Source: Phyllobacterium zundukense (GTDB lineage Bacteria; Pseudomonadota; Alphaproteobacteria; Rhizobiales; Rhizobiaceae). From it: a stretch of DNA of 64,000 nucleotides. Shown here one piece after another: positions 1-64,000 of the stretch (the first letter of the stretch is position 1; every line of letters begins with the position of its first letter). Below the pieces are notes generated by a model. The model worked only from the letters and a program-made list of their open reading frames with translations, was not told where the DNA came from and did not search any database. Location: contig NZ_CP104970.1 in NCBI RefSeq assembly GCF_025452195.1, positions 248,001 through 312,000 of the forward strand. The letters are read 5' to 3'. A program made the translations under genes and the position numbers.

Positions 1-652
1 GTTTGACCGAACGACGTAGGCGATCAACCGACCATTTCTGTCTTGTCACCCGGTTGAGGCTCCGCGCCACGTCTTCCCAGGGATGGTCCGGCCGCATGCG
101 CTGCACGATTGGCAACCATGCTGACATGGTTGCGGTCAGATCCGCGAGATGGCTGCGTTCTCGTGCCCGCGACGCCTTGGCAAGCGCATCCGGCCGCAGT
201 TCACGGAAGCCGGGATTGCCAGGCAGTTTACCGCGGGCTTTCGCCGCCTTGATCCCAGCCTTCGTGCGTTCGGAAATCAGTGAACGCTCCAATTGCGCGA
301 CAGCGCCCAGAACCTGCAAAGAAAACATGCCCTGCGGCGTCGAGGTGTCGATCGGATCCTGGAGCGAGCGGAAATGTGCGCCCTTGTCCTCCAGTTGTTC
401 GATGACGAGAAGCAGGTGGCTGACCGACCTCGCCAGACGATCGAGCCGCACGACCACCAGGATGTCGCCGGGTTTGATCTCGTGCAAGAGCCTTGCGAGG
501 ATTGGACGGGCGCGGGATACACCAGAGCCGTGTTCCTCAAATATCTCATGACAGCCTGCGGCCCTCAGTTCGATCAGCTGCGCGTCATTCAGCTGGTCTT
601 CCGTGGAGACGCGGGCGTACCCGACAAGGCGCGGCTTTTGGGGGGCTTTCAT
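1..652 (-). CDS. Serine resolvase/invertase, cut by the window edge
   Basis: Small serine recombinase of the Tn3-resolvase/DNA-invertase type, which cuts and rejoins DNA at paired res-like sites through a 5'-phosphoserine. Reading the minus strand from the ATG at 652-650 gives an uninterrupted frame to the window edge (at least 217 residues). The N-terminal motif GYARVST has the nucleophile at about Ser16. An arginine-rich catalytic segment (VVRLDRLARS) follows, then the long dimer helix (LGAVAQLERSLISERT). A C-terminal DNA-binding part is present but runs out of the window. Its likely recombination site lies just upstream (see 700-734). No transposase gene is visible beside it, so it may belong to a Tn3-type element outside the window or act alone. 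Confidence 0.9.
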   Translation of the reverse strand, partial: MKAPQKPRLVGYARVSTEDQLNDAQLIELRAAGCHEIFEEHGSGVSRARPILARLLHEIKPGDILVVVRLDRLARSVSHLLLVIEQLEDKGAHFRSLQDPIDTSTPQGMFSLQVLGAVAQLERSLISERTKAGIKAAKARGKLPGNPGFRELRPDALAKASRARERSHLADLTATMSAWLPIVQRMRPDHPWEDVARSLNRVTRQKWSVDRLRRSVK

Positions 653-1393
653 GTGTCGATTCTAGCAACGAAAGTGAGGTTTGTACAATATCGGAAGTTA
701 TGGATAAACGATCGTTTGAAAATGCCGATAACAGGAAAATGCGTGGCGCTATAGCCGTCCAAGCCCCCGAAATACAAGGGAAACTGGTGTTTGGACGATC
801 GCAGGCACGCATAGCCACTCCGTTGCGAGCCTGCAGAGGGAGCCATCCATGGCAGGCTGGGAATTTTTCATTTTATAGTCAGACGAGGTGAAGTGAGTCG
901 GGGTTTAGATACGGTATAGAAATAAATATTAAATAAAAACAATGCATAGCCGTCCGCGAAATGCTTGACTGTGAAATTTCAAAACGGCCTAATTTCAAAT
1001 TTTGCCTGGAAGCGGACCGGGCGACGGACGCGATTTCGAATGGGCCAGATTCAATCGTCGAAAAACTGGATAATCGCCTCAAGGCATACTGTCATCGATC
1101 AGTCATGTCTCGGTTCCTTGCGTTCGATGAAGGCCACTCAAATGCGATTCTCATCGCACCATCTATATGAGACACGGCTCACGGTGCATTCCAGGGTGGG
1201 CGTTAGTTGTGCGACCGTCCGTTGAACGAACCCCTTGCGGCCGGTATGCGACCTAGGGCGATATTCCAAACCGCCTCATTTATTGACGCAAGTGTTTTGT
1301 TGGCATAGCGTGCGTTGTGCTGCTGTAGGGCGCGTCGGTTCGTGAGCCGGAGGGGCATTGCCCGCCTACATCAATGTCAACGTAGTGCGCGCC
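653..1393. other. Intergenic region with resolvase-site-like sequence
   Basis: About 740 bases between the resolvase and the VOC gene. The part nearest the resolvase (about 690-740) contains a 12-base perfect palindrome, AAACGATCGTTT, and the 35-bp sequence repeated at 24331. The rest is AT-rich with several short open frames that have no recognisable protein character. I see no convincing gene here. Confidence 0.5.
700..734 (-). repeat. Res-like inverted repeat, left copy
   Basis: Read on the minus strand, this 35-base stretch matches 24331-24365 on the plus strand at 30 of 35 positions, with a 17-base perfect core (TTATCGGCATTTTCAAA). It sits about 50 bases upstream of the resolvase start, where serine-resolvase res sites normally lie, and contains a near-palindromic AAACGATCGTTT. 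I infer a recombinase-binding site; the match itself is directly visible. Confidence 0.6.
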
Positions 1394-2029
1394 ATGCCGA
1401 ATATCGAAAACCTCAGAAAGCAAGCCAAGCAATTCCTGCGCTGGCACCGTGAACGGTACTACCCCGTCGCAGCGCAGATCAGCTCGGTTCTGTCACGCTT
1501 CCGAGACTTGCCCGACAGAGAGGTGCTTGAGGCGAACTTTAAGCTCAGCGATGCGCAGGAGCTCGTCGCCAGAAAACACGGTTTCGAGAACTGGACGGCG
1601 TTAATCAAAGGAGTCGAAACCATGACATCATCATCGATCGCTCGAATGTCAGCCATAAAGACTGCAGAACCGCAGCTCTTTGTTTCCGACATGGAGGTGG
1701 CTTATGGGTTTTATGTCCAGAAGCTCGGCTTCAAAATTGCATTCTCTTACGGTGAGCCGACGTTCTACACTCAGGTGTTTCGCGATGGCGGTCGATTGAA
1801 CCTGCGAAAGGTGGCTGGCCCAGTGTTCGACAGCAGTTTTCGGGCCAGGGAACATAACGCTCTATCTGCCACGCTTACGATTGACGATGCCAAGCCGCTG
1901 TTCCTAGAGTTTGAGAAAGCGGGCGTGCCGTTCCATCGAGCTTTGAGAACTGAGCCATGGGGAGCACGAACCTTCATCGTGCAAGACCCAGATGGGAATC
2001 TGATTGCGTTCGCGGGGGCTACGAACTAG
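1394..2029 (+). CDS. VOC (glyoxalase/bleomycin-resistance fold) family protein
   Basis: A 211-residue protein in two parts. Residues 1 to about 75 form a helical, charged segment (starting MPNIENLRKQAKQ) often fused to VOC domains. Residues about 95-211 form one VOC unit, with the opening PQLFVSDMEVAYGFYVQKLG and the closing DPDGNLIAFAG. The family includes glyoxalases, dioxygenases and antibiotic-binding proteins; the substrate cannot be told. The usual last metal-ligand glutamate near the C terminus (DPDGNLIE in many members) reads alanine here. The ATG at 1394 is chosen because it begins the conserved N-terminal motif. A TTG at 1358, close behind a GGAGGGG sequence, would add 12 residues and cannot be excluded. 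The gene stands alone. Confidence 0.75.
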   Translation: MPNIENLRKQAKQFLRWHRERYYPVAAQISSVLSRFRDLPDREVLEANFKLSDAQELVARKHGFENWTALIKGVETMTSSSIARMSAIKTAEPQLFVSDMEVAYGFYVQKLGFKIAFSYGEPTFYTQVFRDGGRLNLRKVAGPVFDSSFRAREHNALSATLTIDDAKPLFLEFEKAGVPFHRALRTEPWGARTFIVQDPDGNLIAFAGATN

Positions 2030-2269
2030 GCGGCCACCACCCTTCTGCGATCTTGGAGATGAATGATCCCGTTGCGGATATGGGAAACACCCAGGTGGGG
2101 ACGTTCGAATGTTGTTCCAAAACTCAGTTGCAGATTGTCGCTAGCAATCGATGTGTTGTCGTCGCAGTGTAATATGGTTTCGTAGACGGCCACTCATATT
2201 ATGACATTCTAAGATCACGAATCCTCCTTCGGCTGGAACGGTTCATAAATAAATGGAAGGTCAGTATTT

Positions 2270-2797
2270 ATGCTCATTATTTTTAGCGGCTTGCCGGGCA
2301 CGGGGAAAACGACAATCGCTCGTGCCTTGGCGAAACGGCTAGCGGCTGTCCATGTACGCGTTGATACCGTCGAGCAAAATATACGGGCTTCGGCTATGTT
2401 AAAATCGGGCGTTGGTCCAGCAGGATACATGGTCGGGTATGGGATCGCTGAAGACAATCTGACTCTCGGCAACACAGTCATTGCGGATTCAGTAAATTGC
2501 TTAAAAGTGACCCGAGACGCTTGGCTATCGGTTGCACGGCGATCCGCGGTGCCAGCAGTTGAAATAGAGATTATCTGTTCCGACAAAAATGAGCATCGCC
2601 GACGGGTGGAAACGCGGGCAACCGATGTTCAGGGGCTGAGAAAGCCAACTTGGGAAGAAATTACCGCACGACATTATGACGAGTGGGGACAAAGTCCCAT
2701 AGTTATCGACACTGCGGAGCAGGACGTGGATCAATCCGTTTCCAAGTTGATTTCAAAACTTGGGCTTCGCCAAAATCAGCGATCGCAAGACTTTTGA
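2270..2797 (+). CDS. Small P-loop (AAA/zeta-like) kinase-type protein
   Basis: A 175-residue protein beginning with a hydrophobic strand and a Walker A motif, GLPGTGKTT, at residues 6-14, followed by an LID-type arginine-rich region (EHRRRVETRAT) and a conserved WEEITARHYDEW segment. This is the pattern of the stand-alone AAA/gluconate-kinase-like P-loop family, which bind ATP and often phosphorylate small molecules. Nothing here reveals the substrate. Full length for the family and apparently intact. The gene is flanked by unrelated single genes, so it is probably monocistronic cargo. Confidence 0.75.
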   Translation: MLIIFSGLPGTGKTTIARALAKRLAAVHVRVDTVEQNIRASAMLKSGVGPAGYMVGYGIAEDNLTLGNTVIADSVNCLKVTRDAWLSVARRSAVPAVEIEIICSDKNEHRRRVETRATDVQGLRKPTWEEITARHYDEWGQSPIVIDTAEQDVDQSVSKLISKLGLRQNQRSQDF

Positions 2798-3006
2798 CAG
2801 GCCTGCGGGTCATTCGCGACAGATTGACGAATCGGCATTGGTCCGACATTCTGAATATGGCGTGGCCAGCGCCTAACCTCTCAAGACCTTCCCCAGCATG
2901 GTCTTAATCGGAGGCAAAGGGACTTCCGTCTCGGGTCGCTGTCTTGGTCCTATCGTTTCGGGCGAGTTGCTGGGGAACTTGCGTCCGGGACGTGAAAGGC
3001 TTGACA

Positions 3007-3999
3007 ATGACGCAAAACGGAAATCTCAAACGCCGCGTTCGTGCTCGCGCAGCAAAAACAGGCGAGTCTTACACCGCAGCTCTCAGACATATTCGGCGGG
3101 CATCGCTGGATCATCCCGACACCAAATCGGTGCGGGTGGCTGTCGCGCAAACGTCGCTCTTCAACGATCCTCGCGATATTTCTGGGCTCCGTGCCAGCGG
3201 AATGGAAATGCGTAGCTTGATGCGTGATGCCCATAAGGCCGACGCGAGGCTTATACATTTTCCGGAGGGAGCAATGTGCTCTCCCAACAAGCGGGTTATG
3301 TCCGAGAACGGACCCAGAGAAATCGGCCCTTCTGATTGGACCAGGTTCGAATGGGCGGTTCTGCGTGAGGAACTGAGCGCTACTAGCAAGCTCGCGAAGG
3401 AGCTTAAGCTATGGGCGGTGTTCGGCTCGGTCCATCAACTTACCCCGCCACATCGCCCGCACAATAGCCTGTATGTCGTCTCTGATCGTGGGGAATTGGT
3501 GACACGCTACGATGAGCGGATGCTATCGAACACAAAAATCTCCTTCATGTATTCGCCGGGAAAAACTCCAGTGACATTTGACGTTGATGGTGTCCGTTTC
3601 GGCTGCGCACTTGGCATGGAGGCGCACTATCCAGAAATATTCACCGAGTATGAACAGCTTGAGGCGGACTGCATCCTGTTCTCGACCACAGGCGAGACGC
3701 CTTCCGTCGCGCCAGCTTTCGCAGCAGAGGTGTTGGGACACGCTGCAAGCAATACATACTGGGTCAGCTATTCCGCCCACGCGCCACAAAGCCTGACAGT
3801 GCCTTCCGGAATTGCCGCACCGGACGGTCGATGGACAGCGCAGTGCCCGAGGGATGGTACGCCCTCAATCGCTGTCGCGAACATCAAGACTGATCCAGGA
3901 AACCCTGCGCGGCCTTGGAGACGAACCGCCCGATCCGACGTTTACGAACCTCACCGGGTGGATAGTGACCCGAGGAGCGACGGTCGCAATATATTCTGA
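3007..3999 (+). CDS. Carbon-nitrogen hydrolase (nitrilase superfamily), triad lysine missing
   Basis: A 330-residue member of the nitrilase/amidase superfamily, whose enzymes split non-peptide C-N bonds with a Glu-Lys-Cys triad. The glutamate region (HFPEGAM, Glu about 87) and the cysteine region (FGCALGMEAHYPE, Cys about 200) are clear. The middle motif, normally YRK or YDKR before a leucine, reads RYDERML, so the catalytic lysine appears replaced by glutamate, with an arginine beside it. About 55 residues of basic sequence precede the hydrolase domain. The ATG at 3007 has a GAAAGG sequence upstream and is preferred over the upstream in-frame start at 2944. Substrate unknown, and activity is doubtful if the lysine is truly absent. 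Confidence 0.8.
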   Translation: MTQNGNLKRRVRARAAKTGESYTAALRHIRRASLDHPDTKSVRVAVAQTSLFNDPRDISGLRASGMEMRSLMRDAHKADARLIHFPEGAMCSPNKRVMSENGPREIGPSDWTRFEWAVLREELSATSKLAKELKLWAVFGSVHQLTPPHRPHNSLYVVSDRGELVTRYDERMLSNTKISFMYSPGKTPVTFDVDGVRFGCALGMEAHYPEIFTEYEQLEADCILFSTTGETPSVAPAFAAEVLGHAASNTYWVSYSAHAPQSLTVPSGIAAPDGRWTAQCPRDGTPSIAVANIKTDPGNPARPWRRTARSDVYEPHRVDSDPRSDGRNIF

Positions 4000-4318
4000 G
4001 CGTCGGCTAATGGACTGTGGGGCAATTCTGCCTCACAGCAACCTCAGCTAGTGATCAAGGCTACATCAAGGACCAGCGACCTGATGCTTGACTGTCCGTT
4101 GAACGATCCCCAAACGTACGACTGAGCAACCGGAAGCGGCAACAAAGCTTTCGAAATCTTGTGCGTTCGTTCGTGTGCTTTCAAATGAACGCATCTGCGT
4201 TCTAGAGTGCGCCGGATGCCACCGTACTTAGTGGTGCGCGGGCAAGATTTGCAAAGTAAGCCTGAAAAGTGCCGTTGTGCGTTGCCTTTGTGACGCTGTT
4301 TGGAAAAGGAGTCTGCGC
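4000..4318. other. Intergenic region, no gene recognised
   Basis: About 320 bases between the nitrilase-family gene and the serine hydrolase. A minus-strand open frame runs through it but starts inside the next gene and has no protein-like character. It shares a 12-base phrase (ATGCTTGACTGT) with position 960 and a 13-base phrase (GTCCGTTGAACGA) with position 1217. These may be traces of a common older segment or chance. Confidence 0.3.
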
Positions 4319-5338
4319 GTGTTTGCTGTGAGGATAATTCCAGGAGCACTGCTCCTTTTTGTCGTCGTGCTTCTAATTGCAGGACAAGTGAACGCACAAT
4401 CGTGGCAAGAGGCCAATCCGTCCGACGCCGGGTGGTCCGTCGAAAAACTTGAAACCGCCAAGCGCTATTCGATAAGCCTTAAGCCAACAGCTATCATGAT
4501 TGTGCAGGACGGCAAAGTCATTGCAAGCTGGGGCGAGGTATCTCACAAGGTGAACGTTGCGTCCGTTCGCAAAAGCCTTCTGAGTGCTCTCTACGGAATC
4601 GCCGTCTCCGAGCGACGTATAGACCTTTCCAGCAGCCTCGCCGACCTCGATATAGACGACAAGGAGCCCAGCCTGACAGCAACCGAGAAGACGGCGACTG
4701 TACGCGATCTTCTGATGGCGCGCTCTGGCATCTACCATCCTGCCGCCTATGAGACTGGCGACATCAAGCGCAAGCGACCTGCGCGTGGCAGCCATGCGCC
4801 CGGGTCGCACTGGTTCTATAACAATTGGGATTTCAACGCGCTGGGAACCATCTACCGGCAGCAGACAGGGGAGGACATCTTTCAAAGTTTCGAGAAGAGG
4901 ATCGCCCGGCCACTCGACATGGATGATTTCTCGGCCAGAGACGGCCGTTACATAACCGAGAAATTCTCCCGGCATCCAGCCTATCCCTTCAGTCTCAGCG
5001 CTCGCGATGCGGCCCGTTTCGGCCAGCTTTTCCTGAACGGCGGACGGTGGGGTAACAGCCAAATCCTGCCTGCGTCATGGGTCGAGGAGTCGACGACTGC
5101 CTATTCTTGGACCAAGCGGGGACGACAGGGTTACGGTTATATGTGGTGGTCCCTTCCGTCTGACGTCTGGGGTCCGAATGCCGCCTATGCTGCCGGTTAC
5201 GGCGGTCAGATCATTGCGTACCTCCCGTCAAAACGGATGGTCGTGGTTCAAACCGTAGATCTGAAACAGAATCCGAAGGGGATCAGAACGAGCGCTTTTT
5301 TCGATCTCTTGAAGCACATTGTATCGGCGGCACCATAG
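4319..5338 (+). CDS. Secreted serine hydrolase of the AmpC/class C beta-lactamase fold
   Basis: A 339-residue protein with a clear N-terminal signal or anchor segment (residues about 6-25, ending VNAQ) and a beta-lactamase/PBP-like domain. The nucleophile motif SVRK lies at residues 82-85, and a Tyr-x-Asn type motif lies in FYNNWDFN near residue 175. GYGGQ near the C terminus probably replaces the KTG-type third motif. Such proteins include class C beta-lactamases, D-amino peptidases and esterases; this one is not close enough to AmpC to call a beta-lactamase. The GTG at 4319 is chosen because AAGGAG lies 7 bases upstream and the signal sequence starts there. Periplasmic location is inferred. 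Confidence 0.8.
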   Translation: MFAVRIIPGALLLFVVVLLIAGQVNAQSWQEANPSDAGWSVEKLETAKRYSISLKPTAIMIVQDGKVIASWGEVSHKVNVASVRKSLLSALYGIAVSERRIDLSSSLADLDIDDKEPSLTATEKTATVRDLLMARSGIYHPAAYETGDIKRKRPARGSHAPGSHWFYNNWDFNALGTIYRQQTGEDIFQSFEKRIARPLDMDDFSARDGRYITEKFSRHPAYPFSLSARDAARFGQLFLNGGRWGNSQILPASWVEESTTAYSWTKRGRQGYGYMWWSLPSDVWGPNAAYAAGYGGQIIAYLPSKRMVVVQTVDLKQNPKGIRTSAFFDLLKHIVSAAP

Positions 5339-5572
5339 ATTACCCGTTTTAGGTCCTTCTTTAACATCGCTGGCAAGTCAGCTCGTCTCAATTGAACAGT
5401 TGTCTGTTTGGAGTGCTGATCCCCTCTACAAATCATGGCTTTCCGGGGCGGACGCCCGATCTGTTGCAGGTTTAGGATTTTACTGATCATGGAACTTCAA
5501 CCTCATAGATACCTCGCGCTGCGATGACACGTGCGGTTGACGTAACAGGCTTTAGGGGTTTTGCGACGATAT

Positions 5573-7138
5573 CGTTGAAAAACTCGGCCGATTAACTGTA
5601 GATCGGGCTTTTTCAGCACCTTTGCGGTGAGGATGATCGGTTATCTGCCCCGCACTTATGCGCCTGGCCGCTTTTATGCGGTGATGACGGCGTGTGGTGA
5701 CCTTGGTGGTCTGAGTTTCGCCAGTCGCCTTAGGTTCTGGGCGGTTGCGGCAAGCAGGAATTCGTCTCGCGCACCACATGGACCTCGCAGCCTCAAACGC
5801 GCCATCCGGAGAATACGTTTGAGGTGAGCGAAGAGCATCTCGACCTTCTTGCGGCGATGCCGGGAATGCTCGTAATCGGGTGTAGCGGCGATAGCTCTGG
5901 CGACATCGCGAGCATCTTCGTTGAGATCACGCGGCACCTTGCGAGCAGGCGCATTTGGGCAGCAACGTTGCTTGAGGTCACAGGCATCGCAATCCCTCTT
6001 TTGTGCGCGGTAGAGCCGCGTTCCTTCACTCGTGATCCCCGATCTGGGCGTTGCATAGGTTCGGTGGAACTGCTTCAGCTCCTTGCCTGCCACGCAGATG
6101 TACCGATCATTCTCGCCATCCCAGGTGAAGTCCGAACGCGAGAAGGTCCCGTCCGTTCGGTTGGATTTGTCGAACACCGGAATGTGCGGCGCGATGTCCT
6201 TTTCCTTGACCAGCCAAGCCAGATTATCGGCAGAACCATAAGCGCTATCGGCGGCCAGATAGCCTGGCTTCAAGCCGAAGCGGTTCTCGGTTCGATCGAT
6301 CATCGTGCGTGATGCTCCGACCTCGGCCTGCCGGATGGCACGCGTTGCCTCCACATCAAGAATGACGCCGTGATCGGTATCGATCAGATAGTTAGTGGCG
6401 TAGGCAAAGAAGGCATGACCTTTATGGGCACCGGTCCACTGTGCTGCCGGATCAGACGGGGAAATGAACTTCGGCGTCACGGGCGAGGCCGCACCAAAAG
6501 CGGCGTCATCAAGGACCGCAATATATTCCTGAACCGAGCGACTTGCATTATCCTTCGCCTCTTGGACACTCCATTCCGAGCCGGGCACCGAACGCTGTTT
6601 GTTGGCATCGGCAGCAATCAAGCTGGCATCGACGGCAAAGCCCTCAGCACCAACGAGCCCCTGTGCCAGGCAGCGTTCGACCACCGTCTCGAACAGATGC
6701 CGAAGGATATCGCTTTGCCGGAAACGCCCGTGGCGGTTCTTCGAGAAGCTGGAATGGTCCGGTACCTTGCCGTCCAGTCCCAGCCGGCAGAACAAACGGT
6801 AGGCGAGATTGAGATGAACCTCCTCGCACAGCCGGCGCTCCGACCGGATACCCATGCTGTAGCCGATGATCAGCATCCGCATCATCAATTCTGGATCAAT
6901 CGAGGGCCGACCCGTGTTGCTGTAGTAGGGATTCAACTGCGTGCGGACGCTATCGAGGTCCAGGTGGTTGTCGATCCGGCGCAGAAGATGATCGGCCGGC
7001 ACGTGCTCATCGAGGCTGAAATCGTAGAAGAGCTGCGCCGGAGCCGCCTGAAATCCCATCATCGCCTGATCCCCTGCCAAATCACTCAGAGGATTGAATC
7101 ATGCGTCCCAAGCGCCTGCAACAACGAGTTTTTCAACA
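5573..7138. mobile_element. IS1182-family insertion sequence, about 1.57 kb
   Basis: Complete insertion sequence bounded by terminal inverted repeats: GTTGAAAAACTCG at 5574-5586 and its complement at 7125-7137. One long transposase gene fills the space on the minus strand. The element lies between two serine hydrolase genes of the penicillin-recognising fold. I could not identify a target-site duplication. Confidence 0.8.
5674..7062 (-). CDS. IS1182-family transposase
   Basis: DDE transposase of about 462 residues, intact. The N-terminal half has the family signature (FSLDEHVPADHLLRRID, then GRPSIDPELMMRMLIIGY and RSERRLCEEVHLNLAYR). The middle has the first acidic residue region (VDASLIAADA) and the second (YLAADSAYGS). 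A cysteine-rich segment (RDCDACDLKQRCCP) and the final basic EMLFAHLKRI motif, carrying the last acidic residue, complete it. The ATG at 7062 is preferred over an upstream TTG at 7080 because AGGGGAT lies just before it. Moves only its own element. Confidence 0.92.
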   Translation of the reverse strand: MMGFQAAPAQLFYDFSLDEHVPADHLLRRIDNHLDLDSVRTQLNPYYSNTGRPSIDPELMMRMLIIGYSMGIRSERRLCEEVHLNLAYRLFCRLGLDGKVPDHSSFSKNRHGRFRQSDILRHLFETVVERCLAQGLVGAEGFAVDASLIAADANKQRSVPGSEWSVQEAKDNASRSVQEYIAVLDDAAFGAASPVTPKFISPSDPAAQWTGAHKGHAFFAYATNYLIDTDHGVILDVEATRAIRQAEVGASRTMIDRTENRFGLKPGYLAADSAYGSADNLAWLVKEKDIAPHIPVFDKSNRTDGTFSRSDFTWDGENDRYICVAGKELKQFHRTYATPRSGITSEGTRLYRAQKRDCDACDLKQRCCPNAPARKVPRDLNEDARDVARAIAATPDYEHSRHRRKKVEMLFAHLKRILRMARLRLRGPCGARDEFLLAATAQNLRRLAKLRPPRSPHAVITA

Positions 7139-7220
7139 GCATCCGACAAAAGCGAACTCGTGAATGATTTACTAACGAGAAGTCTCTACCACCAAGGAAA
7201 CAGTTCAATTTAGAGACGTA

Positions 7221-8018
7221 ATGAGCATCCACGTGATCAACAAGGCATTCGGCTTCCCCGCACTGATCCTCTCAATCCTGGTCAGCATTTCCAGTGCTGC
7301 TTACGCGGAGGAATGCACGTTTGTCGTCGATGCACAAACTGGAGCAACCGTGGAGGAAAAGGGGGCATGTGACGATCGATATACGGCTGCCTCGACGTTC
7401 AAGGTCGCACTCGCCCTAATGGGTTATGACGCAGGAGTTTTGACAGACGCTCACACTCCGCTATGGAATTGGCAGGAAGGAATACGAGCGCCGACACGGG
7501 ACAAGAAGCCGGTCGATCCGATCATCTGGCAAGCCGACTCTGTGCTCTGGTATTCTCGCGAACTTGCCCGTCACGTAGGTGCTCAACGCTTCTCGTCCTA
7601 TGTCGGAAAATTTAACTACGGCAATATGGATGTCTCCGGCGAACCGGGCAAAAGCAACGGGCTATCTCATGCGTGGATCACGTCGTTGACGATCTCGCCC
7701 CGCGAACAGACGGACTTCATCCGCCGCATGTTGGCCCACGAACTGCCCGTCTCGCCCGCTGCGATTAACAAAACAATGGCGATTGTACCGACCTTCAACA
7801 CGGAATCGGGTTGGCGGGTCCATGGGAAGACCGGGAGTGGCTGGACGCGCGACACACGTGGAAAAATCCAGCGCAGCAGACCGGAGGGATGGTTTGTCGG
7901 CTGGGCTGAGCGCCAAGGTCGCGTGATCGTCTTCGCGAGGCTCGGAATAGGCACCGTCGAAGGACGTCAAGGATTGATCGAGCAAGAAAATCTACTGTCC
8001 GCTCTCGAAAACCTTTAG
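7221..8018 (+). CDS. Class D (OXA-type) beta-lactamase
   Basis: A 265-residue periplasmic enzyme with a typical signal peptide (residues 1 to about 29, ending AAYAEE). All active-site elements of class D serine beta-lactamases are visible: STFK at about 58-61 with the nucleophilic serine and carboxylatable lysine, the SxV-type motif in ADSVLW, YGN (in KFNYGNMD), and KTG (HGKTGSGW) near residue 209. WFVGW near the end is also typical. These enzymes hydrolyse penicillins and some other beta-lactams. The spectrum cannot be read from sequence, and I cannot assign a numbered OXA subgroup. Monocistronic, directly after the right end of the IS1182 element, which may affect its expression. Confidence 0.93.
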   Translation: MSIHVINKAFGFPALILSILVSISSAAYAEECTFVVDAQTGATVEEKGACDDRYTAASTFKVALALMGYDAGVLTDAHTPLWNWQEGIRAPTRDKKPVDPIIWQADSVLWYSRELARHVGAQRFSSYVGKFNYGNMDVSGEPGKSNGLSHAWITSLTISPREQTDFIRRMLAHELPVSPAAINKTMAIVPTFNTESGWRVHGKTGSGWTRDTRGKIQRSRPEGWFVGWAERQGRVIVFARLGIGTVEGRQGLIEQENLLSALENL

Positions 8019-8062
8019 ATATGGACTTCGCGCAAATCCAAAAATCTGCGACGTAGCAGGTA

Positions 8063-8830
8063 TTAGGATTTCTGCGATATAGCAATTCCGTCCATATACT
8101 GATCGAGATGGCTCTTCCATAGCGCTGGCTTGAACATCAATGCATGCCCCATGGGGGCAGCAACGAACTTCCCCTGTCCTCCGGCTGACAGAAACCTTTC
8201 GAAATTCCCTCTACAGTGTCCTATTCGATAGTATTGGTCATAACTTCCGTGCAGCCAAAGTGTCGATATTCCGCTAGGTGCGCCACGTTCGAAGATGCTT
8301 GGGTTGACGACTTCATGGCTGAGGCAACCTCTACCAAGCCAGCCGCCGTTGAAATTAATCGCGCCTCGGAACGTATTCGGCCGCATACCCGCATATGCTA
8401 TCGACAAGATGCCGCCGCGCGAAACACCCCCGATGACAAGTTGCTCCTGATCTACATCTGTCCGCTCGCGCAGATGGCGCACTACAGCATCCATATCCTC
8501 AACGGCCCGTTCGAAGCCCGCAATCGCAATTTCGACATTGCAGGAATAGCCGGAGCCATCTGGAGCAAGCCCTTCTCCATAATTTCCGCCTGACTTCCCT
8601 CTCCCCCGGCGTTGTGGAAAGAGAGCCATCCAGCCCCGCTCAACGAAATAGTTTCCGACCACAGCCGGACATACCGTCCTTGAATAGAGGGACTTGTTTT
8701 GGCCTCGCCCGGTAGAGCCATGGTTGAAAATGATCGTCGGATATGGACCTTCATGTTGAGGCTTAGCTACAACGACTTCTAATCTGACCTCTGCCTCGCC
8801 GGCTGGCATGAAAAACTTCTGATACTTCAT
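8063..8830 (-). CDS. Alpha/beta hydrolase (dienelactone-hydrolase-like)
   Basis: A 255-residue cytoplasmic alpha/beta hydrolase. Visible elements in order: an oxyanion-hole HG (IIFNHGSTGRG), a RRGRGKSGG loop, the nucleophile elbow GVSRGG, an acidic residue in LHGSYDQYY and the catalytic histidine in MGHAL. Such proteins are esterases, lactonases or peptidases; the substrate is unknown. The ATG at 8830 is preceded by GGGAG on the minus strand and starts the conserved domain. An extended upstream frame (to 8938) is not likely to be translated. Transcribed toward the beta-lactamase gene, so the two converge. Confidence 0.8.
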   Translation of the reverse strand: MKYQKFFMPAGEAEVRLEVVVAKPQHEGPYPTIIFNHGSTGRGQNKSLYSRTVCPAVVGNYFVERGWMALFPQRRGRGKSGGNYGEGLAPDGSGYSCNVEIAIAGFERAVEDMDAVVRHLRERTDVDQEQLVIGGVSRGGILSIAYAGMRPNTFRGAINFNGGWLGRGCLSHEVVNPSIFERGAPSGISTLWLHGSYDQYYRIGHCRGNFERFLSAGGQGKFVAAPMGHALMFKPALWKSHLDQYMDGIAISQKS

Positions 8831-9041
8831 TGAGTCTCCCGCTCGATTGTCTGTCGTTCCTGTCGCACGTATAGCACACCTTGATGCGCGGCTACGTCGT
8901 ATCGCCCCTCCCGACACTTCCAGAAGGCTACGGCGCACAGGCCGGAGTCACCCGCAGGGCCGCAGCGCAGCGGAGGACGGCAAAGTCGTTGACCCGGATG
9001 AGCACCGTGGCATGTGCTCTAAATGTCGATGAAAACGACCT

Positions 9042-9198
9042 TCATCGCAGAGTATTAAAGCGCCGGGCGAACTCTTCGACCGTAATGCCGAGGCGGGCGA
9101 TCCGGCGCTTTCGGCCAGAAGTTCGATGTAATGGCGCTCAGCGACGGTGAGGCGAATGCCTGACAGCCGCTCGCTGCGTAGCTCGGCCGCTGACTTAT
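9042..9198 (-). pseudogene. Remnant of a small MobC-like relaxosome protein
   Basis: On the minus strand, one frame reads SAAELRSERLSGIRLTVAER followed by HYIELLAE. A neighbouring frame then continues RRIARLGITVEEFARRF to a TGA at 9044-9042. Joined, these look like the ribbon-helix-helix start (RLxIRLTxAER) and body of a MobC-type plasmid mobilisation accessory protein. No start codon is available in frame and the reading frame changes near 9110, so I call it a decayed remnant. The family assignment rests on a short motif only. Confidence 0.35.
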
Positions 9199-9275
9199 AT
9201 ACTCATGATGCTGCTATGCAAGCGATTGCCAAAAGCCAGTGATATCGGGAAGGCGGTGAGCTGGCGGAAACAATA

Positions 9276-9293
9276 CTCGCAATATATTGTGAG
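9276..9293. promoter_or_regulatory. Palindromic operator candidate before the DarT gene
   Basis: An 18-base near-perfect palindrome, CTCGCAATATATTGTGAG, whose arms differ at one position pair. It lies 32 bases upstream of the DarT start codon, where an operator could block the promoter. Toxin-antitoxin operons are commonly autoregulated through such sites, but neither protein here has an obvious DNA-binding domain, so the binder is unknown. Confidence 0.4.
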
Positions 9294-9325
9294 CGAGGCG
9301 ATAAAAGTCGCCGCTGGGGGGTATC

Positions 9326-9955
9326 ATGTCAAAGCAAGCAATTCAGGCACATGCGCAAATGATAAAAGTTCCTTATCTTTTGCATTTTACGAGAGCGTCT
9401 AATCTACCTGCAATCATGCAACACGGCCTTTATCCAATGAGCCGAGTTGCTGAGATCGAAATTACTCCTGAGATCAACGATGAGCTGCGACTTGATGGGC
9501 ATCTCGACGGGGTTTCGTTGTCCATCGCCTTCCCGAACTACCGGATGTTCTGGAAGTGTCGCCAAGATAACGAGGGTGTCGAATGGGCTGTGCTTGCTGT
9601 TAATCCTTCTGTGCTCTGGCTGAAGGATTGTGCGTTCTGCCGCCATAACGCGGCAGATGCACGGATGAGCTGTCAGCCACTTGAGCAGTTGAAGACAACC
9701 GAGGCATTTGCAGGTTTGTTCGAGGAGATCGAGGGCTTGCAGACCCGAGTGGAACAGCGCCTGAAGCCATTTGATCCTACAGACGGACAGGCCGAAGTTT
9801 TGGTGTTTGACGTAATCGAGCCACACCTGATTGCTGGGGCGGTTTTCGAGAATGCTGCGACACGGGATGCATACCAAGACGTCCTTGGTAACCGGAAAAT
9901 TCTAATCAATCGAGTGGGCAAAGGCTATTTTGCCGCGCGCTCGTACGTGCGTTAA
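9326..9955 (+). CDS. darT: DarT-family DNA ADP-ribosyltransferase toxin
   Basis: A 209-residue member of the DarT (DUF4433) family, which uses NAD to ADP-ribosylate bases in single-stranded DNA and so blocks replication. Recognisable family segments: LLHFTRASNLPAIMQHGLYP (His20, Arg23, NAD pocket), LDGHLDGVSLSIAFPNYRMF, the KDCAFCRHNAADAR motif and the QAEVLVF motif, with the catalytic glutamate at about 157. Full length and intact. The ATG at 9326 follows a G-rich ribosome-binding region. Its stop is 9 bases before the next gene, which encodes the expected antitoxin. Base preference (thymidine or guanosine) cannot be told, but the NADAR partner favours the DarT1/guanosine-type group. Known members protect against phage. 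Confidence 0.9.
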   Translation: MSKQAIQAHAQMIKVPYLLHFTRASNLPAIMQHGLYPMSRVAEIEITPEINDELRLDGHLDGVSLSIAFPNYRMFWKCRQDNEGVEWAVLAVNPSVLWLKDCAFCRHNAADARMSCQPLEQLKTTEAFAGLFEEIEGLQTRVEQRLKPFDPTDGQAEVLVFDVIEPHLIAGAVFENAATRDAYQDVLGNRKILINRVGKGYFAARSYVR

Positions 9956-9964
9956 GGTCAAGAG

Positions 9965-10669
9965 ATGGCAGAAAGACCCGTTTTCATTCCGGCTATAGAA
10001 GGGCCTGCGTTAGTCAAGACGAAGTTCGCTGAGTTTCAGTGGTTCCCGGGCATGGCGGTATCTCAGAAGCAAAAGTCTATTGACTCGCTACATGCCGCTG
10101 CACGGGAGCAGTTTGGCATCAGCAGCGTTCTGGAGGTCTCGAGCAAATCTCGTCAAGAACTCGGCGTGGCACTTAGCGCATTTAATCTCACGTTCACTAC
10201 CATCAAGCACAAACGCACCTACAGCGTGGAGTGTGCGTTTCAGGGTAGCAAGGTTTTCGAGCGTGGAGGCCCTTATGTCGACCTCCTCGACATGACCTCG
10301 CGCGAAGCTAAGAAGGATGAGCGCCTGCGGTCTTCGGGGCGCCTTATCGGGTTCCGCTTTTTCGGTATTGATTGGGAACTGGAGCCGCAGACGGCGTTCT
10401 ATGACTGGCTCTACATCAACGCGTTGAAGAAGCAGTATAGTCTTACAGAGCAGCTTCGGGAGTACTCGGCATTCACCGACATCGAATTCAACCCTGAGCG
10501 CTCGATCAACTGCCAAGCGTATTCCGTTGCACTGTACGTATCGTTATCGACGCGCAGCCTGCTGGAAGAAGCAACTTCATCAAAGGATGCATTCCTGCGG
10601 ACCGTAGGCAAAGCTGCTATCAGCAACGCACGTCGAGACGAAACGATGCAGAAAGGGTTTCAGATTTAA
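9965..10669 (+). CDS. DarT-associated NADAR-type antitoxin
   Basis: A 234-residue protein of the family found next to DarT1-type toxins, related to NADAR ADP-ribose hydrolases, which remove the ADP-ribose from DNA and so reverse the toxin. Family features: the N-terminal WFPGMAVSQKQKSIDSLH, the EVSSKS...LGVALSAFNL segment, AFQGSKVFERGGPYVDLL, the LEPQTAFYDWLYINAL block and EFNPERSINCQAYS. It lies 9 bases behind the toxin gene in the same direction, so the two are probably cotranscribed and coupled. The assignment rests on this remembered family pattern plus context; the biochemical role is inferred. Confidence 0.82.
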   Translation: MAERPVFIPAIEGPALVKTKFAEFQWFPGMAVSQKQKSIDSLHAAAREQFGISSVLEVSSKSRQELGVALSAFNLTFTTIKHKRTYSVECAFQGSKVFERGGPYVDLLDMTSREAKKDERLRSSGRLIGFRFFGIDWELEPQTAFYDWLYINALKKQYSLTEQLREYSAFTDIEFNPERSINCQAYSVALYVSLSTRSLLEEATSSKDAFLRTVGKAAISNARRDETMQKGFQI

Positions 10670-10730
10670 TTTATGGGTGAAACTTGTGGTGGACTTACCA
10701 TCAGTATTTCCACCTATAATTGTAGGGGCG

Positions 10731-13274
10731 CTATCGTCGACTTTGTGCCCGCAACCGCACCGCTGTTCTGATGTCCTGCATATCGACACGTCTCGCGACA
10801 AGTGCTTGACGGAAGCTCTGGAAGATTGGAGCCGCCCCTTCGTCGTCCTCAATGGTCAAGATTACGGAGAAAGGAATCCCTTCCGCCGGAAACGTAGCTT
10901 CCGCTCGCACGACACTCTCGACCTCCAGGCGCCATTCTGCGGAACTGCCAACACCGGCGCCGAAATCGGCCCCATAACGCTTTGTCGGCCACCATTTAAG
11001 GCCGTGATCAATCAACGCTCGTTCTGGAATTGTTAGCTTTCCTGTGCGTGGTAGGAATACCTGAGAAATCTCATCACGAAAGCTTGGCATCCCGTCTTTC
11101 CTATCGATAGGCTGGCGCTGACGTAAATGCGCGCTGAGGTTCACGCGCAAAAATTCTGTGCCAAACGCCTGATCTATGGGGGCATCGTAGACGAGCGTGA
11201 TCCGGACACGGCCACGGCAAGAGCGCGTCGCGGCGTCAACTAACGGCGCTGGCCACTGAAAATCGAACCGAAGTATTGCAGGTTTCCGCTCTCCCGCTGT
11301 AAGGCGGCTTTCAAAAACCATAGTGATTGCATGTTCGCCCGTTTCCAGCATTTCAGCGGCAGACGACGGCTGGCCGAAACCGACAAATTGTCGAGCAACG
11401 TCGCGTAGACGGGGCGATGTCAGTGGTTGTGGTACTGAAGCGTTGTGGATCAAGAAGGCCCGTAGAGTGCGCGGTTCGAGACGTTCCCCTGTGGCAATAT
11501 CGAGAGCTGCCATCGTTTTCGCGACGAGCGGAGCGGCGAAACTCGTGCCTCGTGTGTGGACCGCGTTGCCTACAGCATCGCACGACACAAGATGTGTCGC
11601 CTGCGCATTCGCCAAGTCGCCTGTTCCGCCGAAGTGAGCGAGATCGGGCTTCACACCGACCTTAAGCCCCGGTCCTCGCCGCGTATAAGTTGTTGGTGCG
11701 GTTTCAATGTGTGTCGAGCCGGGTGGATTAAGTGCCCCAACTGCAATAGTGCGGACGCTTTCGCATGGCATATAGATCGTGTCGACATTCGTGCGCGCTG
11801 CCAGTTTAGCAAGTACTTGCGTCGGCTTCGCAGCCCAAGGCGCTCGCCACTCATTACCGGCAAGGTTCCCGGCTGAATTGACAATCACAACACCGAGCCG
11901 ATCCTGAATATCATCAAGGCGTGCCGCATAGATGCTGTAGGTATCGGGATCTACCGGTGCCACCACGTTGAGCGACATATTAAAAACGCGAACCCCGTGC
12001 TGATCGCGTGCCTCCTCGATGGCAGCTTCCAGCTCTTCTAGAAATGCTTCGAAACCACGTTGTCCGTACACGCTCAGAAAGGGGACGCGCGGCATCAAGG
12101 GAATGTCGACAATATCACATCCGTCCTCTTCACGGCCAAGCTGTGGATTATTTGCCACCCTCGCTCCAATTAAGACGCCAGCCACCATTGTGCCGTGTCC
12201 GGGATCACAGTCGGTTTCGTCGACAAAGTCGTGCCGGTTGAGAACCCACGTAGTAAGTGGTCCGGCTACTCCGGTGTCAATGACACCAACTTTTGGATAG
12301 CGACCGTTAGCAACCCGCTGCACCGAAGGAAATGGCATGGGTGTGTTCGCTGCTGCCTGTGTCTCTGTAGTCTCGATCAGAATCGGGAACCGGATTTGGC
12401 GAACCAGAGGGTGTTCGGCGAGACGCCGCAGCAACGTGTCGTGCCGTTGCACGTCGCGATCAAGTTGAACAGGTGCGACAATATCGCTTGTTCCTACTTG
12501 CACCACTCTCCGATCTTCGATGCGTGGCTGCTCACCCGACTTGGTCAGCATCACTTCTATGGCCGGAACGCCACCGGGACTTGGTAGCAGGGTTGCCAGC
12601 AACCCTGCTCCGCCTTCGTAAAAGATCGCCTGCAAGGTGGATACAGACCGATGGAAGCCAAGTGCATCGTGATCGCTGGCACTGATTAAAGGCTCAGTTT
12701 CGAAGAGTTCCACGATATAGCCACTGGCCGCACGTGGATCGGACATAGCAGCAACCGCTGCGTCAGCAGCAAAACCTCGTTTCAGATTCGATGGAGTTAA
12801 CTCAATGGTTTCAATAGCTCCGACTTCGCAGCGCTCGCGGGACACGAAATGATACGGGCGGCCAGTTTCCCGCGATATTCGAGTCTGGCCATGGTCTTCT
12901 GCCGAAGCAATGCGCCGCCGCAAGCGGGAAAAATGTATGAGGGGCGCGCGGAAAAACAATTCGCCGGGTGCGCCGGCGCCGACACAAGGAAATTGGTCGG
13001 AGAGGAAAATGCCTCGATTTGGACGGTAGGACTTCGCAATCGCTTCTATCCTCATTTGAACCCGCAAATAGCCAAGTGGGCCAAACGGCCAACTCTTGAT
13101 TTCTCTCTCGATCCGATCGAGCTGTGCCAGTAAGCTATCCCTATGTTGAACGAAGGCCGCATCCCTTCCCTCGAAGAAGTCCTTGTCGTTGCCTCCTCGT
13201 CTCGGGTCAGGTGCCCGAAGAAACGCTTCGTCATTGAGGACAATCTGAACCGGATTATTCGGCATGGACGGCAA
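10731..13274 (-). CDS. ietS: IetS: subtilisin-like (S8) serine protease of the IetAS system
   Basis: An 847-residue protein without a signal peptide, hence cytoplasmic. The N-terminal 320 residues are a conserved accessory region. The subtilase core carries the full triad: Asp333 in VGVIDTG, His360 in GHGTMVAG and Ser578 in RGTSFAAP, with the oxyanion asparagine in NSAGN. About 240 residues of C-terminal beta-rich sequence follow. In IetAS of Agrobacterium Ti plasmids, this protease acts as the toxic component beside an AAA-ATPase; the pair gives plasmid stability and incompatibility and has been listed among anti-phage systems. The start codon lies 20 bases inside the end of ietA, so translation is probably coupled and the product ratio fixed. 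Confidence 0.88.
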   Translation of the reverse strand: MPSMPNNPVQIVLNDEAFLRAPDPRRGGNDKDFFEGRDAAFVQHRDSLLAQLDRIEREIKSWPFGPLGYLRVQMRIEAIAKSYRPNRGIFLSDQFPCVGAGAPGELFFRAPLIHFSRLRRRIASAEDHGQTRISRETGRPYHFVSRERCEVGAIETIELTPSNLKRGFAADAAVAAMSDPRAASGYIVELFETEPLISASDHDALGFHRSVSTLQAIFYEGGAGLLATLLPSPGGVPAIEVMLTKSGEQPRIEDRRVVQVGTSDIVAPVQLDRDVQRHDTLLRRLAEHPLVRQIRFPILIETTETQAAANTPMPFPSVQRVANGRYPKVGVIDTGVAGPLTTWVLNRHDFVDETDCDPGHGTMVAGVLIGARVANNPQLGREEDGCDIVDIPLMPRVPFLSVYGQRGFEAFLEELEAAIEEARDQHGVRVFNMSLNVVAPVDPDTYSIYAARLDDIQDRLGVVIVNSAGNLAGNEWRAPWAAKPTQVLAKLAARTNVDTIYMPCESVRTIAVGALNPPGSTHIETAPTTYTRRGPGLKVGVKPDLAHFGGTGDLANAQATHLVSCDAVGNAVHTRGTSFAAPLVAKTMAALDIATGERLEPRTLRAFLIHNASVPQPLTSPRLRDVARQFVGFGQPSSAAEMLETGEHAITMVFESRLTAGERKPAILRFDFQWPAPLVDAATRSCRGRVRITLVYDAPIDQAFGTEFLRVNLSAHLRQRQPIDRKDGMPSFRDEISQVFLPRTGKLTIPERALIDHGLKWWPTKRYGADFGAGVGSSAEWRLEVESVVRAEATFPAEGIPFSVILTIEDDEGAAPIFQSFRQALVARRVDMQDIRTAVRLRAQSRR

Positions 13275-14475
13275 CCTCTTCGTTTGCGGTCCGGGTCGTG
13301 AACTCGCGTGAATATCGGGAGATTGTGCTCTGACTTACCTCTAGCATTTCGGCAAGGCTGGCCTGACGAATGCCAATGCCAGACTCTAAGAGCGCACCAA
13401 CGAATGAAGACTCATCATGCACGAAAAGCCGTGCCGGTGACGATATTCCGTTTTCGAGGGACATGCGTGGAACCAATGTCCGTGCCGCACGAATTATACC
13501 CGCCGCGGACACCTCGACATTGCCGAGGACGAGGACGCGTTTCAGCGAGTCTGCAAAGTTTTTGAGATATGATCCCGATCGATGACCGACGATAAAAGCC
13601 AAAGTTTTTATGACATCTTCATCAATCGAAAGCGGTCGTAGGAAGTTTTCCAGCATAGCGACGCGCGTTCGCTGATCCGGCAGGTCAATACGAATATGGT
13701 TTTCGAACCTTCGCCACACGGCTGAATCGAGAAGTGAATCGTGGTTGGTAATGGCAATAGTCAGGCCCGTACCAGCTCGCGAGTCGAGGTTTTGAAGCAG
13801 CGTATTTACGACACGTTTGATTTCGCCAACCTCGTGAGGGTCGTCGCGCATTTTGGCTAAAGCATCGAACTCATCGAGTACGAGCACGCAACGGTATCGA
13901 TTTGCAAAGGCGAAGAGGTTCGCGATGTTCCGTGCCGTCGTGCCTAAGAACGAACTGACCAGACCATCGATCCTGGCGTTCACGATCGGCAAGTGAAGCT
14001 GCTCTGCTAACCAGAAGGCCGTCAGTGTTTTGCCAGTGCCGGGTGGGCCATAAATCAAGCAGGAGCGCGAAGGCTCGACGCCCATCGCACGTAGTGTCTC
14101 GACACGCTTCCACTCGTCCAGCATCGCATCGAGTGCTAACTGGAGAGTCTCCGTAAAAATGGGGGCTGGCTTTCCCGCACCTGGCTCAAGGATCACCTCA
14201 GCCAGCGGAACGCTTGTCTCACGATCTGACGGTGGATGCACGTTGCTGGTTAATTCGTCCCCGGTAACGAGGGTCCGAGAAACCTCCACGACACTCGGCG
14301 CAAGCCCGTGTTCGCTTGTTGCGCCCACCAAGAGCCGATCTAGGGCAGCCACAGCCTTCTGATCACTAGCGCTGCGCAACCGGTCACGCAGCCGCTCCAC
14401 TTGTTTGCGAAAGCGCGGATCGGAACCTTCAAGCCCGATGCGACATAGCGTTTGAATGACGGCAAAATGCTCCAT
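13255..14475 (-). CDS. ietA: IetA: AAA-ATPase of the IetAS system
   Basis: A 406-residue AAA+ ATPase. The N-terminal 100 residues are helical. The AAA core follows, with Walker A GPPGTGKT at 143-150, Walker B LVLDEFDAL near 198-206 and a sensor/arginine-finger region (AITNHDSLLDSAVWRRF). The last 40 residues contain a helix-turn-helix-like stretch (RQASLAEMLEVSQSTISRYS), suggesting DNA binding. In the described system the ATPase counteracts or activates the S8 protease IetS, encoded immediately downstream with a 20-base overlap. The upstream leader (about 14490-14520) is AT-rich with GAATA/TATTC inverted arms that could be an autoregulatory site. Confidence 0.88.
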   Translation of the reverse strand: MEHFAVIQTLCRIGLEGSDPRFRKQVERLRDRLRSASDQKAVAALDRLLVGATSEHGLAPSVVEVSRTLVTGDELTSNVHPPSDRETSVPLAEVILEPGAGKPAPIFTETLQLALDAMLDEWKRVETLRAMGVEPSRSCLIYGPPGTGKTLTAFWLAEQLHLPIVNARIDGLVSSFLGTTARNIANLFAFANRYRCVLVLDEFDALAKMRDDPHEVGEIKRVVNTLLQNLDSRAGTGLTIAITNHDSLLDSAVWRRFENHIRIDLPDQRTRVAMLENFLRPLSIDEDVIKTLAFIVGHRSGSYLKNFADSLKRVLVLGNVEVSAAGIIRAARTLVPRMSLENGISSPARLFVHDESSFVGALLESGIGIRQASLAEMLEVSQSTISRYSREFTTRTANEEVAVHAE

Positions 14476-14790
14476 GGGACCACCGAATCGAATATTTATT
14501 GTTGTTATTCATTATGAGGGTGATTTATGCACTAGCATTGATGAAATATGCAAGAGGAAAGTTCAATCTTTCACTCCGGCTTTTTCCGTCGTCCAATTTC
14601 TGACGAGCAGCGATGGGCAAGACAGATCGCAGCGCTTTCAGGTCTAAAGCACTTTTTCAGTAGGAAATGCCCGAATTTGAGCCTACGCGTTACTAGAAGG
14701 CGGCCACAAATGTCCCATGCCCCATTCGAAAGCTTTCGCCGAGGGGGAGGCCGTTGCTCCCTTTTGAAAGCCCATGCGGCGGCTCGCGCT
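14476..14790. other. Intergenic leader upstream of ietA
   Basis: About 315 bases between ietA and the end of the frameshifted gene. The 60 bases next to ietA are AT-rich and hold a weak promoter-like TTGCAT...CATAAA pair on the minus strand and inverted GAATA/TATTC arms near 14490-14512. No other gene is seen. A plus-strand open frame through this region looks like a shadow. Confidence 0.3.
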
Positions 14791-15616
14791 TCACAGCCGT
14801 TCCAGAGTGATATGAATTATATGAATCTTCTTTCTGGTCGTATTTTTGCACACCCCTCTCAAAAAAGAGAGCTGTTTGTCGCGGCTGTCGGTGCGATGTC
14901 GCTTCCACCCGCGCAATCGTGCCCGGCAATAGGCGACCAGCCTTTCCAGCGGGGACGCAAGAATCCTGATCACCGAGACTGTGCCCCTCATTCGGCCGGA
15001 GTCGATACTAATCAGGCGTAGGGCTACCAAAAGACGGAGCGCTTGATTGACTGACGACCGGGATACACCAGCTAATTCCGCTATTGTGTTGATAGCTGCA
15101 TCGCAGCGGTTGCGGTCGCGGGCGGACAACCGGCAGATCACGGCCAGCACTGCGCGGGGCCGCCCCACACTCCGGAAGGCGTGCGATGAATGCGGCCGGT
15201 ATTTGGTGAACAAGAAAGTCCGCCAGCTCGCGCCGACGTCTTGCTGCTTCACGTTTTTCCAGTAGCGTCAACCGGATGCTTGGCAGCGGAGCCGGATACC
15301 TCGCCATGGTACGAACTCGGGCTGTATGCTGCTTGACTGCCCGACATTCCGCTCGCGACCGCAACTCGACGCGCCGCGACTGTGCGGCCGTATAAAAGGC
15401 TTCGAAGAAGGCATCCTCTTCAGGTGTTCCGGTATAATGCCCGGACAGCTTTGCAGTCTCTTTTTGGATATCCTCGAAGGTTCGGCAGCGGGATACGAGT
15501 TTTCGCGCGAGATCGCAGGGATCGATAAAAGCCCGGAATGCGATCTCAGCGTTGGCTTCATCTCTGAATGATTGAGGTGATATCGGCAAACTTTGTTGGA
15601 TCGGAGACGTGCTCAT
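14791..15616 (-). pseudogene. Winged-helix protein gene broken by a frameshift
   Basis: Two overlapping minus-strand frames together read as one protein. The first starts at ATG 15616 behind a GGAGGTGCT ribosome-binding site and runs through TLLEKREAARRRRELADFLV and PAAFIARL. The second carries RSVGRPRAVLAVICRLSARD, a helix-turn-helix unit (TIAELAGVSRSSVNQALRLL) and a wing (LRLISIDSGRMRG), ending at 14791. The switch lies near 15190. The joined product would be about 270 residues and resembles plasmid-borne winged-helix proteins, perhaps replication- or control-related, but I do not recognise the family. A real mutation or a sequencing error would look the same. Confidence 0.5.
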
Positions 15617-16222
15617 GTAGCACCTCCGCCGTGGCTTTGCCTTGCCAGAAGGTTTGTATTTAGATAAGAAGCAAGTGTTGACTTACTATCTTTGCTGCCG
15701 TGTCGGGTGCCCGACCGCGCGGCAGTTTTGCTTTCGGGAATAGGTGGGTCGGAAATCGGTACGGCTATTGTCCATCGAAAAGCATGTACTGGCTTTGTAC
15801 GGGAAGACCCAGCATGTTCCCGCCCTGTTCGCACTTTAAGTTGCGCGAACTGCAAGTCAGTTCCAAGTCGCATTTATTTATCGTTGATTTTATTGGGATT
15901 TTTGGCGCACCCGACAGGATTCGAACCTGTGACCTCTGCCTTCGGAGGGCAAGGGGCGTAAATTAATGTAGTGTTAAATCGGTTCGTGGCCGTGACCACG
16001 CCTCTGAGTTTGAGCCCCAGCCCCTTCAAGGCGAAGAGGAGTTAAAGTGGTCTCTAGAGTAATCATGAACAAGACAACTTGAATGACCGAGATGGGGCCG
16101 CTTGCTGCCGGTCCAGTTTTGGCGGAATCACAGGTCTAAGCTCGGGTACAGACCCAGTACCGGCGTACACCGATCTCTTCGGAGCGGTGCGGGCCCTCTT
16201 GATTGGCTACGCTCGCGAGCCT
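15617..16222. other. Intergenic region holding a tRNA scar
   Basis: About 600 bases. Minus-strand frame 15873-15613 ends ATGA-overlapped with the broken winged-helix gene but has no recognisable protein character, so I do not call it. The only firm content is the tRNA-Arg 3' fragment at 15903-15952. Inverted GACCAC/GTGGTC arms near 15998 and 16052 may form a weak stem. Confidence 0.35.
15903..15952 (-). other. tRNA-Arg(CCG) 3' fragment, probable attachment-site scar
   Basis: On the minus strand this 50-base piece reads as the 3' part of a tRNA: an anticodon arm with loop CTCCGAA (anticodon CCG, arginine), a variable loop, a T arm with GGTTCGAATCC and an acceptor end GTGCGCCA. The D arm and 5' acceptor strand are missing; the sequence upstream is unrelated. 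Integrating elements that use tRNA genes leave such 3' halves as att sites. No dedicated integrase is next to it, so the element it belonged to has been rearranged. Confidence 0.7.
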
Positions 16223-17710
16223 TTATTTCTTAACTGTAGAACTTCGCAACTCGGGAATGGTTGTGCAGATTGGGGGGCGGTAGGCTCTAACCTCACCCAT
16301 CTGCGGAACGGCGTCTGCCTCAAAACGCGCGATAACCGAAGGATGTAGCGTCACCTCGTCCTCAATGTTCCTCACCTGCGTAGTCCAAGTTAGGCGGTCG
16401 CGAGTCAGCCAATGAAGCAGCGCAGGCTGGCCATTCAACACGCCCTCGAGTTCGTCATGCTGGAGTCCAAGCGGATCGGGCGAGGTGACGAGCAATTCCG
16501 GCCGTACTTGAATTTCTGGGATCGCCGCCTTCAACTCGTCTAGCATCCATTGCAGCGCAATGTCGGAAAGCCGCGACTCCTCCTCAGGATAGCTTCCGCC
16601 AATATCGGAGTGATTGCCAGCGAACCACACCTGCTTCATCCAATCGTGGTTGCCCCGCTGGTTGTTCCAATCGACATCTATGTTCCGGCCCCAAGACACA
16701 CGGGGGAACTTCAGGCGTGCCTCGTCGATAGCGACCGCATGGCGCAGGAAGAGTACCTCTCGGTCGACATAGCGGTCGTAATTCTTACCCGACCACCACG
16801 CGACATGTCCGTGACGCGCGACTGCGAACCAGTCGAACGGATTCCAGAGGCGCACCCTCCGGTCTGGATCCTTGAAGAAATACTTCACCTGCCCACTCAT
16901 AACTACGATCGTCCAGTAGGCGGCAGAGAGCGGAACCAGCGCAAACAACGCTGTAATCCACCATGGTGCCACCGTTGAAATCCACCAGGTCAGCAGAAGA
17001 AGCAGAAAGAACCCGCCGACCGCTAGGAGCGTTGCTTGTCGGCTACCAAGTGCCGCAACCGTGTCGAAGACTCCGATGAAGGTTGGCTGCACATTGCCTT
17101 GCGGCTCCCCGTCCGCGCCAACGTCCTCAGAGGCGTATTTTGCACGGAAACGCCTAGCCTTCTCCTCGCGCTCTTCTTCGTAGAGCGCTCGCTTAGACCC
17201 GGCTCCGTGATTATACACGTACCGGACAGCGTCCGAAGCGATGTTGCGCAGTTTCGGCCCATACCGCGACACCGGTGCCCCGTCAGCTCCTTTGGTCGGC
17301 ACCCCGCAGAGGTTCAGGACATTCGCTAGCGAGCGGACGGTGTAGGCTCCTCGGCTGAAGCCGAAGAGGCAGATTTTGTCGCCCGGCTGATAGTTGGCCA
17401 TGATCGCGGCGTAGCAGTCTATAACGTTTTGATCGATGCCCGTACCGACTGCGGCAGAGAGCGTATTCCTTAATCTACGGAAGCTGATTCCATCCGTCTC
17501 GCCAGCACCCAAACCAGGATCATAAAAGGCGACTTGCTGGCGCGGGCTGATTGGCGAGTCGGGGCCGGGCCGCATTGCGCGATACATTTTGTAGACATTC
17601 GACAGTCGCTGGTCGGGACGAAGTCCGCCGACCTGGCCGGTCCCATCGGAGAAGATCAAAAGCAACTTTGTCAATGCCGCGCCCTCCTGTCCAAGCCCTT
17701 TGAATCGCAT
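16223..17710 (-). CDS. DUF2235 (Tle1-like) alpha/beta hydrolase with membrane segment
   Basis: A 495-residue protein of the DUF2235 family, the catalytic fold of Tle1 phospholipase effectors. Visible: the N-terminal LLLIFSDGTG strand, nucleophile elbow GFSRGAYT (Ser119), a GVFDTVAALG strand with a likely acidic residue, and FAGNHSDIGG with the catalytic histidine region. Between about residues 228 and 275 are two hydrophobic stretches that could cross or touch the membrane. No signal peptide, and no type VI secretion genes nearby, so a secreted effector role is not supported here. Its divergent neighbour is a TIR-domain gene, which makes a defence role possible. Predicted phospholipase or esterase; substrate not shown. 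Confidence 0.82.
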   Translation of the reverse strand: MRFKGLGQEGAALTKLLLIFSDGTGQVGGLRPDQRLSNVYKMYRAMRPGPDSPISPRQQVAFYDPGLGAGETDGISFRRLRNTLSAAVGTGIDQNVIDCYAAIMANYQPGDKICLFGFSRGAYTVRSLANVLNLCGVPTKGADGAPVSRYGPKLRNIASDAVRYVYNHGAGSKRALYEEEREEKARRFRAKYASEDVGADGEPQGNVQPTFIGVFDTVAALGSRQATLLAVGGFFLLLLLTWWISTVAPWWITALFALVPLSAAYWTIVVMSGQVKYFFKDPDRRVRLWNPFDWFAVARHGHVAWWSGKNYDRYVDREVLFLRHAVAIDEARLKFPRVSWGRNIDVDWNNQRGNHDWMKQVWFAGNHSDIGGSYPEEESRLSDIALQWMLDELKAAIPEIQVRPELLVTSPDPLGLQHDELEGVLNGQPALLHWLTRDRLTWTTQVRNIEDEVTLHPSVIARFEADAVPQMGEVRAYRPPICTTIPELRSSTVKK

Positions 17711-18239
17711 TGTGTCTAGAATCAGCCAACACTACGTGCATACCACAAGTTAACCAATAACCCGGGTGTTCTCTTCAGTAGAGTTACACCTGCAAACTGC
17801 TATTTGCTCGAGGACGCCATTGGAAATTGCTCCCACCGCCGCCTTGGGAGCCGAAAGTTGTAGGTCGGTTTCCAGCTCAGGTCTTAGAGATAGCGGACAT
17901 GATGTTGGGGCCGATAAGGTTGGACGCCTCACGCGCCAGTGTGACCTTCTTCCCCCACATGATACCGTCAGAGACCAAGGCGCTTTAGGCCATAGTCAAC
18001 GAGATCAGGCGAAGTCCCGAACCTTCACGCAATATCACCAGAGCTCACCGGCTTTGTAACTGCTCCAATCATCTGAGAAGGGAGAAGTACCTTGACACGG
18101 AAGCTGCTCACTCCGAGCATGTTCTGGTGGCGGAGAATCGCACAGGAGGGCAGGGCGGCCCGGCGATCGGGATATTAGCATACTGGCTCTGAATGGGTTG
18201 GCTCAACGAGCTGCGGATTGGCAATGGAGAAGAAAAAAC
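17711..18239. other. Divergent intergenic region between DUF2235 and TIR genes
   Basis: About 530 bases that must hold the promoters of two divergent genes. I see short open frames on both strands without protein-like composition and no strong palindrome. It is long for a simple promoter region and may contain remains of an older gene. Confidence 0.3.
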
Positions 18240-18950
18240 ATGGCTAGATGCACTGCACCAGTAAGGGGCCATCGTTCATCGGCCGCCGCAGCCGACTGTC
18301 CTGCATGCGGGAGTCGCTATGGCCGCTATAGCAATTACGGCGGGTACGGCAGCGGCTATAGCAGCTCCGGATCATACTCGTCCCCTTCATACTCCTCATC
18401 AAGGAGCAGCGGCGGGTCGGGGCGCCGCACCTCAAAGGCGCGTTGGTCGGGAGCCGGTTCGGCTGTGTGGTACACGCCTGAACAAGTGCAGGCGCTCACG
18501 CCGGTTCGCGAGAACGTCGAGAACCTAGCGGCGTCACAGCCTGACCTTCGAGACGTCTTTCTGTGTCACGCATGGGATGACAGGCAAGGCTCGGCTAAGG
18601 AACTGCATGATCTCCTCGAAGCGCGGGGTGTTCGCGTGTGGTTCAGCGAGAAGGATCTTGGCCTCGGTGTTCCGATGATGCGAGCGATCGACAGAGGCTT
18701 GGTGAATTCGCGCGTCGGTATCGTTTTGGTGACCCCGGCTATGTTGCGACGCCTCCCGGCAGAAGGCATCGCAGACAAAGAGCTCTCGGCGCTGCTTCGG
18801 CGAGAGCGGCTCGTTCCGGTTGTTCACGGAACGACTTATGAAGCGCTTGAGCAGGTCAGCATCCTGCTAGCCTCAAGAGCCGGGCTGAATACTGCCGAAG
18901 AGTCGATGGCGGAAGTCGCCGCCAAAATCGCCGAACTGGTCGCTGCTTAG
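18240..18950 (+). CDS. TIR-domain protein, probable NAD-consuming defence effector
   Basis: A 236-residue protein. The first 25 residues contain spaced cysteines (CTAP...CPACGSR), a possible small zinc-binding knuckle. Residues about 28-70 are a low-complexity Gly/Ser/Tyr linker. The TIR domain starts near residue 103 at RDVFLCHAWDD and includes the helix ELHDLLEARGVRVWF. SEKDLGLG follows, with the glutamate normally catalytic for NAD cleavage, then NSRVGIVLVTPAML. Bacterial TIR proteins typically deplete NAD or make signalling nucleotides during phage infection. The ATG at 18240 is preceded by GGAGAAG and is chosen over an upstream in-frame start at 18198. It faces away from the DUF2235 hydrolase gene. 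Confidence 0.85.
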   Translation: MARCTAPVRGHRSSAAAADCPACGSRYGRYSNYGGYGSGYSSSGSYSSPSYSSSRSSGGSGRRTSKARWSGAGSAVWYTPEQVQALTPVRENVENLAASQPDLRDVFLCHAWDDRQGSAKELHDLLEARGVRVWFSEKDLGLGVPMMRAIDRGLVNSRVGIVLVTPAMLRRLPAEGIADKELSALLRRERLVPVVHGTTYEALEQVSILLASRAGLNTAEESMAEVAAKIAELVAA

Positions 18951-19346
18951 CAACGCCGGAGGTCAAATCGAGGGCGAAGCGATGTTTTTCGGCGGAGGGC
19001 AGGTTTTTTGCTGCGACTTGGCTCCTCCGGCACCTCGACAAATTCGAGAGTGTCTGCTTTCGCGGGCTCCATCTCGGAGCCTCAATGCCCGATTCGCGGG
19101 CGCGCAGCAGTCGTCGTTCGTTTGGCCGTTTTCATTCCTGTTTTTGCTAAATCAGTTATTCATTCGGAACAAGAGGGGATAACTGGCGGGTCTGCAGTGC
19201 ACACTCTGTTCCGAGACGTACTAGTGAATAGGCGAGACGAAACAGGCTCTTAAGTGGGATTGTAGATGGGGTGGACGCCCCTCGGTGGCATCGACGTGCC
19301 ATAGTGGGGGTGATTGCAACCGCCACGCGAAGAGGAGGCGTCCGAA
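18951..19346. other. Intergenic region before the IS110-type element
   Basis: About 395 bases between the TIR gene and the IS110 transposase start. The last 90 bases are probably the left end of the IS110-type element, which has no clear terminal inverted repeats. No gene or strong hairpin was recognised. Confidence 0.3.
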
Positions 19347-19601
19347 ATGGAAATTAACATAATAGGTCTGGACTTGGCGAAGAATGTTTTTCACACGCAT
19401 GGGGCGGATGCATCTGGCGCGGTCCTTTTCAGCAAGCAGCTTCGCCGAAACAAGGTGCTCGAGTTCTTCGCCCGACAGTCACCCTGTACGATCGCCATGG
19501 AAGCCTGTGGTGGAGCGCATTACTGGGCGCGCGAAATCGGAAAACAAGGTCACACAGTTCGCCTGATCCCACCTAAATATGTAAAGCCATTCGTCAAATA
19601 A
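19347..19601 (+). pseudogene. IS110-family transposase, 5' part (split by RIT element)
   Basis: The N-terminal 84 residues of an IS110-type transposase, with the RuvC-like DEDD motifs IIGLDLAKN (first Asp) and AMEACGGAHYW (Glu), and ending at YVKPFVK followed by a TAA supplied by the inserted element. The ATG at 19347 follows GAGGAGG. The reading frame resumes exactly at 23261. Joined, the two parts give 341 codons plus a stop, normal for IS110 transposases. The gene was therefore intact before the RIT insertion and is now interrupted. Confidence 0.9.
19593..19598 (+). repeat. GTCAAA direct repeat at the RIT insertion, left
   Basis: The hexamer GTCAAA ends the left part of the IS110 gene and occurs again at 23255-23260 where the gene resumes. 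It is either a target duplication or the shared recombination core. Removing one copy plus everything between restores the transposase frame. Confidence 0.75.
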
Positions 19602-19622
19602 TGGTCAGGTGAGCATTACTTT

Positions 19623-19655
19623 ACTAATCATCAGGTGACCATAATGCGAAGGAAC
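19623..19655 (+). repeat. RIT terminal inverted repeat, left
   Basis: A 33-base sequence beginning ACTAATCATCAGGTGACC, repeated without mismatch in inverted orientation at the right end (23224-23256). Presumed recombinase-binding site. Confidence 0.85.
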
Positions 19656-19764
19656 ACGGGTCAACCGCATGGAACCCGCCCGGTGGCGCTGTTTTTCGCC
19701 GACTTTGCTGCACATTATTTTCCGGCGAACCTCTGCAGTCATTTGACGAGCAGAGGAGTTATTG

Positions 19765-20997
19765 ATGTCGAAATCCGAACGAGAACTGATTGTTGAGCTC
19801 GAAGCCGTATTGAACGGCCGCCGATACAGCCCCGTAGTGATCAGAAATTACTGCAGCTACGCCCGCGAGTTTCTGGATTATCTCATGCACCGAGGGATTC
19901 CGGTCGGTGATGTGACCGAAATCGAAGTGGCGGAATATTTACGCCATGCGGCCGTACTCTTTCGGAAGCGTCGCGGACGACGGCCGAGTAAGCGATGGCA
20001 CGAAGTCCCGCAGTCCGGGATCCACGCGCTGCTACGGCTTGGGCAGGGTCAGTGGCCGCCTGCACCCAAAGTAGCCTGCGCCGCAGATGCACTACGGTTT
20101 GTTATCTGCAACGAATACGAAACCTGGCTTCGCGAGGAGCGTGGCCTTGCCCAGGCCAGCATCGACGCGTTCTTGTGGGAAGCCCGCTGCTACCTTGCCT
20201 GGCAATTCGACCAGAGCGGGGTTGAGTGTCTCAAGGGAGTAACCGTCGGCGACATCGACAGCTATATGGACCTGCGTGGCGCGAAGTTGACGCGCAGTTC
20301 GCTGAAATGCACAGCGGAGCGGCTTCGTTCGTTGTTGTGCTATCTCCACAGGACTGCCCGCGTTGCGGCAGATCTGTCGCCACATATCATCTCGCCGCGG
20401 CTCTATGCTTATGAAGGGGTGCCGTCGATCCTGGAGCGCGACCAGATCACCGCGGTTCTGGCAAGCACGAGCATGGACATGACAGCCGCCGGTTTGCGGG
20501 ACCATGCGATATTACAACTCCTCGCCACCTACGGGCTACGTGCGGGCGAAGTCCGTAACATGCGGATCGAAGACATAGACTGGCGGGCTGAAGTCGTTCG
20601 TGTCCGTCACAGCAAAACGCAAGCCTGCACGCTCCTTCCCTTGATGGATCCGGTTGGCGAAGCGATCCTTGCTTACCTGCGGACCGGACGGCCCGCAACC
20701 GATGCCAGAGAAATCTTCATCCGGACGCGTGCGCCTTATCGCAAGCTCAACAAGCTATACAGCTTGGTTCGGCGGAGGCTCCGGGATGCCGGCGTCAACC
20801 CCTTGGGCAGGTGCGGCCCTCACATCTTCCGTCACACTCGTGCGACCGAGTTGCTGCGCGCGGCTGTTCCGAAGAAGGTGATTGGCGATCTGTTGGGACA
20901 CCGCTCGACCGGGTCGACAGACCCCTATCTCAAGTTTGCTACCGAGGATCTGAGGGCCATCGCTCTTGATGTGCCGGGAACGGAGGTGCTGGCATGA
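19765..20997 (+). CDS. ritA: RIT tyrosine recombinase A
   Basis: A 410-residue tyrosine recombinase with an N-terminal SAM-like core-binding domain (about 1-220) and a complete catalytic domain. Catalytic residues: Arg in YGLRAGEV, Lys in RHSKTQ, HIFRHTRA (His-x-x-Arg), GHRSTGS and the nucleophile Tyr in STDPYLKF. The ATG at 19765 is chosen because GAGGAG lies upstream; an in-frame TTG at 19762 is adjacent. The stop overlaps the next start as ATGA. Probably acts together with the other two recombinases on the element ends. Confidence 0.88.
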   Translation: MSKSERELIVELEAVLNGRRYSPVVIRNYCSYAREFLDYLMHRGIPVGDVTEIEVAEYLRHAAVLFRKRRGRRPSKRWHEVPQSGIHALLRLGQGQWPPAPKVACAADALRFVICNEYETWLREERGLAQASIDAFLWEARCYLAWQFDQSGVECLKGVTVGDIDSYMDLRGAKLTRSSLKCTAERLRSLLCYLHRTARVAADLSPHIISPRLYAYEGVPSILERDQITAVLASTSMDMTAAGLRDHAILQLLATYGLRAGEVRNMRIEDIDWRAEVVRVRHSKTQACTLLPLMDPVGEAILAYLRTGRPATDAREIFIRTRAPYRKLNKLYSLVRRRLRDAGVNPLGRCGPHIFRHTRATELLRAAVPKKVIGDLLGHRSTGSTDPYLKFATEDLRAIALDVPGTEVLA

Positions 20998-22361
20998 TCT
21001 CCCGTTGGCCCGATCCCGATCGCATGCGCATTGGCAGCTATGTCGCGAAACTTGATCTGCGCAATCTCAAAAGCCGAACCTGCTATCAACAGGTCTTGCA
21101 TAGTTTCCAGGACATTGTTGAACAGCACGGGAGGCTCGATCAACAAGCGCTGCAGGCTTGGCTGCGAGAATTAGCGTCTCGCTGGGCGACATCCACGCTC
21201 CTGCATCGCACCCGCATCATCGACCGGTTCCTCGACCACCTCCTGGCAGCCGGTGCGATCGATCACAACCCTGTCGAAGCTCTGCGTGAGGCATGTCATT
21301 TAAAGCAGAGCATGCCGATCTGGCGCGCGTTGATATCGTGTAATCCAGAACAGGCTCTTGCCAGACTGCGTCAGCCCAAACCGTTCGGCAGCGTGCTGGG
21401 CGAAGTTATGGCTGAGCACGTCGCCATGATGCGCCGCAGGGGATACAAATATACTTCGCAACCAGCGCGGCTCCTGCAGTTCGACAGATTCCTGCAACTG
21501 AACCCGCAGTTGGAAACCGAGCCGCTGAGCGTCATGATCGATCAATGGGCAGCGACGAAAGGCGCGCGCAACCATGCATACGAGCGCGAAAACCTTGAGC
21601 GCCTCTTCGCAAAAATCCAGCAAAGGCGCAATCCGTCAGTTCCTCGGCGTCGACCGGATCCGAGACCCCAAAAGGAGGTCCGCAAGCAGTGGCGAAAGCC
21701 TCATATTTACTCACCTGTCGACGTGCGGCGAATGCTCGACATTGCCCGTTCGTATCCCTCGCCGAGGGCAACACTTCGTCCGTTGAGCATCTACACCATG
21801 CTGTTGCTAGCCTACTGCGCGGGTCTGCGGCGGGGAGAGTTGGCCAGGCTCGATCTCGGTGACGTTAATCCCGGTCACGGCACCATCACGGTTCGGCAGA
21901 CCAAGTTCTTCAAGACCCGAATTCTGCCGCTTCCTGACAGTGTAATGATCGAACTCCGGGCCTACATCGCTGCACGGCGTGAGGTCGGCGCGTCGCAGGA
22001 TCCGCACTCCGCCCTGTTCTGGCACGTCCAGCGCAGATCCAGCTATACGCCCGAAATGATCACCTGGTTGCTCACAGACGTGGTACGTCGTGCCGGGTTG
22101 AAGCCACCGCAAGGGCAATTCGGGCCTCGCGTTCATGATCTTCGGCACTCGATGGTCGTGAACCGTATCCTTGAATGGTACCGTCTGGGGATCAACCCGC
22201 AGGATCGACTGCCGTTCCTCGCGACATTCCTCGGCCATCGGGATATCAACTCCACTCTGGTCTACATCACCGTCACGCAGGATCTGCTGCATCTCGCAAA
22301 CGAACGGTTTAGGGCAGTGGGCGCGCCATGTCTCAATCTCGAACGGGAGGTGCGGTCATGA
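20994..22361 (+). CDS. ritB: RIT tyrosine recombinase B
   Basis: A 455-residue tyrosine recombinase, intact. Catalytic set: Arg in CAGLRRGELAR, Lys in RQTKFFKTRILPL, HDLRHSMVV, GHRDINS and Tyr in STLVYITVT. A long N-terminal core-binding region (about 270 residues) is present. The start overlaps the stop of the first recombinase and its own stop overlaps the third gene's start, both as ATGA, so all three are probably translated from one message. Confidence 0.88.
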   Translation: MISRWPDPDRMRIGSYVAKLDLRNLKSRTCYQQVLHSFQDIVEQHGRLDQQALQAWLRELASRWATSTLLHRTRIIDRFLDHLLAAGAIDHNPVEALREACHLKQSMPIWRALISCNPEQALARLRQPKPFGSVLGEVMAEHVAMMRRRGYKYTSQPARLLQFDRFLQLNPQLETEPLSVMIDQWAATKGARNHAYERENLERLFAKIQQRRNPSVPRRRPDPRPQKEVRKQWRKPHIYSPVDVRRMLDIARSYPSPRATLRPLSIYTMLLLAYCAGLRRGELARLDLGDVNPGHGTITVRQTKFFKTRILPLPDSVMIELRAYIAARREVGASQDPHSALFWHVQRRSSYTPEMITWLLTDVVRRAGLKPPQGQFGPRVHDLRHSMVVNRILEWYRLGINPQDRLPFLATFLGHRDINSTLVYITVTQDLLHLANERFRAVGAPCLNLEREVRS

Positions 22362-23169
22362 GCAGAGCCAATCCGTTCCCGGAACTGATGCGCGCGTTCT
22401 TTTACGAATGGCTTGTCGAGCAGCGAAATGCGTCCGCCAACACGGTCCGCTCCTACCGCGACACCTGGCGATTGTTCCTCCGGTTCGTCGCTGACCGCGC
22501 GAAAAAGAAAGTTGCCATAATCTCGTTGGCCGATCTAACCGCCGCGCAAGTCGCTGCGTTCCTGAGGCACGCTGAACACGACCGTGGCGGCACGGTCGGC
22601 ACCCGTAACTGCCGGCTTGCCGCAATCCGCAGCTTCTTCAACTTCGTGGCCACCAAGGATCCCGCATCGATCGCGCAGTGCGTCGAAATCCTCAATATCC
22701 CGATCAAACGGGCGCCGGTATCTGAGCCTTGCTATCTGGATCCGCAGGAAGTGGCAGCGATCCTTGCCCAGCCAGACCGGTCAACCCTCGAAGGCATGCG
22801 CGACCATCAGACTAGCGGCTGTTCGTCAACCGCTACGGAGAGCCGCTCAGCGCCTCGGGCGTCCGGTTCAAGCTTGCCGCCTATGTGAACGCGGCGGCTG
22901 AAACCATGCCGTCGCTGCAAACGAAACACGTAACACCGCACAGCTTCCGCCACGCCACCGCCGTCCACCTTGTATCGGCGGGCGTAGACGTCACGGTCAT
23001 CCGCAGTTGGCTTGGACACGTGAGCCTCGACACCACCAATCACTACGCGAAGGCCAATCTGGAAACAAAGCGAAAGGCGTTGGAACAGGTCGCCATGCCG
23101 GTGGCGACGGCGCATTCTTCATCATGGAAACGCGATACGAGCCTGCTCGCCTGGCTGGACACGCTCTGA
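22358..23169 (+). pseudogene. ritC: RIT tyrosine recombinase C, internal deletion
   Basis: Starts normally (MSRANPFPELMRAFFYEWLV) at the ATG overlapping ritB. The N-terminal core-binding domain is intact to LEGMRDH near 22809. About ten unrelated bases follow, and the protein resumes in another frame at LFVNRYGEPLSASGVRFKL (22819 on), with HSFRHATAV, GHVSLDTT and the tyrosine in NHYAKANLET. The missing part, roughly 60-70 codons by comparison with normal recombinases, contained the first catalytic arginine and the lysine. The gene is non-functional. Confidence 0.85.
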
Positions 23170-23223
23170 AATAATGCGAAGGAATTTTGCGCGAAAAGGC
23201 CGACAACTGACCGACCCACGTGG

Positions 23224-23256
23224 GTTCCTTCGCATTATGGTCACCTGATGATTAGT
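23224..23256 (-). repeat. RIT terminal inverted repeat, right
   Basis: Perfect 33-base inverted copy of 19623-19655. It is followed at once by GTCAAA (23255-23260) and the resumed IS110 reading frame. Confidence 0.85.
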
Positions 23257-23260
23257 CAAA

Positions 23261-24034
23261 CGGCAGAAGAATGATGCCGCAGATGCGCAGGCTATCTGCG
23301 AGGCTGCACAGCGCCCGACAATGCGCTTCGTTGCGGTGAAGAGCGAAGACCAACAGGCCAATGCGGCGGTATTTCGTGCCAGGGATTTGCTGGTTCGTCA
23401 GCGCACTCAACTGATCAATGCGCTTCGCGGTCAACTTGCGGAATATGGATGGATCGTTGCCCAAGGCCCCTCCCATGTCGCCAGCCTTATCGAGGTGGTG
23501 AAGGACCCTGCGAGTGATTTGCCGCAAGCGGCGCGTGAGGTGTTCGCCATCCTTGCCGAGGCCGTGCAATCGCTTGATGAGCGTATCAAAAAACTCGATG
23601 CCGAAATTGGGCGTCGAGCCAAAGTCGACGAGGTCGTGCGCAGGCTTATGACCGTTCCGGGCATTGGGCCGATAACAGCAACGGCCTTGGCTGCACTTGC
23701 TCCCGATCCGGCGACTTTTCAAAAGGGACGTGATTTCGCGGCCTGGGTCGGGCTGACGCCGTTGCAACATTCCACCGGCGGAAAACAGAAGATCGGGAGA
23801 ACATCCAAAATGGGCGAGCGAACATTAAGGCGCTTGCTTATCATCGGCGCTTGCGCGGTCGTTAAGCAAGCTTCGGCCGGCAGGGGTGCTCCAAAAGGAT
23901 CGTGGCTGGCACGCATGATCGCCAGCAAACCGCGTATGCTGGTGGTTGTCTCTCTTGCCAACAAGATGGCCCGCATTGTCTGGGCACTGATGGCAAAGGG
24001 TGAGGTTTATAAAGCTCCGGCCGGGAGGGTATAG
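23261..24034 (+). pseudogene. IS110-family transposase, 3' part
   Basis: Continues the split transposase from RQKNDAADAQAICEAAQRP (the last RuvC-like acidic residues) through a coiled middle region to the C-terminal domain. That domain has PGIGPITATALAAL and the serine-containing GLTPLQHSTGGKQKIGR segment typical of IS110 enzymes. No mutation is visible in this part. Without the 5' portion it lacks a proper start, although an internal ATG at 23321 opens the frame. IS110 enzymes of this type work with an RNA encoded at the element ends; I did not identify that RNA. Confidence 0.88.
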
Positions 24035-24459
24035 CCGTTCACGGCCAGAGGTCGTTGAAAGTGTAGGGCAGCTGAAGGATTGATATGGCGCAACAGTCGA
24101 TGAGACGGGGTCGGTAAACCAGCAAATGTCTATGCGTCTCGAACGCGAATTGTAGATTTTGGATCCGATCTACGAACTCCCATATGGGCCGACGGCAACT
24201 GAATGGCCGTATCAGAGGCCGAACAGAAGTCACGCTCGACTACACGCACGTCATTCCAAAAATTGTCTTGCATTTTACGGGGCGTCCACAGAAGACATTT
24301 GGGCTACAATTAAAAATGCCCGAAAATAGCCTATTATCGGCATTTTCAAAGGAACATTTGTCCATCGGAATCAATGCGAACAAAATGTCCGCTTGCGAAG
24401 CTTTCAATGGCATCGAAGGTTGTCAGTGAGAGCGGCAGGTTCACCTTGCCGTACACGGT
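24035..24459. other. IS110 right end and junction sequence
   Basis: About 425 bases. The first 100 or so are probably the non-coding right end of the IS110-type element. Farther right are AT-rich repeats resembling resolvase half-sites (GGAACATTTGTCC at 24351, GAACAAAATGTCC at 24379) around the 24331 repeat. No gene recognised. Confidence 0.4.
24331..24365 (+). repeat. Res-like inverted repeat, right copy
   Basis: Matches the minus strand of 700-734 at 30 of 35 positions, including a 17-base identical core. Near-palindromic GGAACATTTGTCC lies inside and a similar motif follows at 24379, the multi-subsite layout expected of a resolvase site. No resolvase gene is next to this copy. It marks the right edge of the accessory block. 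Confidence 0.6.
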
Positions 24460-25239
24460 TCACTGGCCGTCTGTCGGCCCTTCGTTCCTGGCTTCCGCGT
24501 CGACCGAGATGGTAACAACGTCGCTCCGAACGAATGAGCGATAAAAATCGAAGGCTCGGCCGCTCTCCGTGCGCGATGTCGATTGAATAAGCAAGACAGG
24601 TGCACCCTTCGCGAGATCCAGCTTCTTTGCGGTCGACGGGGAAGCGGCCACAGCAGCCACCTCGCGGTGCGCCGCATAAATAGAAAACCCAGCAGCTCGG
24701 AGCGTCTGGTTCAGAGACGCCTTGCCTGTTAAGACGGGCTTATCGAGCAGCACGTGTCCAACATCGGCTGGGAGGTAGTTGGATGAATGCATTGCGGCCT
24801 TTCCGTCGATATGCCTGACGCGTTCGAGCACAAAGCCCGTTTCATCGGTAGCCAAACCCAGAGCCTGCGCCGCGAACGCGGGCAAAGCTTCGAAGCCAGA
24901 GCGGATTACCGTGGTACTGATCGCGCGATCCGGCGCATGAGCCTCGGTCTCAAGAAACCCTTGAGTGACTTGAAGCATCCAGCGATTATCGTTCACGTCG
25001 TTCACGAAAGCGCCACGCCGAGGTACCATGCGGATCAAACGCTGTTGCTCAAGCGCGCGAAGCGTCTCGCGAACCGTTGACCGCGCCAGGTCGAATGACC
25101 GACAAAGCTCGGTTTCCCCGGGAACCCGATCGCCAGCCTTGTATGTACCGTTCTTGATTTGACTTTCGATTATTCGAGCGAGTTGCAGATAATAGGGCTC
25201 AGCAGATGTGCGGTTTATTACTTGCATGAGACTCTTCAT
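24460..25239 (-). CDS. GntR/HutC-family transcriptional regulator
   Basis: A 259-residue regulator with an N-terminal winged helix (YYLQLARIIESQIKNGTYKA...GETELCRSFDLARSTVRETL) and a C-terminal UTRA ligand-binding domain (FVLERVRHIDGKAAMHSSNY, then LIQSTSRTESGRAFDFYRSF). HutC-type GntR proteins usually repress neighbouring catabolic operons until a sugar or amino-acid derivative binds. It is divergent from the sugar importer operon at 25491, and TGTACG-type palindromes lie between. The ATG at 25239 is used; a second in-frame ATG at 25227 is equally possible, and the longer frame to 25323 is unlikely. Confidence 0.88.
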   Translation of the reverse strand: MKSLMQVINRTSAEPYYLQLARIIESQIKNGTYKAGDRVPGETELCRSFDLARSTVRETLRALEQQRLIRMVPRRGAFVNDVNDNRWMLQVTQGFLETEAHAPDRAISTTVIRSGFEALPAFAAQALGLATDETGFVLERVRHIDGKAAMHSSNYLPADVGHVLLDKPVLTGKASLNQTLRAAGFSIYAAHREVAAVAASPSTAKKLDLAKGAPVLLIQSTSRTESGRAFDFYRSFVRSDVVTISVDAEARNEGPTDGQ

Positions 25240-25250
25240 CGATTCACGTG

Positions 25251-25269
25251 TGTACGAACATACCGTACA
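25251..25269. promoter_or_regulatory. GntR operator candidate, regulator side
   Basis: TGTACG and CGTACA arms separated by 7 bases, 12 bases upstream of the regulator's start codon. The same half-site is repeated in the palindrome at 25353. Likely autoregulatory operator. Confidence 0.5.
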
Positions 25270-25352
25270 ATGCTTCCAACGATCTGTCGATATGCCGCAT
25301 TTTTTACAATGAGTTCGGCTCAAAAAATTTGATTGACGACGCGCGCAAAATT

Positions 25353-25364
25353 TTGTACGTACAA
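25353..25364. promoter_or_regulatory. GntR operator candidate, transporter side
   Basis: Perfect palindrome TTGTACGTACAA between the divergent regulator and importer genes, just after a TTGACG box at about 25333. It uses the same TGTACG half-site as 25251-25269, which fits binding by one dimeric regulator. Confidence 0.5.
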
Positions 25365-25490
25365 GACATACAGTAGGAACGTTCTGGACAGGAGGGAGCG
25401 TTGCTGGGCAGTTGACCGGTATTTCCGGGTTGAAGCTGCGTCTGTGTCTGCTTCCGGCGATGGAGCCGGAATTTTTGGGAGGAAGTCAAA

Positions 25491-26855
25491 ATGTCTGTTG
25501 CTATGTGGCGCCCGGCCTATGCCGGTTCGCGTGTAAGTACCCTTGCGCTCTCCTTGGCCCTCGGGCTGCTCAGCGCGCAATCGGCACGTTCGGAAGAGGT
25601 TACGCTGACCGTTGCACTGGCGGCCAATCCTCAGATGGAAACGGCTGCCAAGCTTATCGGTGCATTCTACGAAAAATATCCCGACATCAAGGTGAAGTTT
25701 CAGTCTCTGCCTGAAAATCAGCTTCGCCCCACTGTGCTCAAGGATGTAGCTACCAACTCCGGCCAGTTCGATGTTGTGATGATCGGAGCCTACGAAGTGC
25801 CTCTCTGGGCGCAGAAGGGTTGGATCGCCAATCTAAGCACCGATTATGTTTCCAAGGACGCCGCTTGGAAGGTCGACGATCTGATCAAGCCGATCCGCGA
25901 TCTCGTCTCCTACAAGGGTGATCTTTACGCGACGCCGTTCTATGGCTCGTCGTCCTTTATGTTCTATCGAAAGGACCTGTTTGAAAAGGCAGGTCTGAAG
26001 ATGCCGGAACAGCCGACCTGGGATCAGGTCGCAGATTTCGCGGCAAAGCTCGATGATAAATCGAAGAATTTGTCCGGCATTTGCCTTCGCGGTATCCCCG
26101 GCTGGGGGCAGAGTCTCGCGCCATTGACGACTGTCATCAACACGTTCGGCGGCCGCTGGTTTGACGAAAACTGGCAGCCCCAGTTAAGCGCGGAAAAGAC
26201 CAAGACCGCTATCAACTTCTATGTTGACCTGCTGAAGTCACATGGACAGCCGGATGCGGCGAAGGATGGATGGCAGGAGTGTCTGCAGCTCTTCACCCAG
26301 GGCAAGACCGCGATGTGGTACGACGATACGGTCTTTGCTGGACCTGTCATCGACCAGGCTTCGGCAGAGGTGAAGGGAAATGTCGGCTTCGCGCTCGCTC
26401 CCGTGAAGGTAAAGCCGGGCTCAGGTTGGCTTTGGGCTTGGGGTCTTTCCATTCCCAAGACCAGCCGTCACCCGGACGCGGCCTGGAAGTTGATCTCGTG
26501 GCTGACGAGCGAGGAATATATCAAACTTGCCGGTGAAAAGGCCGGCTGGGGCACAGTACCTCCGGGCTCGCGAGAATCGACCTACAAATTGCCGGCATAT
26601 ATAAAGGCGACGAGCGACTATGCTGATCTGACGCTGAAATCCATCAGTGCTGCCGATCCTCTGAAACCTACGGTCGATCCGGTGCCCTACACGGGTGTCC
26701 AGTACGTCACCATTCCGGAATTCGAGCAGATCGGTGATTTCACGTCTCAACAGCTTGCCGGCGCTATCAGTGGGCAAATGTCCGCTGATGAGGCCATCGC
26801 GACAAGCGAAGAGAAGATCAAAGAGATCATGCAGGACGCGGGCTACATCAAGTAA
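25491..26855 (+). CDS. Sugar-type ABC transporter substrate-binding protein
   Basis: A 454-residue periplasmic binding protein of the carbohydrate family 1 (MalE/SmoE-like) with a signal peptide (cleavage probably after QSARS near residue 34). Typical segments: FDVVMIGAYEVPLWAQKGWI, LYATPFYGSSSFMFYRKDLF, KTAMWYDDTVFAGPVI and the late WLTSEEYIKLAGEKAGWGTVP. GGAGG precedes the ATG. First gene of an operon with two permeases, an ATPase and polyol-catabolic enzymes, so the ligand is probably a sugar alcohol or ketose. Followed by a strong hairpin that probably keeps its message level higher than the downstream genes. Confidence 0.9.
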   Translation: MSVAMWRPAYAGSRVSTLALSLALGLLSAQSARSEEVTLTVALAANPQMETAAKLIGAFYEKYPDIKVKFQSLPENQLRPTVLKDVATNSGQFDVVMIGAYEVPLWAQKGWIANLSTDYVSKDAAWKVDDLIKPIRDLVSYKGDLYATPFYGSSSFMFYRKDLFEKAGLKMPEQPTWDQVADFAAKLDDKSKNLSGICLRGIPGWGQSLAPLTTVINTFGGRWFDENWQPQLSAEKTKTAINFYVDLLKSHGQPDAAKDGWQECLQLFTQGKTAMWYDDTVFAGPVIDQASAEVKGNVGFALAPVKVKPGSGWLWAWGLSIPKTSRHPDAAWKLISWLTSEEYIKLAGEKAGWGTVPPGSRESTYKLPAYIKATSDYADLTLKSISAADPLKPTVDPVPYTGVQYVTIPEFEQIGDFTSQQLAGAISGQMSADEAIATSEEKIKEIMQDAGYIK

Positions 26856-26860
26856 GCCCT

Positions 26861-26890
26861 GGCGGGCCGCTGTCCTCCCTGCGGCCCGCC
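26861..26890. promoter_or_regulatory. Intercistronic hairpin after the binding-protein gene
   Basis: Perfect 10-base-pair stem (GGCGGGCCGC and GCGGCCCGCC) with a 10-base loop and no U-run, between the binding protein and the first permease. Such hairpins usually stabilise the upstream message or partly end transcription, giving excess binding protein over membrane parts. Confidence 0.75.
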
Positions 26891-26926
26891 GAACCAACCC
26901 TTATCTTATATTTGTGGACAAATACC

Positions 26927-27859
26927 ATGCATTCGCCGTCGACACCGCAGAGCGGAACTCGGACGGGCCTAAAGCGCAATGCCTTCCTTCAAGGTTGGTG
27001 GGATCGGCTTCCCCTCTTACCCGCGCTGATTGTCGTTCTTCTCGTTACGCAGCTTCCGTTCGTTATAACGCTGTACTATAGCCTGCAACGCTGGAACCTG
27101 GTTTCGACCACTGCGCCGCGTTTCGTGTGGTTTCGCAATTTCGTCGGCGCTGCCAGCGACAAGGTGTTCGTGCAGGCTATCCTTAATACCGCAATCATGA
27201 CCGGATCCATTGTTGCAGCTTCCCTCGTGATCGGCGGATTGCTCGCGGCGGGGTTGAACCGGGAGTTTCGGGGTCGCACGATCGCCCGAACACTTGCGAT
27301 AACGCCGTTCTTCATTATGCCGGTTGCAGCTGCCCTGTTCTGGAAAACCGGGCTCTACGATCCGACATTCGGCATTCTTGGGTGGATGACCGACGAGGTC
27401 GGTCTTGGCCGGATCAACTGGATCAGCCAATATCCGAAGTTGACTATCATTATCTTGACGACGTGGCAGTGGTCGGCATTCGCGCTGCTGATCCTGCTGG
27501 CTGGAATGCAATCATTCCCGACGGAGGTGGGGGAGGCCGCCGCTATCGACGGAGCCGGACGCTTCTACACATTCCGCCGCCTTATGCTGCCACACCTTCG
27601 ACCCTTTATTGAACTCACCGCACTCCTGACAGCCATGTACGTGTTGGAGAACTTCGCCGCGATTGCCCTCCTGACCAATGGTGGACCGGCCTACGCAACC
27701 ACCAATCTCTCCTATTACGTGTACCTGGAGGCCTTCAGTGCCTTCGATCTCGGACGCGCGTCTGCCTTCGGGATGATCTCGTTGGCCATCGCGATGGCAT
27801 TGATTGTGCCGATGCTGAGGATTGTCTCCGGCATTTTCAAGGAAGGCGGTCGAGCATGA
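26927..27859 (+). CDS. Sugar ABC transporter permease (MalF/UgpA type)
   Basis: A 310-residue inner-membrane protein with six apparent membrane segments and the coupling EAA-type loop (EVGEAAAIDGAGRFYTFRRL) near residue 205. Opening segment LPALIVVLLVTQLPFVITLYY and the conserved YVYLEAFSAFDLGRASAFGM near the end are typical. The ATG at 26927 is chosen over a TTG at 26912, though neither has a strong ribosome-binding site. Overlaps the second permease by ATGA. Confidence 0.9.
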   Translation: MHSPSTPQSGTRTGLKRNAFLQGWWDRLPLLPALIVVLLVTQLPFVITLYYSLQRWNLVSTTAPRFVWFRNFVGAASDKVFVQAILNTAIMTGSIVAASLVIGGLLAAGLNREFRGRTIARTLAITPFFIMPVAAALFWKTGLYDPTFGILGWMTDEVGLGRINWISQYPKLTIIILTTWQWSAFALLILLAGMQSFPTEVGEAAAIDGAGRFYTFRRLMLPHLRPFIELTALLTAMYVLENFAAIALLTNGGPAYATTNLSYYVYLEAFSAFDLGRASAFGMISLAIAMALIVPMLRIVSGIFKEGGRA

Positions 27860-28680
27860 GTATGCGGCGCCGGAGTACCCTGACTGACTGGGTACTAACG
27901 ATCTTGACGTGGTTCGGCACGTTCTTGATGTTTGCACCAATCGCGTGGATGGTACTCACCAGCTTCAAGACGGAGCAGGACGCGGTCAGCTATCCGCCGA
28001 AGCTTTTCTTCACACCGACCCTTGATCACTACAGGCGAATTTTCGAGAACGACTTCGTCGCCTTCGCGACTACATCCATAACGGTTACTCTCGTATCAAC
28101 CGCGATCGTGATCGTCCTCGCTGTTCCCGCCGCTTTCGCCTTGACCGTCAGACCGGTCCCCAAGTGGCGTGATATCCTCTTTTTCTTCATCTCGACAAAG
28201 ATGATGCCGATAGCGGCGGGTATCGTTCCGATCTATCTCGTCGCGCGAACTTTCAATCTCCTCAATACCTCAACAGTGCTGATTATCGTCTACACCTCCA
28301 TGAACCTGCCTCTCGCCATATGGATGATCCGCTCTTTCATGGTGGAGATCCCACGTGAAGTTTTCGATGCTGTCCGTGTCGATGGCGCAGGTCGTTTTCG
28401 CGAGATGACGCAGATCATCGTCCCCTTGATCAGGCCCGGCCTGGCCTCTACGGCGCTGCTTTGTGCGATCTTCGCCTGGAACGAGTTCTTTCTTGCCGTC
28501 AACCTGACGACGACCGTCAGTACACTGCCTGTTTTCCTTCAAAAGTTCCTGAGTTTCGGCCAGCTCTACACCGCGCAGGTGGCGGCTGTCGCAACGTTGA
28601 TCAACATTCCCGTCGTGGCGGCAGGCTGGTTCGCGCAGAAGAGCCTGACGCGCGGTCTAACATTCGGAGCAGTAAGATGA
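27856..28680 (+). CDS. Sugar ABC transporter permease (MalG/UgpE type)
   Basis: A 274-residue partner permease with six membrane segments. The N-terminal APIAWMVLTSFKTEQDAVSYPP and the EAA loop (EVFDAVRVDGAGRFREMTQIIVPLI) are family signatures, and the protein ends with a short cytoplasmic tail. It starts inside the stop of the first permease and ends overlapping the dehydrogenase start (ATGA), so transport and catabolic genes are translationally chained. Confidence 0.9.
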   Translation: MSMRRRSTLTDWVLTILTWFGTFLMFAPIAWMVLTSFKTEQDAVSYPPKLFFTPTLDHYRRIFENDFVAFATTSITVTLVSTAIVIVLAVPAAFALTVRPVPKWRDILFFFISTKMMPIAAGIVPIYLVARTFNLLNTSTVLIIVYTSMNLPLAIWMIRSFMVEIPREVFDAVRVDGAGRFREMTQIIVPLIRPGLASTALLCAIFAWNEFFLAVNLTTTVSTLPVFLQKFLSFGQLYTAQVAAVATLINIPVVAAGWFAQKSLTRGLTFGAVR

Positions 28681-29708
28681 GCCTTGATAAACTTTTTGAC
28701 AGTGCGCCCGAAGGCAAAATGAATGCGGTTCGTATCACTCAAGACCACAAAATCAGTGTGATCGAAACGACCATTCCTAAAATTTCGGCTGGCGAAGTGC
28801 TGGTGAAGCCGGTCTGCTGCGGTATCTGCGGCACTGATCTTCATATTCTAAGGCATGGTTTCGTCGGAACGAATTATCCAGTGACGCCCGGCCACGAATT
28901 TGCAGGACACGTCGTCGCTGTCGGTTCGGAAGTCCGCAACGTCAAGGAAGGCGACTTTGTTGCGGTGGATCCCAACGTTGTATGCGGCACCTGCCGTTGG
29001 TGCCGCTCGGGGCGCCCCAATCTTTGCATCCACCTGTCGCCGATCGGAGTGGGAAGGCCAGGGGCGGCAGCCGAATACGTTGCCACTCCAAGTCAGAATG
29101 CCTTCAAAGTCAACGAGGCCATCGGACATGGCATCGCGGCGCTTATCGAGCCGCTTGCTTGCGCCTTGCACGCCGTTGAATCGTCCCAAGGGATCAAAGA
29201 CCGCCGCGTGCTGGTCCTGGGCAGCGGGACGATGGGCCTTCTGATTGCGCTCACTTCCAAGGCGTTTGGAGCGGGTAGCGTGACCTTGTCGGACCCGGCT
29301 ACCGCGAAACAGAATATTGCCCGGCAAGCCGGGATTGAAGATGCGCGCGGACCTGAATCCCTCAATGGTGAGCTATTCGACGTCGTATTCGAAGCAGCCG
29401 GCGTACCTGCCGCGCTCAGACAGGCTTTGCAGTCAATCGAGAAGACCGGTGCCCTCGTTCAGGTTGGGGTCCACGATGCTGATGCCATTGCGAGCTTCAA
29501 CCCCTTCAAGCTCTACGAGCAGGAATTCAGGTTCATCGGCTCCAATTCCTGTGCCGACAAATTTGCGGCCGCCGTCGATCTGATGGCGGACATCCACGAC
29601 AAGGCAAGTCTTCTCATTGGAGAGAGCTTTCCAGTGTGGAGCTTTGCAGAAGCCGTCCAAAGCATGGAGGCCGCCAAGTCGGTCAAGACCCAACTTCGGT
29701 TCTCGTGA
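28677..29708 (+). CDS. Zinc-dependent alcohol/polyol dehydrogenase (MDR family)
   Basis: A 343-residue medium-chain dehydrogenase of the sorbitol/threonine dehydrogenase type. Catalytic zinc ligands: Cys51 (GICGTDLH) and His73-Glu74 (PGHEFAGHV). Structural zinc cysteines sit at about 103, 106, 109 and 117 (CGTCRWCRSGRPNLC). The nucleotide-binding VLVLGSGTMGLL lies near residue 180. It probably oxidises the imported polyol to a ketose using NAD(P). A much longer upstream frame (from 28461) overlaps the permease and is not used; the ATG at 28677 overlaps the permease stop. Confidence 0.9.
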   Translation: MSLDKLFDSAPEGKMNAVRITQDHKISVIETTIPKISAGEVLVKPVCCGICGTDLHILRHGFVGTNYPVTPGHEFAGHVVAVGSEVRNVKEGDFVAVDPNVVCGTCRWCRSGRPNLCIHLSPIGVGRPGAAAEYVATPSQNAFKVNEAIGHGIAALIEPLACALHAVESSQGIKDRRVLVLGSGTMGLLIALTSKAFGAGSVTLSDPATAKQNIARQAGIEDARGPESLNGELFDVVFEAAGVPAALRQALQSIEKTGALVQVGVHDADAIASFNPFKLYEQEFRFIGSNSCADKFAAAVDLMADIHDKASLLIGESFPVWSFAEAVQSMEAAKSVKTQLRFS

Positions 29709-29755
29709 GACCCAGAGCAGCGACGTCCAATTCTATCAATCTAAAGGAGAGCATC

Positions 29756-30553
29756 ATGACAACCAACCGTTATTCTACCAGCTACCGGATGAACCGCGTC
29801 TTTCGCGACGATCGAGCAGCGCTTATTGTACCGATCGACCATGGTCTGGTTTGGGGAAGGGTGCCTTCGCTTGAAGCACCGGTCAATGTAATGCGCCGAT
29901 TTCTATCGGAAGACATCACCGGCTTCATGGTCAGCACCGGTATCGTCAAGGCTTCGGAGGTCGACCTCGCTCGGGCGCCCGCAATGTCGCGCGTCCTGGC
30001 GATCGACGCTTTCTGGCCGACCAGTGCGTCTGAAACTGGCACTGGGGCGATCGTCACCAGCGTCGAAGACGCAGTGCGAATGGGCGTCGATTGCGTCAAG
30101 CTCCTGCTTCCCTGGAATGTCAATGACGTGGAAAAAGTCCAGTACTGCAAGCGGATCGGTGAGGTGGTTTCGGAAGCTTCCAAGTGGCACATTCCGGTCA
30201 TGGTCGAGCCCGTATTCCTTAACATGCCCCGCTCGCCGGAAATTATCGAGAAAGAACTCGAAGTTGCCCGCATTGGCTACGATCTTGGTGCCGATATCAT
30301 CAAGATTACATTCCCTGGGCCAGACGCGACAGCCAAGCTTTGCGACGAGCTCGATATTCCAGTTGTAGTCGCGGGCGGACCTCTCAGCGGCGACATGGCT
30401 TCGACGCTGCGGGATGTCGAGGATGCGATATCGGCAGGAGCGCAAGGTGTGGTTGTGGGTCGTAAGGTCTGGCAGCGGCCGCCGGAAGAGGCAAGCCAGG
30501 TGATCGCGGAAATGGCACGTATCACCCGCGAAAAATATTCGCGCCGTTGGTAA
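29756..30553 (+). CDS. Class I aldolase (DhnA/LsrF-like)
   Basis: A 265-residue TIM-barrel aldolase of the DeoC/LacD/DhnA type that works through a lysine Schiff base. Visible: LIVPIDHGLVWG near 23-34 with the conserved Asp28, LLLPWNV, PVMVEPVFLN and DIIKITFPG with the likely Schiff-base Lys183. The phosphate-binding VVVAGGPLSG and GAQGVVVGRKVWQR follow. AAAGGAG precedes the ATG. In this operon it most simply cleaves a ketose 1-phosphate into dihydroxyacetone phosphate plus an aldehyde; that role is inferred. Confidence 0.85.
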   Translation: MTTNRYSTSYRMNRVFRDDRAALIVPIDHGLVWGRVPSLEAPVNVMRRFLSEDITGFMVSTGIVKASEVDLARAPAMSRVLAIDAFWPTSASETGTGAIVTSVEDAVRMGVDCVKLLLPWNVNDVEKVQYCKRIGEVVSEASKWHIPVMVEPVFLNMPRSPEIIEKELEVARIGYDLGADIIKITFPGPDATAKLCDELDIPVVVAGGPLSGDMASTLRDVEDAISAGAQGVVVGRKVWQRPPEEASQVIAEMARITREKYSRRW

Positions 30554-30582
30554 AACTGACTGACTGAATTTTGGAGGCGATA

Positions 30583-31968
30583 GTGCAGGTCTGCGGCATC
30601 GACATAGGAACGACGAACCTTAAGGTTTCCATCGTGGACAGGTCGGGGCGTGCGATTTGGACGCGCGCAGTCCCTACACCGCGTGGATCGGATGCCATAG
30701 GAGGAGCAACCGATCCCCAGGCTCTCTTTGCACTGATTGAGGATATGATCATTGAAGGTTGGCAGGCTGTTGGCAAGGGCAAGCCCTTAACTGCCATTGC
30801 GACCACTGGTGTCGGTGAAGACGGCATATATGTTGACGGTAATCTTAAACCCTTGGGACCGGCAATTCCGTGGTTTGACCGGCGCGCAACTGAGCAAGCG
30901 GCGTTTATACGGAGCACGGCGGCCGCGACGCCACGCGCAGGAATCGCTATGGACCACACGCGGACCGGAGCGAAGTGGCTCTGGATGCGGCAGGAGCATC
31001 CGGAAGTTGTTTTGGCGGCACGGTGCTGGGTGGCCTTGACGGACCACCCGTCGGTGATCTGGACACGTCGTCCTTTCATGAGCGAGACGCTCGCCTCCCG
31101 CACGGGCTGCTACGATGTAGGGGCAAGGACGTGGCTTCCACGGCTTCTCGAGACCTGCGGCGCGCCGCCGCTTCCCGAAATCCTGCGAGCCGGAGAAATT
31201 GTCGGTACGGTAAGTTTTGGATCTTTGATTGAAAGCGGCGCAGCAACAATACACACTATAGTCGCTGCTGGCGGCCATGATCATCCGATTGCGGCTTCCG
31301 CGATTCAGCGCATTGACCCAATGGCGCGGATCGATTCAATCGGTACAGCCAATGTCGTCTACGCCGAGACGCGTTCTTTCCCGCTCGATCATTTCGATCC
31401 GTTTCTATCTTTTATGGTTCCCGTGCGTGCAACGGACGGTATCATCGCGTGCCTCGGTGTGTTCGAGTTTTCTTCAGCTGTCCAGGCGCTGCAAGCCGAT
31501 GGCGTCGATGTGAGAGCATTCTTAAATCTGCCGAGAATGCCTGGAAAGCCGAGCCTGGCCAAGCCGCTTTTAAAAACAACAGAACTCACACGTAACCTGC
31601 GATCTGTCCTCGAGGGAGAAAGCCTCACGGCAAGACAGATGTTCGACAATATGAATGCGGTCGGCGTAGAGGACGGTCCAATCTATGCCACTGGCGGGTG
31701 GAGCCGATCGCGAAGCCTGCTCGAGCTGAGGGCAAGTATTTATGGGAAGCCAATCCGAGTGCTCAGCGAGCAGGAACCCGCGGTGATTGGCGCTGCTCTG
31801 CTAGCCGCCGGGGCCGCCGATGAGCTGATCGACTTCTCGCAAGGGATCACTATCGAAACAATCGACCCAGATGCGAATTGGGCAACGTTTTACCAAGAGC
31901 ATTATCAAGATTTTTGTAAACAACTCCAAGCGCTCGATCGGCCCGGCCGCGAGCGGCTATCAAACTGA
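30583..31968 (+). CDS. FGGY-family carbohydrate kinase
   Basis: A 461-residue sugar kinase with the ASKHA fold. The N-terminal phosphate loop is CGIDIGTTNLKVSIVD, the middle has AIPWFDRRATEQ, TRTGAKWLWM and AAGGHDHPIAASA, and the C-terminal ATP site has YATGGWSRSRSLLELRASIY. The GTG at 30583 lies 7 bases after GGAGG and is preferred over the in-frame TTG at 30571. Phosphorylates a ketose (or related polyol) with ATP. The neighbouring aldolase suggests a 1-phosphate product. Exact sugar not determinable. Confidence 0.88.
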   Translation: MQVCGIDIGTTNLKVSIVDRSGRAIWTRAVPTPRGSDAIGGATDPQALFALIEDMIIEGWQAVGKGKPLTAIATTGVGEDGIYVDGNLKPLGPAIPWFDRRATEQAAFIRSTAAATPRAGIAMDHTRTGAKWLWMRQEHPEVVLAARCWVALTDHPSVIWTRRPFMSETLASRTGCYDVGARTWLPRLLETCGAPPLPEILRAGEIVGTVSFGSLIESGAATIHTIVAAGGHDHPIAASAIQRIDPMARIDSIGTANVVYAETRSFPLDHFDPFLSFMVPVRATDGIIACLGVFEFSSAVQALQADGVDVRAFLNLPRMPGKPSLAKPLLKTTELTRNLRSVLEGESLTARQMFDNMNAVGVEDGPIYATGGWSRSRSLLELRASIYGKPIRVLSEQEPAVIGAALLAAGAADELIDFSQGITIETIDPDANWATFYQEHYQDFCKQLQALDRPGRERLSN

Positions 31969-31994
31969 AAAACATGTGCCATGGGAGGCGATAA

Positions 31995-33092
31995 GTGTCC
32001 GTTATAGCGCTGCAGGATTTAAACAAAACGTTCGGAACATTCTCCGCGGTCGAGAATTTGAACCTTGTGACCGAAGACGGCGAGTTTATCGTTCTGGTCG
32101 GTCCATCTGGTTGCGGGAAGACAACCACGATGCGGATGATCGCTGGTCTGGAAGAGTCGACCTCGGGTTTCATCCGCATCGACGACGAGGACGTTACTGG
32201 TCAGGGTCCGTCCGAACGCGATGTCGCAATGGTGTTCCAGAACTATGCTCTCTATCCCCATTTGACCGTGTACGAGAACATGGCGTTCTGCCTCAAAGTC
32301 AGACGTTGGACGAAGGAACGGATTGACGAGCAGGTTCGCCGGACTGCCAGAGCGCTCGATATTGAAGGTCTACTCGACCGCAAACCTGCGGCCCTTTCCG
32401 GCGGACAGCGCCAGCGTGTCGCGCTGGGGCGTGCGATTGTTCGCGAACCGCGCGTTTTCCTGATGGACGAGCCACTCTCCAATCTGGACGCCAAGCTGCG
32501 CATCGAGATGCGCGCCGAGATTGTCAAGCTTTGCCGTCGATTGAAAATCACGACGTTTTATGTAACGCACGACCAGCTTGAAGCGCTGACCATGGGACAC
32601 CGTATCGTCGTCATGCGCGGCGGGTTAGCCCAGCAGATCGATACCCCACAGAATATCTACGACACACCGGTGAACCGGTTTGTCGCTGGCTTCATCGGCA
32701 GCCCACCTATGAATTTTCTGAATGCCACCATAGAGGAGTCGGGATTGCTCACTGGCCCCGGCTTTGAAATTCGTCCCGGCGGCGCAGTTAAGGACGCACT
32801 CCGTCAGCGAACCGGAACAATCGTTGCTGGCGTCCGCCCCGAATACCTTCATCCTGTCCAAGACGGAGTTGCAAACGGCCTTGGATCGTTCCGCGGCCGG
32901 ATCGATCTCATTGAGCCGCTCGGCTCGCAGGTGATGATCCAAGTAGCCGTTGGTGAGGAGCTAGTAACAGCCCAATTTGAGCGCGGTCCGGACATAGCGG
33001 TCGGTGATGCGATCACGCTGACGCATCGTCCCAATAGCGCGCATGCGTTTGACCCACAAACCGACCGGTCGGTTCTCGCACCCGTCGTTTAA
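31995..33092 (+). CDS. Sugar ABC transporter ATP-binding protein (UgpC/MalK type)
   Basis: A 365-residue ATPase with Walker A GPSGCGKTT, the Q-loop, signature LSGGQRQRVALGRAI, Walker B VFLMDEPLSNLD and the switch histidine in YVTHDQLEAL. A C-terminal OB-fold regulatory region (GVRPEYLHPV...) is typical of carbohydrate importers. It begins with GTG 12 bases after a GGGAGG sequence. Energises the importer encoded by the binding-protein and permease genes upstream in the same operon. Confidence 0.92.
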   Translation: MSVIALQDLNKTFGTFSAVENLNLVTEDGEFIVLVGPSGCGKTTTMRMIAGLEESTSGFIRIDDEDVTGQGPSERDVAMVFQNYALYPHLTVYENMAFCLKVRRWTKERIDEQVRRTARALDIEGLLDRKPAALSGGQRQRVALGRAIVREPRVFLMDEPLSNLDAKLRIEMRAEIVKLCRRLKITTFYVTHDQLEALTMGHRIVVMRGGLAQQIDTPQNIYDTPVNRFVAGFIGSPPMNFLNATIEESGLLTGPGFEIRPGGAVKDALRQRTGTIVAGVRPEYLHPVQDGVANGLGSFRGRIDLIEPLGSQVMIQVAVGEELVTAQFERGPDIAVGDAITLTHRPNSAHAFDPQTDRSVLAPVV

Positions 33093-33110
33093 ATGATCTG
33101 GAAAGCAGTT

Positions 33111-34820
33111 ATGAAGAAACTCATCAACGATCCCAAGGCCGTCGTCCGCGAGATGCTGGAGGGCACCGTTGCTCTTAGTCCGAACACAGCGCTGATCGCC
33201 GACGAAAACGTTGTGATCCGCTCCGATCTATTGGCCGCGCCTGATCGCAAGGTTGCGGTGCTGTCCGGCGGCGGGAGCGGACATGAGCCTGCCCACGCTG
33301 GTTATGTCGGAACGGGGATGCTTACGGCCGCTGTTGCCGGGGATGTGTTTACTTCGCCGAGTACTGACGCCATTCTATCTGCGATACGGACAGTCAGCGG
33401 ACCTGCGGGCGCATTGTTGATTGTGAAAAACTACACGGGCGATCGGCTCAATTTTGGTCTCGCCGCAGAACTCGTCCGGGCGGAAGGAATCCCAGTTGAG
33501 ATCGTCGTTGTAGCGGATGATGTGGCGTTGCGGGACACCGTCCCAAAAGAGCGTCGGCGCGGGATCGCCGGTACGGTCCTCGTACACAAGCTCGCAGGTG
33601 CAGCCGCGGAAGCCGGACTTCCTCTGGAAGACGTCGCAGGACTTGCCCGCGTTGCTGCCGACAACCTTGGCTCGATGGGCGTATCACTCGGGTCTTGTAC
33701 GCTTCCAGCCGTCGGCAAGCCAGGTTTCGTCTTGGGTGCTGACGAGATCGAAGTGGGGCTCGGGATTCATGGAGAACAGGGCGTTCGCCGCATGGCGCTG
33801 ACTTCAGCCGACAATCTGTCCAACCTCATTCTGGAAACGATGGCCGCTGACAGGGCGTTTGGAGAAGGTGATCGTGTCGTACTCCTTGTTAACGGTCTTG
33901 GATCCACTCCCCCGTTGGAGCTTTCCATTATCACACGCGCCGCACTATCCTGGCTGGAGGCACAGGGCATATCCGTCGAGAGAGCTTGGACGGGAACATT
34001 CCTCTCCGCACTTGACATGCCCGGGTTCTCGCTGTCGCTCATGCATATCAATGACGAACTTCTCTCCTTGCTGGACGCGCCTACAACAGCGCTCGCCTGG
34101 CCAGGCCGCGGCCTAGTCAATAACAACCGGTTCGCGGCAAAGGCAGCCGACAAGAGTTCGGTCGAACAAACGTCAACCTCCGGCCATCGCGTTACATCAA
34201 GTGCAGCGAGCGCTCGTATCCGCGTCGGCGCACTTGCTGCGGCCGATGCTCTAATCGCGGCTGAAGAAGCACTGACGGAACTGGACAGTGTTGCCGGCGA
34301 TGGCGATCTCGGTTCCAGCATGAAGAGAGGCGGGGAAGCGATCCGCGCTTTGCCCGCCGATGAATTCACTTCGCCCGCAGGGAGTCTCGCCGCAATTGGC
34401 AACGCACTGAGGCGTGCGATCGCTGGGAGTTCGGGGCCATTTTATGCGACCGGATTTTTGCGTGCGTCTCGCCACCTTGCGGATAACCCGTTGCCGTCGC
34501 CGGAGGAGTGGGCTGAAGCCTTTTCATCCGCGGTTCAAGCGATCTCCGATCTTGGCGGGGCGAAACTCGGAGACAGAACGATGATCGACGCCCTCCAGCC
34601 CGCGGCAGATGCCTTCACAAAGGCCCTCGCAGACGGCAAATCGGCGACACAGTCATGGAGCGAAGCCGTCGTGGCCGCCGAAACCGGTGCCGAGGAAACC
34701 AAGACAATGCGGCCCCGTCTGGGCCGGGCAAGCTACCTTGGTGAGCGTGCCGTCGGTTCTCCAGATGGTGGCGCGGTTGCGGTGTCGTGCTGGATTAAGG
34801 CACTCAAGACCGTCATTTGA
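33111..34820 (+). CDS. Fused dihydroxyacetone kinase (DhaK-DhaL)
   Basis: A 569-residue two-domain kinase. The DhaK part (1 to about 330) has GGGSGHEPAHAGYVG and the substrate-binding histidine in VGLGIHGEQGV, which forms a covalent hemiaminal with the ketone. The DhaL part (about 370-569) has the Mg-ADP binding GDGDLGSSMKRGGEA, SSGPFY and DAL near DRTMIDALQP. The fusion marks the ATP-dependent, not PTS-dependent, type. Here it may phosphorylate dihydroxyacetone, glyceraldehyde or a tetrulose. The ATG at 33111 follows GGAAAG; an ATG at 33093 is in frame. Last gene of the operon. Confidence 0.9.
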   Translation: MKKLINDPKAVVREMLEGTVALSPNTALIADENVVIRSDLLAAPDRKVAVLSGGGSGHEPAHAGYVGTGMLTAAVAGDVFTSPSTDAILSAIRTVSGPAGALLIVKNYTGDRLNFGLAAELVRAEGIPVEIVVVADDVALRDTVPKERRRGIAGTVLVHKLAGAAAEAGLPLEDVAGLARVAADNLGSMGVSLGSCTLPAVGKPGFVLGADEIEVGLGIHGEQGVRRMALTSADNLSNLILETMAADRAFGEGDRVVLLVNGLGSTPPLELSIITRAALSWLEAQGISVERAWTGTFLSALDMPGFSLSLMHINDELLSLLDAPTTALAWPGRGLVNNNRFAAKAADKSSVEQTSTSGHRVTSSAASARIRVGALAAADALIAAEEALTELDSVAGDGDLGSSMKRGGEAIRALPADEFTSPAGSLAAIGNALRRAIAGSSGPFYATGFLRASRHLADNPLPSPEEWAEAFSSAVQAISDLGGAKLGDRTMIDALQPAADAFTKALADGKSATQSWSEAVVAAETGAEETKTMRPRLGRASYLGERAVGSPDGGAVAVSCWIKALKTVI

Positions 34821-34871
34821 GCTACTAAAGATGATTGTAAGGTCCGTCATAACTTGGCGGAATTCGCCCTC

Positions 34872-35470
34872 GCGCCTTTCGGTGGCGCTTTGCCTTACGC
34901 GGGCGGTGGCGTCGAAAGCAGAATTACTCTCCGAGATCGACTGCAATGCACCTTGGCCCGCGCAGGGCAAACCGCGCAGCATCCACGTAGACACCGGCCG
35001 TGATTTCCGGTCCAAGGCGTTTCAGGCGGCCTGCGCGGAATGGGGAATTGACCTTGCGTACAGGCCTCGAGGGAGCCCACACTTCGGCGGGCACATCGAG
35101 CGGCTAATTGGCACGATGATGGGAGCGGTCCACCTGTTGCCTGGAACCACGCAATCGTCCGTTGCCGCCAAAGGCAGCTATTAGGCCGAAGCCAAGGCTG
35201 CGATGACTCTGAGTGAGTTCGATAGCTGGTTCGCCCTGGAGGTTTGTCGCTACAACAACAGCATTCACTCGAGCCTCGGCTGTACGCCCGTTGCCAAATG
35301 GGAGGCTTTGGCCGCGGAGATGTCGGGCGACATTCCCTTCGGCATGGATGCGTTTCGGGTGAGCTTCCCGCCAAGCGAACAGCGCCAGGTTCGGCGGGAC
35401 GGCATCCATCTGTTCGACATCCGCTATTGGTCGGATGCCTTGGCAGGGCACATTGGTCGCAAGGATGATG
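34872..35470 (+). pseudogene. Remnant of a Mu/TniA-type transposase
   Basis: The frame running through 34872-35470 reads as the core of a DDE transposase with a Mu C-terminal domain: VALCLTRAV, HVDTGRDFRS, PHFGGHIERLIGTMMGAVHL (with the catalytic Glu), a TAG stop at 35182-35184, then TLSEFDSWFALEVCRYNN and HLFDIRYWSDALAG. The N terminus and probably the last residues are missing and an in-frame stop splits the rest, so it is dead. It lies between the polyol operon and the aromatic cluster and touches the 3' end of the convergent monooxygenase gene. Confidence 0.8.
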
Positions 35471-37124
35471 CGACATGGCCCAAGACCGTCGCAATGATCT
35501 GTGAAGCGTCATCACCGTCGTTCCCACGCCAGGCGATGACCTGATCAGGTCGAATGAGGACGAGCGGCTCGCGATAGAGTGCAAGGAGTTGATCCTGTTC
35601 TATGTCAACGACGGTCAGATCCATCCCGGCCTTCCTTGCCGCAGCAACAAGCTCGTCCCCAGTCGATGACGGGGGGCGAAGCCTGAGGAGCGTCCATTCA
35701 AATCCGAATCGGTCGAACAGCGATGTCTGGGGACTCAGCCAGACGTGGGGCGCCCTTCCGCCGGGCGCTGCATTGGGGACATAGACATCCGGGAGGTCCG
35801 GACCCTGCTCCTTTTCTTCGGACAGGATGACCGGCGAATGGTCATAGCGGGCGCCGAAGGTCACGCCGGGTATATTGAACTCAGATCGCCCATGTGCCTC
35901 GAGATAGACGCCAGCTTCCCGTCGCAACTCCGATCCGAGATCCGTATCCGCTTCGAGGTGGGTTTTCGGAAGGTAGTTTCCGATGGATTCAGCGAACGTC
36001 TTGGCAAAGCCGGTATTCCTGACAGCGACGGGACGCCGCTCCAGTTCATAAGTATCGAGAAGGAATGGTGTTGCAATTCCTTTGGCAACCGAGGCGAGTT
36101 TCCAGCCGAGATTGACCGCGTCATCCACCGCTGTGTTATACCCCAGGCCACCCGCTGGGGTAAAAAGATGACCTGCGTCGCCGCCCAGGAATATCCGTCC
36201 CGCCTGAAACTTTTCGGCGACAAGCGCATAGCCGGCTGTCCAGGTGCCGCGAGAAAGGATTTCCGCATCAAGGGGATACCCCACGACCGACTGAAACATC
36301 TCAAGGGCTTGCGCGTCTGATATATCTTCTTCCTTTTCGCCTTCCTTCAACTGAGTGTGGAAAGCAAACTCGCCTTTGCCATCGACGGCGGCCATGAACG
36401 CCCGGCGCTCAGGATTGAACGCGACGTTCATCCATGCGGGTGCAAAGGGAACAACGTCATAGAACTGCGGGCAGCGAAGATAGAGGGCAAACATTTTCCC
36501 GCCGAAGAAGTCTCTCACCGCTCCGCCATCGCCCTGATAGCGAATGCCGAGTGTCCTGCGTATGAAACTTTTCGCGCCATCTCCTCCAACGAGATACTTG
36601 GCTGTTACGGAGCGGGTGCTCTCGGAGCCGACCTGACTTGCGGTCATGGTCACGGCGTCACAAACGTCTTCGAACCGGGATATCCGCCACCCATAGTTCA
36701 CCGAAACTGTAGACAGGGCTTCGGCATGCTTGCGTAGAACGCGCTCGACAAACTTCTGGGAGACACGGTGGGGCAATTCGGCAGCGCTCCAGGATCCTGT
36801 CATTGTCAGGATCTTCTCGCGCGCCTCTTTGGCTGAGGGAAGGCGAAAGCGAGCCAATTCATGGCGAGCATATCGCGTGAAATAAGCGATATCGGTTGGA
36901 AATTCTTCAGGCATGCCGAGTGCACGGATCTCATCAGCAAATCCCAGGCGCCGAAAATGCTCCATGGTTCTTGCCTGAGTGGCATTGGCCTGGGGATTGA
37001 AAGCCGTCGAAGATTTCTCGTCAAAGAGAATGGTTGAAACGCCCCGGCGGCCAAGTTCGTTGGCCAGCATCAGTCCGAACGGGCCACCACCCGCGATGGC
37101 GACATCGTAAACTTCGTGAGTCAC
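35424..37124 (-). CDS. FAD-dependent aromatic hydroxylase (PheA/TfdB/MhpA-like)
   Basis: A 566-residue flavoprotein monooxygenase. N-terminal FAD site: DVAIAGGGPFGLMLANELGRRG. Conserved middle DG motif: YLVGGDGAKSFIRR. Second FAD motif: GRIFLGGDAGHLFTPAGGLG. A C-terminal thioredoxin-like domain carries the LRPDQ-type ending VLIRPDQVIAWRG. Such enzymes hydroxylate phenols or hydroxybenzoates with NAD(P)H and oxygen, some with loss of carboxyl. In this cluster it is the best candidate to make hydroxyquinol. The GTG at 37124 follows GGGAGG by 8 bases. The last 10-15 residues are encoded by DNA shared with the transposase remnant, so the native end may be lost. Confidence 0.85.
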   Translation of the reverse strand: MTHEVYDVAIAGGGPFGLMLANELGRRGVSTILFDEKSSTAFNPQANATQARTMEHFRRLGFADEIRALGMPEEFPTDIAYFTRYARHELARFRLPSAKEAREKILTMTGSWSAAELPHRVSQKFVERVLRKHAEALSTVSVNYGWRISRFEDVCDAVTMTASQVGSESTRSVTAKYLVGGDGAKSFIRRTLGIRYQGDGGAVRDFFGGKMFALYLRCPQFYDVVPFAPAWMNVAFNPERRAFMAAVDGKGEFAFHTQLKEGEKEEDISDAQALEMFQSVVGYPLDAEILSRGTWTAGYALVAEKFQAGRIFLGGDAGHLFTPAGGLGYNTAVDDAVNLGWKLASVAKGIATPFLLDTYELERRPVAVRNTGFAKTFAESIGNYLPKTHLEADTDLGSELRREAGVYLEAHGRSEFNIPGVTFGARYDHSPVILSEEKEQGPDLPDVYVPNAAPGGRAPHVWLSPQTSLFDRFGFEWTLLRLRPPSSTGDELVAAARKAGMDLTVVDIEQDQLLALYREPLVLIRPDQVIAWRGNDGDDASQIIATVLGHVASSLRPMCPAKASDQ

Positions 37125-37155
37125 GGTAAAACCTCCCAAATCTGCTGGCGCAAAA

Positions 37156-37182
37156 ATAGTAAGGAAACCGGACCAATGTCAA
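37156..37182 (-). promoter_or_regulatory. Promoter and MarR operator candidate before the hydroxylase (O1)
   Basis: On the minus strand, TTGACA (37182-37177) is followed by TTGGTCCGGTTTCC and TACTAT. The operator-like part (37177-37156) matches the palindrome at 40489-40511 at 16 of 22 positions. It gives the hydroxylase its own promoter although the marR gene lies just upstream in the same direction. Confidence 0.5.
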
Positions 37183-37643
37183 TCCGCTTGATCACCCTCT
37201 TTGTTGATTTGACACTCTACATATTTCCCGAGAGCTTCTACCATTAGATCAACCATTGCCGGCCCGAGCTGGTCACGCATTTCATTTTCTGCCACCTCCA
37301 GACTTTGATGAAAGGCCTCCAGCCAAATGAAGCCGCGGTCTGTGAAGCATACGAGCTTTGCCCTGCCGTCGGCGGGATCTTGGCGTTTTTCAATGAGGCC
37401 GGTCCGTTCTACCTGATCGACCAGTTCACTCATCGATTGCTTTGTGAGAGAGGCGCGTCTCGCCAGTTCCGTGAGTCTTGTCCCGTCTTCGTCGAGGTTT
37501 CGGGTTAGATTAATATGTGCGGCGGTAAGTTCGGAATGCCCTTTGGCTTTCAGATTTTCGATGATCCTGTTCTCGAATATCCTGACCGCCTCGTTCATCC
37601 GGCGGCCAATGTTGCTCCTGCGCCATGCATTTTTCAAAATCAT
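37179..37643 (-). CDS. MarR-family transcriptional regulator
   Basis: A 154-residue winged-helix regulator. Core: NLDEDGTRLTELARRASLTK (recognition region), QSMSELVDQVERTGLIEKR and the wing DPADGRAKLVCFTDRG. MarR proteins are dimeric repressors released by phenolic compounds. It is divergent from the O-demethylase operon and precedes the hydroxylase gene. Four similar sequences near the promoters of the cluster are its probable targets. Confidence 0.9.
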   Translation of the reverse strand: MILKNAWRRSNIGRRMNEAVRIFENRIIENLKAKGHSELTAAHINLTRNLDEDGTRLTELARRASLTKQSMSELVDQVERTGLIEKRQDPADGRAKLVCFTDRGFIWLEAFHQSLEVAENEMRDQLGPAMVDLMVEALGKYVECQINKEGDQAD

Positions 37644-37722
37644 TTTGTACCACCTCGGAAGCTATCAATTTACACGAGTACGCCTGCGGCAAGTATTTTT
37701 CCAGCCCCTCGACTTAAATTGG

Positions 37723-37770
37723 TTGACATGTGCCGCCCTCACAAAATATGGTCAGGCTACCGTACTAAAT
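37723..37770 (+). promoter_or_regulatory. Promoter and MarR operator candidate before the demethylase (O2)
   Basis: TTGACA at 37723-37728 with a weak -10 region near 37744-37751. Overlapping it is GGTCAGGCTACCGTACTAA (37750-37768), which matches O1 at 14 of 19 positions. It drives the short open frame at 37793 and the demethylase operon. Confidence 0.5.
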
Positions 37771-37792
37771 AAGGTGTCTTGGAGGAGGCTTT

Positions 37793-37888
37793 ATGGACGA
37801 GAGGATTTTGCGGCCGAATTGGGGACCAACGGCGCTGCACCATCCCGCGCGCGGTTCTCGCCACCACCAAGAACAGTCGATTCAATAG
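37793..37888 (+). CDS. Possible 31-residue leader peptide
   Basis: An ATG four bases after a very strong ribosome-binding site (GGAGGAGG at 37781-37788) opens a 31-codon frame starting MDERILRPNWGPTALHHPAR and ending TAG, between the promoter and the demethylase gene. It has five histidines and four arginines. It could be a real small protein, a translated leader or the remnant of an earlier gene start. No homologue is recognised. Confidence 0.4.
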   Translation: MDERILRPNWGPTALHHPARGSRHHQEQSIQ

Positions 37889-37953
37889 GCCACTGGTCGA
37901 CGTACAGTCAAATCGCTCAGCAGAGCGGAACATAAGAGGAGGATGTTCGAGCA

Positions 37954-39369
37954 ATGGTAAAGGCAAACGGCGCGCGATCACTACAAGATTTGGTCGACGA
38001 GAAAACCAATCTCGTCGAGTATTTTTACAACGACACACTTGCGCCCCATTACCGGGCGCGTACCGGGCTCACCGCCGCGTTCATTCCGCCGGAGTTCACA
38101 AATTGGCGAGACGAGCAGCGTGCCTGGCGCGGGACCGCGATCCTGTTCGACCAGACGCACCATATGCCGGAACTCATGCTCAAAGGTCCCGATGCGTTTC
38201 GGTTGCTTGAAAAGCTCGGCATCAACAGCCTGTCGAATTTTACGATTGACCGCGCCAAGCAATTCGTCGCTTGCACGCCACGCGGTCACGTCATCGGCGA
38301 TTGCGTCGTCTACAGACTTGCCGAGGACACGTTCGAGCTGATCAGCGGCATGCCTGTCCTGAACTGGGTACAGTTTAATGCGGAACAAGGCGGCTACGAC
38401 GTGACGATCGAGCGCGACGACCCGACGCCTTACAACCCGACCGGCAGGCGCTGGTTTTATCGTTTCCAGTTGGAAGGTCCCAATGCCGGCCTGATCTTCA
38501 ACGCTGCGGTCGAGGGGGGTGCCCCGGAGATTGCATTCTTCAGAACCGCGAAGGTTAAAATCGGCGGATGCGAAGTGCTCGTTCTGCGGCATGGAATGGC
38601 GGGCCATCTCGGTGCGGAGCTTTCCGGTCCGTATGAGGACATGGAAAAAGTACGCGCCGCGCTGCTCAGTGCCGGTGAGGCGCATGGGCTGAAGCAGGGT
38701 GGAACAAAGACCTATTTTAGTACGATCTTCGAATTTGGCTGGATGCCTTACCCGCTGCCGGGAATCTATACGGGCGAAGAACTGCGCGATTTTCGCCAAT
38801 GGCTGTCTGGAAGCGGTTGGGAAGCGAACGCCCAACTCGGCGGCAGCTTCGTCTCGGATAATATCGAAGATTACTACGTCACCCCGTGGGATCTCGGCTA
38901 CGGCCATATTCTCAAGTTCGATCATGACTTCATCGGGCGCGAAGCCCTGGAAGCCCTGCCCGTGGAGAAGCGGCGCCAAAAGGTCACGCTGGTGTGGAAC
39001 CGCGACGACGTTGCGGCAATCTTTGCGTCTGCCCTCGGAGACGGGCCACGATACAAGGCTATAGACCTGCCGGTCGCCTATTATGGCTGGCCCCAGTTCG
39101 ATGAGGTGCGGGGGCGGGATGGCATGCTCGTCGGTCACTCCTGCCATTGCGGGTATAGCAACAACGAAGGCGAAATGCTGTCTCTCGCCATGCTCGACGT
39201 TCAAAACGCGACTCCCGGGACGCAAGTGACACTCACCTGGGGAGAACCCGGTGGCGGGTCGCGCAAGCCGCATGTTGAACGGCACGAGCAGTTCAAGGTC
39301 AGGGCGGTCGTGGCGCCCGTTCCCTATGCAAGTTCGGTTCAAAAGATGAAGCGCGCTGCGATCAGCTGA
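37954..39369 (+). CDS. ligM: LigM-like tetrahydrofolate-dependent aromatic O-demethylase
   Basis: A 471-residue protein of the GcvT/aminomethyltransferase fold, closest in length and pattern to LigM/DesA, which move the methyl group of vanillate, 3-O-methylgallate or syringate to tetrahydrofolate. Features: WRDEQRAWRGTAILFDQTHHM, the LEKLGINSLSNF region, FELISGMPVLNWVQF and TPWDLGYGHILKFDHDFIGREAL typical of GcvT folate sites. GAGGAGG lies upstream. The next gene encodes a MetF-like reductase that would reoxidise the 5-methyl-THF formed, which strongly supports the assignment. The exact methoxy substrate is unknown. Confidence 0.87.
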   Translation: MVKANGARSLQDLVDEKTNLVEYFYNDTLAPHYRARTGLTAAFIPPEFTNWRDEQRAWRGTAILFDQTHHMPELMLKGPDAFRLLEKLGINSLSNFTIDRAKQFVACTPRGHVIGDCVVYRLAEDTFELISGMPVLNWVQFNAEQGGYDVTIERDDPTPYNPTGRRWFYRFQLEGPNAGLIFNAAVEGGAPEIAFFRTAKVKIGGCEVLVLRHGMAGHLGAELSGPYEDMEKVRAALLSAGEAHGLKQGGTKTYFSTIFEFGWMPYPLPGIYTGEELRDFRQWLSGSGWEANAQLGGSFVSDNIEDYYVTPWDLGYGHILKFDHDFIGREALEALPVEKRRQKVTLVWNRDDVAAIFASALGDGPRYKAIDLPVAYYGWPQFDEVRGRDGMLVGHSCHCGYSNNEGEMLSLAMLDVQNATPGTQVTLTWGEPGGGSRKPHVERHEQFKVRAVVAPVPYASSVQKMKRAAIS

Positions 39370-39521
39370 CGATCGCCGGTGTTCGCTTAGCGCCTTTGCG
39401 TCAGAGCGACCACCGGTGTTGTCCTGGCTACGGATACGCTGCGGTGGGCTACTCCCGAACGTTCACATTCTTCTCGCGCAATAAGAATTCGCTTGTGCGC
39501 TCGCAGGCGGGATGGGTTTTT

Positions 39522-40382
39522 ATGGCTATGTCGCATGCAATACATCTCCGAGACCGAAGCGATGTGCTGGATGACTTTTCGGTGGAAGTGACGACAAAAG
39601 ATACAGCACAACTGGCGGCTTTGTCTGGCGCGATCCCCAAAGGCACCATCATCTCGATTCCGTTTCTCTCAACGGAAAGCGATGCCGACCGGATCATGGC
39701 GGCCAAAATGGTTCGACAGGCGGGATATGAGCCCTTGCCTCACATTGCCGCCAGACGTCTGGGCTCGGAAGCTGTGCTATCGGCAATGCTGTCGGCGCTT
39801 GTGAATGACGCCCAGGTAACCCGATTGCTCATAATCGCGGGCGATGCCGATCCTTCCAAGGGCCCGTTTTTGGATACTGCTACGATCTTGCGCAGCGGTA
39901 TCCTTGAAAATCACGGGATCAGGCATGTCTCGATAGCCGGGCATCCGGAAGGACACCCGATCCAGAACGCTGCCATGCTCAACAGCGCGCTGCTGGAAAA
40001 ACGGCAAATCATGGAAGCGGCAGATATCGAGTGGTCGATATTCACTCAGTTTGCGTTCGCATCGGAACCCGTGCTTGCCTGGATCGGTGAACTGCGTCGA
40101 TTGGGTATCGAGGTGCCGATCCACGTCGGTATTCCTGGTCCGGCAAGCGTCAGAACGCTATTGAAATTTGCAGCGGTTTGCGGCGTTTCCGCCTCGACAG
40201 CCGTCCTCAAGAGGTACGGTCTATCGATCACCCAATTGTTGTCGAGCGCAGGCCCCGACGCTCTGGTCAGTGAATATGCTACCGCCTTGAGCAACGCCGA
40301 TCGCGGCGATGTTCGTCTGCATTTCTATCCATTTGGCGGACTACGCAAAACGGTGGACTGGTTACGAGGGTACCGGACGTGA
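39522..40382 (+). CDS. metF: Methylenetetrahydrofolate reductase (MetF-like)
   Basis: A 286-residue TIM-barrel protein. MetF family marks: DFSVEVTTKD (flavin/catalytic region), LPHIAARRL, RLLIIAGDAD, VSIAGHPEGHP and FTQFAF. Shorter and more divergent than housekeeping MetF, as is usual for the copy linked to ligM. In demethylation it works backwards, oxidising 5-methyl-THF to 5,10-methylene-THF. The ATG at 39522 is used; the alternative ATG at 39528 is 6 bases on, and the longer frame from 39396 lacks a ribosome-binding site. Confidence 0.82.
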   Translation: MAMSHAIHLRDRSDVLDDFSVEVTTKDTAQLAALSGAIPKGTIISIPFLSTESDADRIMAAKMVRQAGYEPLPHIAARRLGSEAVLSAMLSALVNDAQVTRLLIIAGDADPSKGPFLDTATILRSGILENHGIRHVSIAGHPEGHPIQNAAMLNSALLEKRQIMEAADIEWSIFTQFAFASEPVLAWIGELRRLGIEVPIHVGIPGPASVRTLLKFAAVCGVSASTAVLKRYGLSITQLLSSAGPDALVSEYATALSNADRGDVRLHFYPFGGLRKTVDWLRGYRT

Positions 40383-40405
40383 CTTCCCAATGCGCCGATG
40401 TAAAT

Positions 40406-40423
40406 GTCAGGTAGCCTTACTAT
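40406..40423 (+). promoter_or_regulatory. MarR operator candidate (O3)
   Basis: GTCAGGTAGCCTTACTAT, 15 of 19 matches to O1 when one flanking base is included, lying between the reductase gene and the importer promoter. Probably an auxiliary site of the same regulator. Confidence 0.4.
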
Positions 40424-40481
40424 ACCGGAACATTTGCGATTCAGAATACACGGATGAAACGGTCCAGGATGTGGAGAAAAC

Positions 40482-40511
40482 TTGACATATTAGTACGGAT
40501 TCCGTACCAAT
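40482..40511 (+). promoter_or_regulatory. Promoter with palindromic operator before the importer operon (O4)
   Basis: TTGACA at 40482-40487, a 17-base spacer and TACCAA at 40505. Between and over them is a perfect inverted repeat, GTACGGATTCCGTAC (40493-40507), extended by ATT and AAT on the sides. It is the most symmetric of the four related sites and would block RNA polymerase when bound. Confidence 0.6.
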
Positions 40512-40576
40512 ATTAGCGGAGGAAGTGGCGCTTCAGCGTCAGTGCACCGGACGCTTTTCCGGTAGGGAGGGAAAAT

Positions 40577-41746
40577 ATGACATTCTCGAAATTGACGTTG
40601 TATCTCGTGGCATCGGCGGCGTTTTTTACGGCTGGCACGCTCGCCCAGGCCGAGACAATCAAGGTCGGCGTAATCGCTACATTCTCCGGGCCTAACGCAA
40701 TCTGGGGTAAGCAATTCCGCGAAGCGATCGATGTCTATGTCGCGCAGCACGGAGACGAGGTTGGCGGTCACAAAATTCAGTTCATCTACAAGGACGTTGG
40801 CGGACCCAACGCCGACGCCAGCAAGGCCGCGGCCCAGGAACTTCTCGTCCGCGAAGGCGTGAAATATCTTGCAGGATTCGACTTCACGCCCAACGCTGTG
40901 GCGGTTGCTCCCCTGACAAAGCAGGCCAAGGTGCCGGCAGTCATTTTCAATGCAGGGACATCGTCGATTAACAAGCAGTCGGAGTTTTTTCTCCGTACCA
41001 GCTTCACGCTCGCGCAGCTTGCACAGCCGGCGGCAGAATGGGCGGCGAAGAACGGCTCCAAGAAAGTCATCACGGCCGTTTCCGACTACAATCCGGGGAT
41101 CGATGCAGAAACCGCCTTCGCCGCCTCTTTCGAAAAGAATGGTGGGACGGTTCTTGAAAAGATCCGAATGCCGCTCCAGACCAATGACTTCGCGCCGTTC
41201 CTGCAGCGAATCAAGAATTCCGGTGCTGATACGGTCTTTACGTTCCTGCCGGTCGGCCCAGCGACCTTCGCTTTCACCAAGGCCTACAATGAAAATGGCC
41301 TGAAAGCCGCAGGCGTTTCGTTCATCGGAAATGGCGAGACCGACGAGACCACACTCGACGCGCTGGGAGACCAAGCCATTGGTCTCGTGACAGCGTATCA
41401 CTACTCCGACGTCCACGAGTCTGGACTTAACAAGAGCTTTGTCGCAAAACTGAAGGAACTTCATCCGGGCTCGCGCGCCAACATGGCTTCGGTCGGCGCT
41501 TATGACGGCGCGGAGTTGATCTACCGGATGATCAAGGCTGCAGGGACTGACGGCACAAAAGCCATCGAGGCGGCCAAGGGCATGGAATGGGAAAGCCCAC
41601 GCGGACCGGTGAAGATGGATCCGGTCTCACGGACGGTGGTGCAGAACGTCTATCTTCGGCGTGTTGAAAAAGGCGCGGACGGCAAACTGGTCAATCGGGA
41701 ATTTGCGACTGTCCCGAACGTACCGGACCTCGGCTTCAATCCCTGA
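40577..41746 (+). CDS. Branched-chain-type ABC substrate-binding protein (LivK-like)
   Basis: A 389-residue periplasmic binding protein with a signal peptide (about 1-24, ending LAQAE). Family segments: IKVGVIATFSGPNAIWGKQF, NADASKAAAQELLVREGVKY, and VPAVIFNAGTSSINKQSEFF. This family often binds aromatic acids in alphaproteobacteria, and its place inside an aromatic catabolic cluster fits an aromatic ligand better than leucine. Preceded by GGGAGGG. Confidence 0.88.
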   Translation: MTFSKLTLYLVASAAFFTAGTLAQAETIKVGVIATFSGPNAIWGKQFREAIDVYVAQHGDEVGGHKIQFIYKDVGGPNADASKAAAQELLVREGVKYLAGFDFTPNAVAVAPLTKQAKVPAVIFNAGTSSINKQSEFFLRTSFTLAQLAQPAAEWAAKNGSKKVITAVSDYNPGIDAETAFAASFEKNGGTVLEKIRMPLQTNDFAPFLQRIKNSGADTVFTFLPVGPATFAFTKAYNENGLKAAGVSFIGNGETDETTLDALGDQAIGLVTAYHYSDVHESGLNKSFVAKLKELHPGSRANMASVGAYDGAELIYRMIKAAGTDGTKAIEAAKGMEWESPRGPVKMDPVSRTVVQNVYLRRVEKGADGKLVNREFATVPNVPDLGFNP

Positions 41747-41760
41747 TCCACGGTGAGCGT

Positions 41761-41777
41761 GGCGGCAATTTTCCGCC
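41761..41777. promoter_or_regulatory. Small intercistronic hairpin
   Basis: GGCGG and CCGCC arms around a 7-base loop between the binding protein and first permease genes. Weak (five pairs) but in the same place as hairpins in the other importer operons of this window. Confidence 0.35.
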
Positions 41778-41813
41778 CCGCAACGTCCGACCTCGCAAAT
41801 TTCAGGTTAGAGA

Positions 41814-42677
41814 ATGTCTCTCATTTTAAGTATCGTCGTCGATGGCGTCGCCTACGGGATGATATTGTTCATGATTTCCGTCGGGCTTTCGATCACGATG
41901 GGGCTCATGCGCATTATCAACCTTGCGCACGGCGGGTTTGCCCTGCTTGGCGGCGCAGCCGTTCATCTGCTCACCACACGTCTGGACGTAGCGTTCGTTC
42001 CTGCGTTCCTCGTCGCCGTTCTCGCGGTTGTCCTCGTTTCCGTGCTTCTCGAGCGGCTGCTCTATCGCCACATCTATGGCTTCAACGAGTTGGGCCAGGT
42101 GTTGGCGACCATTGGAATCGTCTTCATCATGATCGCAACCGTCAATCTGTTCCTGGGCTCCACGATCCTGCCGCTTGGCGCCCCGGCGATTTTCACGACA
42201 CCGATCGATCTCGGGTTCAGGACGCTACCGTTCCACCGGCTGGTCGTTATCATTTCCGGTTTGCTTGTGCTGGCCGGTCTCTGGTTTCTGATGGAAAAAA
42301 CAAGGTTCGGCATCTACTTGCGCGCAGCTGTCGACAACAGGGTTGCGGCCGCCTCGCTCGGCATCAACACGCCGCTCGTCTATCTCGTTGCATTCGCCCT
42401 CGGTGCCGGTCTCGCGGCCGTCGGAGGTATCCTCGGTGCTGAACTGCTGCCGATCGAGGCCTACTATCCGCTCCGTTATATGGTGCTGTTCCTGATTGTT
42501 GTGTCCGTGGGTGGACTTGGCAGCATTTCCGGATCCTTCCTTGCTTCGATTGGCCTCGGGATTCTCGATACGGCTGGTCGCTATCTCCTGCCGGGCGTTG
42601 GTACCATCTTCTTTTTCGTGGCGATTGTGGTCCTGCTCGCGCTTCGGCCCAATGGTCTGATGGGGAAAGCGCAATGA
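41814..42677 (+). CDS. Branched-chain-type ABC permease (LivH-like)
   Basis: A 287-residue, very hydrophobic membrane protein with about eight membrane segments. Typical LivH marks: GLSITMGLMRIINLAHGGF near the N terminus, ERLLYRHIYGFNELGQVLAT and GGLGSISGSFLASIGLGIL. Ends overlapping the next gene start by four bases. Confidence 0.92.
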   Translation: MSLILSIVVDGVAYGMILFMISVGLSITMGLMRIINLAHGGFALLGGAAVHLLTTRLDVAFVPAFLVAVLAVVLVSVLLERLLYRHIYGFNELGQVLATIGIVFIMIATVNLFLGSTILPLGAPAIFTTPIDLGFRTLPFHRLVVIISGLLVLAGLWFLMEKTRFGIYLRAAVDNRVAAASLGINTPLVYLVAFALGAGLAAVGGILGAELLPIEAYYPLRYMVLFLIVVSVGGLGSISGSFLASIGLGILDTAGRYLLPGVGTIFFFVAIVVLLALRPNGLMGKAQ

Positions 42678-43663
42678 CGGCCCCCGTGCTTTCCACCTCG
42701 CCGAGGCGCGTGACGATCGCTTTGAGCTTGCTCATCCCGTCCACTTGCGTCGTGATCGGTGCGACGCTTGCCTTTCTGATATTCCCGTACGACCTGTCGT
42801 TTCTAACCCGTATCGTCATCATGATGATCTTCGTCGTGTCATTCGATCTGATCCTTGGACAGGCGGGAATCGCCACACTTGGTCACGCCGCGATGTATGG
42901 CTGCGGCGCCTATGCCGCGGGACTGGTTTCGCTTCACCTGTCGCCCGACCCGCTGTTCGGGCTCCTGGTCGGCGCCGTGGCCGGCGCAGTGATGGCTTGG
43001 ATTTCCGGGCTTGTCCTGCTTCGCACCCACGGCATAACGCTGTTGATGATTTCGATAGCCGTGACCATGGTTCTTCAGGAGATCGCATCCCAGGCACGTT
43101 GGCTGACGGGCGGCGCCGACGGCCTGGCCGGCATTACGGTCGGACCTCTGCTGGGCCTGTTCGAATTCGATTTCATCGGTCAGGTGGCCTTTATTTACAG
43201 CGTGTGCGTTCTCGCATTCGTCCTGGTGCTCTGCCAGGTGCTGATCGGCTCCCCGTTCGGGCTCGCTCTTCGGGGAATTGAAGGCAGTGCAAGCCGGATG
43301 CGGGCGATCGGTACGCCGGTCTATCGTCGAAAGGTGACGGTCTACGTTATCGCTGGCGCTATTGCTGGAATTGCCGGAGCGCTTGCGGCCCAGGTGACAG
43401 GCCTGGTTGGCATCGAAGTGTTCAATTTCTCCTTGTCTGCCGACGTTATGGTGATGCTGATCCTGGGAGGAGCCGGGCGGCTCTATGGCGCGCTGATCGG
43501 GACATTGCTCTTCATGGTAGTCCATCATGTCGCGGCAAGCATCGATCCTTTGAACTGGCTCTTCGTGATCGGCTTCATGCTTCTCATCGTGGTGTTCGTG
43601 CTCCCAAAGGGTCTTCTTGCTCTCCCAGGTCACTTGGCGCGATTGCTCAGGAGGACGTCATGA
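42674..43663 (+). CDS. Branched-chain-type ABC permease (LivM-like)
   Basis: A 329-residue membrane permease pairing with the LivH-like protein. Recognisable: SFDLILGQAGIATLGHAAMYG and GSPFGLALRGIEGSASRMRAIG (coupling loop), then GGAGRLYGALIGTLLFMV. Starts inside the LivH stop and overlaps the first ATPase start by four bases. Confidence 0.92.
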   Translation: MTAPVLSTSPRRVTIALSLLIPSTCVVIGATLAFLIFPYDLSFLTRIVIMMIFVVSFDLILGQAGIATLGHAAMYGCGAYAAGLVSLHLSPDPLFGLLVGAVAGAVMAWISGLVLLRTHGITLLMISIAVTMVLQEIASQARWLTGGADGLAGITVGPLLGLFEFDFIGQVAFIYSVCVLAFVLVLCQVLIGSPFGLALRGIEGSASRMRAIGTPVYRRKVTVYVIAGAIAGIAGALAAQVTGLVGIEVFNFSLSADVMVMLILGGAGRLYGALIGTLLFMVVHHVAASIDPLNWLFVIGFMLLIVVFVLPKGLLALPGHLARLLRRTS

Positions 43664-44409
43664 ACGACGGGCTTTCCATCGTTGGACTTTCTAAAAATTT
43701 CGGAGGCCTGCAGGTCGCCCGGGACCTGACGCTCACGTTGCCGCGAGGCTCGCGCACCGCACTGATCGGGCCAAATGGTGCGGGCAAGACCACTTTCGCA
43801 AATCTCCTGACCGGTGTTCTGAGGCCGACATCGGGCAAGATCGTGCTGAACGGTCTGGATATAGGATCTCTGAACGAAGCAGCTCGGGTGAGGGCAGGCG
43901 TCGCGAAAACCTTCCAGATAACCAATCTGTTTCGCGACCTGACCGTTCGGGAAAACCTGCGGCTGCCAATACTGGAGCGGGAAGGCCGCACGCATCAGTT
44001 CTTTCGTCGGGCGGACGGGTGGAGCGATATCGAAGCTGAGATCGCCCGGTTGATGCAGGATCTCAATATCCAGTCGCTGGCTGACAAGCCGGTGCGTGGA
44101 CTGGCTTACGGCCAGCAGCGGCTGGTGGAATTGGCGCTGACACTGGCGGTGAAGCCGAAGGTTCTCATTCTCGATGAGCCGGCGGCAGGCGTACCCTCTA
44201 CCGAGAGCCACTTTATCGTGGAGGCCATCAAGCGGCTTCCCCAGGATCTGTCGGTTCTCATCATCGAGCATGACATGCAGCTGGTGTTCGAGGTCGCAGA
44301 CCGTATCATCGTGCTGGTGAATGGCGCGATCCTGATGGAGGGCACGCCCGACGAGGTTGTCGCCAACAAGCAGGTTCGCGAACTCTACCTGGGAGCGGTC
44401 CATGTCTGA
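43660..44409 (+). CDS. Branched-chain-type ABC ATPase (LivG-like)
   Basis: A 249-residue ATPase: Walker A GPNGAGKTT, VAKTFQITNLFRDLTVRENL (Q-loop region), LAYGQQRLVELALTL signature, Walker B VLILDEPAAGV and switch IIEHDMQLV. The usual PSE motif reads PSTES. The ATG at 43660 overlaps the stop of the LivM-like gene. Confidence 0.92.
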   Translation: MNDGLSIVGLSKNFGGLQVARDLTLTLPRGSRTALIGPNGAGKTTFANLLTGVLRPTSGKIVLNGLDIGSLNEAARVRAGVAKTFQITNLFRDLTVRENLRLPILEREGRTHQFFRRADGWSDIEAEIARLMQDLNIQSLADKPVRGLAYGQQRLVELALTLAVKPKVLILDEPAAGVPSTESHFIVEAIKRLPQDLSVLIIEHDMQLVFEVADRIIVLVNGAILMEGTPDEVVANKQVRELYLGAVHV

Positions 44410-45106
44410 CATTCTCCTCGAACTGGACGGTGTCGTGGCCGGCTATGGCGATACCCATGTCATCCGCAATGTCTCGCTCCGCATCCCAAAGGGCGAGCGG
44501 CTGGCGATCGTCGGGAGAAACGGTGTCGGCAAAACCACGCTGCTCTCCACAATCATGGGCCAGACGCGGCAACATGGCGGAAGCGTCAAACTCGAGGGTA
44601 TGGCAATCGATGCGCTCGCCTCGCATCAGAGGGCGAGACTGGGGATCGGCATCGTGCCGCAGACCCGCGATATCTTCGGATCGCTGACGGTCGAGGAGAA
44701 TCTGGTTGCAGGGCTTCGGAATGGATCGACTCTGGAAGAGGCTTACCATCTGTTTCCCCGGCTGAAGGAGCGTCGTTCCAACGGCGGGCGCCAGCTTTCC
44801 GGAGGCGAACAGCAAATGCTGTCGATTGCCCGTGCTCTTCTGGGAAAGCCGGAAATCATTTTACTGGATGAGCCGCTGGAGGGGCTGGCGCCGGTTATCT
44901 GCGAAATGCTGATGGACGTTTTCCACAAGCTGGCCGATCAGGGCCAGACGATCGTGCTGGTGGAGCAACATGTGGGTTTGGCGCTCAAGTTTGCAGAGCG
45001 CGTCATCGCGCTCGATCAGGGCAAGATCGTCTTTGAGGAACAGGCGGCAAAACTGATCGCCAACCGTTCCGCACTCGACCGATATATCGGTCTCTCCGCC
45101 CAATAA
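44402..45106 (+). CDS. Branched-chain-type ABC ATPase (LivF-like)
   Basis: A 234-residue ATPase: Walker A GRNGVGKTT, signature LSGGEQQMLSIARAL, Walker B IILLDEPLEGLAP and switch LVEQHVGLAL. The ATG at 44402 overlaps the LivG end by eight bases; an upstream frame start at 44357 lies inside livG and is unlikely. Completes the importer. Confidence 0.92.
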   Translation: MSDILLELDGVVAGYGDTHVIRNVSLRIPKGERLAIVGRNGVGKTTLLSTIMGQTRQHGGSVKLEGMAIDALASHQRARLGIGIVPQTRDIFGSLTVEENLVAGLRNGSTLEEAYHLFPRLKERRSNGGRQLSGGEQQMLSIARALLGKPEIILLDEPLEGLAPVICEMLMDVFHKLADQGQTIVLVEQHVGLALKFAERVIALDQGKIVFEEQAAKLIANRSALDRYIGLSAQ

Positions 45107-45221
45107 CCGGCGCGGACGGCAGACCACGCACGATGGCCTTCCAGGAGCTCAGCGGGCTGAAGCATTTGTCGGAGAGCCGGATGAGCATCTATTGAAGAGC
45201 TCTAACAGATACGGGGATAGA

Positions 45222-46106
45222 ATGAAGAACTATGTCTTGACGGTTTCCTGCCAAACCACACGTGGCGTTGTCGCGGCGATTTCCGGTTTCCTTGCGGCCA
45301 AGGGTTGCAACATCGTCGACAGCTCGCAGTTCGATGACCGGGACACCGGCAAGTTCTTCATGCGGGTCAGCTTCGTCTCCGAAGAGGGCGTGTCGCGGCC
45401 CGATCTCTCGGAAGGTTTCATGCCGGTAGCGGACAAATTCGGCATGGAATGGGACATTTTCGATGCGCAGCAGCGCATGAAAGTGCTTCTCATGGTGTCG
45501 CGCTTCGGCCACTGCCTCAACGACCTGCTCTACCGCTGGAAGATTGGCGCACTGCCGATCGACATCGTCGGCGTCGTATCGAACCATTTCGATTACCAGA
45601 AACTGGTGGTCAATCACGACATTCCCTTCCACCACATTCCGGTGACCAAGGCCAATAAGCCGGAGGCGGAGGCACGCATCATGGCGTTGGCCGAAAGCAC
45701 CGGCACTGAGGTGATCGTGCTCGCCCGTTACATGCAGATCCTCTCCGACGAGATGTGCCAGAAAATGTCCGGGCGGATCATCAATATCCATCATTCCTTT
45801 CTGCCGAGCTTCAAGGGTGCTAATCCCTACAAGCAGGCCTATACGCGCGGCGTCAAGCTCATCGGGGCGACGGCACATTACGTCACTGCTGATCTAGACG
45901 AAGGCCCGATCATCGAGCAGGACATCGTGCGCATCACGCATGCGCAGTCGGCCGAAGATTATGTCTCCCTGGGTCGTGACGTGGAGGCACAGGTGCTCGC
46001 CCGCGCCATCCACGCTCACATCCACCATCGGACCTTTATCAATGGAAATCGCACCGTCGTCTTCCCGCCGAGCCCGGGAAGCTATGCCTCCGAGCGCATG
46101 GGCTGA
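45222..46106 (+). CDS. purU: Formyltetrahydrofolate deformylase
   Basis: A 294-residue enzyme with an N-terminal ACT domain (YVLTVSCQTTRGVVAAISGF) and a C-terminal formyltransferase fold (DIVGVVSNHFDY, then IINIHHSFLPSFKGANPY with catalytic His, and GATAHYVTADLDEGPIIEQD with catalytic Asp). Hydrolyses 10-formyl-THF to formate and THF. In this operon it regenerates the THF consumed by the O-demethylase. The ATG at 45222 with GGGGATAG upstream is preferred to an upstream in-frame start at 45192. Confidence 0.92.
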   Translation: MKNYVLTVSCQTTRGVVAAISGFLAAKGCNIVDSSQFDDRDTGKFFMRVSFVSEEGVSRPDLSEGFMPVADKFGMEWDIFDAQQRMKVLLMVSRFGHCLNDLLYRWKIGALPIDIVGVVSNHFDYQKLVVNHDIPFHHIPVTKANKPEAEARIMALAESTGTEVIVLARYMQILSDEMCQKMSGRIINIHHSFLPSFKGANPYKQAYTRGVKLIGATAHYVTADLDEGPIIEQDIVRITHAQSAEDYVSLGRDVEAQVLARAIHAHIHHRTFINGNRTVVFPPSPGSYASERMG

Positions 46107-46151
46107 CCCGGCAGCGACGACAGTACCGTTCGAATCCAAGAGGAGAAGACC

Positions 46152-47219
46152 ATGCGCGAGCCGTTTACCTACAAAGGCACTATTCCTCGCATCGTGTTCG
46201 GTGTGGGGACGATCTCTCAGGTGGCCGAAGAATTGCATGGCCTTGGTCGGCAAAAGGCCCTTGTCCTGTCGACGCCGTTTCAGGAAAAGGAGGCGCAAAG
46301 GCTTGTCGAACAGTTGGGATCCGTCTGTGTGGGGGTCTTCAGCGGTGCCATGATGCACACGCCCGTCGACGTGACGATCGAAGCGCTTCGGGTTTTTGCT
46401 GACGCCGGTGCGGACTGCGTCATTTCCTTGGGCGGAGGTTCAACGATCGGGTTGGGCAAGGCTATCGCCTACCGGACTGATACGCCCCAGCTGGTCATCG
46501 CCACAACCTATGCCGGATCGGAAGTGACCCCGATCCTCGGGCAGACGGAAAACGGCATCAAGACCACGGTGCGTGATGCATCAATTCTGCCCGAAACAGT
46601 GATCTACGATCCGGAACTGACTTACAACCTGCCTGTCAAAATGACAGTTACCAGCGGCCTCAACGCCATGGCCCATGCCGTAGAAGGACTGTACGCACAG
46701 GATCGCAACCCGGTGTCCTCAATGATGGCGATGGAAGGCATAGCAGCGCTGCACAAGGCGCTGCCTGCCATTATTGGCGCCCCCCGCGATCCAACGGCCC
46801 GCACCGACGCGCTTTACGGCTCCTGGCTGTGTGGCGTCGTCTTAGGTGCTGTCGGAATGGCACTGCACCACAAAATCTGCCACACACTGGGCGGCAGCTT
46901 CGACCTGCCGCATTCGGAAACGCATGCCATCCTTCTTCCTCATACGGTAGCGTATACGGAGGGAGCTGTCCCTCATCTGCTTGAGCCTGTCGCTGACTTG
47001 ATGAGGACTGATCACGCCTCGACGGGGCTTTACGATTTCGCGCATAGCATTGGCGCCCCAACCAGGCTCAAAGATTTCGGACTGGCTACCGAGGACCTGG
47101 ACAAAGCGACAGACGTCGCCATGCGAAACCCTTACTGGAACCCCCGGCCTCTGGAAGCTACGGCAATCCGAGAGATGCTTCAGATGGCATGGGAAGGGGC
47201 GAGGCCTGGGTCGTCGTGA
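46152..47219 (+). CDS. Maleylacetate reductase
   Basis: A 355-residue iron-type alcohol dehydrogenase fold. Features of maleylacetate reductases: N-terminal RIVFGVGTISQVAEEL, the GGGSTIGLGKAIAYRT nucleotide site, PQLVIATTYAGSEVTPILGQTE, and late HHKICHTLGGSFDLPHSETHA with metal-site histidines. Reduces maleylacetate to 3-oxoadipate with NADH. AGAGGAG precedes the ATG. Directly upstream of the ring-cleavage dioxygenase, as in hydroxyquinol and resorcinol operons. Confidence 0.92.
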   Translation: MREPFTYKGTIPRIVFGVGTISQVAEELHGLGRQKALVLSTPFQEKEAQRLVEQLGSVCVGVFSGAMMHTPVDVTIEALRVFADAGADCVISLGGGSTIGLGKAIAYRTDTPQLVIATTYAGSEVTPILGQTENGIKTTVRDASILPETVIYDPELTYNLPVKMTVTSGLNAMAHAVEGLYAQDRNPVSSMMAMEGIAALHKALPAIIGAPRDPTARTDALYGSWLCGVVLGAVGMALHHKICHTLGGSFDLPHSETHAILLPHTVAYTEGAVPHLLEPVADLMRTDHASTGLYDFAHSIGAPTRLKDFGLATEDLDKATDVAMRNPYWNPRPLEATAIREMLQMAWEGARPGSS

Positions 47220-47322
47220 ACACGGAGGCCAGAGTGATCCGCATCAGGAACCAAGTCCGAGCCTTTTTACCAGGGAGGCTTCGGGATGAAGGCAAACCAA
47301 TTCTCACTCAGAAGGAAAAGGT

Positions 47323-48162
47323 ATGACAAATTATTTCACCGAAGAAGCCTCCGTCGAGGCGGTAAACGGGCGCATGGCCTCCGATATCGATCCTCGCGTG
47401 AGGGAGGTCATGACCTTGCTTGTGAAGCATCTGCATGCCTTCATCAAGGAAGCCAAGGTTTCGCAACAGGAATGGGAAACCGCAGTTCGGTTTCTGACAC
47501 AGACCGGCAAGATTTGTTCGGAGGAACGGCAGGAATTTATACTGCTATCCGACACGCTTGGCGTATCCATGTTGGTGGATGCGATCAACAACCGCAGGCA
47601 ACCGGGCGCAACTGAAAACACCGTGCTCGGACCGTTCCACGTCGCGGGGGCTCCCCGTCTTGCAATGGGCGATCGCATCACGCTTGACGGGAAGGGCGAG
47701 AGCTGTGTCTTCGAAGGCGCCGTGGTCGATCTGGACGGACATCCGATCGAGGGTGCAATCATCGATGTTTGGTCAGACAATGCCGACGGCTTTTACGATG
47801 TGCAGCAACCTGACGCTCAGCCGAAGTGGAATAACCGCGGTACCTTCGTGACCGGCCCCGATGGGCGCTACAGCTTCGTCGGAATCAAGCCCGTCTCATA
47901 CCCCATTCCCGCCGATGGGCCTGTGGGCCAGATGCTGAAGCAACTTGGCCGGCATCCCTATCGGCCTGCACATATGCACTACATCGTCACGGCCGCCAGC
48001 TTCCAGAAACTGGTGACCCATACGTTCGTCGGCGACGATAGCTATCTTTCGTCCGATGCCGTCTTCGGTGTCAAAGCCACGTTGATCGCGCCGTATGAGC
48101 GTGTGCTCGGCGGTGAAACCGTCTGGCGTTCGCCATTCGATTTTGTGCTTAACCCACTGTGA
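47323..48162 (+). CDS. Hydroxyquinol 1,2-dioxygenase (intradiol type)
   Basis: A 279-residue Fe(III) intradiol dioxygenase. The N-terminal helical linker domain (about 1-100) contains FLTQTGKICSEERQEFILLS. The beta-sandwich core has TENTVLGPFHVAGAPRL, VDLDGHPIEGAIIDVWSDNA with the first metal-site region, GRYSFVGIKPVSYPIPADGP (tyrosine ligands) and HPYRPAHMHYIV with the two histidine ligands. The GPFHV...AD pattern fits hydroxyquinol rather than catechol enzymes. Converts 1,2,4-trihydroxybenzene to maleylacetate. AAGGAAAAGG precedes the ATG. Confidence 0.9.
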   Translation: MTNYFTEEASVEAVNGRMASDIDPRVREVMTLLVKHLHAFIKEAKVSQQEWETAVRFLTQTGKICSEERQEFILLSDTLGVSMLVDAINNRRQPGATENTVLGPFHVAGAPRLAMGDRITLDGKGESCVFEGAVVDLDGHPIEGAIIDVWSDNADGFYDVQQPDAQPKWNNRGTFVTGPDGRYSFVGIKPVSYPIPADGPVGQMLKQLGRHPYRPAHMHYIVTAASFQKLVTHTFVGDDSYLSSDAVFGVKATLIAPYERVLGGETVWRSPFDFVLNPL

Positions 48163-48172
48163 GGCGGCTGAG

Positions 48173-48505
48173 ATGCCAAATATGAAGATTTACGTGGATC
48201 GATCACTACCAGAGCAGTCTCATCTGAACATTGAAGCCGCTCTGGTGCCGCTGAGAAAATTGTTATGCGAAAGGCTGGACGTCAACATCAACGCCTGCCA
48301 GTTTGCTGTCATTCCAGTCTACGCGATGGCCGACCTTCCGGCGGTGAACCTCGAGCTTTTCCTCCTGCCGAAAGCAGAACGGACGCGTCAGAAACTCATG
48401 GACCTTGCCACGGAAATCCAGCAATTGGTCGGGGATGCTGCGATCACACAAGTTGCTGTTCGGATTTCCCAGCTCGACCCTGCGACGTTCATAGCCTTGA
48501 AGTGA
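48173..48505 (+). CDS. Small tautomerase-like protein
   Basis: A 110-residue protein starting MPNMKIYVDRSLPE. After Met removal it would have the N-terminal proline that is the catalytic base of tautomerase-superfamily enzymes. It lies 10 bases behind the dioxygenase gene in the same operon. A role in isomerising maleylacetate or a ring-cleavage by-product is plausible, but the family match is weak, so the function is tentative. The upstream in-frame start at 48095 overlaps the dioxygenase and is unlikely. Confidence 0.6.
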   Translation: MPNMKIYVDRSLPEQSHLNIEAALVPLRKLLCERLDVNINACQFAVIPVYAMADLPAVNLELFLLPKAERTRQKLMDLATEIQQLVGDAAITQVAVRISQLDPATFIALK

Positions 48506-48961
48506 CTCGCCGGTCGAGCAAGTTGGATGAGCGCTACTAGCCATGTGCTAACCGGCCTCTGCGACCCTCCTGCGAGAAACGGGCGCCAAGGCGCTGCGCT
48601 AATGCGGTCGCGAGCGCTTTGTTGTTCCGGGGCAGATCACGGTCTCAGGTCATTTAGGTGATCGCACCCCTTCTGCGATGCGAGCCGCGGAGGAGCGCAT
48701 ACCCAGCATTTGCCCGGCTCGCGGGAAGGCGCTCACGACTAACCGAGGCAATATCTGGACTGTAACCCCGTGATCGGCTGACGACGGTGACCTCGGCGAT
48801 CTGATCGGCCGGCATTCTCCGGCAAGGGCAGTGAAATGGAGCCCGGAGGCCGACGGCTCGTGTTCGAGATGCTCCGCAAAATCGTTAGCGCGGGCGGCCG
48901 CAATGATCCGGGGGCCGCTTCGGTAGATTGCGTTTAGCATTGAGCCAACGCTCGCCTCGAC
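48506..48961. other. Intergenic region, no gene recognised
   Basis: About 455 bases between convergent operons. A minus-strand frame at 48650-48940 has some protein-like character but no family I can name and no ribosome-binding site. It may be a decayed fragment. No strong U-tailed terminator was seen. Confidence 0.3.
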
Positions 48962-49669
48962 CTATTTCGAGGCGGACTTGATCTGCTCGAGATAGCTATA
49001 GACGGTGAACCTCGAAATCCCGAGGCTGGCGGCGGCGACGTCGACGCTGGAGCGGATCATGAACAGGCCGCGAAGGCTCATATTGCGGACCGCCTCCACC
49101 TTGTCTTCCTTCTGCATCTGGATGACGGTCTTACCCGTCGCCTTGATGCTGGTGTCGATGATCTCGGTAACGATCTCCTCGACCGAAAGCGCTCCGCTCT
49201 CGCCAGGATCATCCTCTTGCTGCTGTTCGTTGGCGACTTCCAGGATCAACGCCTTGAGTTCCCGCATCTTGCTTCGATCTGCGTTGACACAAATCGCCGC
49301 ATAGGCGGTGCCCTCGCTGTCCCGCAACAAGATGCTCGTGGATTCGAGTTCCAGACCGGTTCGGGTCCGGGTCTTGTAGCCGTCCACGATCGTCAGCGGC
49401 TCGTTTGCTTCGTTCATGTCACCGGCGATGAGCTTCTTGAGACCGACATCGCCGAACGGACCGCTGATGATGGAACTGCCGACGGTGCGGCCGCTCACCT
49501 TGCCATTGGCGATTGCGACAATCGATTCCTCGGGCTTGGCGAGATCATGCAGTACGATCTCGGTATTGGGCCCGAAGCATTTGGCAAGACCGGCGACGAC
49601 ACTTGCCAGCGCATCGATCACGAGTCTGCGTTCAGCGTCGGTGGTAGGCCGCATACGTTCAACTGCCAT
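48962..49669 (-). CDS. YheO-type PAS/HTH transcriptional regulator
   Basis: A 235-residue regulator. The N-terminal YheO-like PAS domain includes FGPNTEIVLHDLAKPEESIV, ANGKVSGRTVGS and YAAICVNADRS. The C-terminal helix-turn-helix has RSSVDVAAASLGISRFTVYS. Members usually control nearby metabolic or transport genes in response to small ligands. It lies at the end of, and in the same direction as, the amino-acid importer operon, with an 89-base gap, so it may be cotranscribed or have its own promoter. Confidence 0.88.
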   Translation of the reverse strand: MAVERMRPTTDAERRLVIDALASVVAGLAKCFGPNTEIVLHDLAKPEESIVAIANGKVSGRTVGSSIISGPFGDVGLKKLIAGDMNEANEPLTIVDGYKTRTRTGLELESTSILLRDSEGTAYAAICVNADRSKMRELKALILEVANEQQQEDDPGESGALSVEEIVTEIIDTSIKATGKTVIQMQKEDKVEAVRNMSLRGLFMIRSSVDVAAASLGISRFTVYSYLEQIKSASK

Positions 49670-49758
49670 TGAATTCGATCTTCTCCGCGATAAGTCACAA
49701 ATCTGTCTAGCAAGCTCTTGACGGTGTGCAACGGCAATTCAGTGGGCACGTGGCACGG

Positions 49759-50220
49759 TCACAGCTTTACTTCTACCACCATCTCGATTTCGACGGGAAC
49801 GCCGAAGGGAAGCGTGTTCGTGCCGACTGCGGCACGGGCATGCCGACCGGTCTCCCCGAAGATCTCGACCAGCAATTCCGACGCACCATTGATGACCAGG
49901 TGTTGGTCCTCGAAATCGTCGGTGGAATTGACATAGCCATTGAGTTTCACGATCTGCGTGACCCTGTCGAGATCGCCGATCTCGCGTTTGATAACCGCGA
50001 GCCCATTGAGAATGGACATTCGCGCCGCTTCCACACCCTCCGCGACAGTGAATTCACGGCCAAGCTTGCCGCGCATCACCGCCTTGCCGCCGGCAATCGG
50101 CCCTTGCCCGGCAATGAAAACCAGGTTTCCGGAGCGACGGGATGGAACGTAGGATGCAAGCGCTCCGAAATCATCAGGCAGCGTAATACCGAGTTCAGCA
50201 AGTCTTGCTGCGACGGACAT
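49759..50220 (-). CDS. RidA-family deaminase
   Basis: A 153-residue member of the RidA/YjgF/UK114 family, of the longer subtype beginning SVAARLAELGITLPDDFGAL. Family marks: NLVFIAGQGPIAGGK, EAARMSILNGLAVIK and the C-terminal GVPVEIEMVVEV. RidA hydrolyses reactive enamine/imine intermediates released by PLP enzymes, which fits the PLP enzyme gene 4 bases upstream. The ATG at 50220 follows GGAAAGGAAT; the longer frame to 50310 is unlikely. Confidence 0.9.
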   Translation of the reverse strand: MSVAARLAELGITLPDDFGALASYVPSRRSGNLVFIAGQGPIAGGKAVMRGKLGREFTVAEGVEAARMSILNGLAVIKREIGDLDRVTQIVKLNGYVNSTDDFEDQHLVINGASELLVEIFGETGRHARAAVGTNTLPFGVPVEIEMVVEVKL

Positions 50221-50224
50221 GAAT

Positions 50225-51328
50225 TCAATTCCTTTCCAGTTTTTTAAGACGCTCGATGAACGTGTCGATATCGGATTCGTCATTATAGAAGTGCGGGGAT
50301 ACCCGGACATTGGTGCCTCGGGCGGCCACGCTCACGCCCTCCGCATTCATTGCCTCGACCAGACGACGGGCGTTCCCGGAACGAAAGCTCACGATCGGAG
50401 CCGATCCGGCCGGGCTCACGAGCGGAACGCCGAGTGCTGCGAGTCCATCGGCCAGCCGCCTGCAGAGTAATCGATTGCGGCGGTAGATGTTGTCCCAGCC
50501 TAGACCCTCAAGATAGGCCAATCCAAATTCGAGCGTGGTGAGCCCGGGATAATTGGAATGGCTGTATTGCAGTTCCCTAGACGGTGCCGGGTTCGAGTAT
50601 CCTCGAAAGGCCGGATCCAGCGATTGCCTCAATCGCAGGCTGGTGACGGAGATCGCCAGGCCAAAGCCGGAGAGCAGCCATTTGAATGTCGACGCCGCGT
50701 AAACATCTGCAAACTGCGCCGATACGGGCACGGCGCCGAGACCGTGGATCCCGTCCACCACGAGAAACGCCCTCTTGGCCTGGCAGACCTCGAAGAGGAC
50801 CTGCAGATCGACTTCGGTTCCGGTTTGCCAATGGACATGAGAGACGAGCACGACGCCGCCACGCTTGATCGAGGAGGCCAGCGCCGCGGTCCGATTGGTC
50901 TCCGAATCCACCGCGACGGTCACGACTTCGGCGCCGCGCCTGCTTAGCGTATTGGCCACGGCGAGCACCGTAGGAAATTCGTCCTGGCAGACCACGACCT
51001 GATCAGCGGCGCGGACAGGTACGGACCATGCGACGAGGTTCAGGACTTCTGATGTGCTCGACGCAAAGCCAATATCCTGGGTTTCCACCCCCATGAGCCG
51101 CGCGAGTTTCGCCTTCACGCTATCGGACACGCTCCGCCATTCCTCGGCGGCGTCGTAGCCGCGGCTGAACATGCCGTCGAGCTGGCGCCCGACAGCCTCG
51201 CCGATATTAAGGGGCATGATACCGGTCGCAGCGGTGTTGAGATAGACTCGCTCGCGGAGGTAGGGGAAAGTCGACCTCACCGCGTCCATATCAAGCATTG
51301 TCGTTTCATTCATGCCAAATGCTCTCAT
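50225..51328 (-). CDS. Class V aminotransferase (PLP enzyme)
   Basis: A 367-residue fold-type I PLP enzyme related to cysteine desulfurases and isopenicillin-N epimerases. Marks: RVYLNTAATGIMPLNIGEAV at the N terminus, SHVHWQTGTEVDLQ, the PLP-phosphate/aspartate segment AFLVVDGIHGLGAVPV and the Schiff-base lysine in ASTFKWLLSGFGL. The ATG at 51328 overlaps the permease stop as ATGA and is chosen; a second ATG lies at 51313. Its place between an importer and RidA suggests it acts on the imported amino acid, perhaps by transamination or racemisation. Confidence 0.85.
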   Translation of the reverse strand: MRAFGMNETTMLDMDAVRSTFPYLRERVYLNTAATGIMPLNIGEAVGRQLDGMFSRGYDAAEEWRSVSDSVKAKLARLMGVETQDIGFASSTSEVLNLVAWSVPVRAADQVVVCQDEFPTVLAVANTLSRRGAEVVTVAVDSETNRTAALASSIKRGGVVLVSHVHWQTGTEVDLQVLFEVCQAKRAFLVVDGIHGLGAVPVSAQFADVYAASTFKWLLSGFGLAISVTSLRLRQSLDPAFRGYSNPAPSRELQYSHSNYPGLTTLEFGLAYLEGLGWDNIYRRNRLLCRRLADGLAALGVPLVSPAGSAPIVSFRSGNARRLVEAMNAEGVSVAARGTNVRVSPHFYNDESDIDTFIERLKKLERN

Positions 51329-52446
51329 CTGTCCCGACGAAGCCTCTTTTCCAACCCGGCGCCGAAGCGTGCCATCGAGAAGCAGAAAGCGAAATAGATG
51401 GCGCCCACGAAAATATAGGCCTCGGCGCCGAAGCCCTGCCATGCGGGTTCAGCGATTGCGCGCTTGCCTGCATTGAGCAGATCGAAGATGCCGATGATCA
51501 TAACGAGCGACGTGCTCTTGAACAGGCCGATGCAGAGGCTGATGATCGGCGGCAGGACGAGCGTGAGTGCCTGCGGCATGACCACGAAATACATCGTCTT
51601 CCAGTATCCCAGACCGAGCGACTGCGCGGCCTCGGATTGTCCCGCCGGTACGGCCTGCAATCCGCCGCGGATCGTCTCCGACAGATAGGCGCCCATGAAG
51701 AGGACGATGCCAAGCTGTGCGCGCAACAGCTTGGAGAAGTTCATCCCGTCGGGAAGGAAAAGCGGAAACATGACGCTGGCCATGAACAGCACGCTGATGA
51801 GCGGTATGCCGCGGATCAGCTCGACATAAATGACGCACATCGTCCTGACGGTCGGATTGGCCGAGGAGCGTCCCAGCGCCACGACGACTGCAAGGGGCAA
51901 GGCGAGCGCGATGCCGAAGGTCGCGAGCATGAGTGTGACCGGTAGCCCGCCCCATTGGTCCTCGGGGACATAGGCAAGGCCCATGACCCCGCCATACATC
52001 AGGACGAAGACGGTCGCCAAACCGGCGACCCAGAGCATGACAAGCTTCCATCCCCACAGTCGACGGTCGGCGGAAAGTGGATAAAGCGAGATAAAAATGA
52101 GAACGCTCAGCGCCGCGCGCCACTGTTCGGCGTACGGATAGAGGCCGAAAAGGATGAACCGGTATTTCTCACGGATCAACGCCCAGCACGCGCCGGCATC
52201 GGCGGTGCGGCAGGCCTGCGTATCTGGAGACGGCGCCGACGGCACCGACCAGACCGCGCGGAACACTGCCCAGTCCAGAAACAACCACGCAAGCTTGCCC
52301 AGCAGCAGGAGCATAATCAAGGTAATCGCTGTCGATGACCATGAACTGAAAAGGTGCCGTCTCAGCCAACCGGCAACGCCGCGCTCCGACGGATCTACTG
52401 GCCTTGGTAGAGCTGGCTTCTCGGCAGTCGTAACAAAATGGCTCAT
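51325..52446 (-). CDS. Polar amino-acid ABC permease (AapM-like)
   Basis: A 373-residue permease with the extended N-terminal region and about eight membrane segments of the AapM/BztC type. Marks: RFILFGLYPYAEQWRAALSV and VYVELIRGIPLISVLFMASV, then the coupling loop QAVPAGQSEAAQSLGLGYWK. Starts with ATG overlapping the first permease stop and ends overlapping the aminotransferase start. Confidence 0.9.
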   Translation of the reverse strand: MSHFVTTAEKPALPRPVDPSERGVAGWLRRHLFSSWSSTAITLIMLLLLGKLAWLFLDWAVFRAVWSVPSAPSPDTQACRTADAGACWALIREKYRFILFGLYPYAEQWRAALSVLIFISLYPLSADRRLWGWKLVMLWVAGLATVFVLMYGGVMGLAYVPEDQWGGLPVTLMLATFGIALALPLAVVVALGRSSANPTVRTMCVIYVELIRGIPLISVLFMASVMFPLFLPDGMNFSKLLRAQLGIVLFMGAYLSETIRGGLQAVPAGQSEAAQSLGLGYWKTMYFVVMPQALTLVLPPIISLCIGLFKSTSLVMIIGIFDLLNAGKRAIAEPAWQGFGAEAYIFVGAIYFAFCFSMARFGAGLEKRLRRDR

Positions 52447-53588
52447 CGAGTCACCAGGGCGACGGAGCGGTTATACCAGTTCATCAGCGCGCTGACGGCG
52501 AGGCTGATCGTCAGGAAGGCCAGGATGATGATGGTGACGCCTTCCACCGCCTGCCCGGTATCGCTGATCATCGAATTCACGATGGCGAAAAGATCGGGAT
52601 AGCCAACCGCTACGGCAAGCGAGCTGTTCTTGATCACGCCGAGATATTCGCTGCTCAGCGGCGGAATGATAATCCTGAGCGCCTGCGGTATGATGACCTT
52701 GCGCAGCGTGACGAGCGGGCCAAGGCCCAGCGCCATTGCAGCTTCGCGCTGTCCGGAGGGGACGCCGAGAATGCCAGCCCGAACGATCTCGGCGACGAAG
52801 GCGGAGGTATAGATCGAAAGGCCGATCACCAGCGCCGACAATTCCGGCGTCAACGTTGCGCCGCCCCGGAAATTGAGGCCTTTCAGGACCGGCACATCGG
52901 GCACGGTGGCTTGCCCTGACAGCAAGACCGCGGCGACCGGCAGGCAGATGGCGAGGACCAGGAATATGGGAAGGGACAGCAATCGACCGAACCGAATCTT
53001 GCCCTTGCGCTGCAGCCCAGCTGCGAAGATGAAGGCGATGATGACGACCAGAAGCGTCAACCCGGCGATGCCGACCGCGGTCCCGTCTCCAAACGAGGGA
53101 TAGCGTATGCCTCGGTTGGAAATGAAGAACCCTTCCGCGAGCTTGAAGGCAGCGCGCGGCGCCGGCAGTTGCAGGATCAGCTGGTACCAGAAGACGAGCT
53201 GCAGCAGCACCGGAACATTACGCACGGCCTCGACATAGGCACCGCAGGATTTCGCAAGCAGCAGATTGGGAGACAGCCGAGCGATGCCGATGAAAGCCCC
53301 GACGATGGTGCACACGACTATCACGGCACCCGACACGGTCAGCGTGTTCAAAAGTCCGATCAACAGTGCGCGGGCATAGGTATGCACGCCCGGGATGAAT
53401 TCGATCCAGCTGTTGGCGATCGGCATGCTGACAATGCGCCAGAGGAAGGCGAACCCGGTGGAAACACCTCGGGACTCGAGGTTTCCAAGCGTTGTCGCGA
53501 CCAAGAACCAACCAACGCCCCCGACCGCCATGATCAGGAGCATTTGGATGACGATCGAACTGACTACGTCACGGCTCGTGTATTTCAT
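52443..53588 (-). CDS. Polar amino-acid ABC permease (AapQ-like)
   Basis: A 381-residue permease of the AapQ/BztB type. Marks: RALLIGLLNTLTVSGAVIVV, YVEAVRNVPVLLQLVFWYQL, NRGIRYPS and the coupling loop GVPSGQREAAMALGLGPLVT. The ATG at 53588 starts the conserved domain, though its ribosome-binding site is weak. A longer frame to 53699 overlaps the binding-protein gene and is not used. Confidence 0.9.
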   Translation of the reverse strand: MKYTSRDVVSSIVIQMLLIMAVGGVGWFLVATTLGNLESRGVSTGFAFLWRIVSMPIANSWIEFIPGVHTYARALLIGLLNTLTVSGAVIVVCTIVGAFIGIARLSPNLLLAKSCGAYVEAVRNVPVLLQLVFWYQLILQLPAPRAAFKLAEGFFISNRGIRYPSFGDGTAVGIAGLTLLVVIIAFIFAAGLQRKGKIRFGRLLSLPIFLVLAICLPVAAVLLSGQATVPDVPVLKGLNFRGGATLTPELSALVIGLSIYTSAFVAEIVRAGILGVPSGQREAAMALGLGPLVTLRKVIIPQALRIIIPPLSSEYLGVIKNSSLAVAVGYPDLFAIVNSMISDTGQAVEGVTIIILAFLTISLAVSALMNWYNRSVALVTR

Positions 53589-53623
53589 GTCGCCAGCTTC
53601 GGTGGATCGGGAGAGGGCGGTGA

Positions 53624-53639
53624 CGCGGCGAAGGCCGCG
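53624..53639. promoter_or_regulatory. Intercistronic hairpin
   Basis: CGCGGC and GCCGCG arms around a GAAG tetraloop, in the 64-base gap between the binding protein and the AapQ-like gene. Likely keeps the binding-protein message in excess. Confidence 0.5.
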
Positions 53640-53652
53640 CCAGCCATTCGGC

Positions 53653-54678
53653 TCAACGGAACGGCGGGGAGTATTGCAGACCGCCCTTTGTCCAGACATC
53701 GTTCATGCCGCGATCGACACCCACGATGTTGCGATCCCAGACCTCACCGAAATTGCCGACCTGCTTGATGATCTTCTGGGTGAAGTCGTTCGACAGGCCG
53801 AGGGTCTGGCCGAGTTCGCCCTCTAGACCGAGGAAGCGGCGGACGGCGGGATTTTCCGATGCAAGCGACTTGTCGAGATTCTTGCTGTCGATACCCAGAA
53901 CCTCAGCATTCACCATCGTATAATGCGTCCAGCGAACAATGTCGAACCAGCGCTCGTCACCCTTGCGCACGACGCCCCCCAAAGGCTCCGCGGTGATGCG
54001 TTCCGGGAGGATGAGCAGGTCGTTGCCGGAATCGCCACGCGCTGCCTTCGAGGCCGCGAGGTCCGACGCGTCCGAGACGTAGGCATCGCAGCGGTCGGCG
54101 AGCAGCGCCTTGCGAGCCTCCTCGCCTTCCGAGAAAAGGACGGGCGTGTAGGTCATTTTGTGAAGCGAGAAATATTCCTGAACCGAAAGTTCGGTCGTGC
54201 CGCCAGTCAGCATGCAGAGGCTACCGCCATCGAGTCCCGAAGCATCGGCGATGCCGAGCGACTTCTTCACCATGAAGCCGATGCCATCGTAGTAATAGAC
54301 ATTGGCGAATTGCAGACCGAGCTGGCTTTCCCGGGTCATCGTCCACGTGACGTTTGCATAGACTACGTCGACTTCACCGGACTGGAGCGCAGTGAAACGC
54401 TGTTGCGGCGTAAGCACAACCCATTTGACCTTCTCGGCATCGCCGAGCGTGGCCGCGGCGACCGCTCTGCACTGATCGGCATCGATGCCGCGCATCACGC
54501 CCTGGCTGTCGGGCAACGAGAACCCCGGGCTAACGCCGATGACGCCGCAAGACAGCTGGCCGCGCGCCTTGACGGCGTCGAGCGTCTTCGATGCCGGCGC
54601 TGCCGTTTCCTGCGCCGTCGCCATGCCGGCGCTGGCCATGAAGGCCGCGGCCACGAAGCCCATGATCGAGAACTTCAT
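53653..54678 (-). CDS. Amino-acid ABC substrate-binding protein (AapJ-like)
   Basis: A 341-residue periplasmic protein with a signal peptide (about 1-23, ending MATAQE). Marks: TLDAVKARGQLSCGVIGVSP, MRGIDADQCRAVAAATLGD, QRFTALQSGEVDVVYANVTW and the late NDVWTKGGLQYSPPFR. These match general L-amino-acid binding proteins of rhizobial Aap type. The ATG at 54678 is used; a GTG at 54684 is an alternative, both behind GGGAGGGGG. First gene of an operon that lacks an ATPase. Confidence 0.9.
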   Translation of the reverse strand: MKFSIMGFVAAAFMASAGMATAQETAAPASKTLDAVKARGQLSCGVIGVSPGFSLPDSQGVMRGIDADQCRAVAAATLGDAEKVKWVVLTPQQRFTALQSGEVDVVYANVTWTMTRESQLGLQFANVYYYDGIGFMVKKSLGIADASGLDGGSLCMLTGGTTELSVQEYFSLHKMTYTPVLFSEGEEARKALLADRCDAYVSDASDLAASKAARGDSGNDLLILPERITAEPLGGVVRKGDERWFDIVRWTHYTMVNAEVLGIDSKNLDKSLASENPAVRRFLGLEGELGQTLGLSNDFTQKIIKQVGNFGEVWDRNIVGVDRGMNDVWTKGGLQYSPPFR

Positions 54679-54897
54679 CTTCACTCCCCCTCCCGGATGA
54701 GATCTTCAAAACACTCATTGGATATCAACATAATATTGATCTTGCAACAGAATGTTGATTTCGTTTCTGTTGCCACTGACAATCGAACTGCCGGTTCGAG
54801 GCGGGGCCAATCAGTATCCCAAGAGAAACCGGCCGCTCGGCAGGCGAGTTGTCGTCGAGAAGCATCCGGATTCACGTTCAACGTTCAACTTCCATCA

Positions 54898-55672
54898 TCA
54901 GCCTGACCAATGAAAAGAGGTGGAATTCGCGCCGAATTCGGTTTCAGTCGGGCGCTCGGCCTGCAGGGGGGCCGGGAAGGCGGCGGATAGACGATACTCT
55001 GCAACACCCATGGGCTTGTAGGGCCCCGGCGTAGCGTATTCAACGATGACCTCGCTTTTGTCTTTAAAGAGAATGATGCCAATTCTTGGCGCGTCGGTAA
55101 AATGGCGATCATCGACATAAGAAGGTAGAAGTCCTCTTGCCCGCAAATTCAGGTTTGAAGTCTCGACCTGGAGTTAAAATCACGACGAAACAGCGCAGTC
55201 GCAGTTGGTCGAAGAGGCGATCAACAAAATAGTCCTGGCTGCCGACGAACGAAAAACCCATGTCGAGCTCGAGGATCAGCGCGCGCAAATGCTCAACAAC
55301 AGCCTGCTCAAGCTCCCGCTGCGAAATAGCAGAACCGAGCGGGAGGAAATCGAAGGCGTAGGGATCCCTGATCAGGGCTTGGGCGAGATCGGATTGTGGC
55401 GCTGGCAGCGTTCTTGCGACATTGGTGATGGGCCTTTCCTGCCGAAGGACAAGCCGGTTGCGATCTAATGGGCAAGGACATTGCGGCTCCAGCCGGGCTC
55501 GATGACTTGGCGCAATACCAGAGGCGCTCCTCCGGCCCTTTGACGGCATCGAGAAGCTTGACGCTGTGATCCCAGGGCAGTTGTGCAACAAGCCGCTGCA
55601 CAATTTGTTCATCGGGAACGCCTTGACGAATGCGCGCATATATTTCAGGTTTCGCGGCGAGAGTCCGGTCAT
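54898..55672 (-). pseudogene. YhcG-type (DUF1016) PDDEXK nuclease, decayed
   Basis: Three minus-strand frames carry successive pieces of one protein. They read TGLSPRNLKYMRAFVKAFP, then RLVAQLPWDHSVKLLDAVKG with EERLWYCAK, then FARTLPAPQSDLAQ-like text, LGFSFVGSQDYFVD and LRLRCFVVILTPGRDFKPEF, and finally DKSEVIVEYATPGPYKPMGV with AEYRL. This is the order in YhcG/DUF1016 nucleases, which resemble restriction-type PDDEXK enzymes. At least two frameshifts and the loss of the N-terminal part make it non-functional. It interrupts the series of amino-acid importer genes. Confidence 0.8.
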
Positions 55673-55693
55673 TTCAGGGAAAAGCAGCCCATC

Positions 55694-56473
55694 CTAGGCC
55701 GGCACGGCGTGATTTGGTCTGACAGCGTTTAGAAAGTCCTTAGTCCTCTGCATCATCGGCTTGGTGAAGAACTCGTCTGGAGCAGCCTGCTCAACCACCA
55801 CTCCGCCATCCATGAAGATCACCCGGTCGCTGACCGTACGCGCGAAACTCATTTCGTGCGTCACGATTACCATCGTCACTCCAGTATGTGCTAACGCTTG
55901 GATAACAGACAGGACTTCGCCTACCATCTCAGGGTCAAGCGCCGACGTTGGCTCATCGAAGAGCAACACCTGCGGCTCCATTGCCAAGGCGCGAGCAATG
56001 GCCACGCGTTGTTGTTGGCCGCCAGACAATTGCGACGGATATTTTGACGCATGAGTTTCCAATCCCACTCTTTTTAGTAGCGCGCGTCCATTCTCATGGG
56101 CCTCTGATTTCGGGATCTTCCGGACACGGATCGGCCCAAGAGCGACATTTTGCAGAGCCGTAAGGTGCGGAAACAGGTTGAAGCTTTGGAATACCATGCC
56201 GAGCTTACGATGGGTCTTTGGAGAAACCTTGTCGGGTCCTACTGGAGCTCCTTCGACATGAATCTGGCCGCCTTGATACTTTTCCAGGAGGTTGATGCAT
56301 CGAATTAGCGTAGATTTGCCCGAACCTGACGGTCCAATGATGCAAACAACCTCCCCTTTTTTCACACTGAGGTCCAGATTGTGAAGCACTTCGAAGGCGC
56401 CATAAGCCTTACGCAAACCCTTTATCTCGATCATACAGGGCGTTGCATCCTTTTGGGGAGGGCAAATTGACAT
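55694..56473 (-). CDS. Polar amino-acid ABC ATPase
   Basis: A 259-residue ATPase of the GlnQ/HisP type: Walker [20 protein letters not shown] (Q-loop), [15 protein letters not shown], Walker [13 protein letters not shown] and VTHEMSFA switch. The ATG at 56473 lies close behind AAGGAAG; the family-typical start [12 protein letters not shown] at 56434 lacks a good ribosome-binding site. Serves the permease and binding protein upstream and could also serve the ATPase-less system at 50-54 kb. Confidence 0.9.
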
Positions 56474-56477
56474 CACG

Positions 56478-57149
56478 TTATCTTCCTTCGCTCAGTCGGC
56501 GGTTTTCGAAGCGGCTTACGATTTTTACCAGTGGAAGAAGAAGCACGAGGTAGAGCAAGGCCGCGCCGACCAGGGGAGATGGATTGGCAGCCAGCGACTG
56601 GGCCTGCGTTGCCTGTTTGAGGAGATCCGGCATCGCGACGACCGACGCAAGAGCCGTGTCCTTCAGGACGCTAATGGCATTTCCCGTCAAAGGCGGCACT
56701 ACCAGGCGGAAAGCCTGCGGAATGACAACATCTCGCATTGTGTTGAAGAAACCCAATCCTATTGCCGACGCGGCTTCAAATTGGCCTTTCGGAATCGACT
56801 GAAATCCTGCTCGAAATATCTCGGCCGCGTATGCCGCCGCAACGAGCGAAAGCGCAGTTGCCGCCGAGGAAAAAGACGAAAGGCGAACCCCGACAAACGG
56901 AAGCGCGTAGTATATGAGCACCAGCAGCACTAGAAGCGGGATTGATCGGAACACGTCGATGTAGAAAGCTACTGCGATCCGAACGGGTTTGGCTCCATAA
57001 ACACGAAGCAGAGCGAAAGTGAGGCCGAGGACGGAGCTAGCAATTGCACATACGATACCCAACACCACGGTCACAGCTAGGCCGGACAACAGAGCCGGTA
57101 GGCTCGATCGCAGGACGTCGAGATTGAAGAAGGTTTGAACGATGTCCAT
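56478..57149 (-). CDS. Polar amino-acid ABC permease
   Basis: A 223-residue single-gene permease of the HisM/GlnP type with about five membrane segments. Marks: [40 protein letters not shown], and the coupling loop [20 protein letters not shown]. No second permease gene accompanies it, so it probably forms a homodimer. Starts 7 bases after the binding-protein gene; the longer frame to 57221 is not used. Confidence 0.88.
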
Positions 57150-57156
57150 CGCCGGA

Positions 57157-57969
57157 TCACTTAACCGCTGGCAAGGGCTTAACGACGACGGTTGAGGAAT
57201 CCGCAGCTGGCTCCGTTCCAAACCATTTCTTGTGCAACGAAGCGAGGAAGCCGTCCGTCTTCATCTCCGAAATCGCGCCATTGATTGCGCCGATATCCGC
57301 AAAATTCTTGTTGAATATTAATGAGTACTGCTCACCCGTTGGGATCCGCGCGACGATATGAAACTGAGGCTTGTCTTTGATGTAGTACGCGATTGCGGGC
57401 ATATCCGCTATGTACGCGTCAACGCGTCCAGCCTGCAAATCCAGGATTGCGGAACTCATGGAGTCGTAGCGATTGATCGTCTCGAAGGAGTATTCTGCTT
57501 CGTTCTTCGTTGCCCAAATATCTGATGTTGCGGCGGACTCCACGGCGACTCGGGTCCCTTTGATGCCGTTTAAGTCTGTCACCGAACTGGTCGCAAGCGT
57601 CGTGACGGACTGGTCAGCATCAAAGTAGGGCTGCGCAAATGCGAGCGACTTTAGTCTTTCATCAGTTATGGTCATCGATGCAATGCCTATCTGGATGCGG
57701 TCAGACAGCAATGCTGGAATAACACCTTCAAACGGAAGGTTTTGGATATCGACGGTTTGGTTGAGCCGCTTCCCCAACTCATTCACGAGTTCTACTTCAA
57801 AGCCAGTATAGCTTCCATCCTTTTCTGCAAACTCCCAAGGCACGTTCCCGATATTTGCACCTACTGTCCAGTCGGCCGCTTTTGCCGCAGAGGTTATCGA
57901 CGCTGATGCCAAAATTGCGATAGCGAGCATACCGCCAAGCAGACGGTTGAAAGAACCATTGATAAACAT
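57157..57969 (-). CDS. Polar amino-acid ABC substrate-binding protein
   Basis: A 270-residue periplasmic binding protein with a signal peptide (about 1-32, ending AAKAAD). Marks: NVPWEFAEKDGSYTGFEVEL, VIPALLSDRIQIGIASMTIT and DLQAGRVDAYIADMPAIAYY. AAGGGGAAACGAG precedes the ATG at 57969. First gene of a three-gene importer operon, divergent from the agmatinase operon. Confidence 0.9.
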   Translation of the reverse strand: MFINGSFNRLLGGMLAIAILASASITSAAKAADWTVGANIGNVPWEFAEKDGSYTGFEVELVNELGKRLNQTVDIQNLPFEGVIPALLSDRIQIGIASMTITDERLKSLAFAQPYFDADQSVTTLATSSVTDLNGIKGTRVAVESAATSDIWATKNEAEYSFETINRYDSMSSAILDLQAGRVDAYIADMPAIAYYIKDKPQFHIVARIPTGEQYSLIFNKNFADIGAINGAISEMKTDGFLASLHKKWFGTEPAADSSTVVVKPLPAVK

Positions 57970-58398
57970 TCTCGTTTCCCCTTGATGCATGTTGACTGCA
58001 TTTCAGGTTCAAGGTTGGCCATGGGACCCTCAAAGTAAATTTTGAATTTTCGTCGCTTACATCGGTTTTTCCAAATGTTGTCATGAACAAGTCCTGACTT
58101 AGGGAGCCCAGTTTTCGAGGGGCGGGGGCAAAAGTAATGCGCCTGGCGCAGTTTACTGGCGAAATGCCAACGGCCACTCACTTATCTCGAATGAAATATG
58201 ACGCGACACATCGACGTTTTTCAAAGTAGAGCGCGAGAATTTTAAATTTACAAGCTGCCGAGGCCAAAGGATACCTAATCAATAGGAGAGCACGAGGACG
58301 TTCAGCCCCGAGCCGACGGAAAGCTTTCGACGATCGCTGCAGGGGGCTACGAGAATGTCAAAAAGTCAATAATTTATGATGAGGATTACATTCGAGCT
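57970..58398. other. Divergent intergenic region
   Basis: About 430 bases between the minus-strand importer and plus-strand ureohydrolase operons. Alternating AT-rich blocks near 58030-58085 and 58215-58260 probably contain both promoters. No clear operator palindrome or small gene was seen, and no regulator gene is adjacent. Confidence 0.35.
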
Positions 58399-59394
58399 AT
58401 GACGTCGCATCAGTTTCACTCCCCCGCAACACCTGACCTCGATGCCCCTCGGTATGCCGAGATTGCAACTTTTCTTCGCGCGCCACTTGCAACTGACCTG
58501 CGGGATGTCGATTTGGGCCTCGTCGGCATCCCGTATGACGGTGGACTGACAAACCGATCCGGGGCGCGGCACGGACCTCGCGAGGTGCGAAATCAATCGT
58601 CCCTAACCCGCAAGTATCACCACGTATCGCGGACGAATCCGTTTGATCTTTGCCGGATTGCGGATCTCGGCGATGTGCCAATGACCAGGGCTCTTAGCGT
58701 AGAAGGGGCGCACGACGACATCAGCGCCTTCTACGATCTGGTTCATGCAGCCAAAATCATTCCGCTCTCCGTGGGGGGCGACCATTCTGTTACCTATCCG
58801 ATCTTTAGGTCGATCGCACGCGAGCGCAAGATTGGAATGGTCCATATCGATGCCCATATGGATCTCTGGGACGAATTTCAAGGATCCAAGTTCAGCCACG
58901 GATCCCCCTTCCGCCGCGCAATCGAGGATGGTCTTCTTGACCCGAAGCGGGTGGTGCAGATCGGCATTCGCGGCGCTCAAAATAATAAGAGCGGCTGGCA
59001 GTATGCGGAAGACCATGGCGTCACGGTGATCTTCATTGAAGAAGTCAACGAGATCGGCGTTGAGAAAGTGCTGGAGAAGGCGCGCGCCGTAGTCGGCGAG
59101 GGTGAAGCCTACCTGTCATTTGACATCGACAGCGTCGATCCGGTCTTTGCGCCTGGCACGGGAACACCAGAGATCGGTGGGATCACTACGATCCAGGCCC
59201 AGGCACTAATACGGGGTCTGGATGGCCTGAACCTGATAGGTGCCGACCTCGTCGAGATCTCGCCACCGTTCGACCAAACGGGTGGCACCTCCCTGGTGGG
59301 CGCCTCACTTCTCTATGAGATCGCGTGCATTCTTTCGAATGGTATTGCCAAGCGCAAATGCGCTTTAAACGACCTCATGCAGACTGCATCATAA
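58399..59394 (+). CDS. Agmatinase/arginase-family ureohydrolase
   Basis: A 331-residue enzyme with the two-manganese ureohydrolase site: GGDHSVTYP (His), HIDAHMDLWD (Asp-x-His-x-Asp) and SFDIDSVDPVFAPGTGTPE (Asp-x-Asp). It splits the guanidino group of agmatine, guanidinobutyrate or a relative to urea and an amine. The length and the GVPYDGG-like LVGIPYDGGLTNRSGARHGP favour the agmatinase/guanidinobutyrase branch over arginase. Next to a PLP enzyme and an Occ-like importer, so the substrate is probably an imported guanidino compound. Confidence 0.88.
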   Translation: MTSHQFHSPATPDLDAPRYAEIATFLRAPLATDLRDVDLGLVGIPYDGGLTNRSGARHGPREVRNQSSLTRKYHHVSRTNPFDLCRIADLGDVPMTRALSVEGAHDDISAFYDLVHAAKIIPLSVGGDHSVTYPIFRSIARERKIGMVHIDAHMDLWDEFQGSKFSHGSPFRRAIEDGLLDPKRVVQIGIRGAQNNKSGWQYAEDHGVTVIFIEEVNEIGVEKVLEKARAVVGEGEAYLSFDIDSVDPVFAPGTGTPEIGGITTIQAQALIRGLDGLNLIGADLVEISPPFDQTGGTSLVGASLLYEIACILSNGIAKRKCALNDLMQTAS

Positions 59395-59404
59395 AGAGAC
59401 AAAA

Positions 59405-60658
59405 ATGTTAAATTCCACGCCACCTCTAGTGATCGACGCAATACGAGAGCAGTTCTTCGGCCTCGATCAGGGCTGGATCCTTATGGATAACGCTGGCGGG
59501 TCCCAGATCCTCAGGTCTGGGGTCGCCAGGATCAACGATTTCTTTCGCACGGCATATGTACAGCATGGAGGGAGCTACGCTCTTTCCATGGAAGCTGAAG
59601 CTCGTCTCTGGAACGCGCGCGAAGCCATGGCGCTCATGATGAACGCACACCGACCGGAGGAAATCATCTTCGCTGGCTCATCGACCGTGGCGCTTGCCAA
59701 TCTTGCGCAGGGCCTCCGAAAAAGTTTCCTGCCTGGCGACGAGATCATCCTTACCAGCGCTGACCACGAGAGCAATGCGACATGCTGGGACCGGCTTACG
59801 GAATTTGGCGTGGTCATCAAAACCTGGTCATTCAGCCGAGAGAGCACGGAATTCGATCTGGAGGATCTAAGAGCTCTCCTGAGTGACAGGACGCGACTGG
59901 TATGCATACACCACGCATCCAATATCTTCGGTTTGACAAACCCGGTGCGCGATATTGCTGACATCGTGCACTCGGCTGGTGCTAAGTTGTGTGTCGACGG
60001 AGTAGCATTCGCACCACATCGAGCTATCGACGTGCAGGCGCTCGATGCTGATTACTATGTCTTCAGCGCTTACAAGGCTTACGGTCCTCACTGCGGCGTT
60101 CTGTATGGCAAGCACGACCTCCTCTTGGAACTAGACTCTATCTACCACCACTATTACGGAAAAGCTGACATTCCTTTCAAAATGGAGCCAGGTGATCCCA
60201 ACTATGAGCTGACCGCCTCATTGCCAGCGATCCCGGACTACCTTTGTTCTCTCGGGGCAACGGGAGCTGAACTAGAAAGAAGAGTCGCCCTTGAAAAGGG
60301 CTTTGAAGCGATTACCCAACATGAGAACAGCTTGTTGAGCAGACTATTCGCTTTCCTAACCGCACATCCGGCCGTTCGAATTATCGGCACACAACAGAAC
60401 TGGAACTCCGGTCGACTGCCCATCGTCTCGTTTCGCGTGCGCGATGTGCACGCTGAGCAGATATGTCTCGCAATGGATAAACAACGGATCGCGATCCGTT
60501 GGGGCAAGTTTGCCGCGAACCGCATTTTCGATCGGCTGGACATTAATGATAACGGCGGGATCGTTCGGATATCGCTGGCACATTACAACACCTTGGAGGA
60601 GGTAGATCGACTCACCGCCGCTTTGGCAGGCGCCATCGAGGATCTGCATCGCCGCTAA
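59405..60658 (+). CDS. Cysteine-desulfurase-like class V aminotransferase
   Basis: A 417-residue fold-type I PLP enzyme of the cysteine-desulfurase-like subgroup. Marks: GWILMDNAGGSQILRSGVAR, IFAGSSTVALANLAQG, LTSADHESNATCWDRL, KLCVDGVAFAPHRAIDVQAL and the Schiff-base lysine in VFSAYKAYGPHCGVLYG. The desulfurase active-site cysteine loop is not obvious, so it more likely catalyses elimination, racemisation or transamination. Starts 10 bases after the ureohydrolase stop. Confidence 0.82.
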   Translation: MLNSTPPLVIDAIREQFFGLDQGWILMDNAGGSQILRSGVARINDFFRTAYVQHGGSYALSMEAEARLWNAREAMALMMNAHRPEEIIFAGSSTVALANLAQGLRKSFLPGDEIILTSADHESNATCWDRLTEFGVVIKTWSFSRESTEFDLEDLRALLSDRTRLVCIHHASNIFGLTNPVRDIADIVHSAGAKLCVDGVAFAPHRAIDVQALDADYYVFSAYKAYGPHCGVLYGKHDLLLELDSIYHHYYGKADIPFKMEPGDPNYELTASLPAIPDYLCSLGATGAELERRVALEKGFEAITQHENSLLSRLFAFLTAHPAVRIIGTQQNWNSGRLPIVSFRVRDVHAEQICLAMDKQRIAIRWGKFAANRIFDRLDINDNGGIVRISLAHYNTLEEVDRLTAALAGAIEDLHRR

Positions 60659-60751
60659 CCTCTTGTGTGGTCAGCTTGCCTGCACGCCATGTTCACTACA
60701 AGCCGTTCTGTCACAGAGCGACAAATCCAACGATAGCCAACAAGGGAAACC

Positions 60752-61525
60752 ATGAACGACAAAACCGATGCAATTCAAGTGAGCGAAATTCGGAAAAGCT
60801 TCGGTTCCATAGAGGTCTTGAAGGGTATTTCGTTGAGCGCGCGCGAGGGGGATGTAGTCGCTGTTATCGGTGGGTCCGGCTCCGGTAAATCCACCCTGCT
60901 TCGTTGTATCAACATGCTCGAACTTCCTAATTCTGGGTCGGTGACTATCCAGGGCGAGACCATCGCGATGCAAGATGACGGTGCAGGTGGGATCGTGCCA
61001 GCGGACCGCAAGCAGATCGAGCGCATGAGATCCCGGCTCGCCATGGTTTTTCAGAGTTTCAACCTTTGGCAGCACATGACAGTGCTGGAAAATGTTATCG
61101 AGGCCCCAATCCACGTGCTTGGCGTGAAGCGCGATGAGGCGATCTTTCGAGCTGAGGAGCTCCTGAGAAGAGTAGGCTTGTATGAAAAGCGCGCCAGCTA
61201 TCCCGCCTACCTCTCCGGCGGACAGCAACAACGGGCCGCCATCGCCCGCGCTCTCGCAGTAAAGCCATATGCAATGTTGTTTGATGAGCCAACCTCAGCA
61301 CTGGACCCGGAACTGGTAGGGGAGGTCCTGATGGTCATTGGCGATCTCGTGAAAGAAAAGCGGACAATGATCTTAGTCACCCATGAAATGAAGTTCGCTC
61401 GCAACGTCGCGAGCCATGTTGTCTTCCTCGCGAACGGAAATATCGTCGAGCAAGGCCCCCCGGAGCAGATCTTCGAGGCTCCCGAAACGGACCAGTTGAA
61501 GAGGTTTATCAGCTCGATCCACTAA
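60752..61525 (+). CDS. Polar amino-acid ABC ATPase (Occ/Noc/His type)
   Basis: A 257-residue ATPase: Walker A GGSGSGKST, QSFNLWQHMTVLENVIEAP (typical of opine and histidine-type importers), [15 protein letters not shown], Walker [14 protein letters not shown] and VTHEMKFA. First gene of an ATPase, binding protein, permease, permease order like occP-T-Q-M of octopine regions. AAGGGAAA precedes the ATG. Confidence 0.92.
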   Translation: MNDKTDAIQVSEIRKSFGSIEVLKGISLSAREGDVVAVIGGSGSGKSTLLRCINMLELPNSGSVTIQGETIAMQDDGAGGIVPADRKQIERMRSRLAMVFQSFNLWQHMTVLENVIEAPIHVLGVKRDEAIFRAEELLRRVGLYEKRASYPAYLSGGQQQRAAIARALAVKPYAMLFDEPTSALDPELVGEVLMVIGDLVKEKRTMILVTHEMKFARNVASHVVFLANGNIVEQGPPEQIFEAPETDQLKRFISSIH

Positions 61526-61552
61526 ATAAACAAAACTACAGAGGAGGAACAA

Positions 61553-62332
61553 ATGAGATTTATGAGCAGCCTCGCGATGGCAGCGATTACGACAACACTG
61601 CTTGTAGGCGCAGCCAGCGCTGAACAAGTACACGTCGGATTTGCCGCCGAACCCTACCCCCCCTTTAGCTCCCCCGACGCCTCAGGAAACTGGTCTGGAT
61701 GGGAGGTCGAATTCATGAATGCCATGTGCGACGCGGCGAAACTCGACTGCGTCATTACTCCCATCGCCTGGGATGGAATCATCCCGGCTTTGACAGGCGG
61801 CAAGATCGACATGATCGTTGGATCGATGACGATCACAAAGGAACGGAAAAAGTCGATCGACTTTTCCGACAAGTACTACAGTGCCCCTCCTGGTATTGTT
61901 GGAGCCAAGGACCTCAAATTCGACGCGACGCCTGGAACTCTTGCTGGGAAGGTAATAGGCGTACAGGTCGGATCGATACATTATGCCTACGCGCATAAGC
62001 ACTATGAGCCTGCTGGCGCAACAATACGGGACTATCCCACACAGGACGAAGCCAACAATGATCTACTCGCCGGCCGCATCGACGCGACCGAAATGGACCG
62101 GATTGCAATATCGACTTTCTTGAAGACCGAGCAGGGGGCGGCCTGCTGCGAACTGAAGGGGATGGTCGAGTTCGATCCAGAAGTGCTTGGCGAAGGCGTC
62201 GGAGTTGGCCTGCGAAAGGGTGACAAAGAGCTGAAGTCGAAGGTCAATGCGGCAATCGCGGAAATCCGAAAGAACGGAACCTACGACGCGCTGTCTAAGA
62301 AGTATTTCGACTTCGATATATACGGCGGCTGA
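61553..62332 (+). CDS. Polar amino-acid ABC substrate-binding protein (OccT/NocT-like)
   Basis: A 259-residue periplasmic protein with a signal peptide (about 1-23, ending GAASAEQ). Marks: VGFAAEPYPPFSSPDASGNW, AWDGIIPALTGGKIDMIVGS, MTITKERKKSIDFSDKYY and GIVGAKD. The pattern fits lysine/arginine/ornithine- or opine-binding proteins. GAGGAGG precedes the ATG. A hairpin follows. Confidence 0.9.
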   Translation: MRFMSSLAMAAITTTLLVGAASAEQVHVGFAAEPYPPFSSPDASGNWSGWEVEFMNAMCDAAKLDCVITPIAWDGIIPALTGGKIDMIVGSMTITKERKKSIDFSDKYYSAPPGIVGAKDLKFDATPGTLAGKVIGVQVGSIHYAYAHKHYEPAGATIRDYPTQDEANNDLLAGRIDATEMDRIAISTFLKTEQGAACCELKGMVEFDPEVLGEGVGVGLRKGDKELKSKVNAAIAEIRKNGTYDALSKKYFDFDIYGG

Positions 62333-62341
62333 GACTTGGCA

Positions 62342-62369
62342 GCGGGGCCGCTCGCTTCAGCGACCCCGC
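62342..62369. promoter_or_regulatory. Intercistronic hairpin
   Basis: GCGGGG-C-CGCT pairs with AGCG-A-CCCCGC around a 6-base loop, in the gap between the binding protein and the first permease. Same placement as at 26861 and 53624. Confidence 0.6.
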
Positions 62370-62391
62370 CTTCACAATAGGGGGAAGAGGA

Positions 62392-63120
62392 ATGGCAGAC
62401 GTCGGAGTCTTTAGCTGGAGCCTTCTTGCATTTCAGCCACCGGGGTGGGGCGGCGTGCTCCTTGCTGGCTTTGCCCAGACCGTTCAAATCGCGATCGGCG
62501 GCTACCTTCTGGGGCTCATCTTGGGTTTAGGGGGTGCTATCGGCAAGCTTTATGGCGGCCCTGTTGCGCGGGATTTACTCGAAGTCTACACCACGCTCGT
62601 ACGAGCGGTTCCCGAGCTTGTTTTGATGCTGATTCTATTTTACGGCGGCACGGACGTTCTAAACAAACTCTCGGCACTTGCAGGCTATGGCTCGATCAAC
62701 GTCAACGGGCTTGCGGCAGGCATATTCGTTATCGGGGTCGTCCTTGGAGCGTATGCAACCGAAATCATGAGAGCGGCAATACAAGCTGTACATTTCGGAC
62801 AGATCGAAGCGGCCCGAGCCTATGGCATGTCGCCAGGTTTGATTATTCGACGTATCACGCTCCCCGCCATGCTTCCACACGCTATCCCCGGCCTTTCAAA
62901 CCTTTGGCTAACTGCAATCAAGTCAACCTCACTTCTGGCGGTAGTGGGTTTCACCGAGTTGATGCTCGTTACCCGGCAAGCTGCCGGTGCAACGAAGGCC
63001 TATATGCTTTTCTTCCTGGCGGCGGGTGTCCTCTATATGCTGATAACTCACGTCTCAAACTTCCTTATAGGTCTGCTAGAGCGACACTATAGCCGAGGAA
63101 TCGTAGGTGCAGCAAAATGA
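62392..63120 (+). CDS. Polar amino-acid ABC permease (OccQ-like)
   Basis: A 242-residue permease with about five membrane segments. Marks: GWGGVLLAGFAQTVQIAIGG, YTTLVRAVPELVLMLILFYG and the coupling loop QIEAARAYGMSPGLIIRRIT. AAGAGG precedes the ATG. Overlaps the next permease by ATGA. Confidence 0.92.
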   Translation: MADVGVFSWSLLAFQPPGWGGVLLAGFAQTVQIAIGGYLLGLILGLGGAIGKLYGGPVARDLLEVYTTLVRAVPELVLMLILFYGGTDVLNKLSALAGYGSINVNGLAAGIFVIGVVLGAYATEIMRAAIQAVHFGQIEAARAYGMSPGLIIRRITLPAMLPHAIPGLSNLWLTAIKSTSLLAVVGFTELMLVTRQAAGATKAYMLFFLAAGVLYMLITHVSNFLIGLLERHYSRGIVGAAK

Positions 63121-63929
63121 GCAATGACACAGTGGCCGCCTTACATTTCCGGAACACGGGCTCCAAAGGGTGCGTTCGGCCCCACCGAATTGCACTTGTG
63201 TGCGTTGGCATGTTGCTGGTCGTATCCGCTATTTGGCTCATGCAGTGGGACTGGGTTCCGAAGTATTCGAGTGCCATTGCCTATGGAGTCTGGTTAACAC
63301 TTGTGATGCTGGTTGTGAGCTGTGGATTGGGCTTCGTCCTTAGCGTCCCGATCGGCCTCGTGCAGGTAGCTGGGCCTTGGCCCCTCGCGCGGCTCGCACG
63401 GTCCTATTCGAACATTATCCGCGGAACACCGTTACTGCTGCAGCTCTGGATAATCTACTACGGCCTTGGCTCTGTGCTACCCAGATATCCCGGGATCCGT
63501 GGCTCTGTCCTATGGCCATATATACGGGAGGCGTGGCCCTACGCTCTAGTGGCATTGGTGGTTTCATTCTCGGCCTACGCCGGCGAGGTCATGAGGGGAG
63601 CATTTGCAGGTGTTCCCAGAGGTGAGCTGGAGGCTGGCCGAGCCTTCGGAATGAGTCGCTGGACCGTGTTTCGGCGCATTTGGTTTCCTCGCGCGGTGAG
63701 TCGCGTTCTTCCAACGCTTGGTGGCGAAACTGTCCTAATGCTGAAGGGGATTCCACTGGTGGCAACGATTACGGTGCCGGACCTGTACGGCGTCTTCAGC
63801 AAGGTGCGGCAAGAGACTTTCATTATCTATGAACCCTTGCTGCTTTTAGCGTTGATTTATTGCTGCCTCACCGGGATCATCGTGGGCCTTTTCCGGTTTT
63901 TCGAGAGCAAAACACCAGCCCGCCACTAA
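63117..63929 (+). CDS. Polar amino-acid ABC permease (OccM-like)
   Basis: A 270-residue permease partner. Marks: YGVWLTLVMLVVSCGLGFVL, RSYSNIIRGTPLLLQLWIIY and the coupling loop GVPRGELEAGRAFGMSRWTV. The N-terminal 30 residues are longer than in many relatives and include a basic stretch before the first membrane segment. Confidence 0.92.
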   Translation: MSNDTVAALHFRNTGSKGCVRPHRIALVCVGMLLVVSAIWLMQWDWVPKYSSAIAYGVWLTLVMLVVSCGLGFVLSVPIGLVQVAGPWPLARLARSYSNIIRGTPLLLQLWIIYYGLGSVLPRYPGIRGSVLWPYIREAWPYALVALVVSFSAYAGEVMRGAFAGVPRGELEAGRAFGMSRWTVFRRIWFPRAVSRVLPTLGGETVLMLKGIPLVATITVPDLYGVFSKVRQETFIIYEPLLLLALIYCCLTGIIVGLFRFFESKTPARH

Positions 63930-63969
63930 GAAACCTCGTGGACTGTCGCTCGCTACAGAAAGGCAAATC

Positions 63970-64000
63970 ATGTCAGCAAACCCAGATAACCCGTCTGCGA
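63970..64000 (+). CDS. Start of another gene, cut by the window end
   Basis: ATG at 63970 behind AGAAAGG, 40 bases after the last permease, opening MSANPDNPSA. Probably a further gene of the importer operon. Only ten codons are visible, so no function can be given. Confidence 0.5.
   Translation, partial: MSANPDNPSA

Follow-up and report, generated by a model that had tools for sequence, protein, structure and literature searches.

Dmt06 and Dmt50 are tetrahydrofolate-dependent demethylases of dicamba, a 2-methoxybenzoate; Dmt06 is inactive on vanillate and syringate (PMC9404685). In the available text of that report, dicamba is the only substrate given for the Dmt06 clade, few others having been tried; the natural substrates of Dmt06 and Dmt50 are not described, and the authors propose a possible part of the Dmt06 gene in demethylating natural aromatics. 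In Sphingobium SYK-6, LigM, which demethylates vanillate and 3-O-methylgallate, is combined with a MetF homologue working in the oxidising direction; according to PMC6888825 and PMC12585457, a MarR regulator controls this module through a 15-bp inverted repeat, the C1 unit passes to LigH, and the ring undergoes 4,5-cleavage. On the hydroxyquinol side, the DxnD-DxnE-DxnF proteins of Rhizorhabdus wittichii RW1 are encoded together with dioxin dioxygenase and CoA-transferase/thiolase genes. The gamma-resorcylate (tsd) cluster of R. johnstonii 3841 has maleylacetate reductase and a hydroxyquinol-type dioxygenase as its lower pathway, and also a flavin reductase, a flavin monooxygenase and a gamma-resorcylate decarboxylase.

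We analysed a window of 64,000 nucleotides from Phyllobacterium zundukense, in which the gene set occupies positions 35424-48505 (Table 1). It shares the folate demethylase, the MetF homologue and the MarR control with a 15-bp repeat with the SYK-6 module, whereas PurU stands in place of LigH, the ring fate is hydroxyquinol and the predicted substrate is different. The hydroxylase, reductase and dioxygenase are 57%, 52% and 47% identical to their RW1 counterparts and would catalyze the same three steps; unlike here, RW1 has the linked genes mentioned above, and neither a demethylase nor an operator copy was found in the 15.2 kb searched. The tsd cluster shares the last two enzymes, and its flavin reductase, flavin monooxygenase and decarboxylase replace the DxnD-like one. 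We read the locus, with a probability of about 0.6, as a MarR-controlled plasmid regulon that converts a methyl ether of 2,4-dihydroxybenzoate (in the simplest case 4-hydroxy-2-methoxybenzoate) to 3-oxoadipate.

Table 1. Positions in the window of the genes and predicted regulatory sites
Feature	Position	Strand	Basis
FAD aromatic hydroxylase, DxnD-like	35424..37139	-	NF004780 674.7 bits, cut-off 445
Predicted operator 5' of hydroxylase, GTAAGGAAACCGGAC	37159..37173	.	15-bp palindrome
MarR-family regulator	37179..37643	-	Pfam MarR 34.9 bits, cut-off 24.6
Predicted sigma-70-type promoter before demethylase, TTGACA-18-TATGGT	37723..37752	+	conserved boxes
Predicted operator touching demethylase -10 box, GTCAGGCTACCGTAC	37751..37765	.	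in 18/18 replicons
Tetrahydrofolate-dependent aryl O-demethylase, Dmt06 clade	37954..39369	+	70% to Dmt06 protein (L061), 48% to LigM; tree
MetF-like 5-methyl-THF oxidising reductase, 7xg9 type	39522..40382	+	structure match
Predicted operator 5' of importer, GTCAGGTAGCCTTAC	40406..40420	.	15-bp palindrome
Second predicted operator 5' of importer, arms GTACGG/CCGTAC	40493..40507	.	15-bp palindrome
Periplasmic binding protein, 4-hydroxybenzoate type	40577..41746	+	54-55% to 4evs and 4f06
ABC importer permease 1	41814..42677	+	BPD_transp_2
ABC importer permease 2	42674..43663	+	BPD_transp_2
ABC importer ATPase 1	43660..44409	+	ABC_tran
ABC importer ATPase 2	44402..45106	+	ABC_tran; start from annotated relative (L039)
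PurU, formyl-THF deformylase	45222..46106	+	TIGR00655 338.2, cut-off 286
Maleylacetate reductase	46152..47219	+	3hl0 473.8 bits
Hydroxyquinol 1,2-dioxygenase	47323..48162	+	8r2x 433.7 bits, 1tmx 255.5
Small tautomerase-superfamily protein (predicted), 110 aa	48173..48505	+	AlphaFold2 + Foldseek

All genes named in an earlier sequence-only reading are present as open frames with profile or structure matches. Family matches bear out its O-demethylation on folate, its disposal of the methyl group as formate, and the coupling of both to an importer and a hydroxyquinol branch ending at 3-oxoadipate. New relative to it are the MarR gene, the operators and the character of the small gene at the end. 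Four plasmid records cover 80% or more of the 13.2-kb stretch, which is more than chance; four further R. leguminosarum plasmids outside the mapped set (CP025505, CP022669, CP071635 and CP016288) match at 97%.

The demethylase matches the GCV_T fold family and keeps the positions of LigM His60 and Tyr247, which we take to be the catalytic residues. Its best solved structure is LigM (437.6 bits), and its scores against the NCBIfam equivalogs of LigM (521.9) and DesA (568.5) lie below the respective cut-offs of 580 and 800. In LigM, Arg122 is presumably placed at the substrate carboxylate; the window demethylase has Gly in this column. In an alignment that joins 120 listed proteins with 58 of 80 loci, including Dmt06 (L061) and leaving out DesA itself, Arg is found there in none of the 158 clade rows (at least 53% identity) and in 18 of the 21 rows below 53%, one of the 21 (L083) belonging to the clade but being translated in the wrong frame. 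The tree groups the enzyme with Dmt06 and P0054, a Dmt50 candidate with 69% identity to it (support 98/95), and a branch with support 100/100 separates the Dmt06-side group from the LigM-type rows. Because both curated cut-offs are missed, Arg122 is lost, and the enzyme is grouped with Dmt06, it is, as judged from its sequence, neither LigM nor DesA. Dmt06 and Dmt50 (PMC9404685, available text) belong to the same clade and likewise lack Arg at this position; the enzyme here is additionally tied to a hydroxyquinol pathway and an importer.

The label "LigM-like" had served as a guide to the substrate, with vanillate as an option. This use of the label is not supported for an enzyme of the sister clade holding Dmt06 without Arg122. 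Vanillate/3-O-methylgallate demethylase is the name given to many of the JGI entries among the 120 listed relatives and to one from NCBI, and such annotation may mislead for the Dmt06 clade. In the vanillate route, the demethylase would form protocatechuate, and the flavin enzyme would decarboxylate it oxidatively to hydroxyquinol. The distant kinship with LigM (48%) and a vanillate complex among the crystallised relatives of the binding protein are consistent with this route, as is the conversion of protocatechuate to hydroxyquinol that has been described for Rhodococcus and Agrobacterium (cited in the available part of PMC10815724). However, the inactivity of Dmt06 on vanillate and syringate (PMC9404685), the loss of Arg122 throughout the clade, a probable pcaGH on C1 (two adjacent intradiol genes near pcaF), and the 57% identity of the hydroxylase to an enzyme of a 4-hydroxysalicylate cluster make it unlikely.

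The latter enzyme, Swit_4892 of RW1, aligns with the window hydroxylase at full length (547 aa). Its gene is grouped with a reductase gene and the hydroxyquinol dioxygenase gene dxnF in a cluster titled "4-hydroxysalicylate/hydroxyquinol"; its assignment as DxnD comes from the gene order, the cluster title and one later paper. We infer that the window enzyme is a 4-hydroxysalicylate 1-hydroxylase (decarboxylating) that yields hydroxyquinol. In the window, L129, L131, L132 and RW1 (L134), the gene for a DxnD-like hydroxylase is linked to those for maleylacetate reductase and hydroxyquinol dioxygenase; in L133 it is not. When nine genomes were sampled, with up to four hydroxylase and up to eight dioxygenase candidates scored in each, a hydroxyquinol dioxygenase was linked in three and homologues at 55-69% were unlinked in six, so the hydroxylase was rejected as a reliable indicator of a hydroxyquinol route.

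The dioxygenase is closer to hydroxyquinol enzymes (433.7 and 255.5 bits) than to the best chlorocatechol enzyme (128.2 bits), and its profile scores are under the catechol and chlorocatechol family cut-offs. The solved structure that it matches best bears the name 6-chlorohydroxyquinol dioxygenase, and the nearest characterised demethylases are dicamba enzymes, as would suit a gene set for xenobiotic chlorinated methoxybenzoates of the dicamba kind. However, the hosts are mostly rhizobial plasmids, many from nodules, and no dehalogenase name occurs in the annotations of the annotated stretches of close relatives, which makes such a role very unlikely.

The importer is a five-gene branched-chain-type ABC system. 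Its binding protein is nearest to 4-hydroxybenzoate binders in structure-sequence comparison, 4evs being titled as a complex with 4-hydroxybenzoate. CYP199A enzymes are benzoate enzymes, and the CYP199A-type P450 found in 4 of the 18 clusters agrees with an additional methoxy group at the para position, although veratrate would suit such enzymes as well. The methyl donor might instead be a methoxyphenol without a carboxyl group (for example, methoxyhydroquinone or one of the methoxyresorcinols) that is converted to hydroxyquinol by direct hydroxylation, in agreement with the loss of the Arg presumed to face the carboxylate in LigM. The type of the binding protein, the CYP199A partners and the carboxylated substrate implied by a DxnD-like hydroxylase all argue against such a donor. 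The substrate of Dmt06 is a benzoate, too (PMC9404685), and we consider a methoxyphenol highly improbable. A 2,4-dioxygenated benzoate has the ring pattern with which every part agrees.

For the C1 unit, the MetF-like protein matches 7xg9 with 243.9 bits (next best, 38.8), and its gene probably starts near position 39522, not at the TTG at 39396. No folD was found within the window's cluster. Elsewhere in the genome, FolD has one strong match (C5, 220.7 bits) and a marginal one (C4, 27.1; cut-off 27). Of the 18 replicons, among which the window is counted, 5 carry folD within the cluster.

The coupling of demethylation to the hydroxyquinol branch is conserved. Each of the 18 examined replicons whose demethylase has about 85% identity or more also has a hydroxyquinol dioxygenase, separated by a gap of no more than 20 kb; 16 of these dioxygenases are inside the stretch first mapped, and those of L040 and L059 were found by further search. 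Sixteen replicons have a DxnD-like hydroxylase, and the other two (L044 and L143) have a PRK07538 flavin monooxygenase beside the dioxygenase. In Geodermatophilus (L072), the order is flavin hydroxylase, demethylase, binding protein, dioxygenase and reductase. A 775-aa frame there suggested a protein fusion, which was rejected because the DNA is GC-rich and the frame too long; the dioxygenase match begins near 12910. A link between the neighbouring PAS regulator and aminotransferase genes and a similar trio in Variovorax (L132) found no support, the identities being only 38% and 28%. Among the titles and abstract openings listed from the open-licence literature, none joins a folate demethylase to a hydroxyquinol cluster.

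The MarR gene is kept in all 17 other replicons, with a later start in annotated relatives (420 nt). TTGACA and GTCAGG are invariant across 15 aligned demethylase upstream regions, and the promoter pattern has one match in the window and none in 100 shuffles. Four of the five operator matches in the window are located at three cluster promoters, those of demethylase/MarR, hydroxylase and importer (chance mean, 0.79). The sites are conserved in 18/18, 16/16 and 14/18 replicons for demethylase, hydroxylase and importer, respectively. Because the 15-bp palindrome is common to the three promoters, they look like one MarR regulon. No operator copy was found in the L132 and RW1 stretches, ahead of the hydroxyquinol genes in L044, or at those of L135 and L143, which are apart from the demethylase.

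The separate genes of L135 and L143 would suit two adjoining functions, a C1-harvesting demethylase for another methoxybenzoate and a 4-hydroxysalicylate pathway. So would the stretches of L131, L132 and L134, where hydroxylase, reductase and dioxygenase occur without the demethylase, and 18 loci, out of 20 whose demethylase has 56-76% identity, that have no dioxygenase in the stretch searched, some of these stretches being short. However, demethylase and hydroxylase share the operator in 16/16 close replicons having both, and the pairing recurs in Geodermatophilus, so that two independent functions are improbable.

The 110-aa protein has no Pfam or NCBIfam family match. Its AlphaFold2 model (pLDDT 90.8) has a beta-alpha-beta fold, and Foldseek matches it to 4-OT, cis-CaaD and MIF (for a 4-OT variant, E is 7.2e-7 and TM 0.6-0.7). 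The N-terminal Pro2 is invariant in 9/9 sequences. These proteins form a small unnamed family, predicted to adopt a tautomerase fold, and we speculate that the protein tautomerises the ring-cleavage product.

In the preferred reading, the methyl ether of 2,4-dihydroxybenzoate would be imported by the ABC system, and the Dmt-type enzyme, as its clade suggests, would transfer the ortho methyl group to tetrahydrofolate to give 4-hydroxysalicylate. The DxnD-like enzyme, judging from its homologue, would hydroxylate and decarboxylate this acid to hydroxyquinol, and the dioxygenase and maleylacetate reductase, well supported by family, would lead through maleylacetate to 3-oxoadipate, the tautomerase perhaps helping the enol product along. 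The methyl group would be oxidised by MetF and the chromosomal FolD and released as formate by PurU, following the family assignments.

The gene set suggests a natural job for enzymes known mainly as demethylases of the herbicide dicamba. It offers a concrete answer on the natural substrates of Dmt06-type genes, with a ring pattern predicted from the neighbouring genes, and supplies a defined, predicted operator together with a candidate regulator. 4,4'-Dihydroxy-2'-methoxychalcone is a legume nod-gene inducer and phytoalexin, and a tentative, rather doubtful extension is that the regulon lets rhizobia consume its A-ring as 4-hydroxy-2-methoxybenzoate. If true, dicamba demethylases would have their origin in this natural role, the hydroxyquinol pathway would gain a dedicated ring-product tautomerase, and rhizobial plasmids would carry genes for removing a signal of the host.

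The gene set, carried by contig C2 of a 6.41-Mb genome, consists of a short leftward arm and a longer rightward arm (table). Its enzyme families, gene order and operators can be read from the DNA itself. The sequence-only reading had described a complete route from methoxy-aromatics to 3-oxoadipate, with a LigM-like demethylase, a folate loop and a hydroxyquinol branch. The set is real and conserved, with its coordinates right, and the gene assignments are borne out by family and structure matches. FolD is indeed absent from the cluster, folD lying instead on contig C5. The parsing was largely right; the substrate class, however, should be changed from the vanillate type to the 2-methoxybenzoate type. 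Three intradiol-family matches were found in the host genome: one is the dioxygenase of the cluster, and the remaining two adjoin each other on contig C1, 5 kb from a pcaF scoring above its cut-off. We take the two adjoining genes for pcaGH, and 3-oxoadipate from the cluster should therefore be usable by the host.

Features of the window in and around the gene set
Feature	Position	Direction	Basis
Flavin hydroxylase, MarR regulator	within 35424-48505	leftward	open frames, family matches
O-demethylase, MetF-like protein, five-gene ABC importer, PurU, maleylacetate reductase, intradiol dioxygenase, 110-residue protein (open frame without family match)	within 35424-48505	rightward	open frames, family matches
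Core GTnnGGnnnCCnnAC, one copy	5' of hydroxylase		
Core, one copy	MarR-demethylase gap		
Core, two copies	5' of importer		
Core, one copy	elsewhere, at 18416		
Three tyrosine-recombinase-like frames (third short), transposase-like frame; left of the operons	19762-24034		translations only
GntR-like regulator, sugar-type ABC importer, FGGY kinase, MalK-type ATPase, Dak1-Dak2 kinase, in a row	24460-34820		
Alcohol-dehydrogenase-like and aldolase-like proteins, same row	24460-34820		translation only
YheO-like PAS/HTH regulator, RidA-like protein, class V aminotransferase, amino-acid ABC permeases; to the right of the gene set, retained in locus L039	48962-53699		

The row that begins with the GntR-like regulator appears to be a separate polyol or ketose operon, the last gene of which would encode dihydroxyacetone kinase.

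The demethylase, judged by its sequence, is not LigM. Its profile scores reach neither the LigM nor the DesA curated cut-off, and it shows 48% identity to LigM, 70% to a protein of [Actinomadura] parvosata subsp. kistnae (locus L061) and 69% to P0054 of Rhizorhabdus dicambivorans. In excerpts of PMC9404685, the dicamba demethylase Dmt06 is a 473-residue protein 100% identical to one from [Actinomadura] parvosata subsp. kistnae; since the L061 protein has the same length (473 residues) and the same source, we take it as Dmt06. P0054 is probably Dmt50, because it is 72.6% identical to Dmt06, compared with the 72.3% given for Dmt50 in the same excerpts. In a 45-row tree, the window demethylase groups with Dmt06 and P0054 (support 98/95), and this clade is apart from the LigM-type rows (100/100). 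Arg122 of LigM (5x1i residue number minus three), which we take to sit at the substrate carboxylate, aligns with Gly in the window demethylase. The alignment has 179 rows besides LigM (120 proteins among the matches listed, 57 loci, the window and Dmt06, near-copies kept); Arg occupies this position in none of the 158 rows with at least 53% identity (146 Gly, 12 Ser) and in 18 of the 21 rows below 53%, one of those 21 being misread. As far as excerpted, PMC9404685 reports that Dmt06 demethylates dicamba (3,6-dichloro-2-methoxybenzoate) but neither vanillate nor syringate, names relatives in Sinorhizobium, Tianweitania, Microbacterium and others, and proposes natural aromatics as a possible role of the gene. 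Agrobacterium (L048, 3073-11261; LigM-type demethylase) and Bosea (L046, 1-13395; Dmt-side demethylase) combine folate demethylase, MetF and PurU with an intradiol dioxygenase plus a hydratase and an aldolase that are HpaH/HpaI-like, a putative ring-cleavage route.

The coupling was surveyed in 18 replicons, including the window, with a demethylase at about 85% or more. In all 18 the dioxygenase lies on the contig of the demethylase and no more than 20 kb from it, though A. fabrum (gap 19.6 kb) and Chelativorans (gap 16.5 kb) have it in a separate gene group. A DxnD-like hydroxylase is found in 16, MetF in 15 and PurU in 14 (L058, one of the four replicons lacking PurU, stops at a contig end), while FolD is within the cluster in five and a P450 in four. 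PMC12585457 describes a MetF homologue from SYK-6 that runs in the oxidising direction, which we take to be structure 7xg9. Two of the cluster P450s score 384 and 400 bits against CYP199A4 and at most 166 against structures outside the CYP199A group; of the remaining pair, one shares 77% identity and the other 98% with the first. CYP199A4 demethylates para-methoxybenzoates. In Rhizobium CB3090 and Chelativorans, both without the DxnD-like hydroxylase, a PRK07538 flavin monooxygenase (515.4 and 508.7 bits) adjoins the dioxygenase. Geodermatophilus sabuli (L072), of another phylum, has consecutive genes for a flavin enzyme, demethylase (62%), binding protein, dioxygenase (55%) and reductase (46%); the nearest models of its flavin enzyme are 3-hydroxybenzoate and salicylate hydroxylase, under both cut-offs. 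Only L072 and L079 of the 20 loci with a 56-76% demethylase show the dioxygenase in the stretch covered, and the pairing is therefore mainly a close-clade trait. In Rhizobium sullae (L129), the middle of the cluster is lost and hydroxylase, reductase, dioxygenase and tautomerase are kept; at 7769-8137, between MarR and reductase, a 54-residue demethylase-matching stretch abuts a 75-residue FolD-matching one. The cluster of Rhizobium sp. 32-5/1 (L042, 12001-19204) looks decayed: three separate pieces match the demethylase, and one ATPase as well as the binding protein is annotated as two.

The window hydroxylase is 57% identical over 547 residues to Swit_4892 on pSWIT02 of RW1, which is grouped with a reductase, a hydroxyquinol 1,2-dioxygenase, a CoA transferase and a thiolase. 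Excerpts of PMC3425912 assign dxnCDEFGHI to Swit_4887-4894 (dxnF, 4890; fdx3, 4893; dxnC, 4894) and report its expression; the gene order makes Swit_4892 dxnD. This relationship points to 4-hydroxysalicylate as the substrate. This pointer should not be overread: nine of 297 sampled genomes of the family have the hydroxylase at 55% or more, only three of them with the dioxygenase within 12 kb, and in the other six neither the cluster dioxygenase nor the reductase was matched in the surrounding 9.7-19.5 kb. In three of these six, genomes of one genus (L137, L138, L139), the homologue (68-69%) adjoins a MutL-like frame, by translation, without other cluster genes. Benzoylformate decarboxylase and aldehyde dehydrogenase repeatedly adjoin the flavin hydroxylases of hydroxyquinol clusters (L044, L131, L132, L133, L143), which suggests a 2,4-dihydroxyphenylglyoxylate feeder route.

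The closest solved relatives of the binding protein are 4evs, titled as a 4-hydroxybenzoate complex, and 4f06 (54-55%), compared with 44-47% for 4ey3/4eyg, which hold p-hydroxybenzoic and vanillic acid; these relatives favour a 4-hydroxylated benzoate and disfavour plain methoxyphenols. The 110-residue protein, without a match in Pfam or NCBIfam, keeps Pro2 in 9/9 aligned sequences, and its structural model shows a tautomerase fold; a Dabb protein (Variovorax, L132) or a YciI protein (R. johnstonii 3841, L136) stands beside the dioxygenase elsewhere.

The substrate and every turnover step we infer. A methyl ether of 2,4-dihydroxybenzoate would be the one ring satisfying all four constraints, namely a methoxy group ortho to the carboxyl (demethylase), a para hydroxyl (binding protein), in some clusters a para methoxy group (P450), and the hydroxylase, which would convert 2,4-dihydroxybenzoate to hydroxyquinol. 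According to excerpts of PMC5039741, 4,4'-dihydroxy-2'-methoxychalcone occurs in Vicia sativa exudate and is a nod inducer of R. leguminosarum bv. viciae. It has the proposed substrate ring and might be a natural source, but no candidate for chalcone cleavage was found among the genes seen here.

In 15 aligned demethylase upstream regions, TTGACA, GTCAGG, CCG and the next AC are invariant. The core occurs five times in the 64-kb window against a shuffle mean of 0.79, and 0/100 shuffles reached five. It is present at the demethylase in 18/18 close replicons, at the hydroxylase in all 16 having one (and at the equivalent place in CB3090, which has no such hydroxylase), and at the importer in 14/18, with a few extra copies in five loci. 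Clusters of Paraburkholderia, Bradyrhizobium and R. sullae that have no intact demethylase carry it 5' of the hydroxylase as well. The three promoters thus appear to form one regulon, presumably bound by MarR; against this counts that no copy was found in Variovorax L132, in RW1, or where A. fabrum and Chelativorans have their hydroxyquinol genes set apart. The gene set is a new combination of parts already known, and the regulator that governs the hydroxyquinol-forming enzyme may have taken over the demethylase and importer as well.
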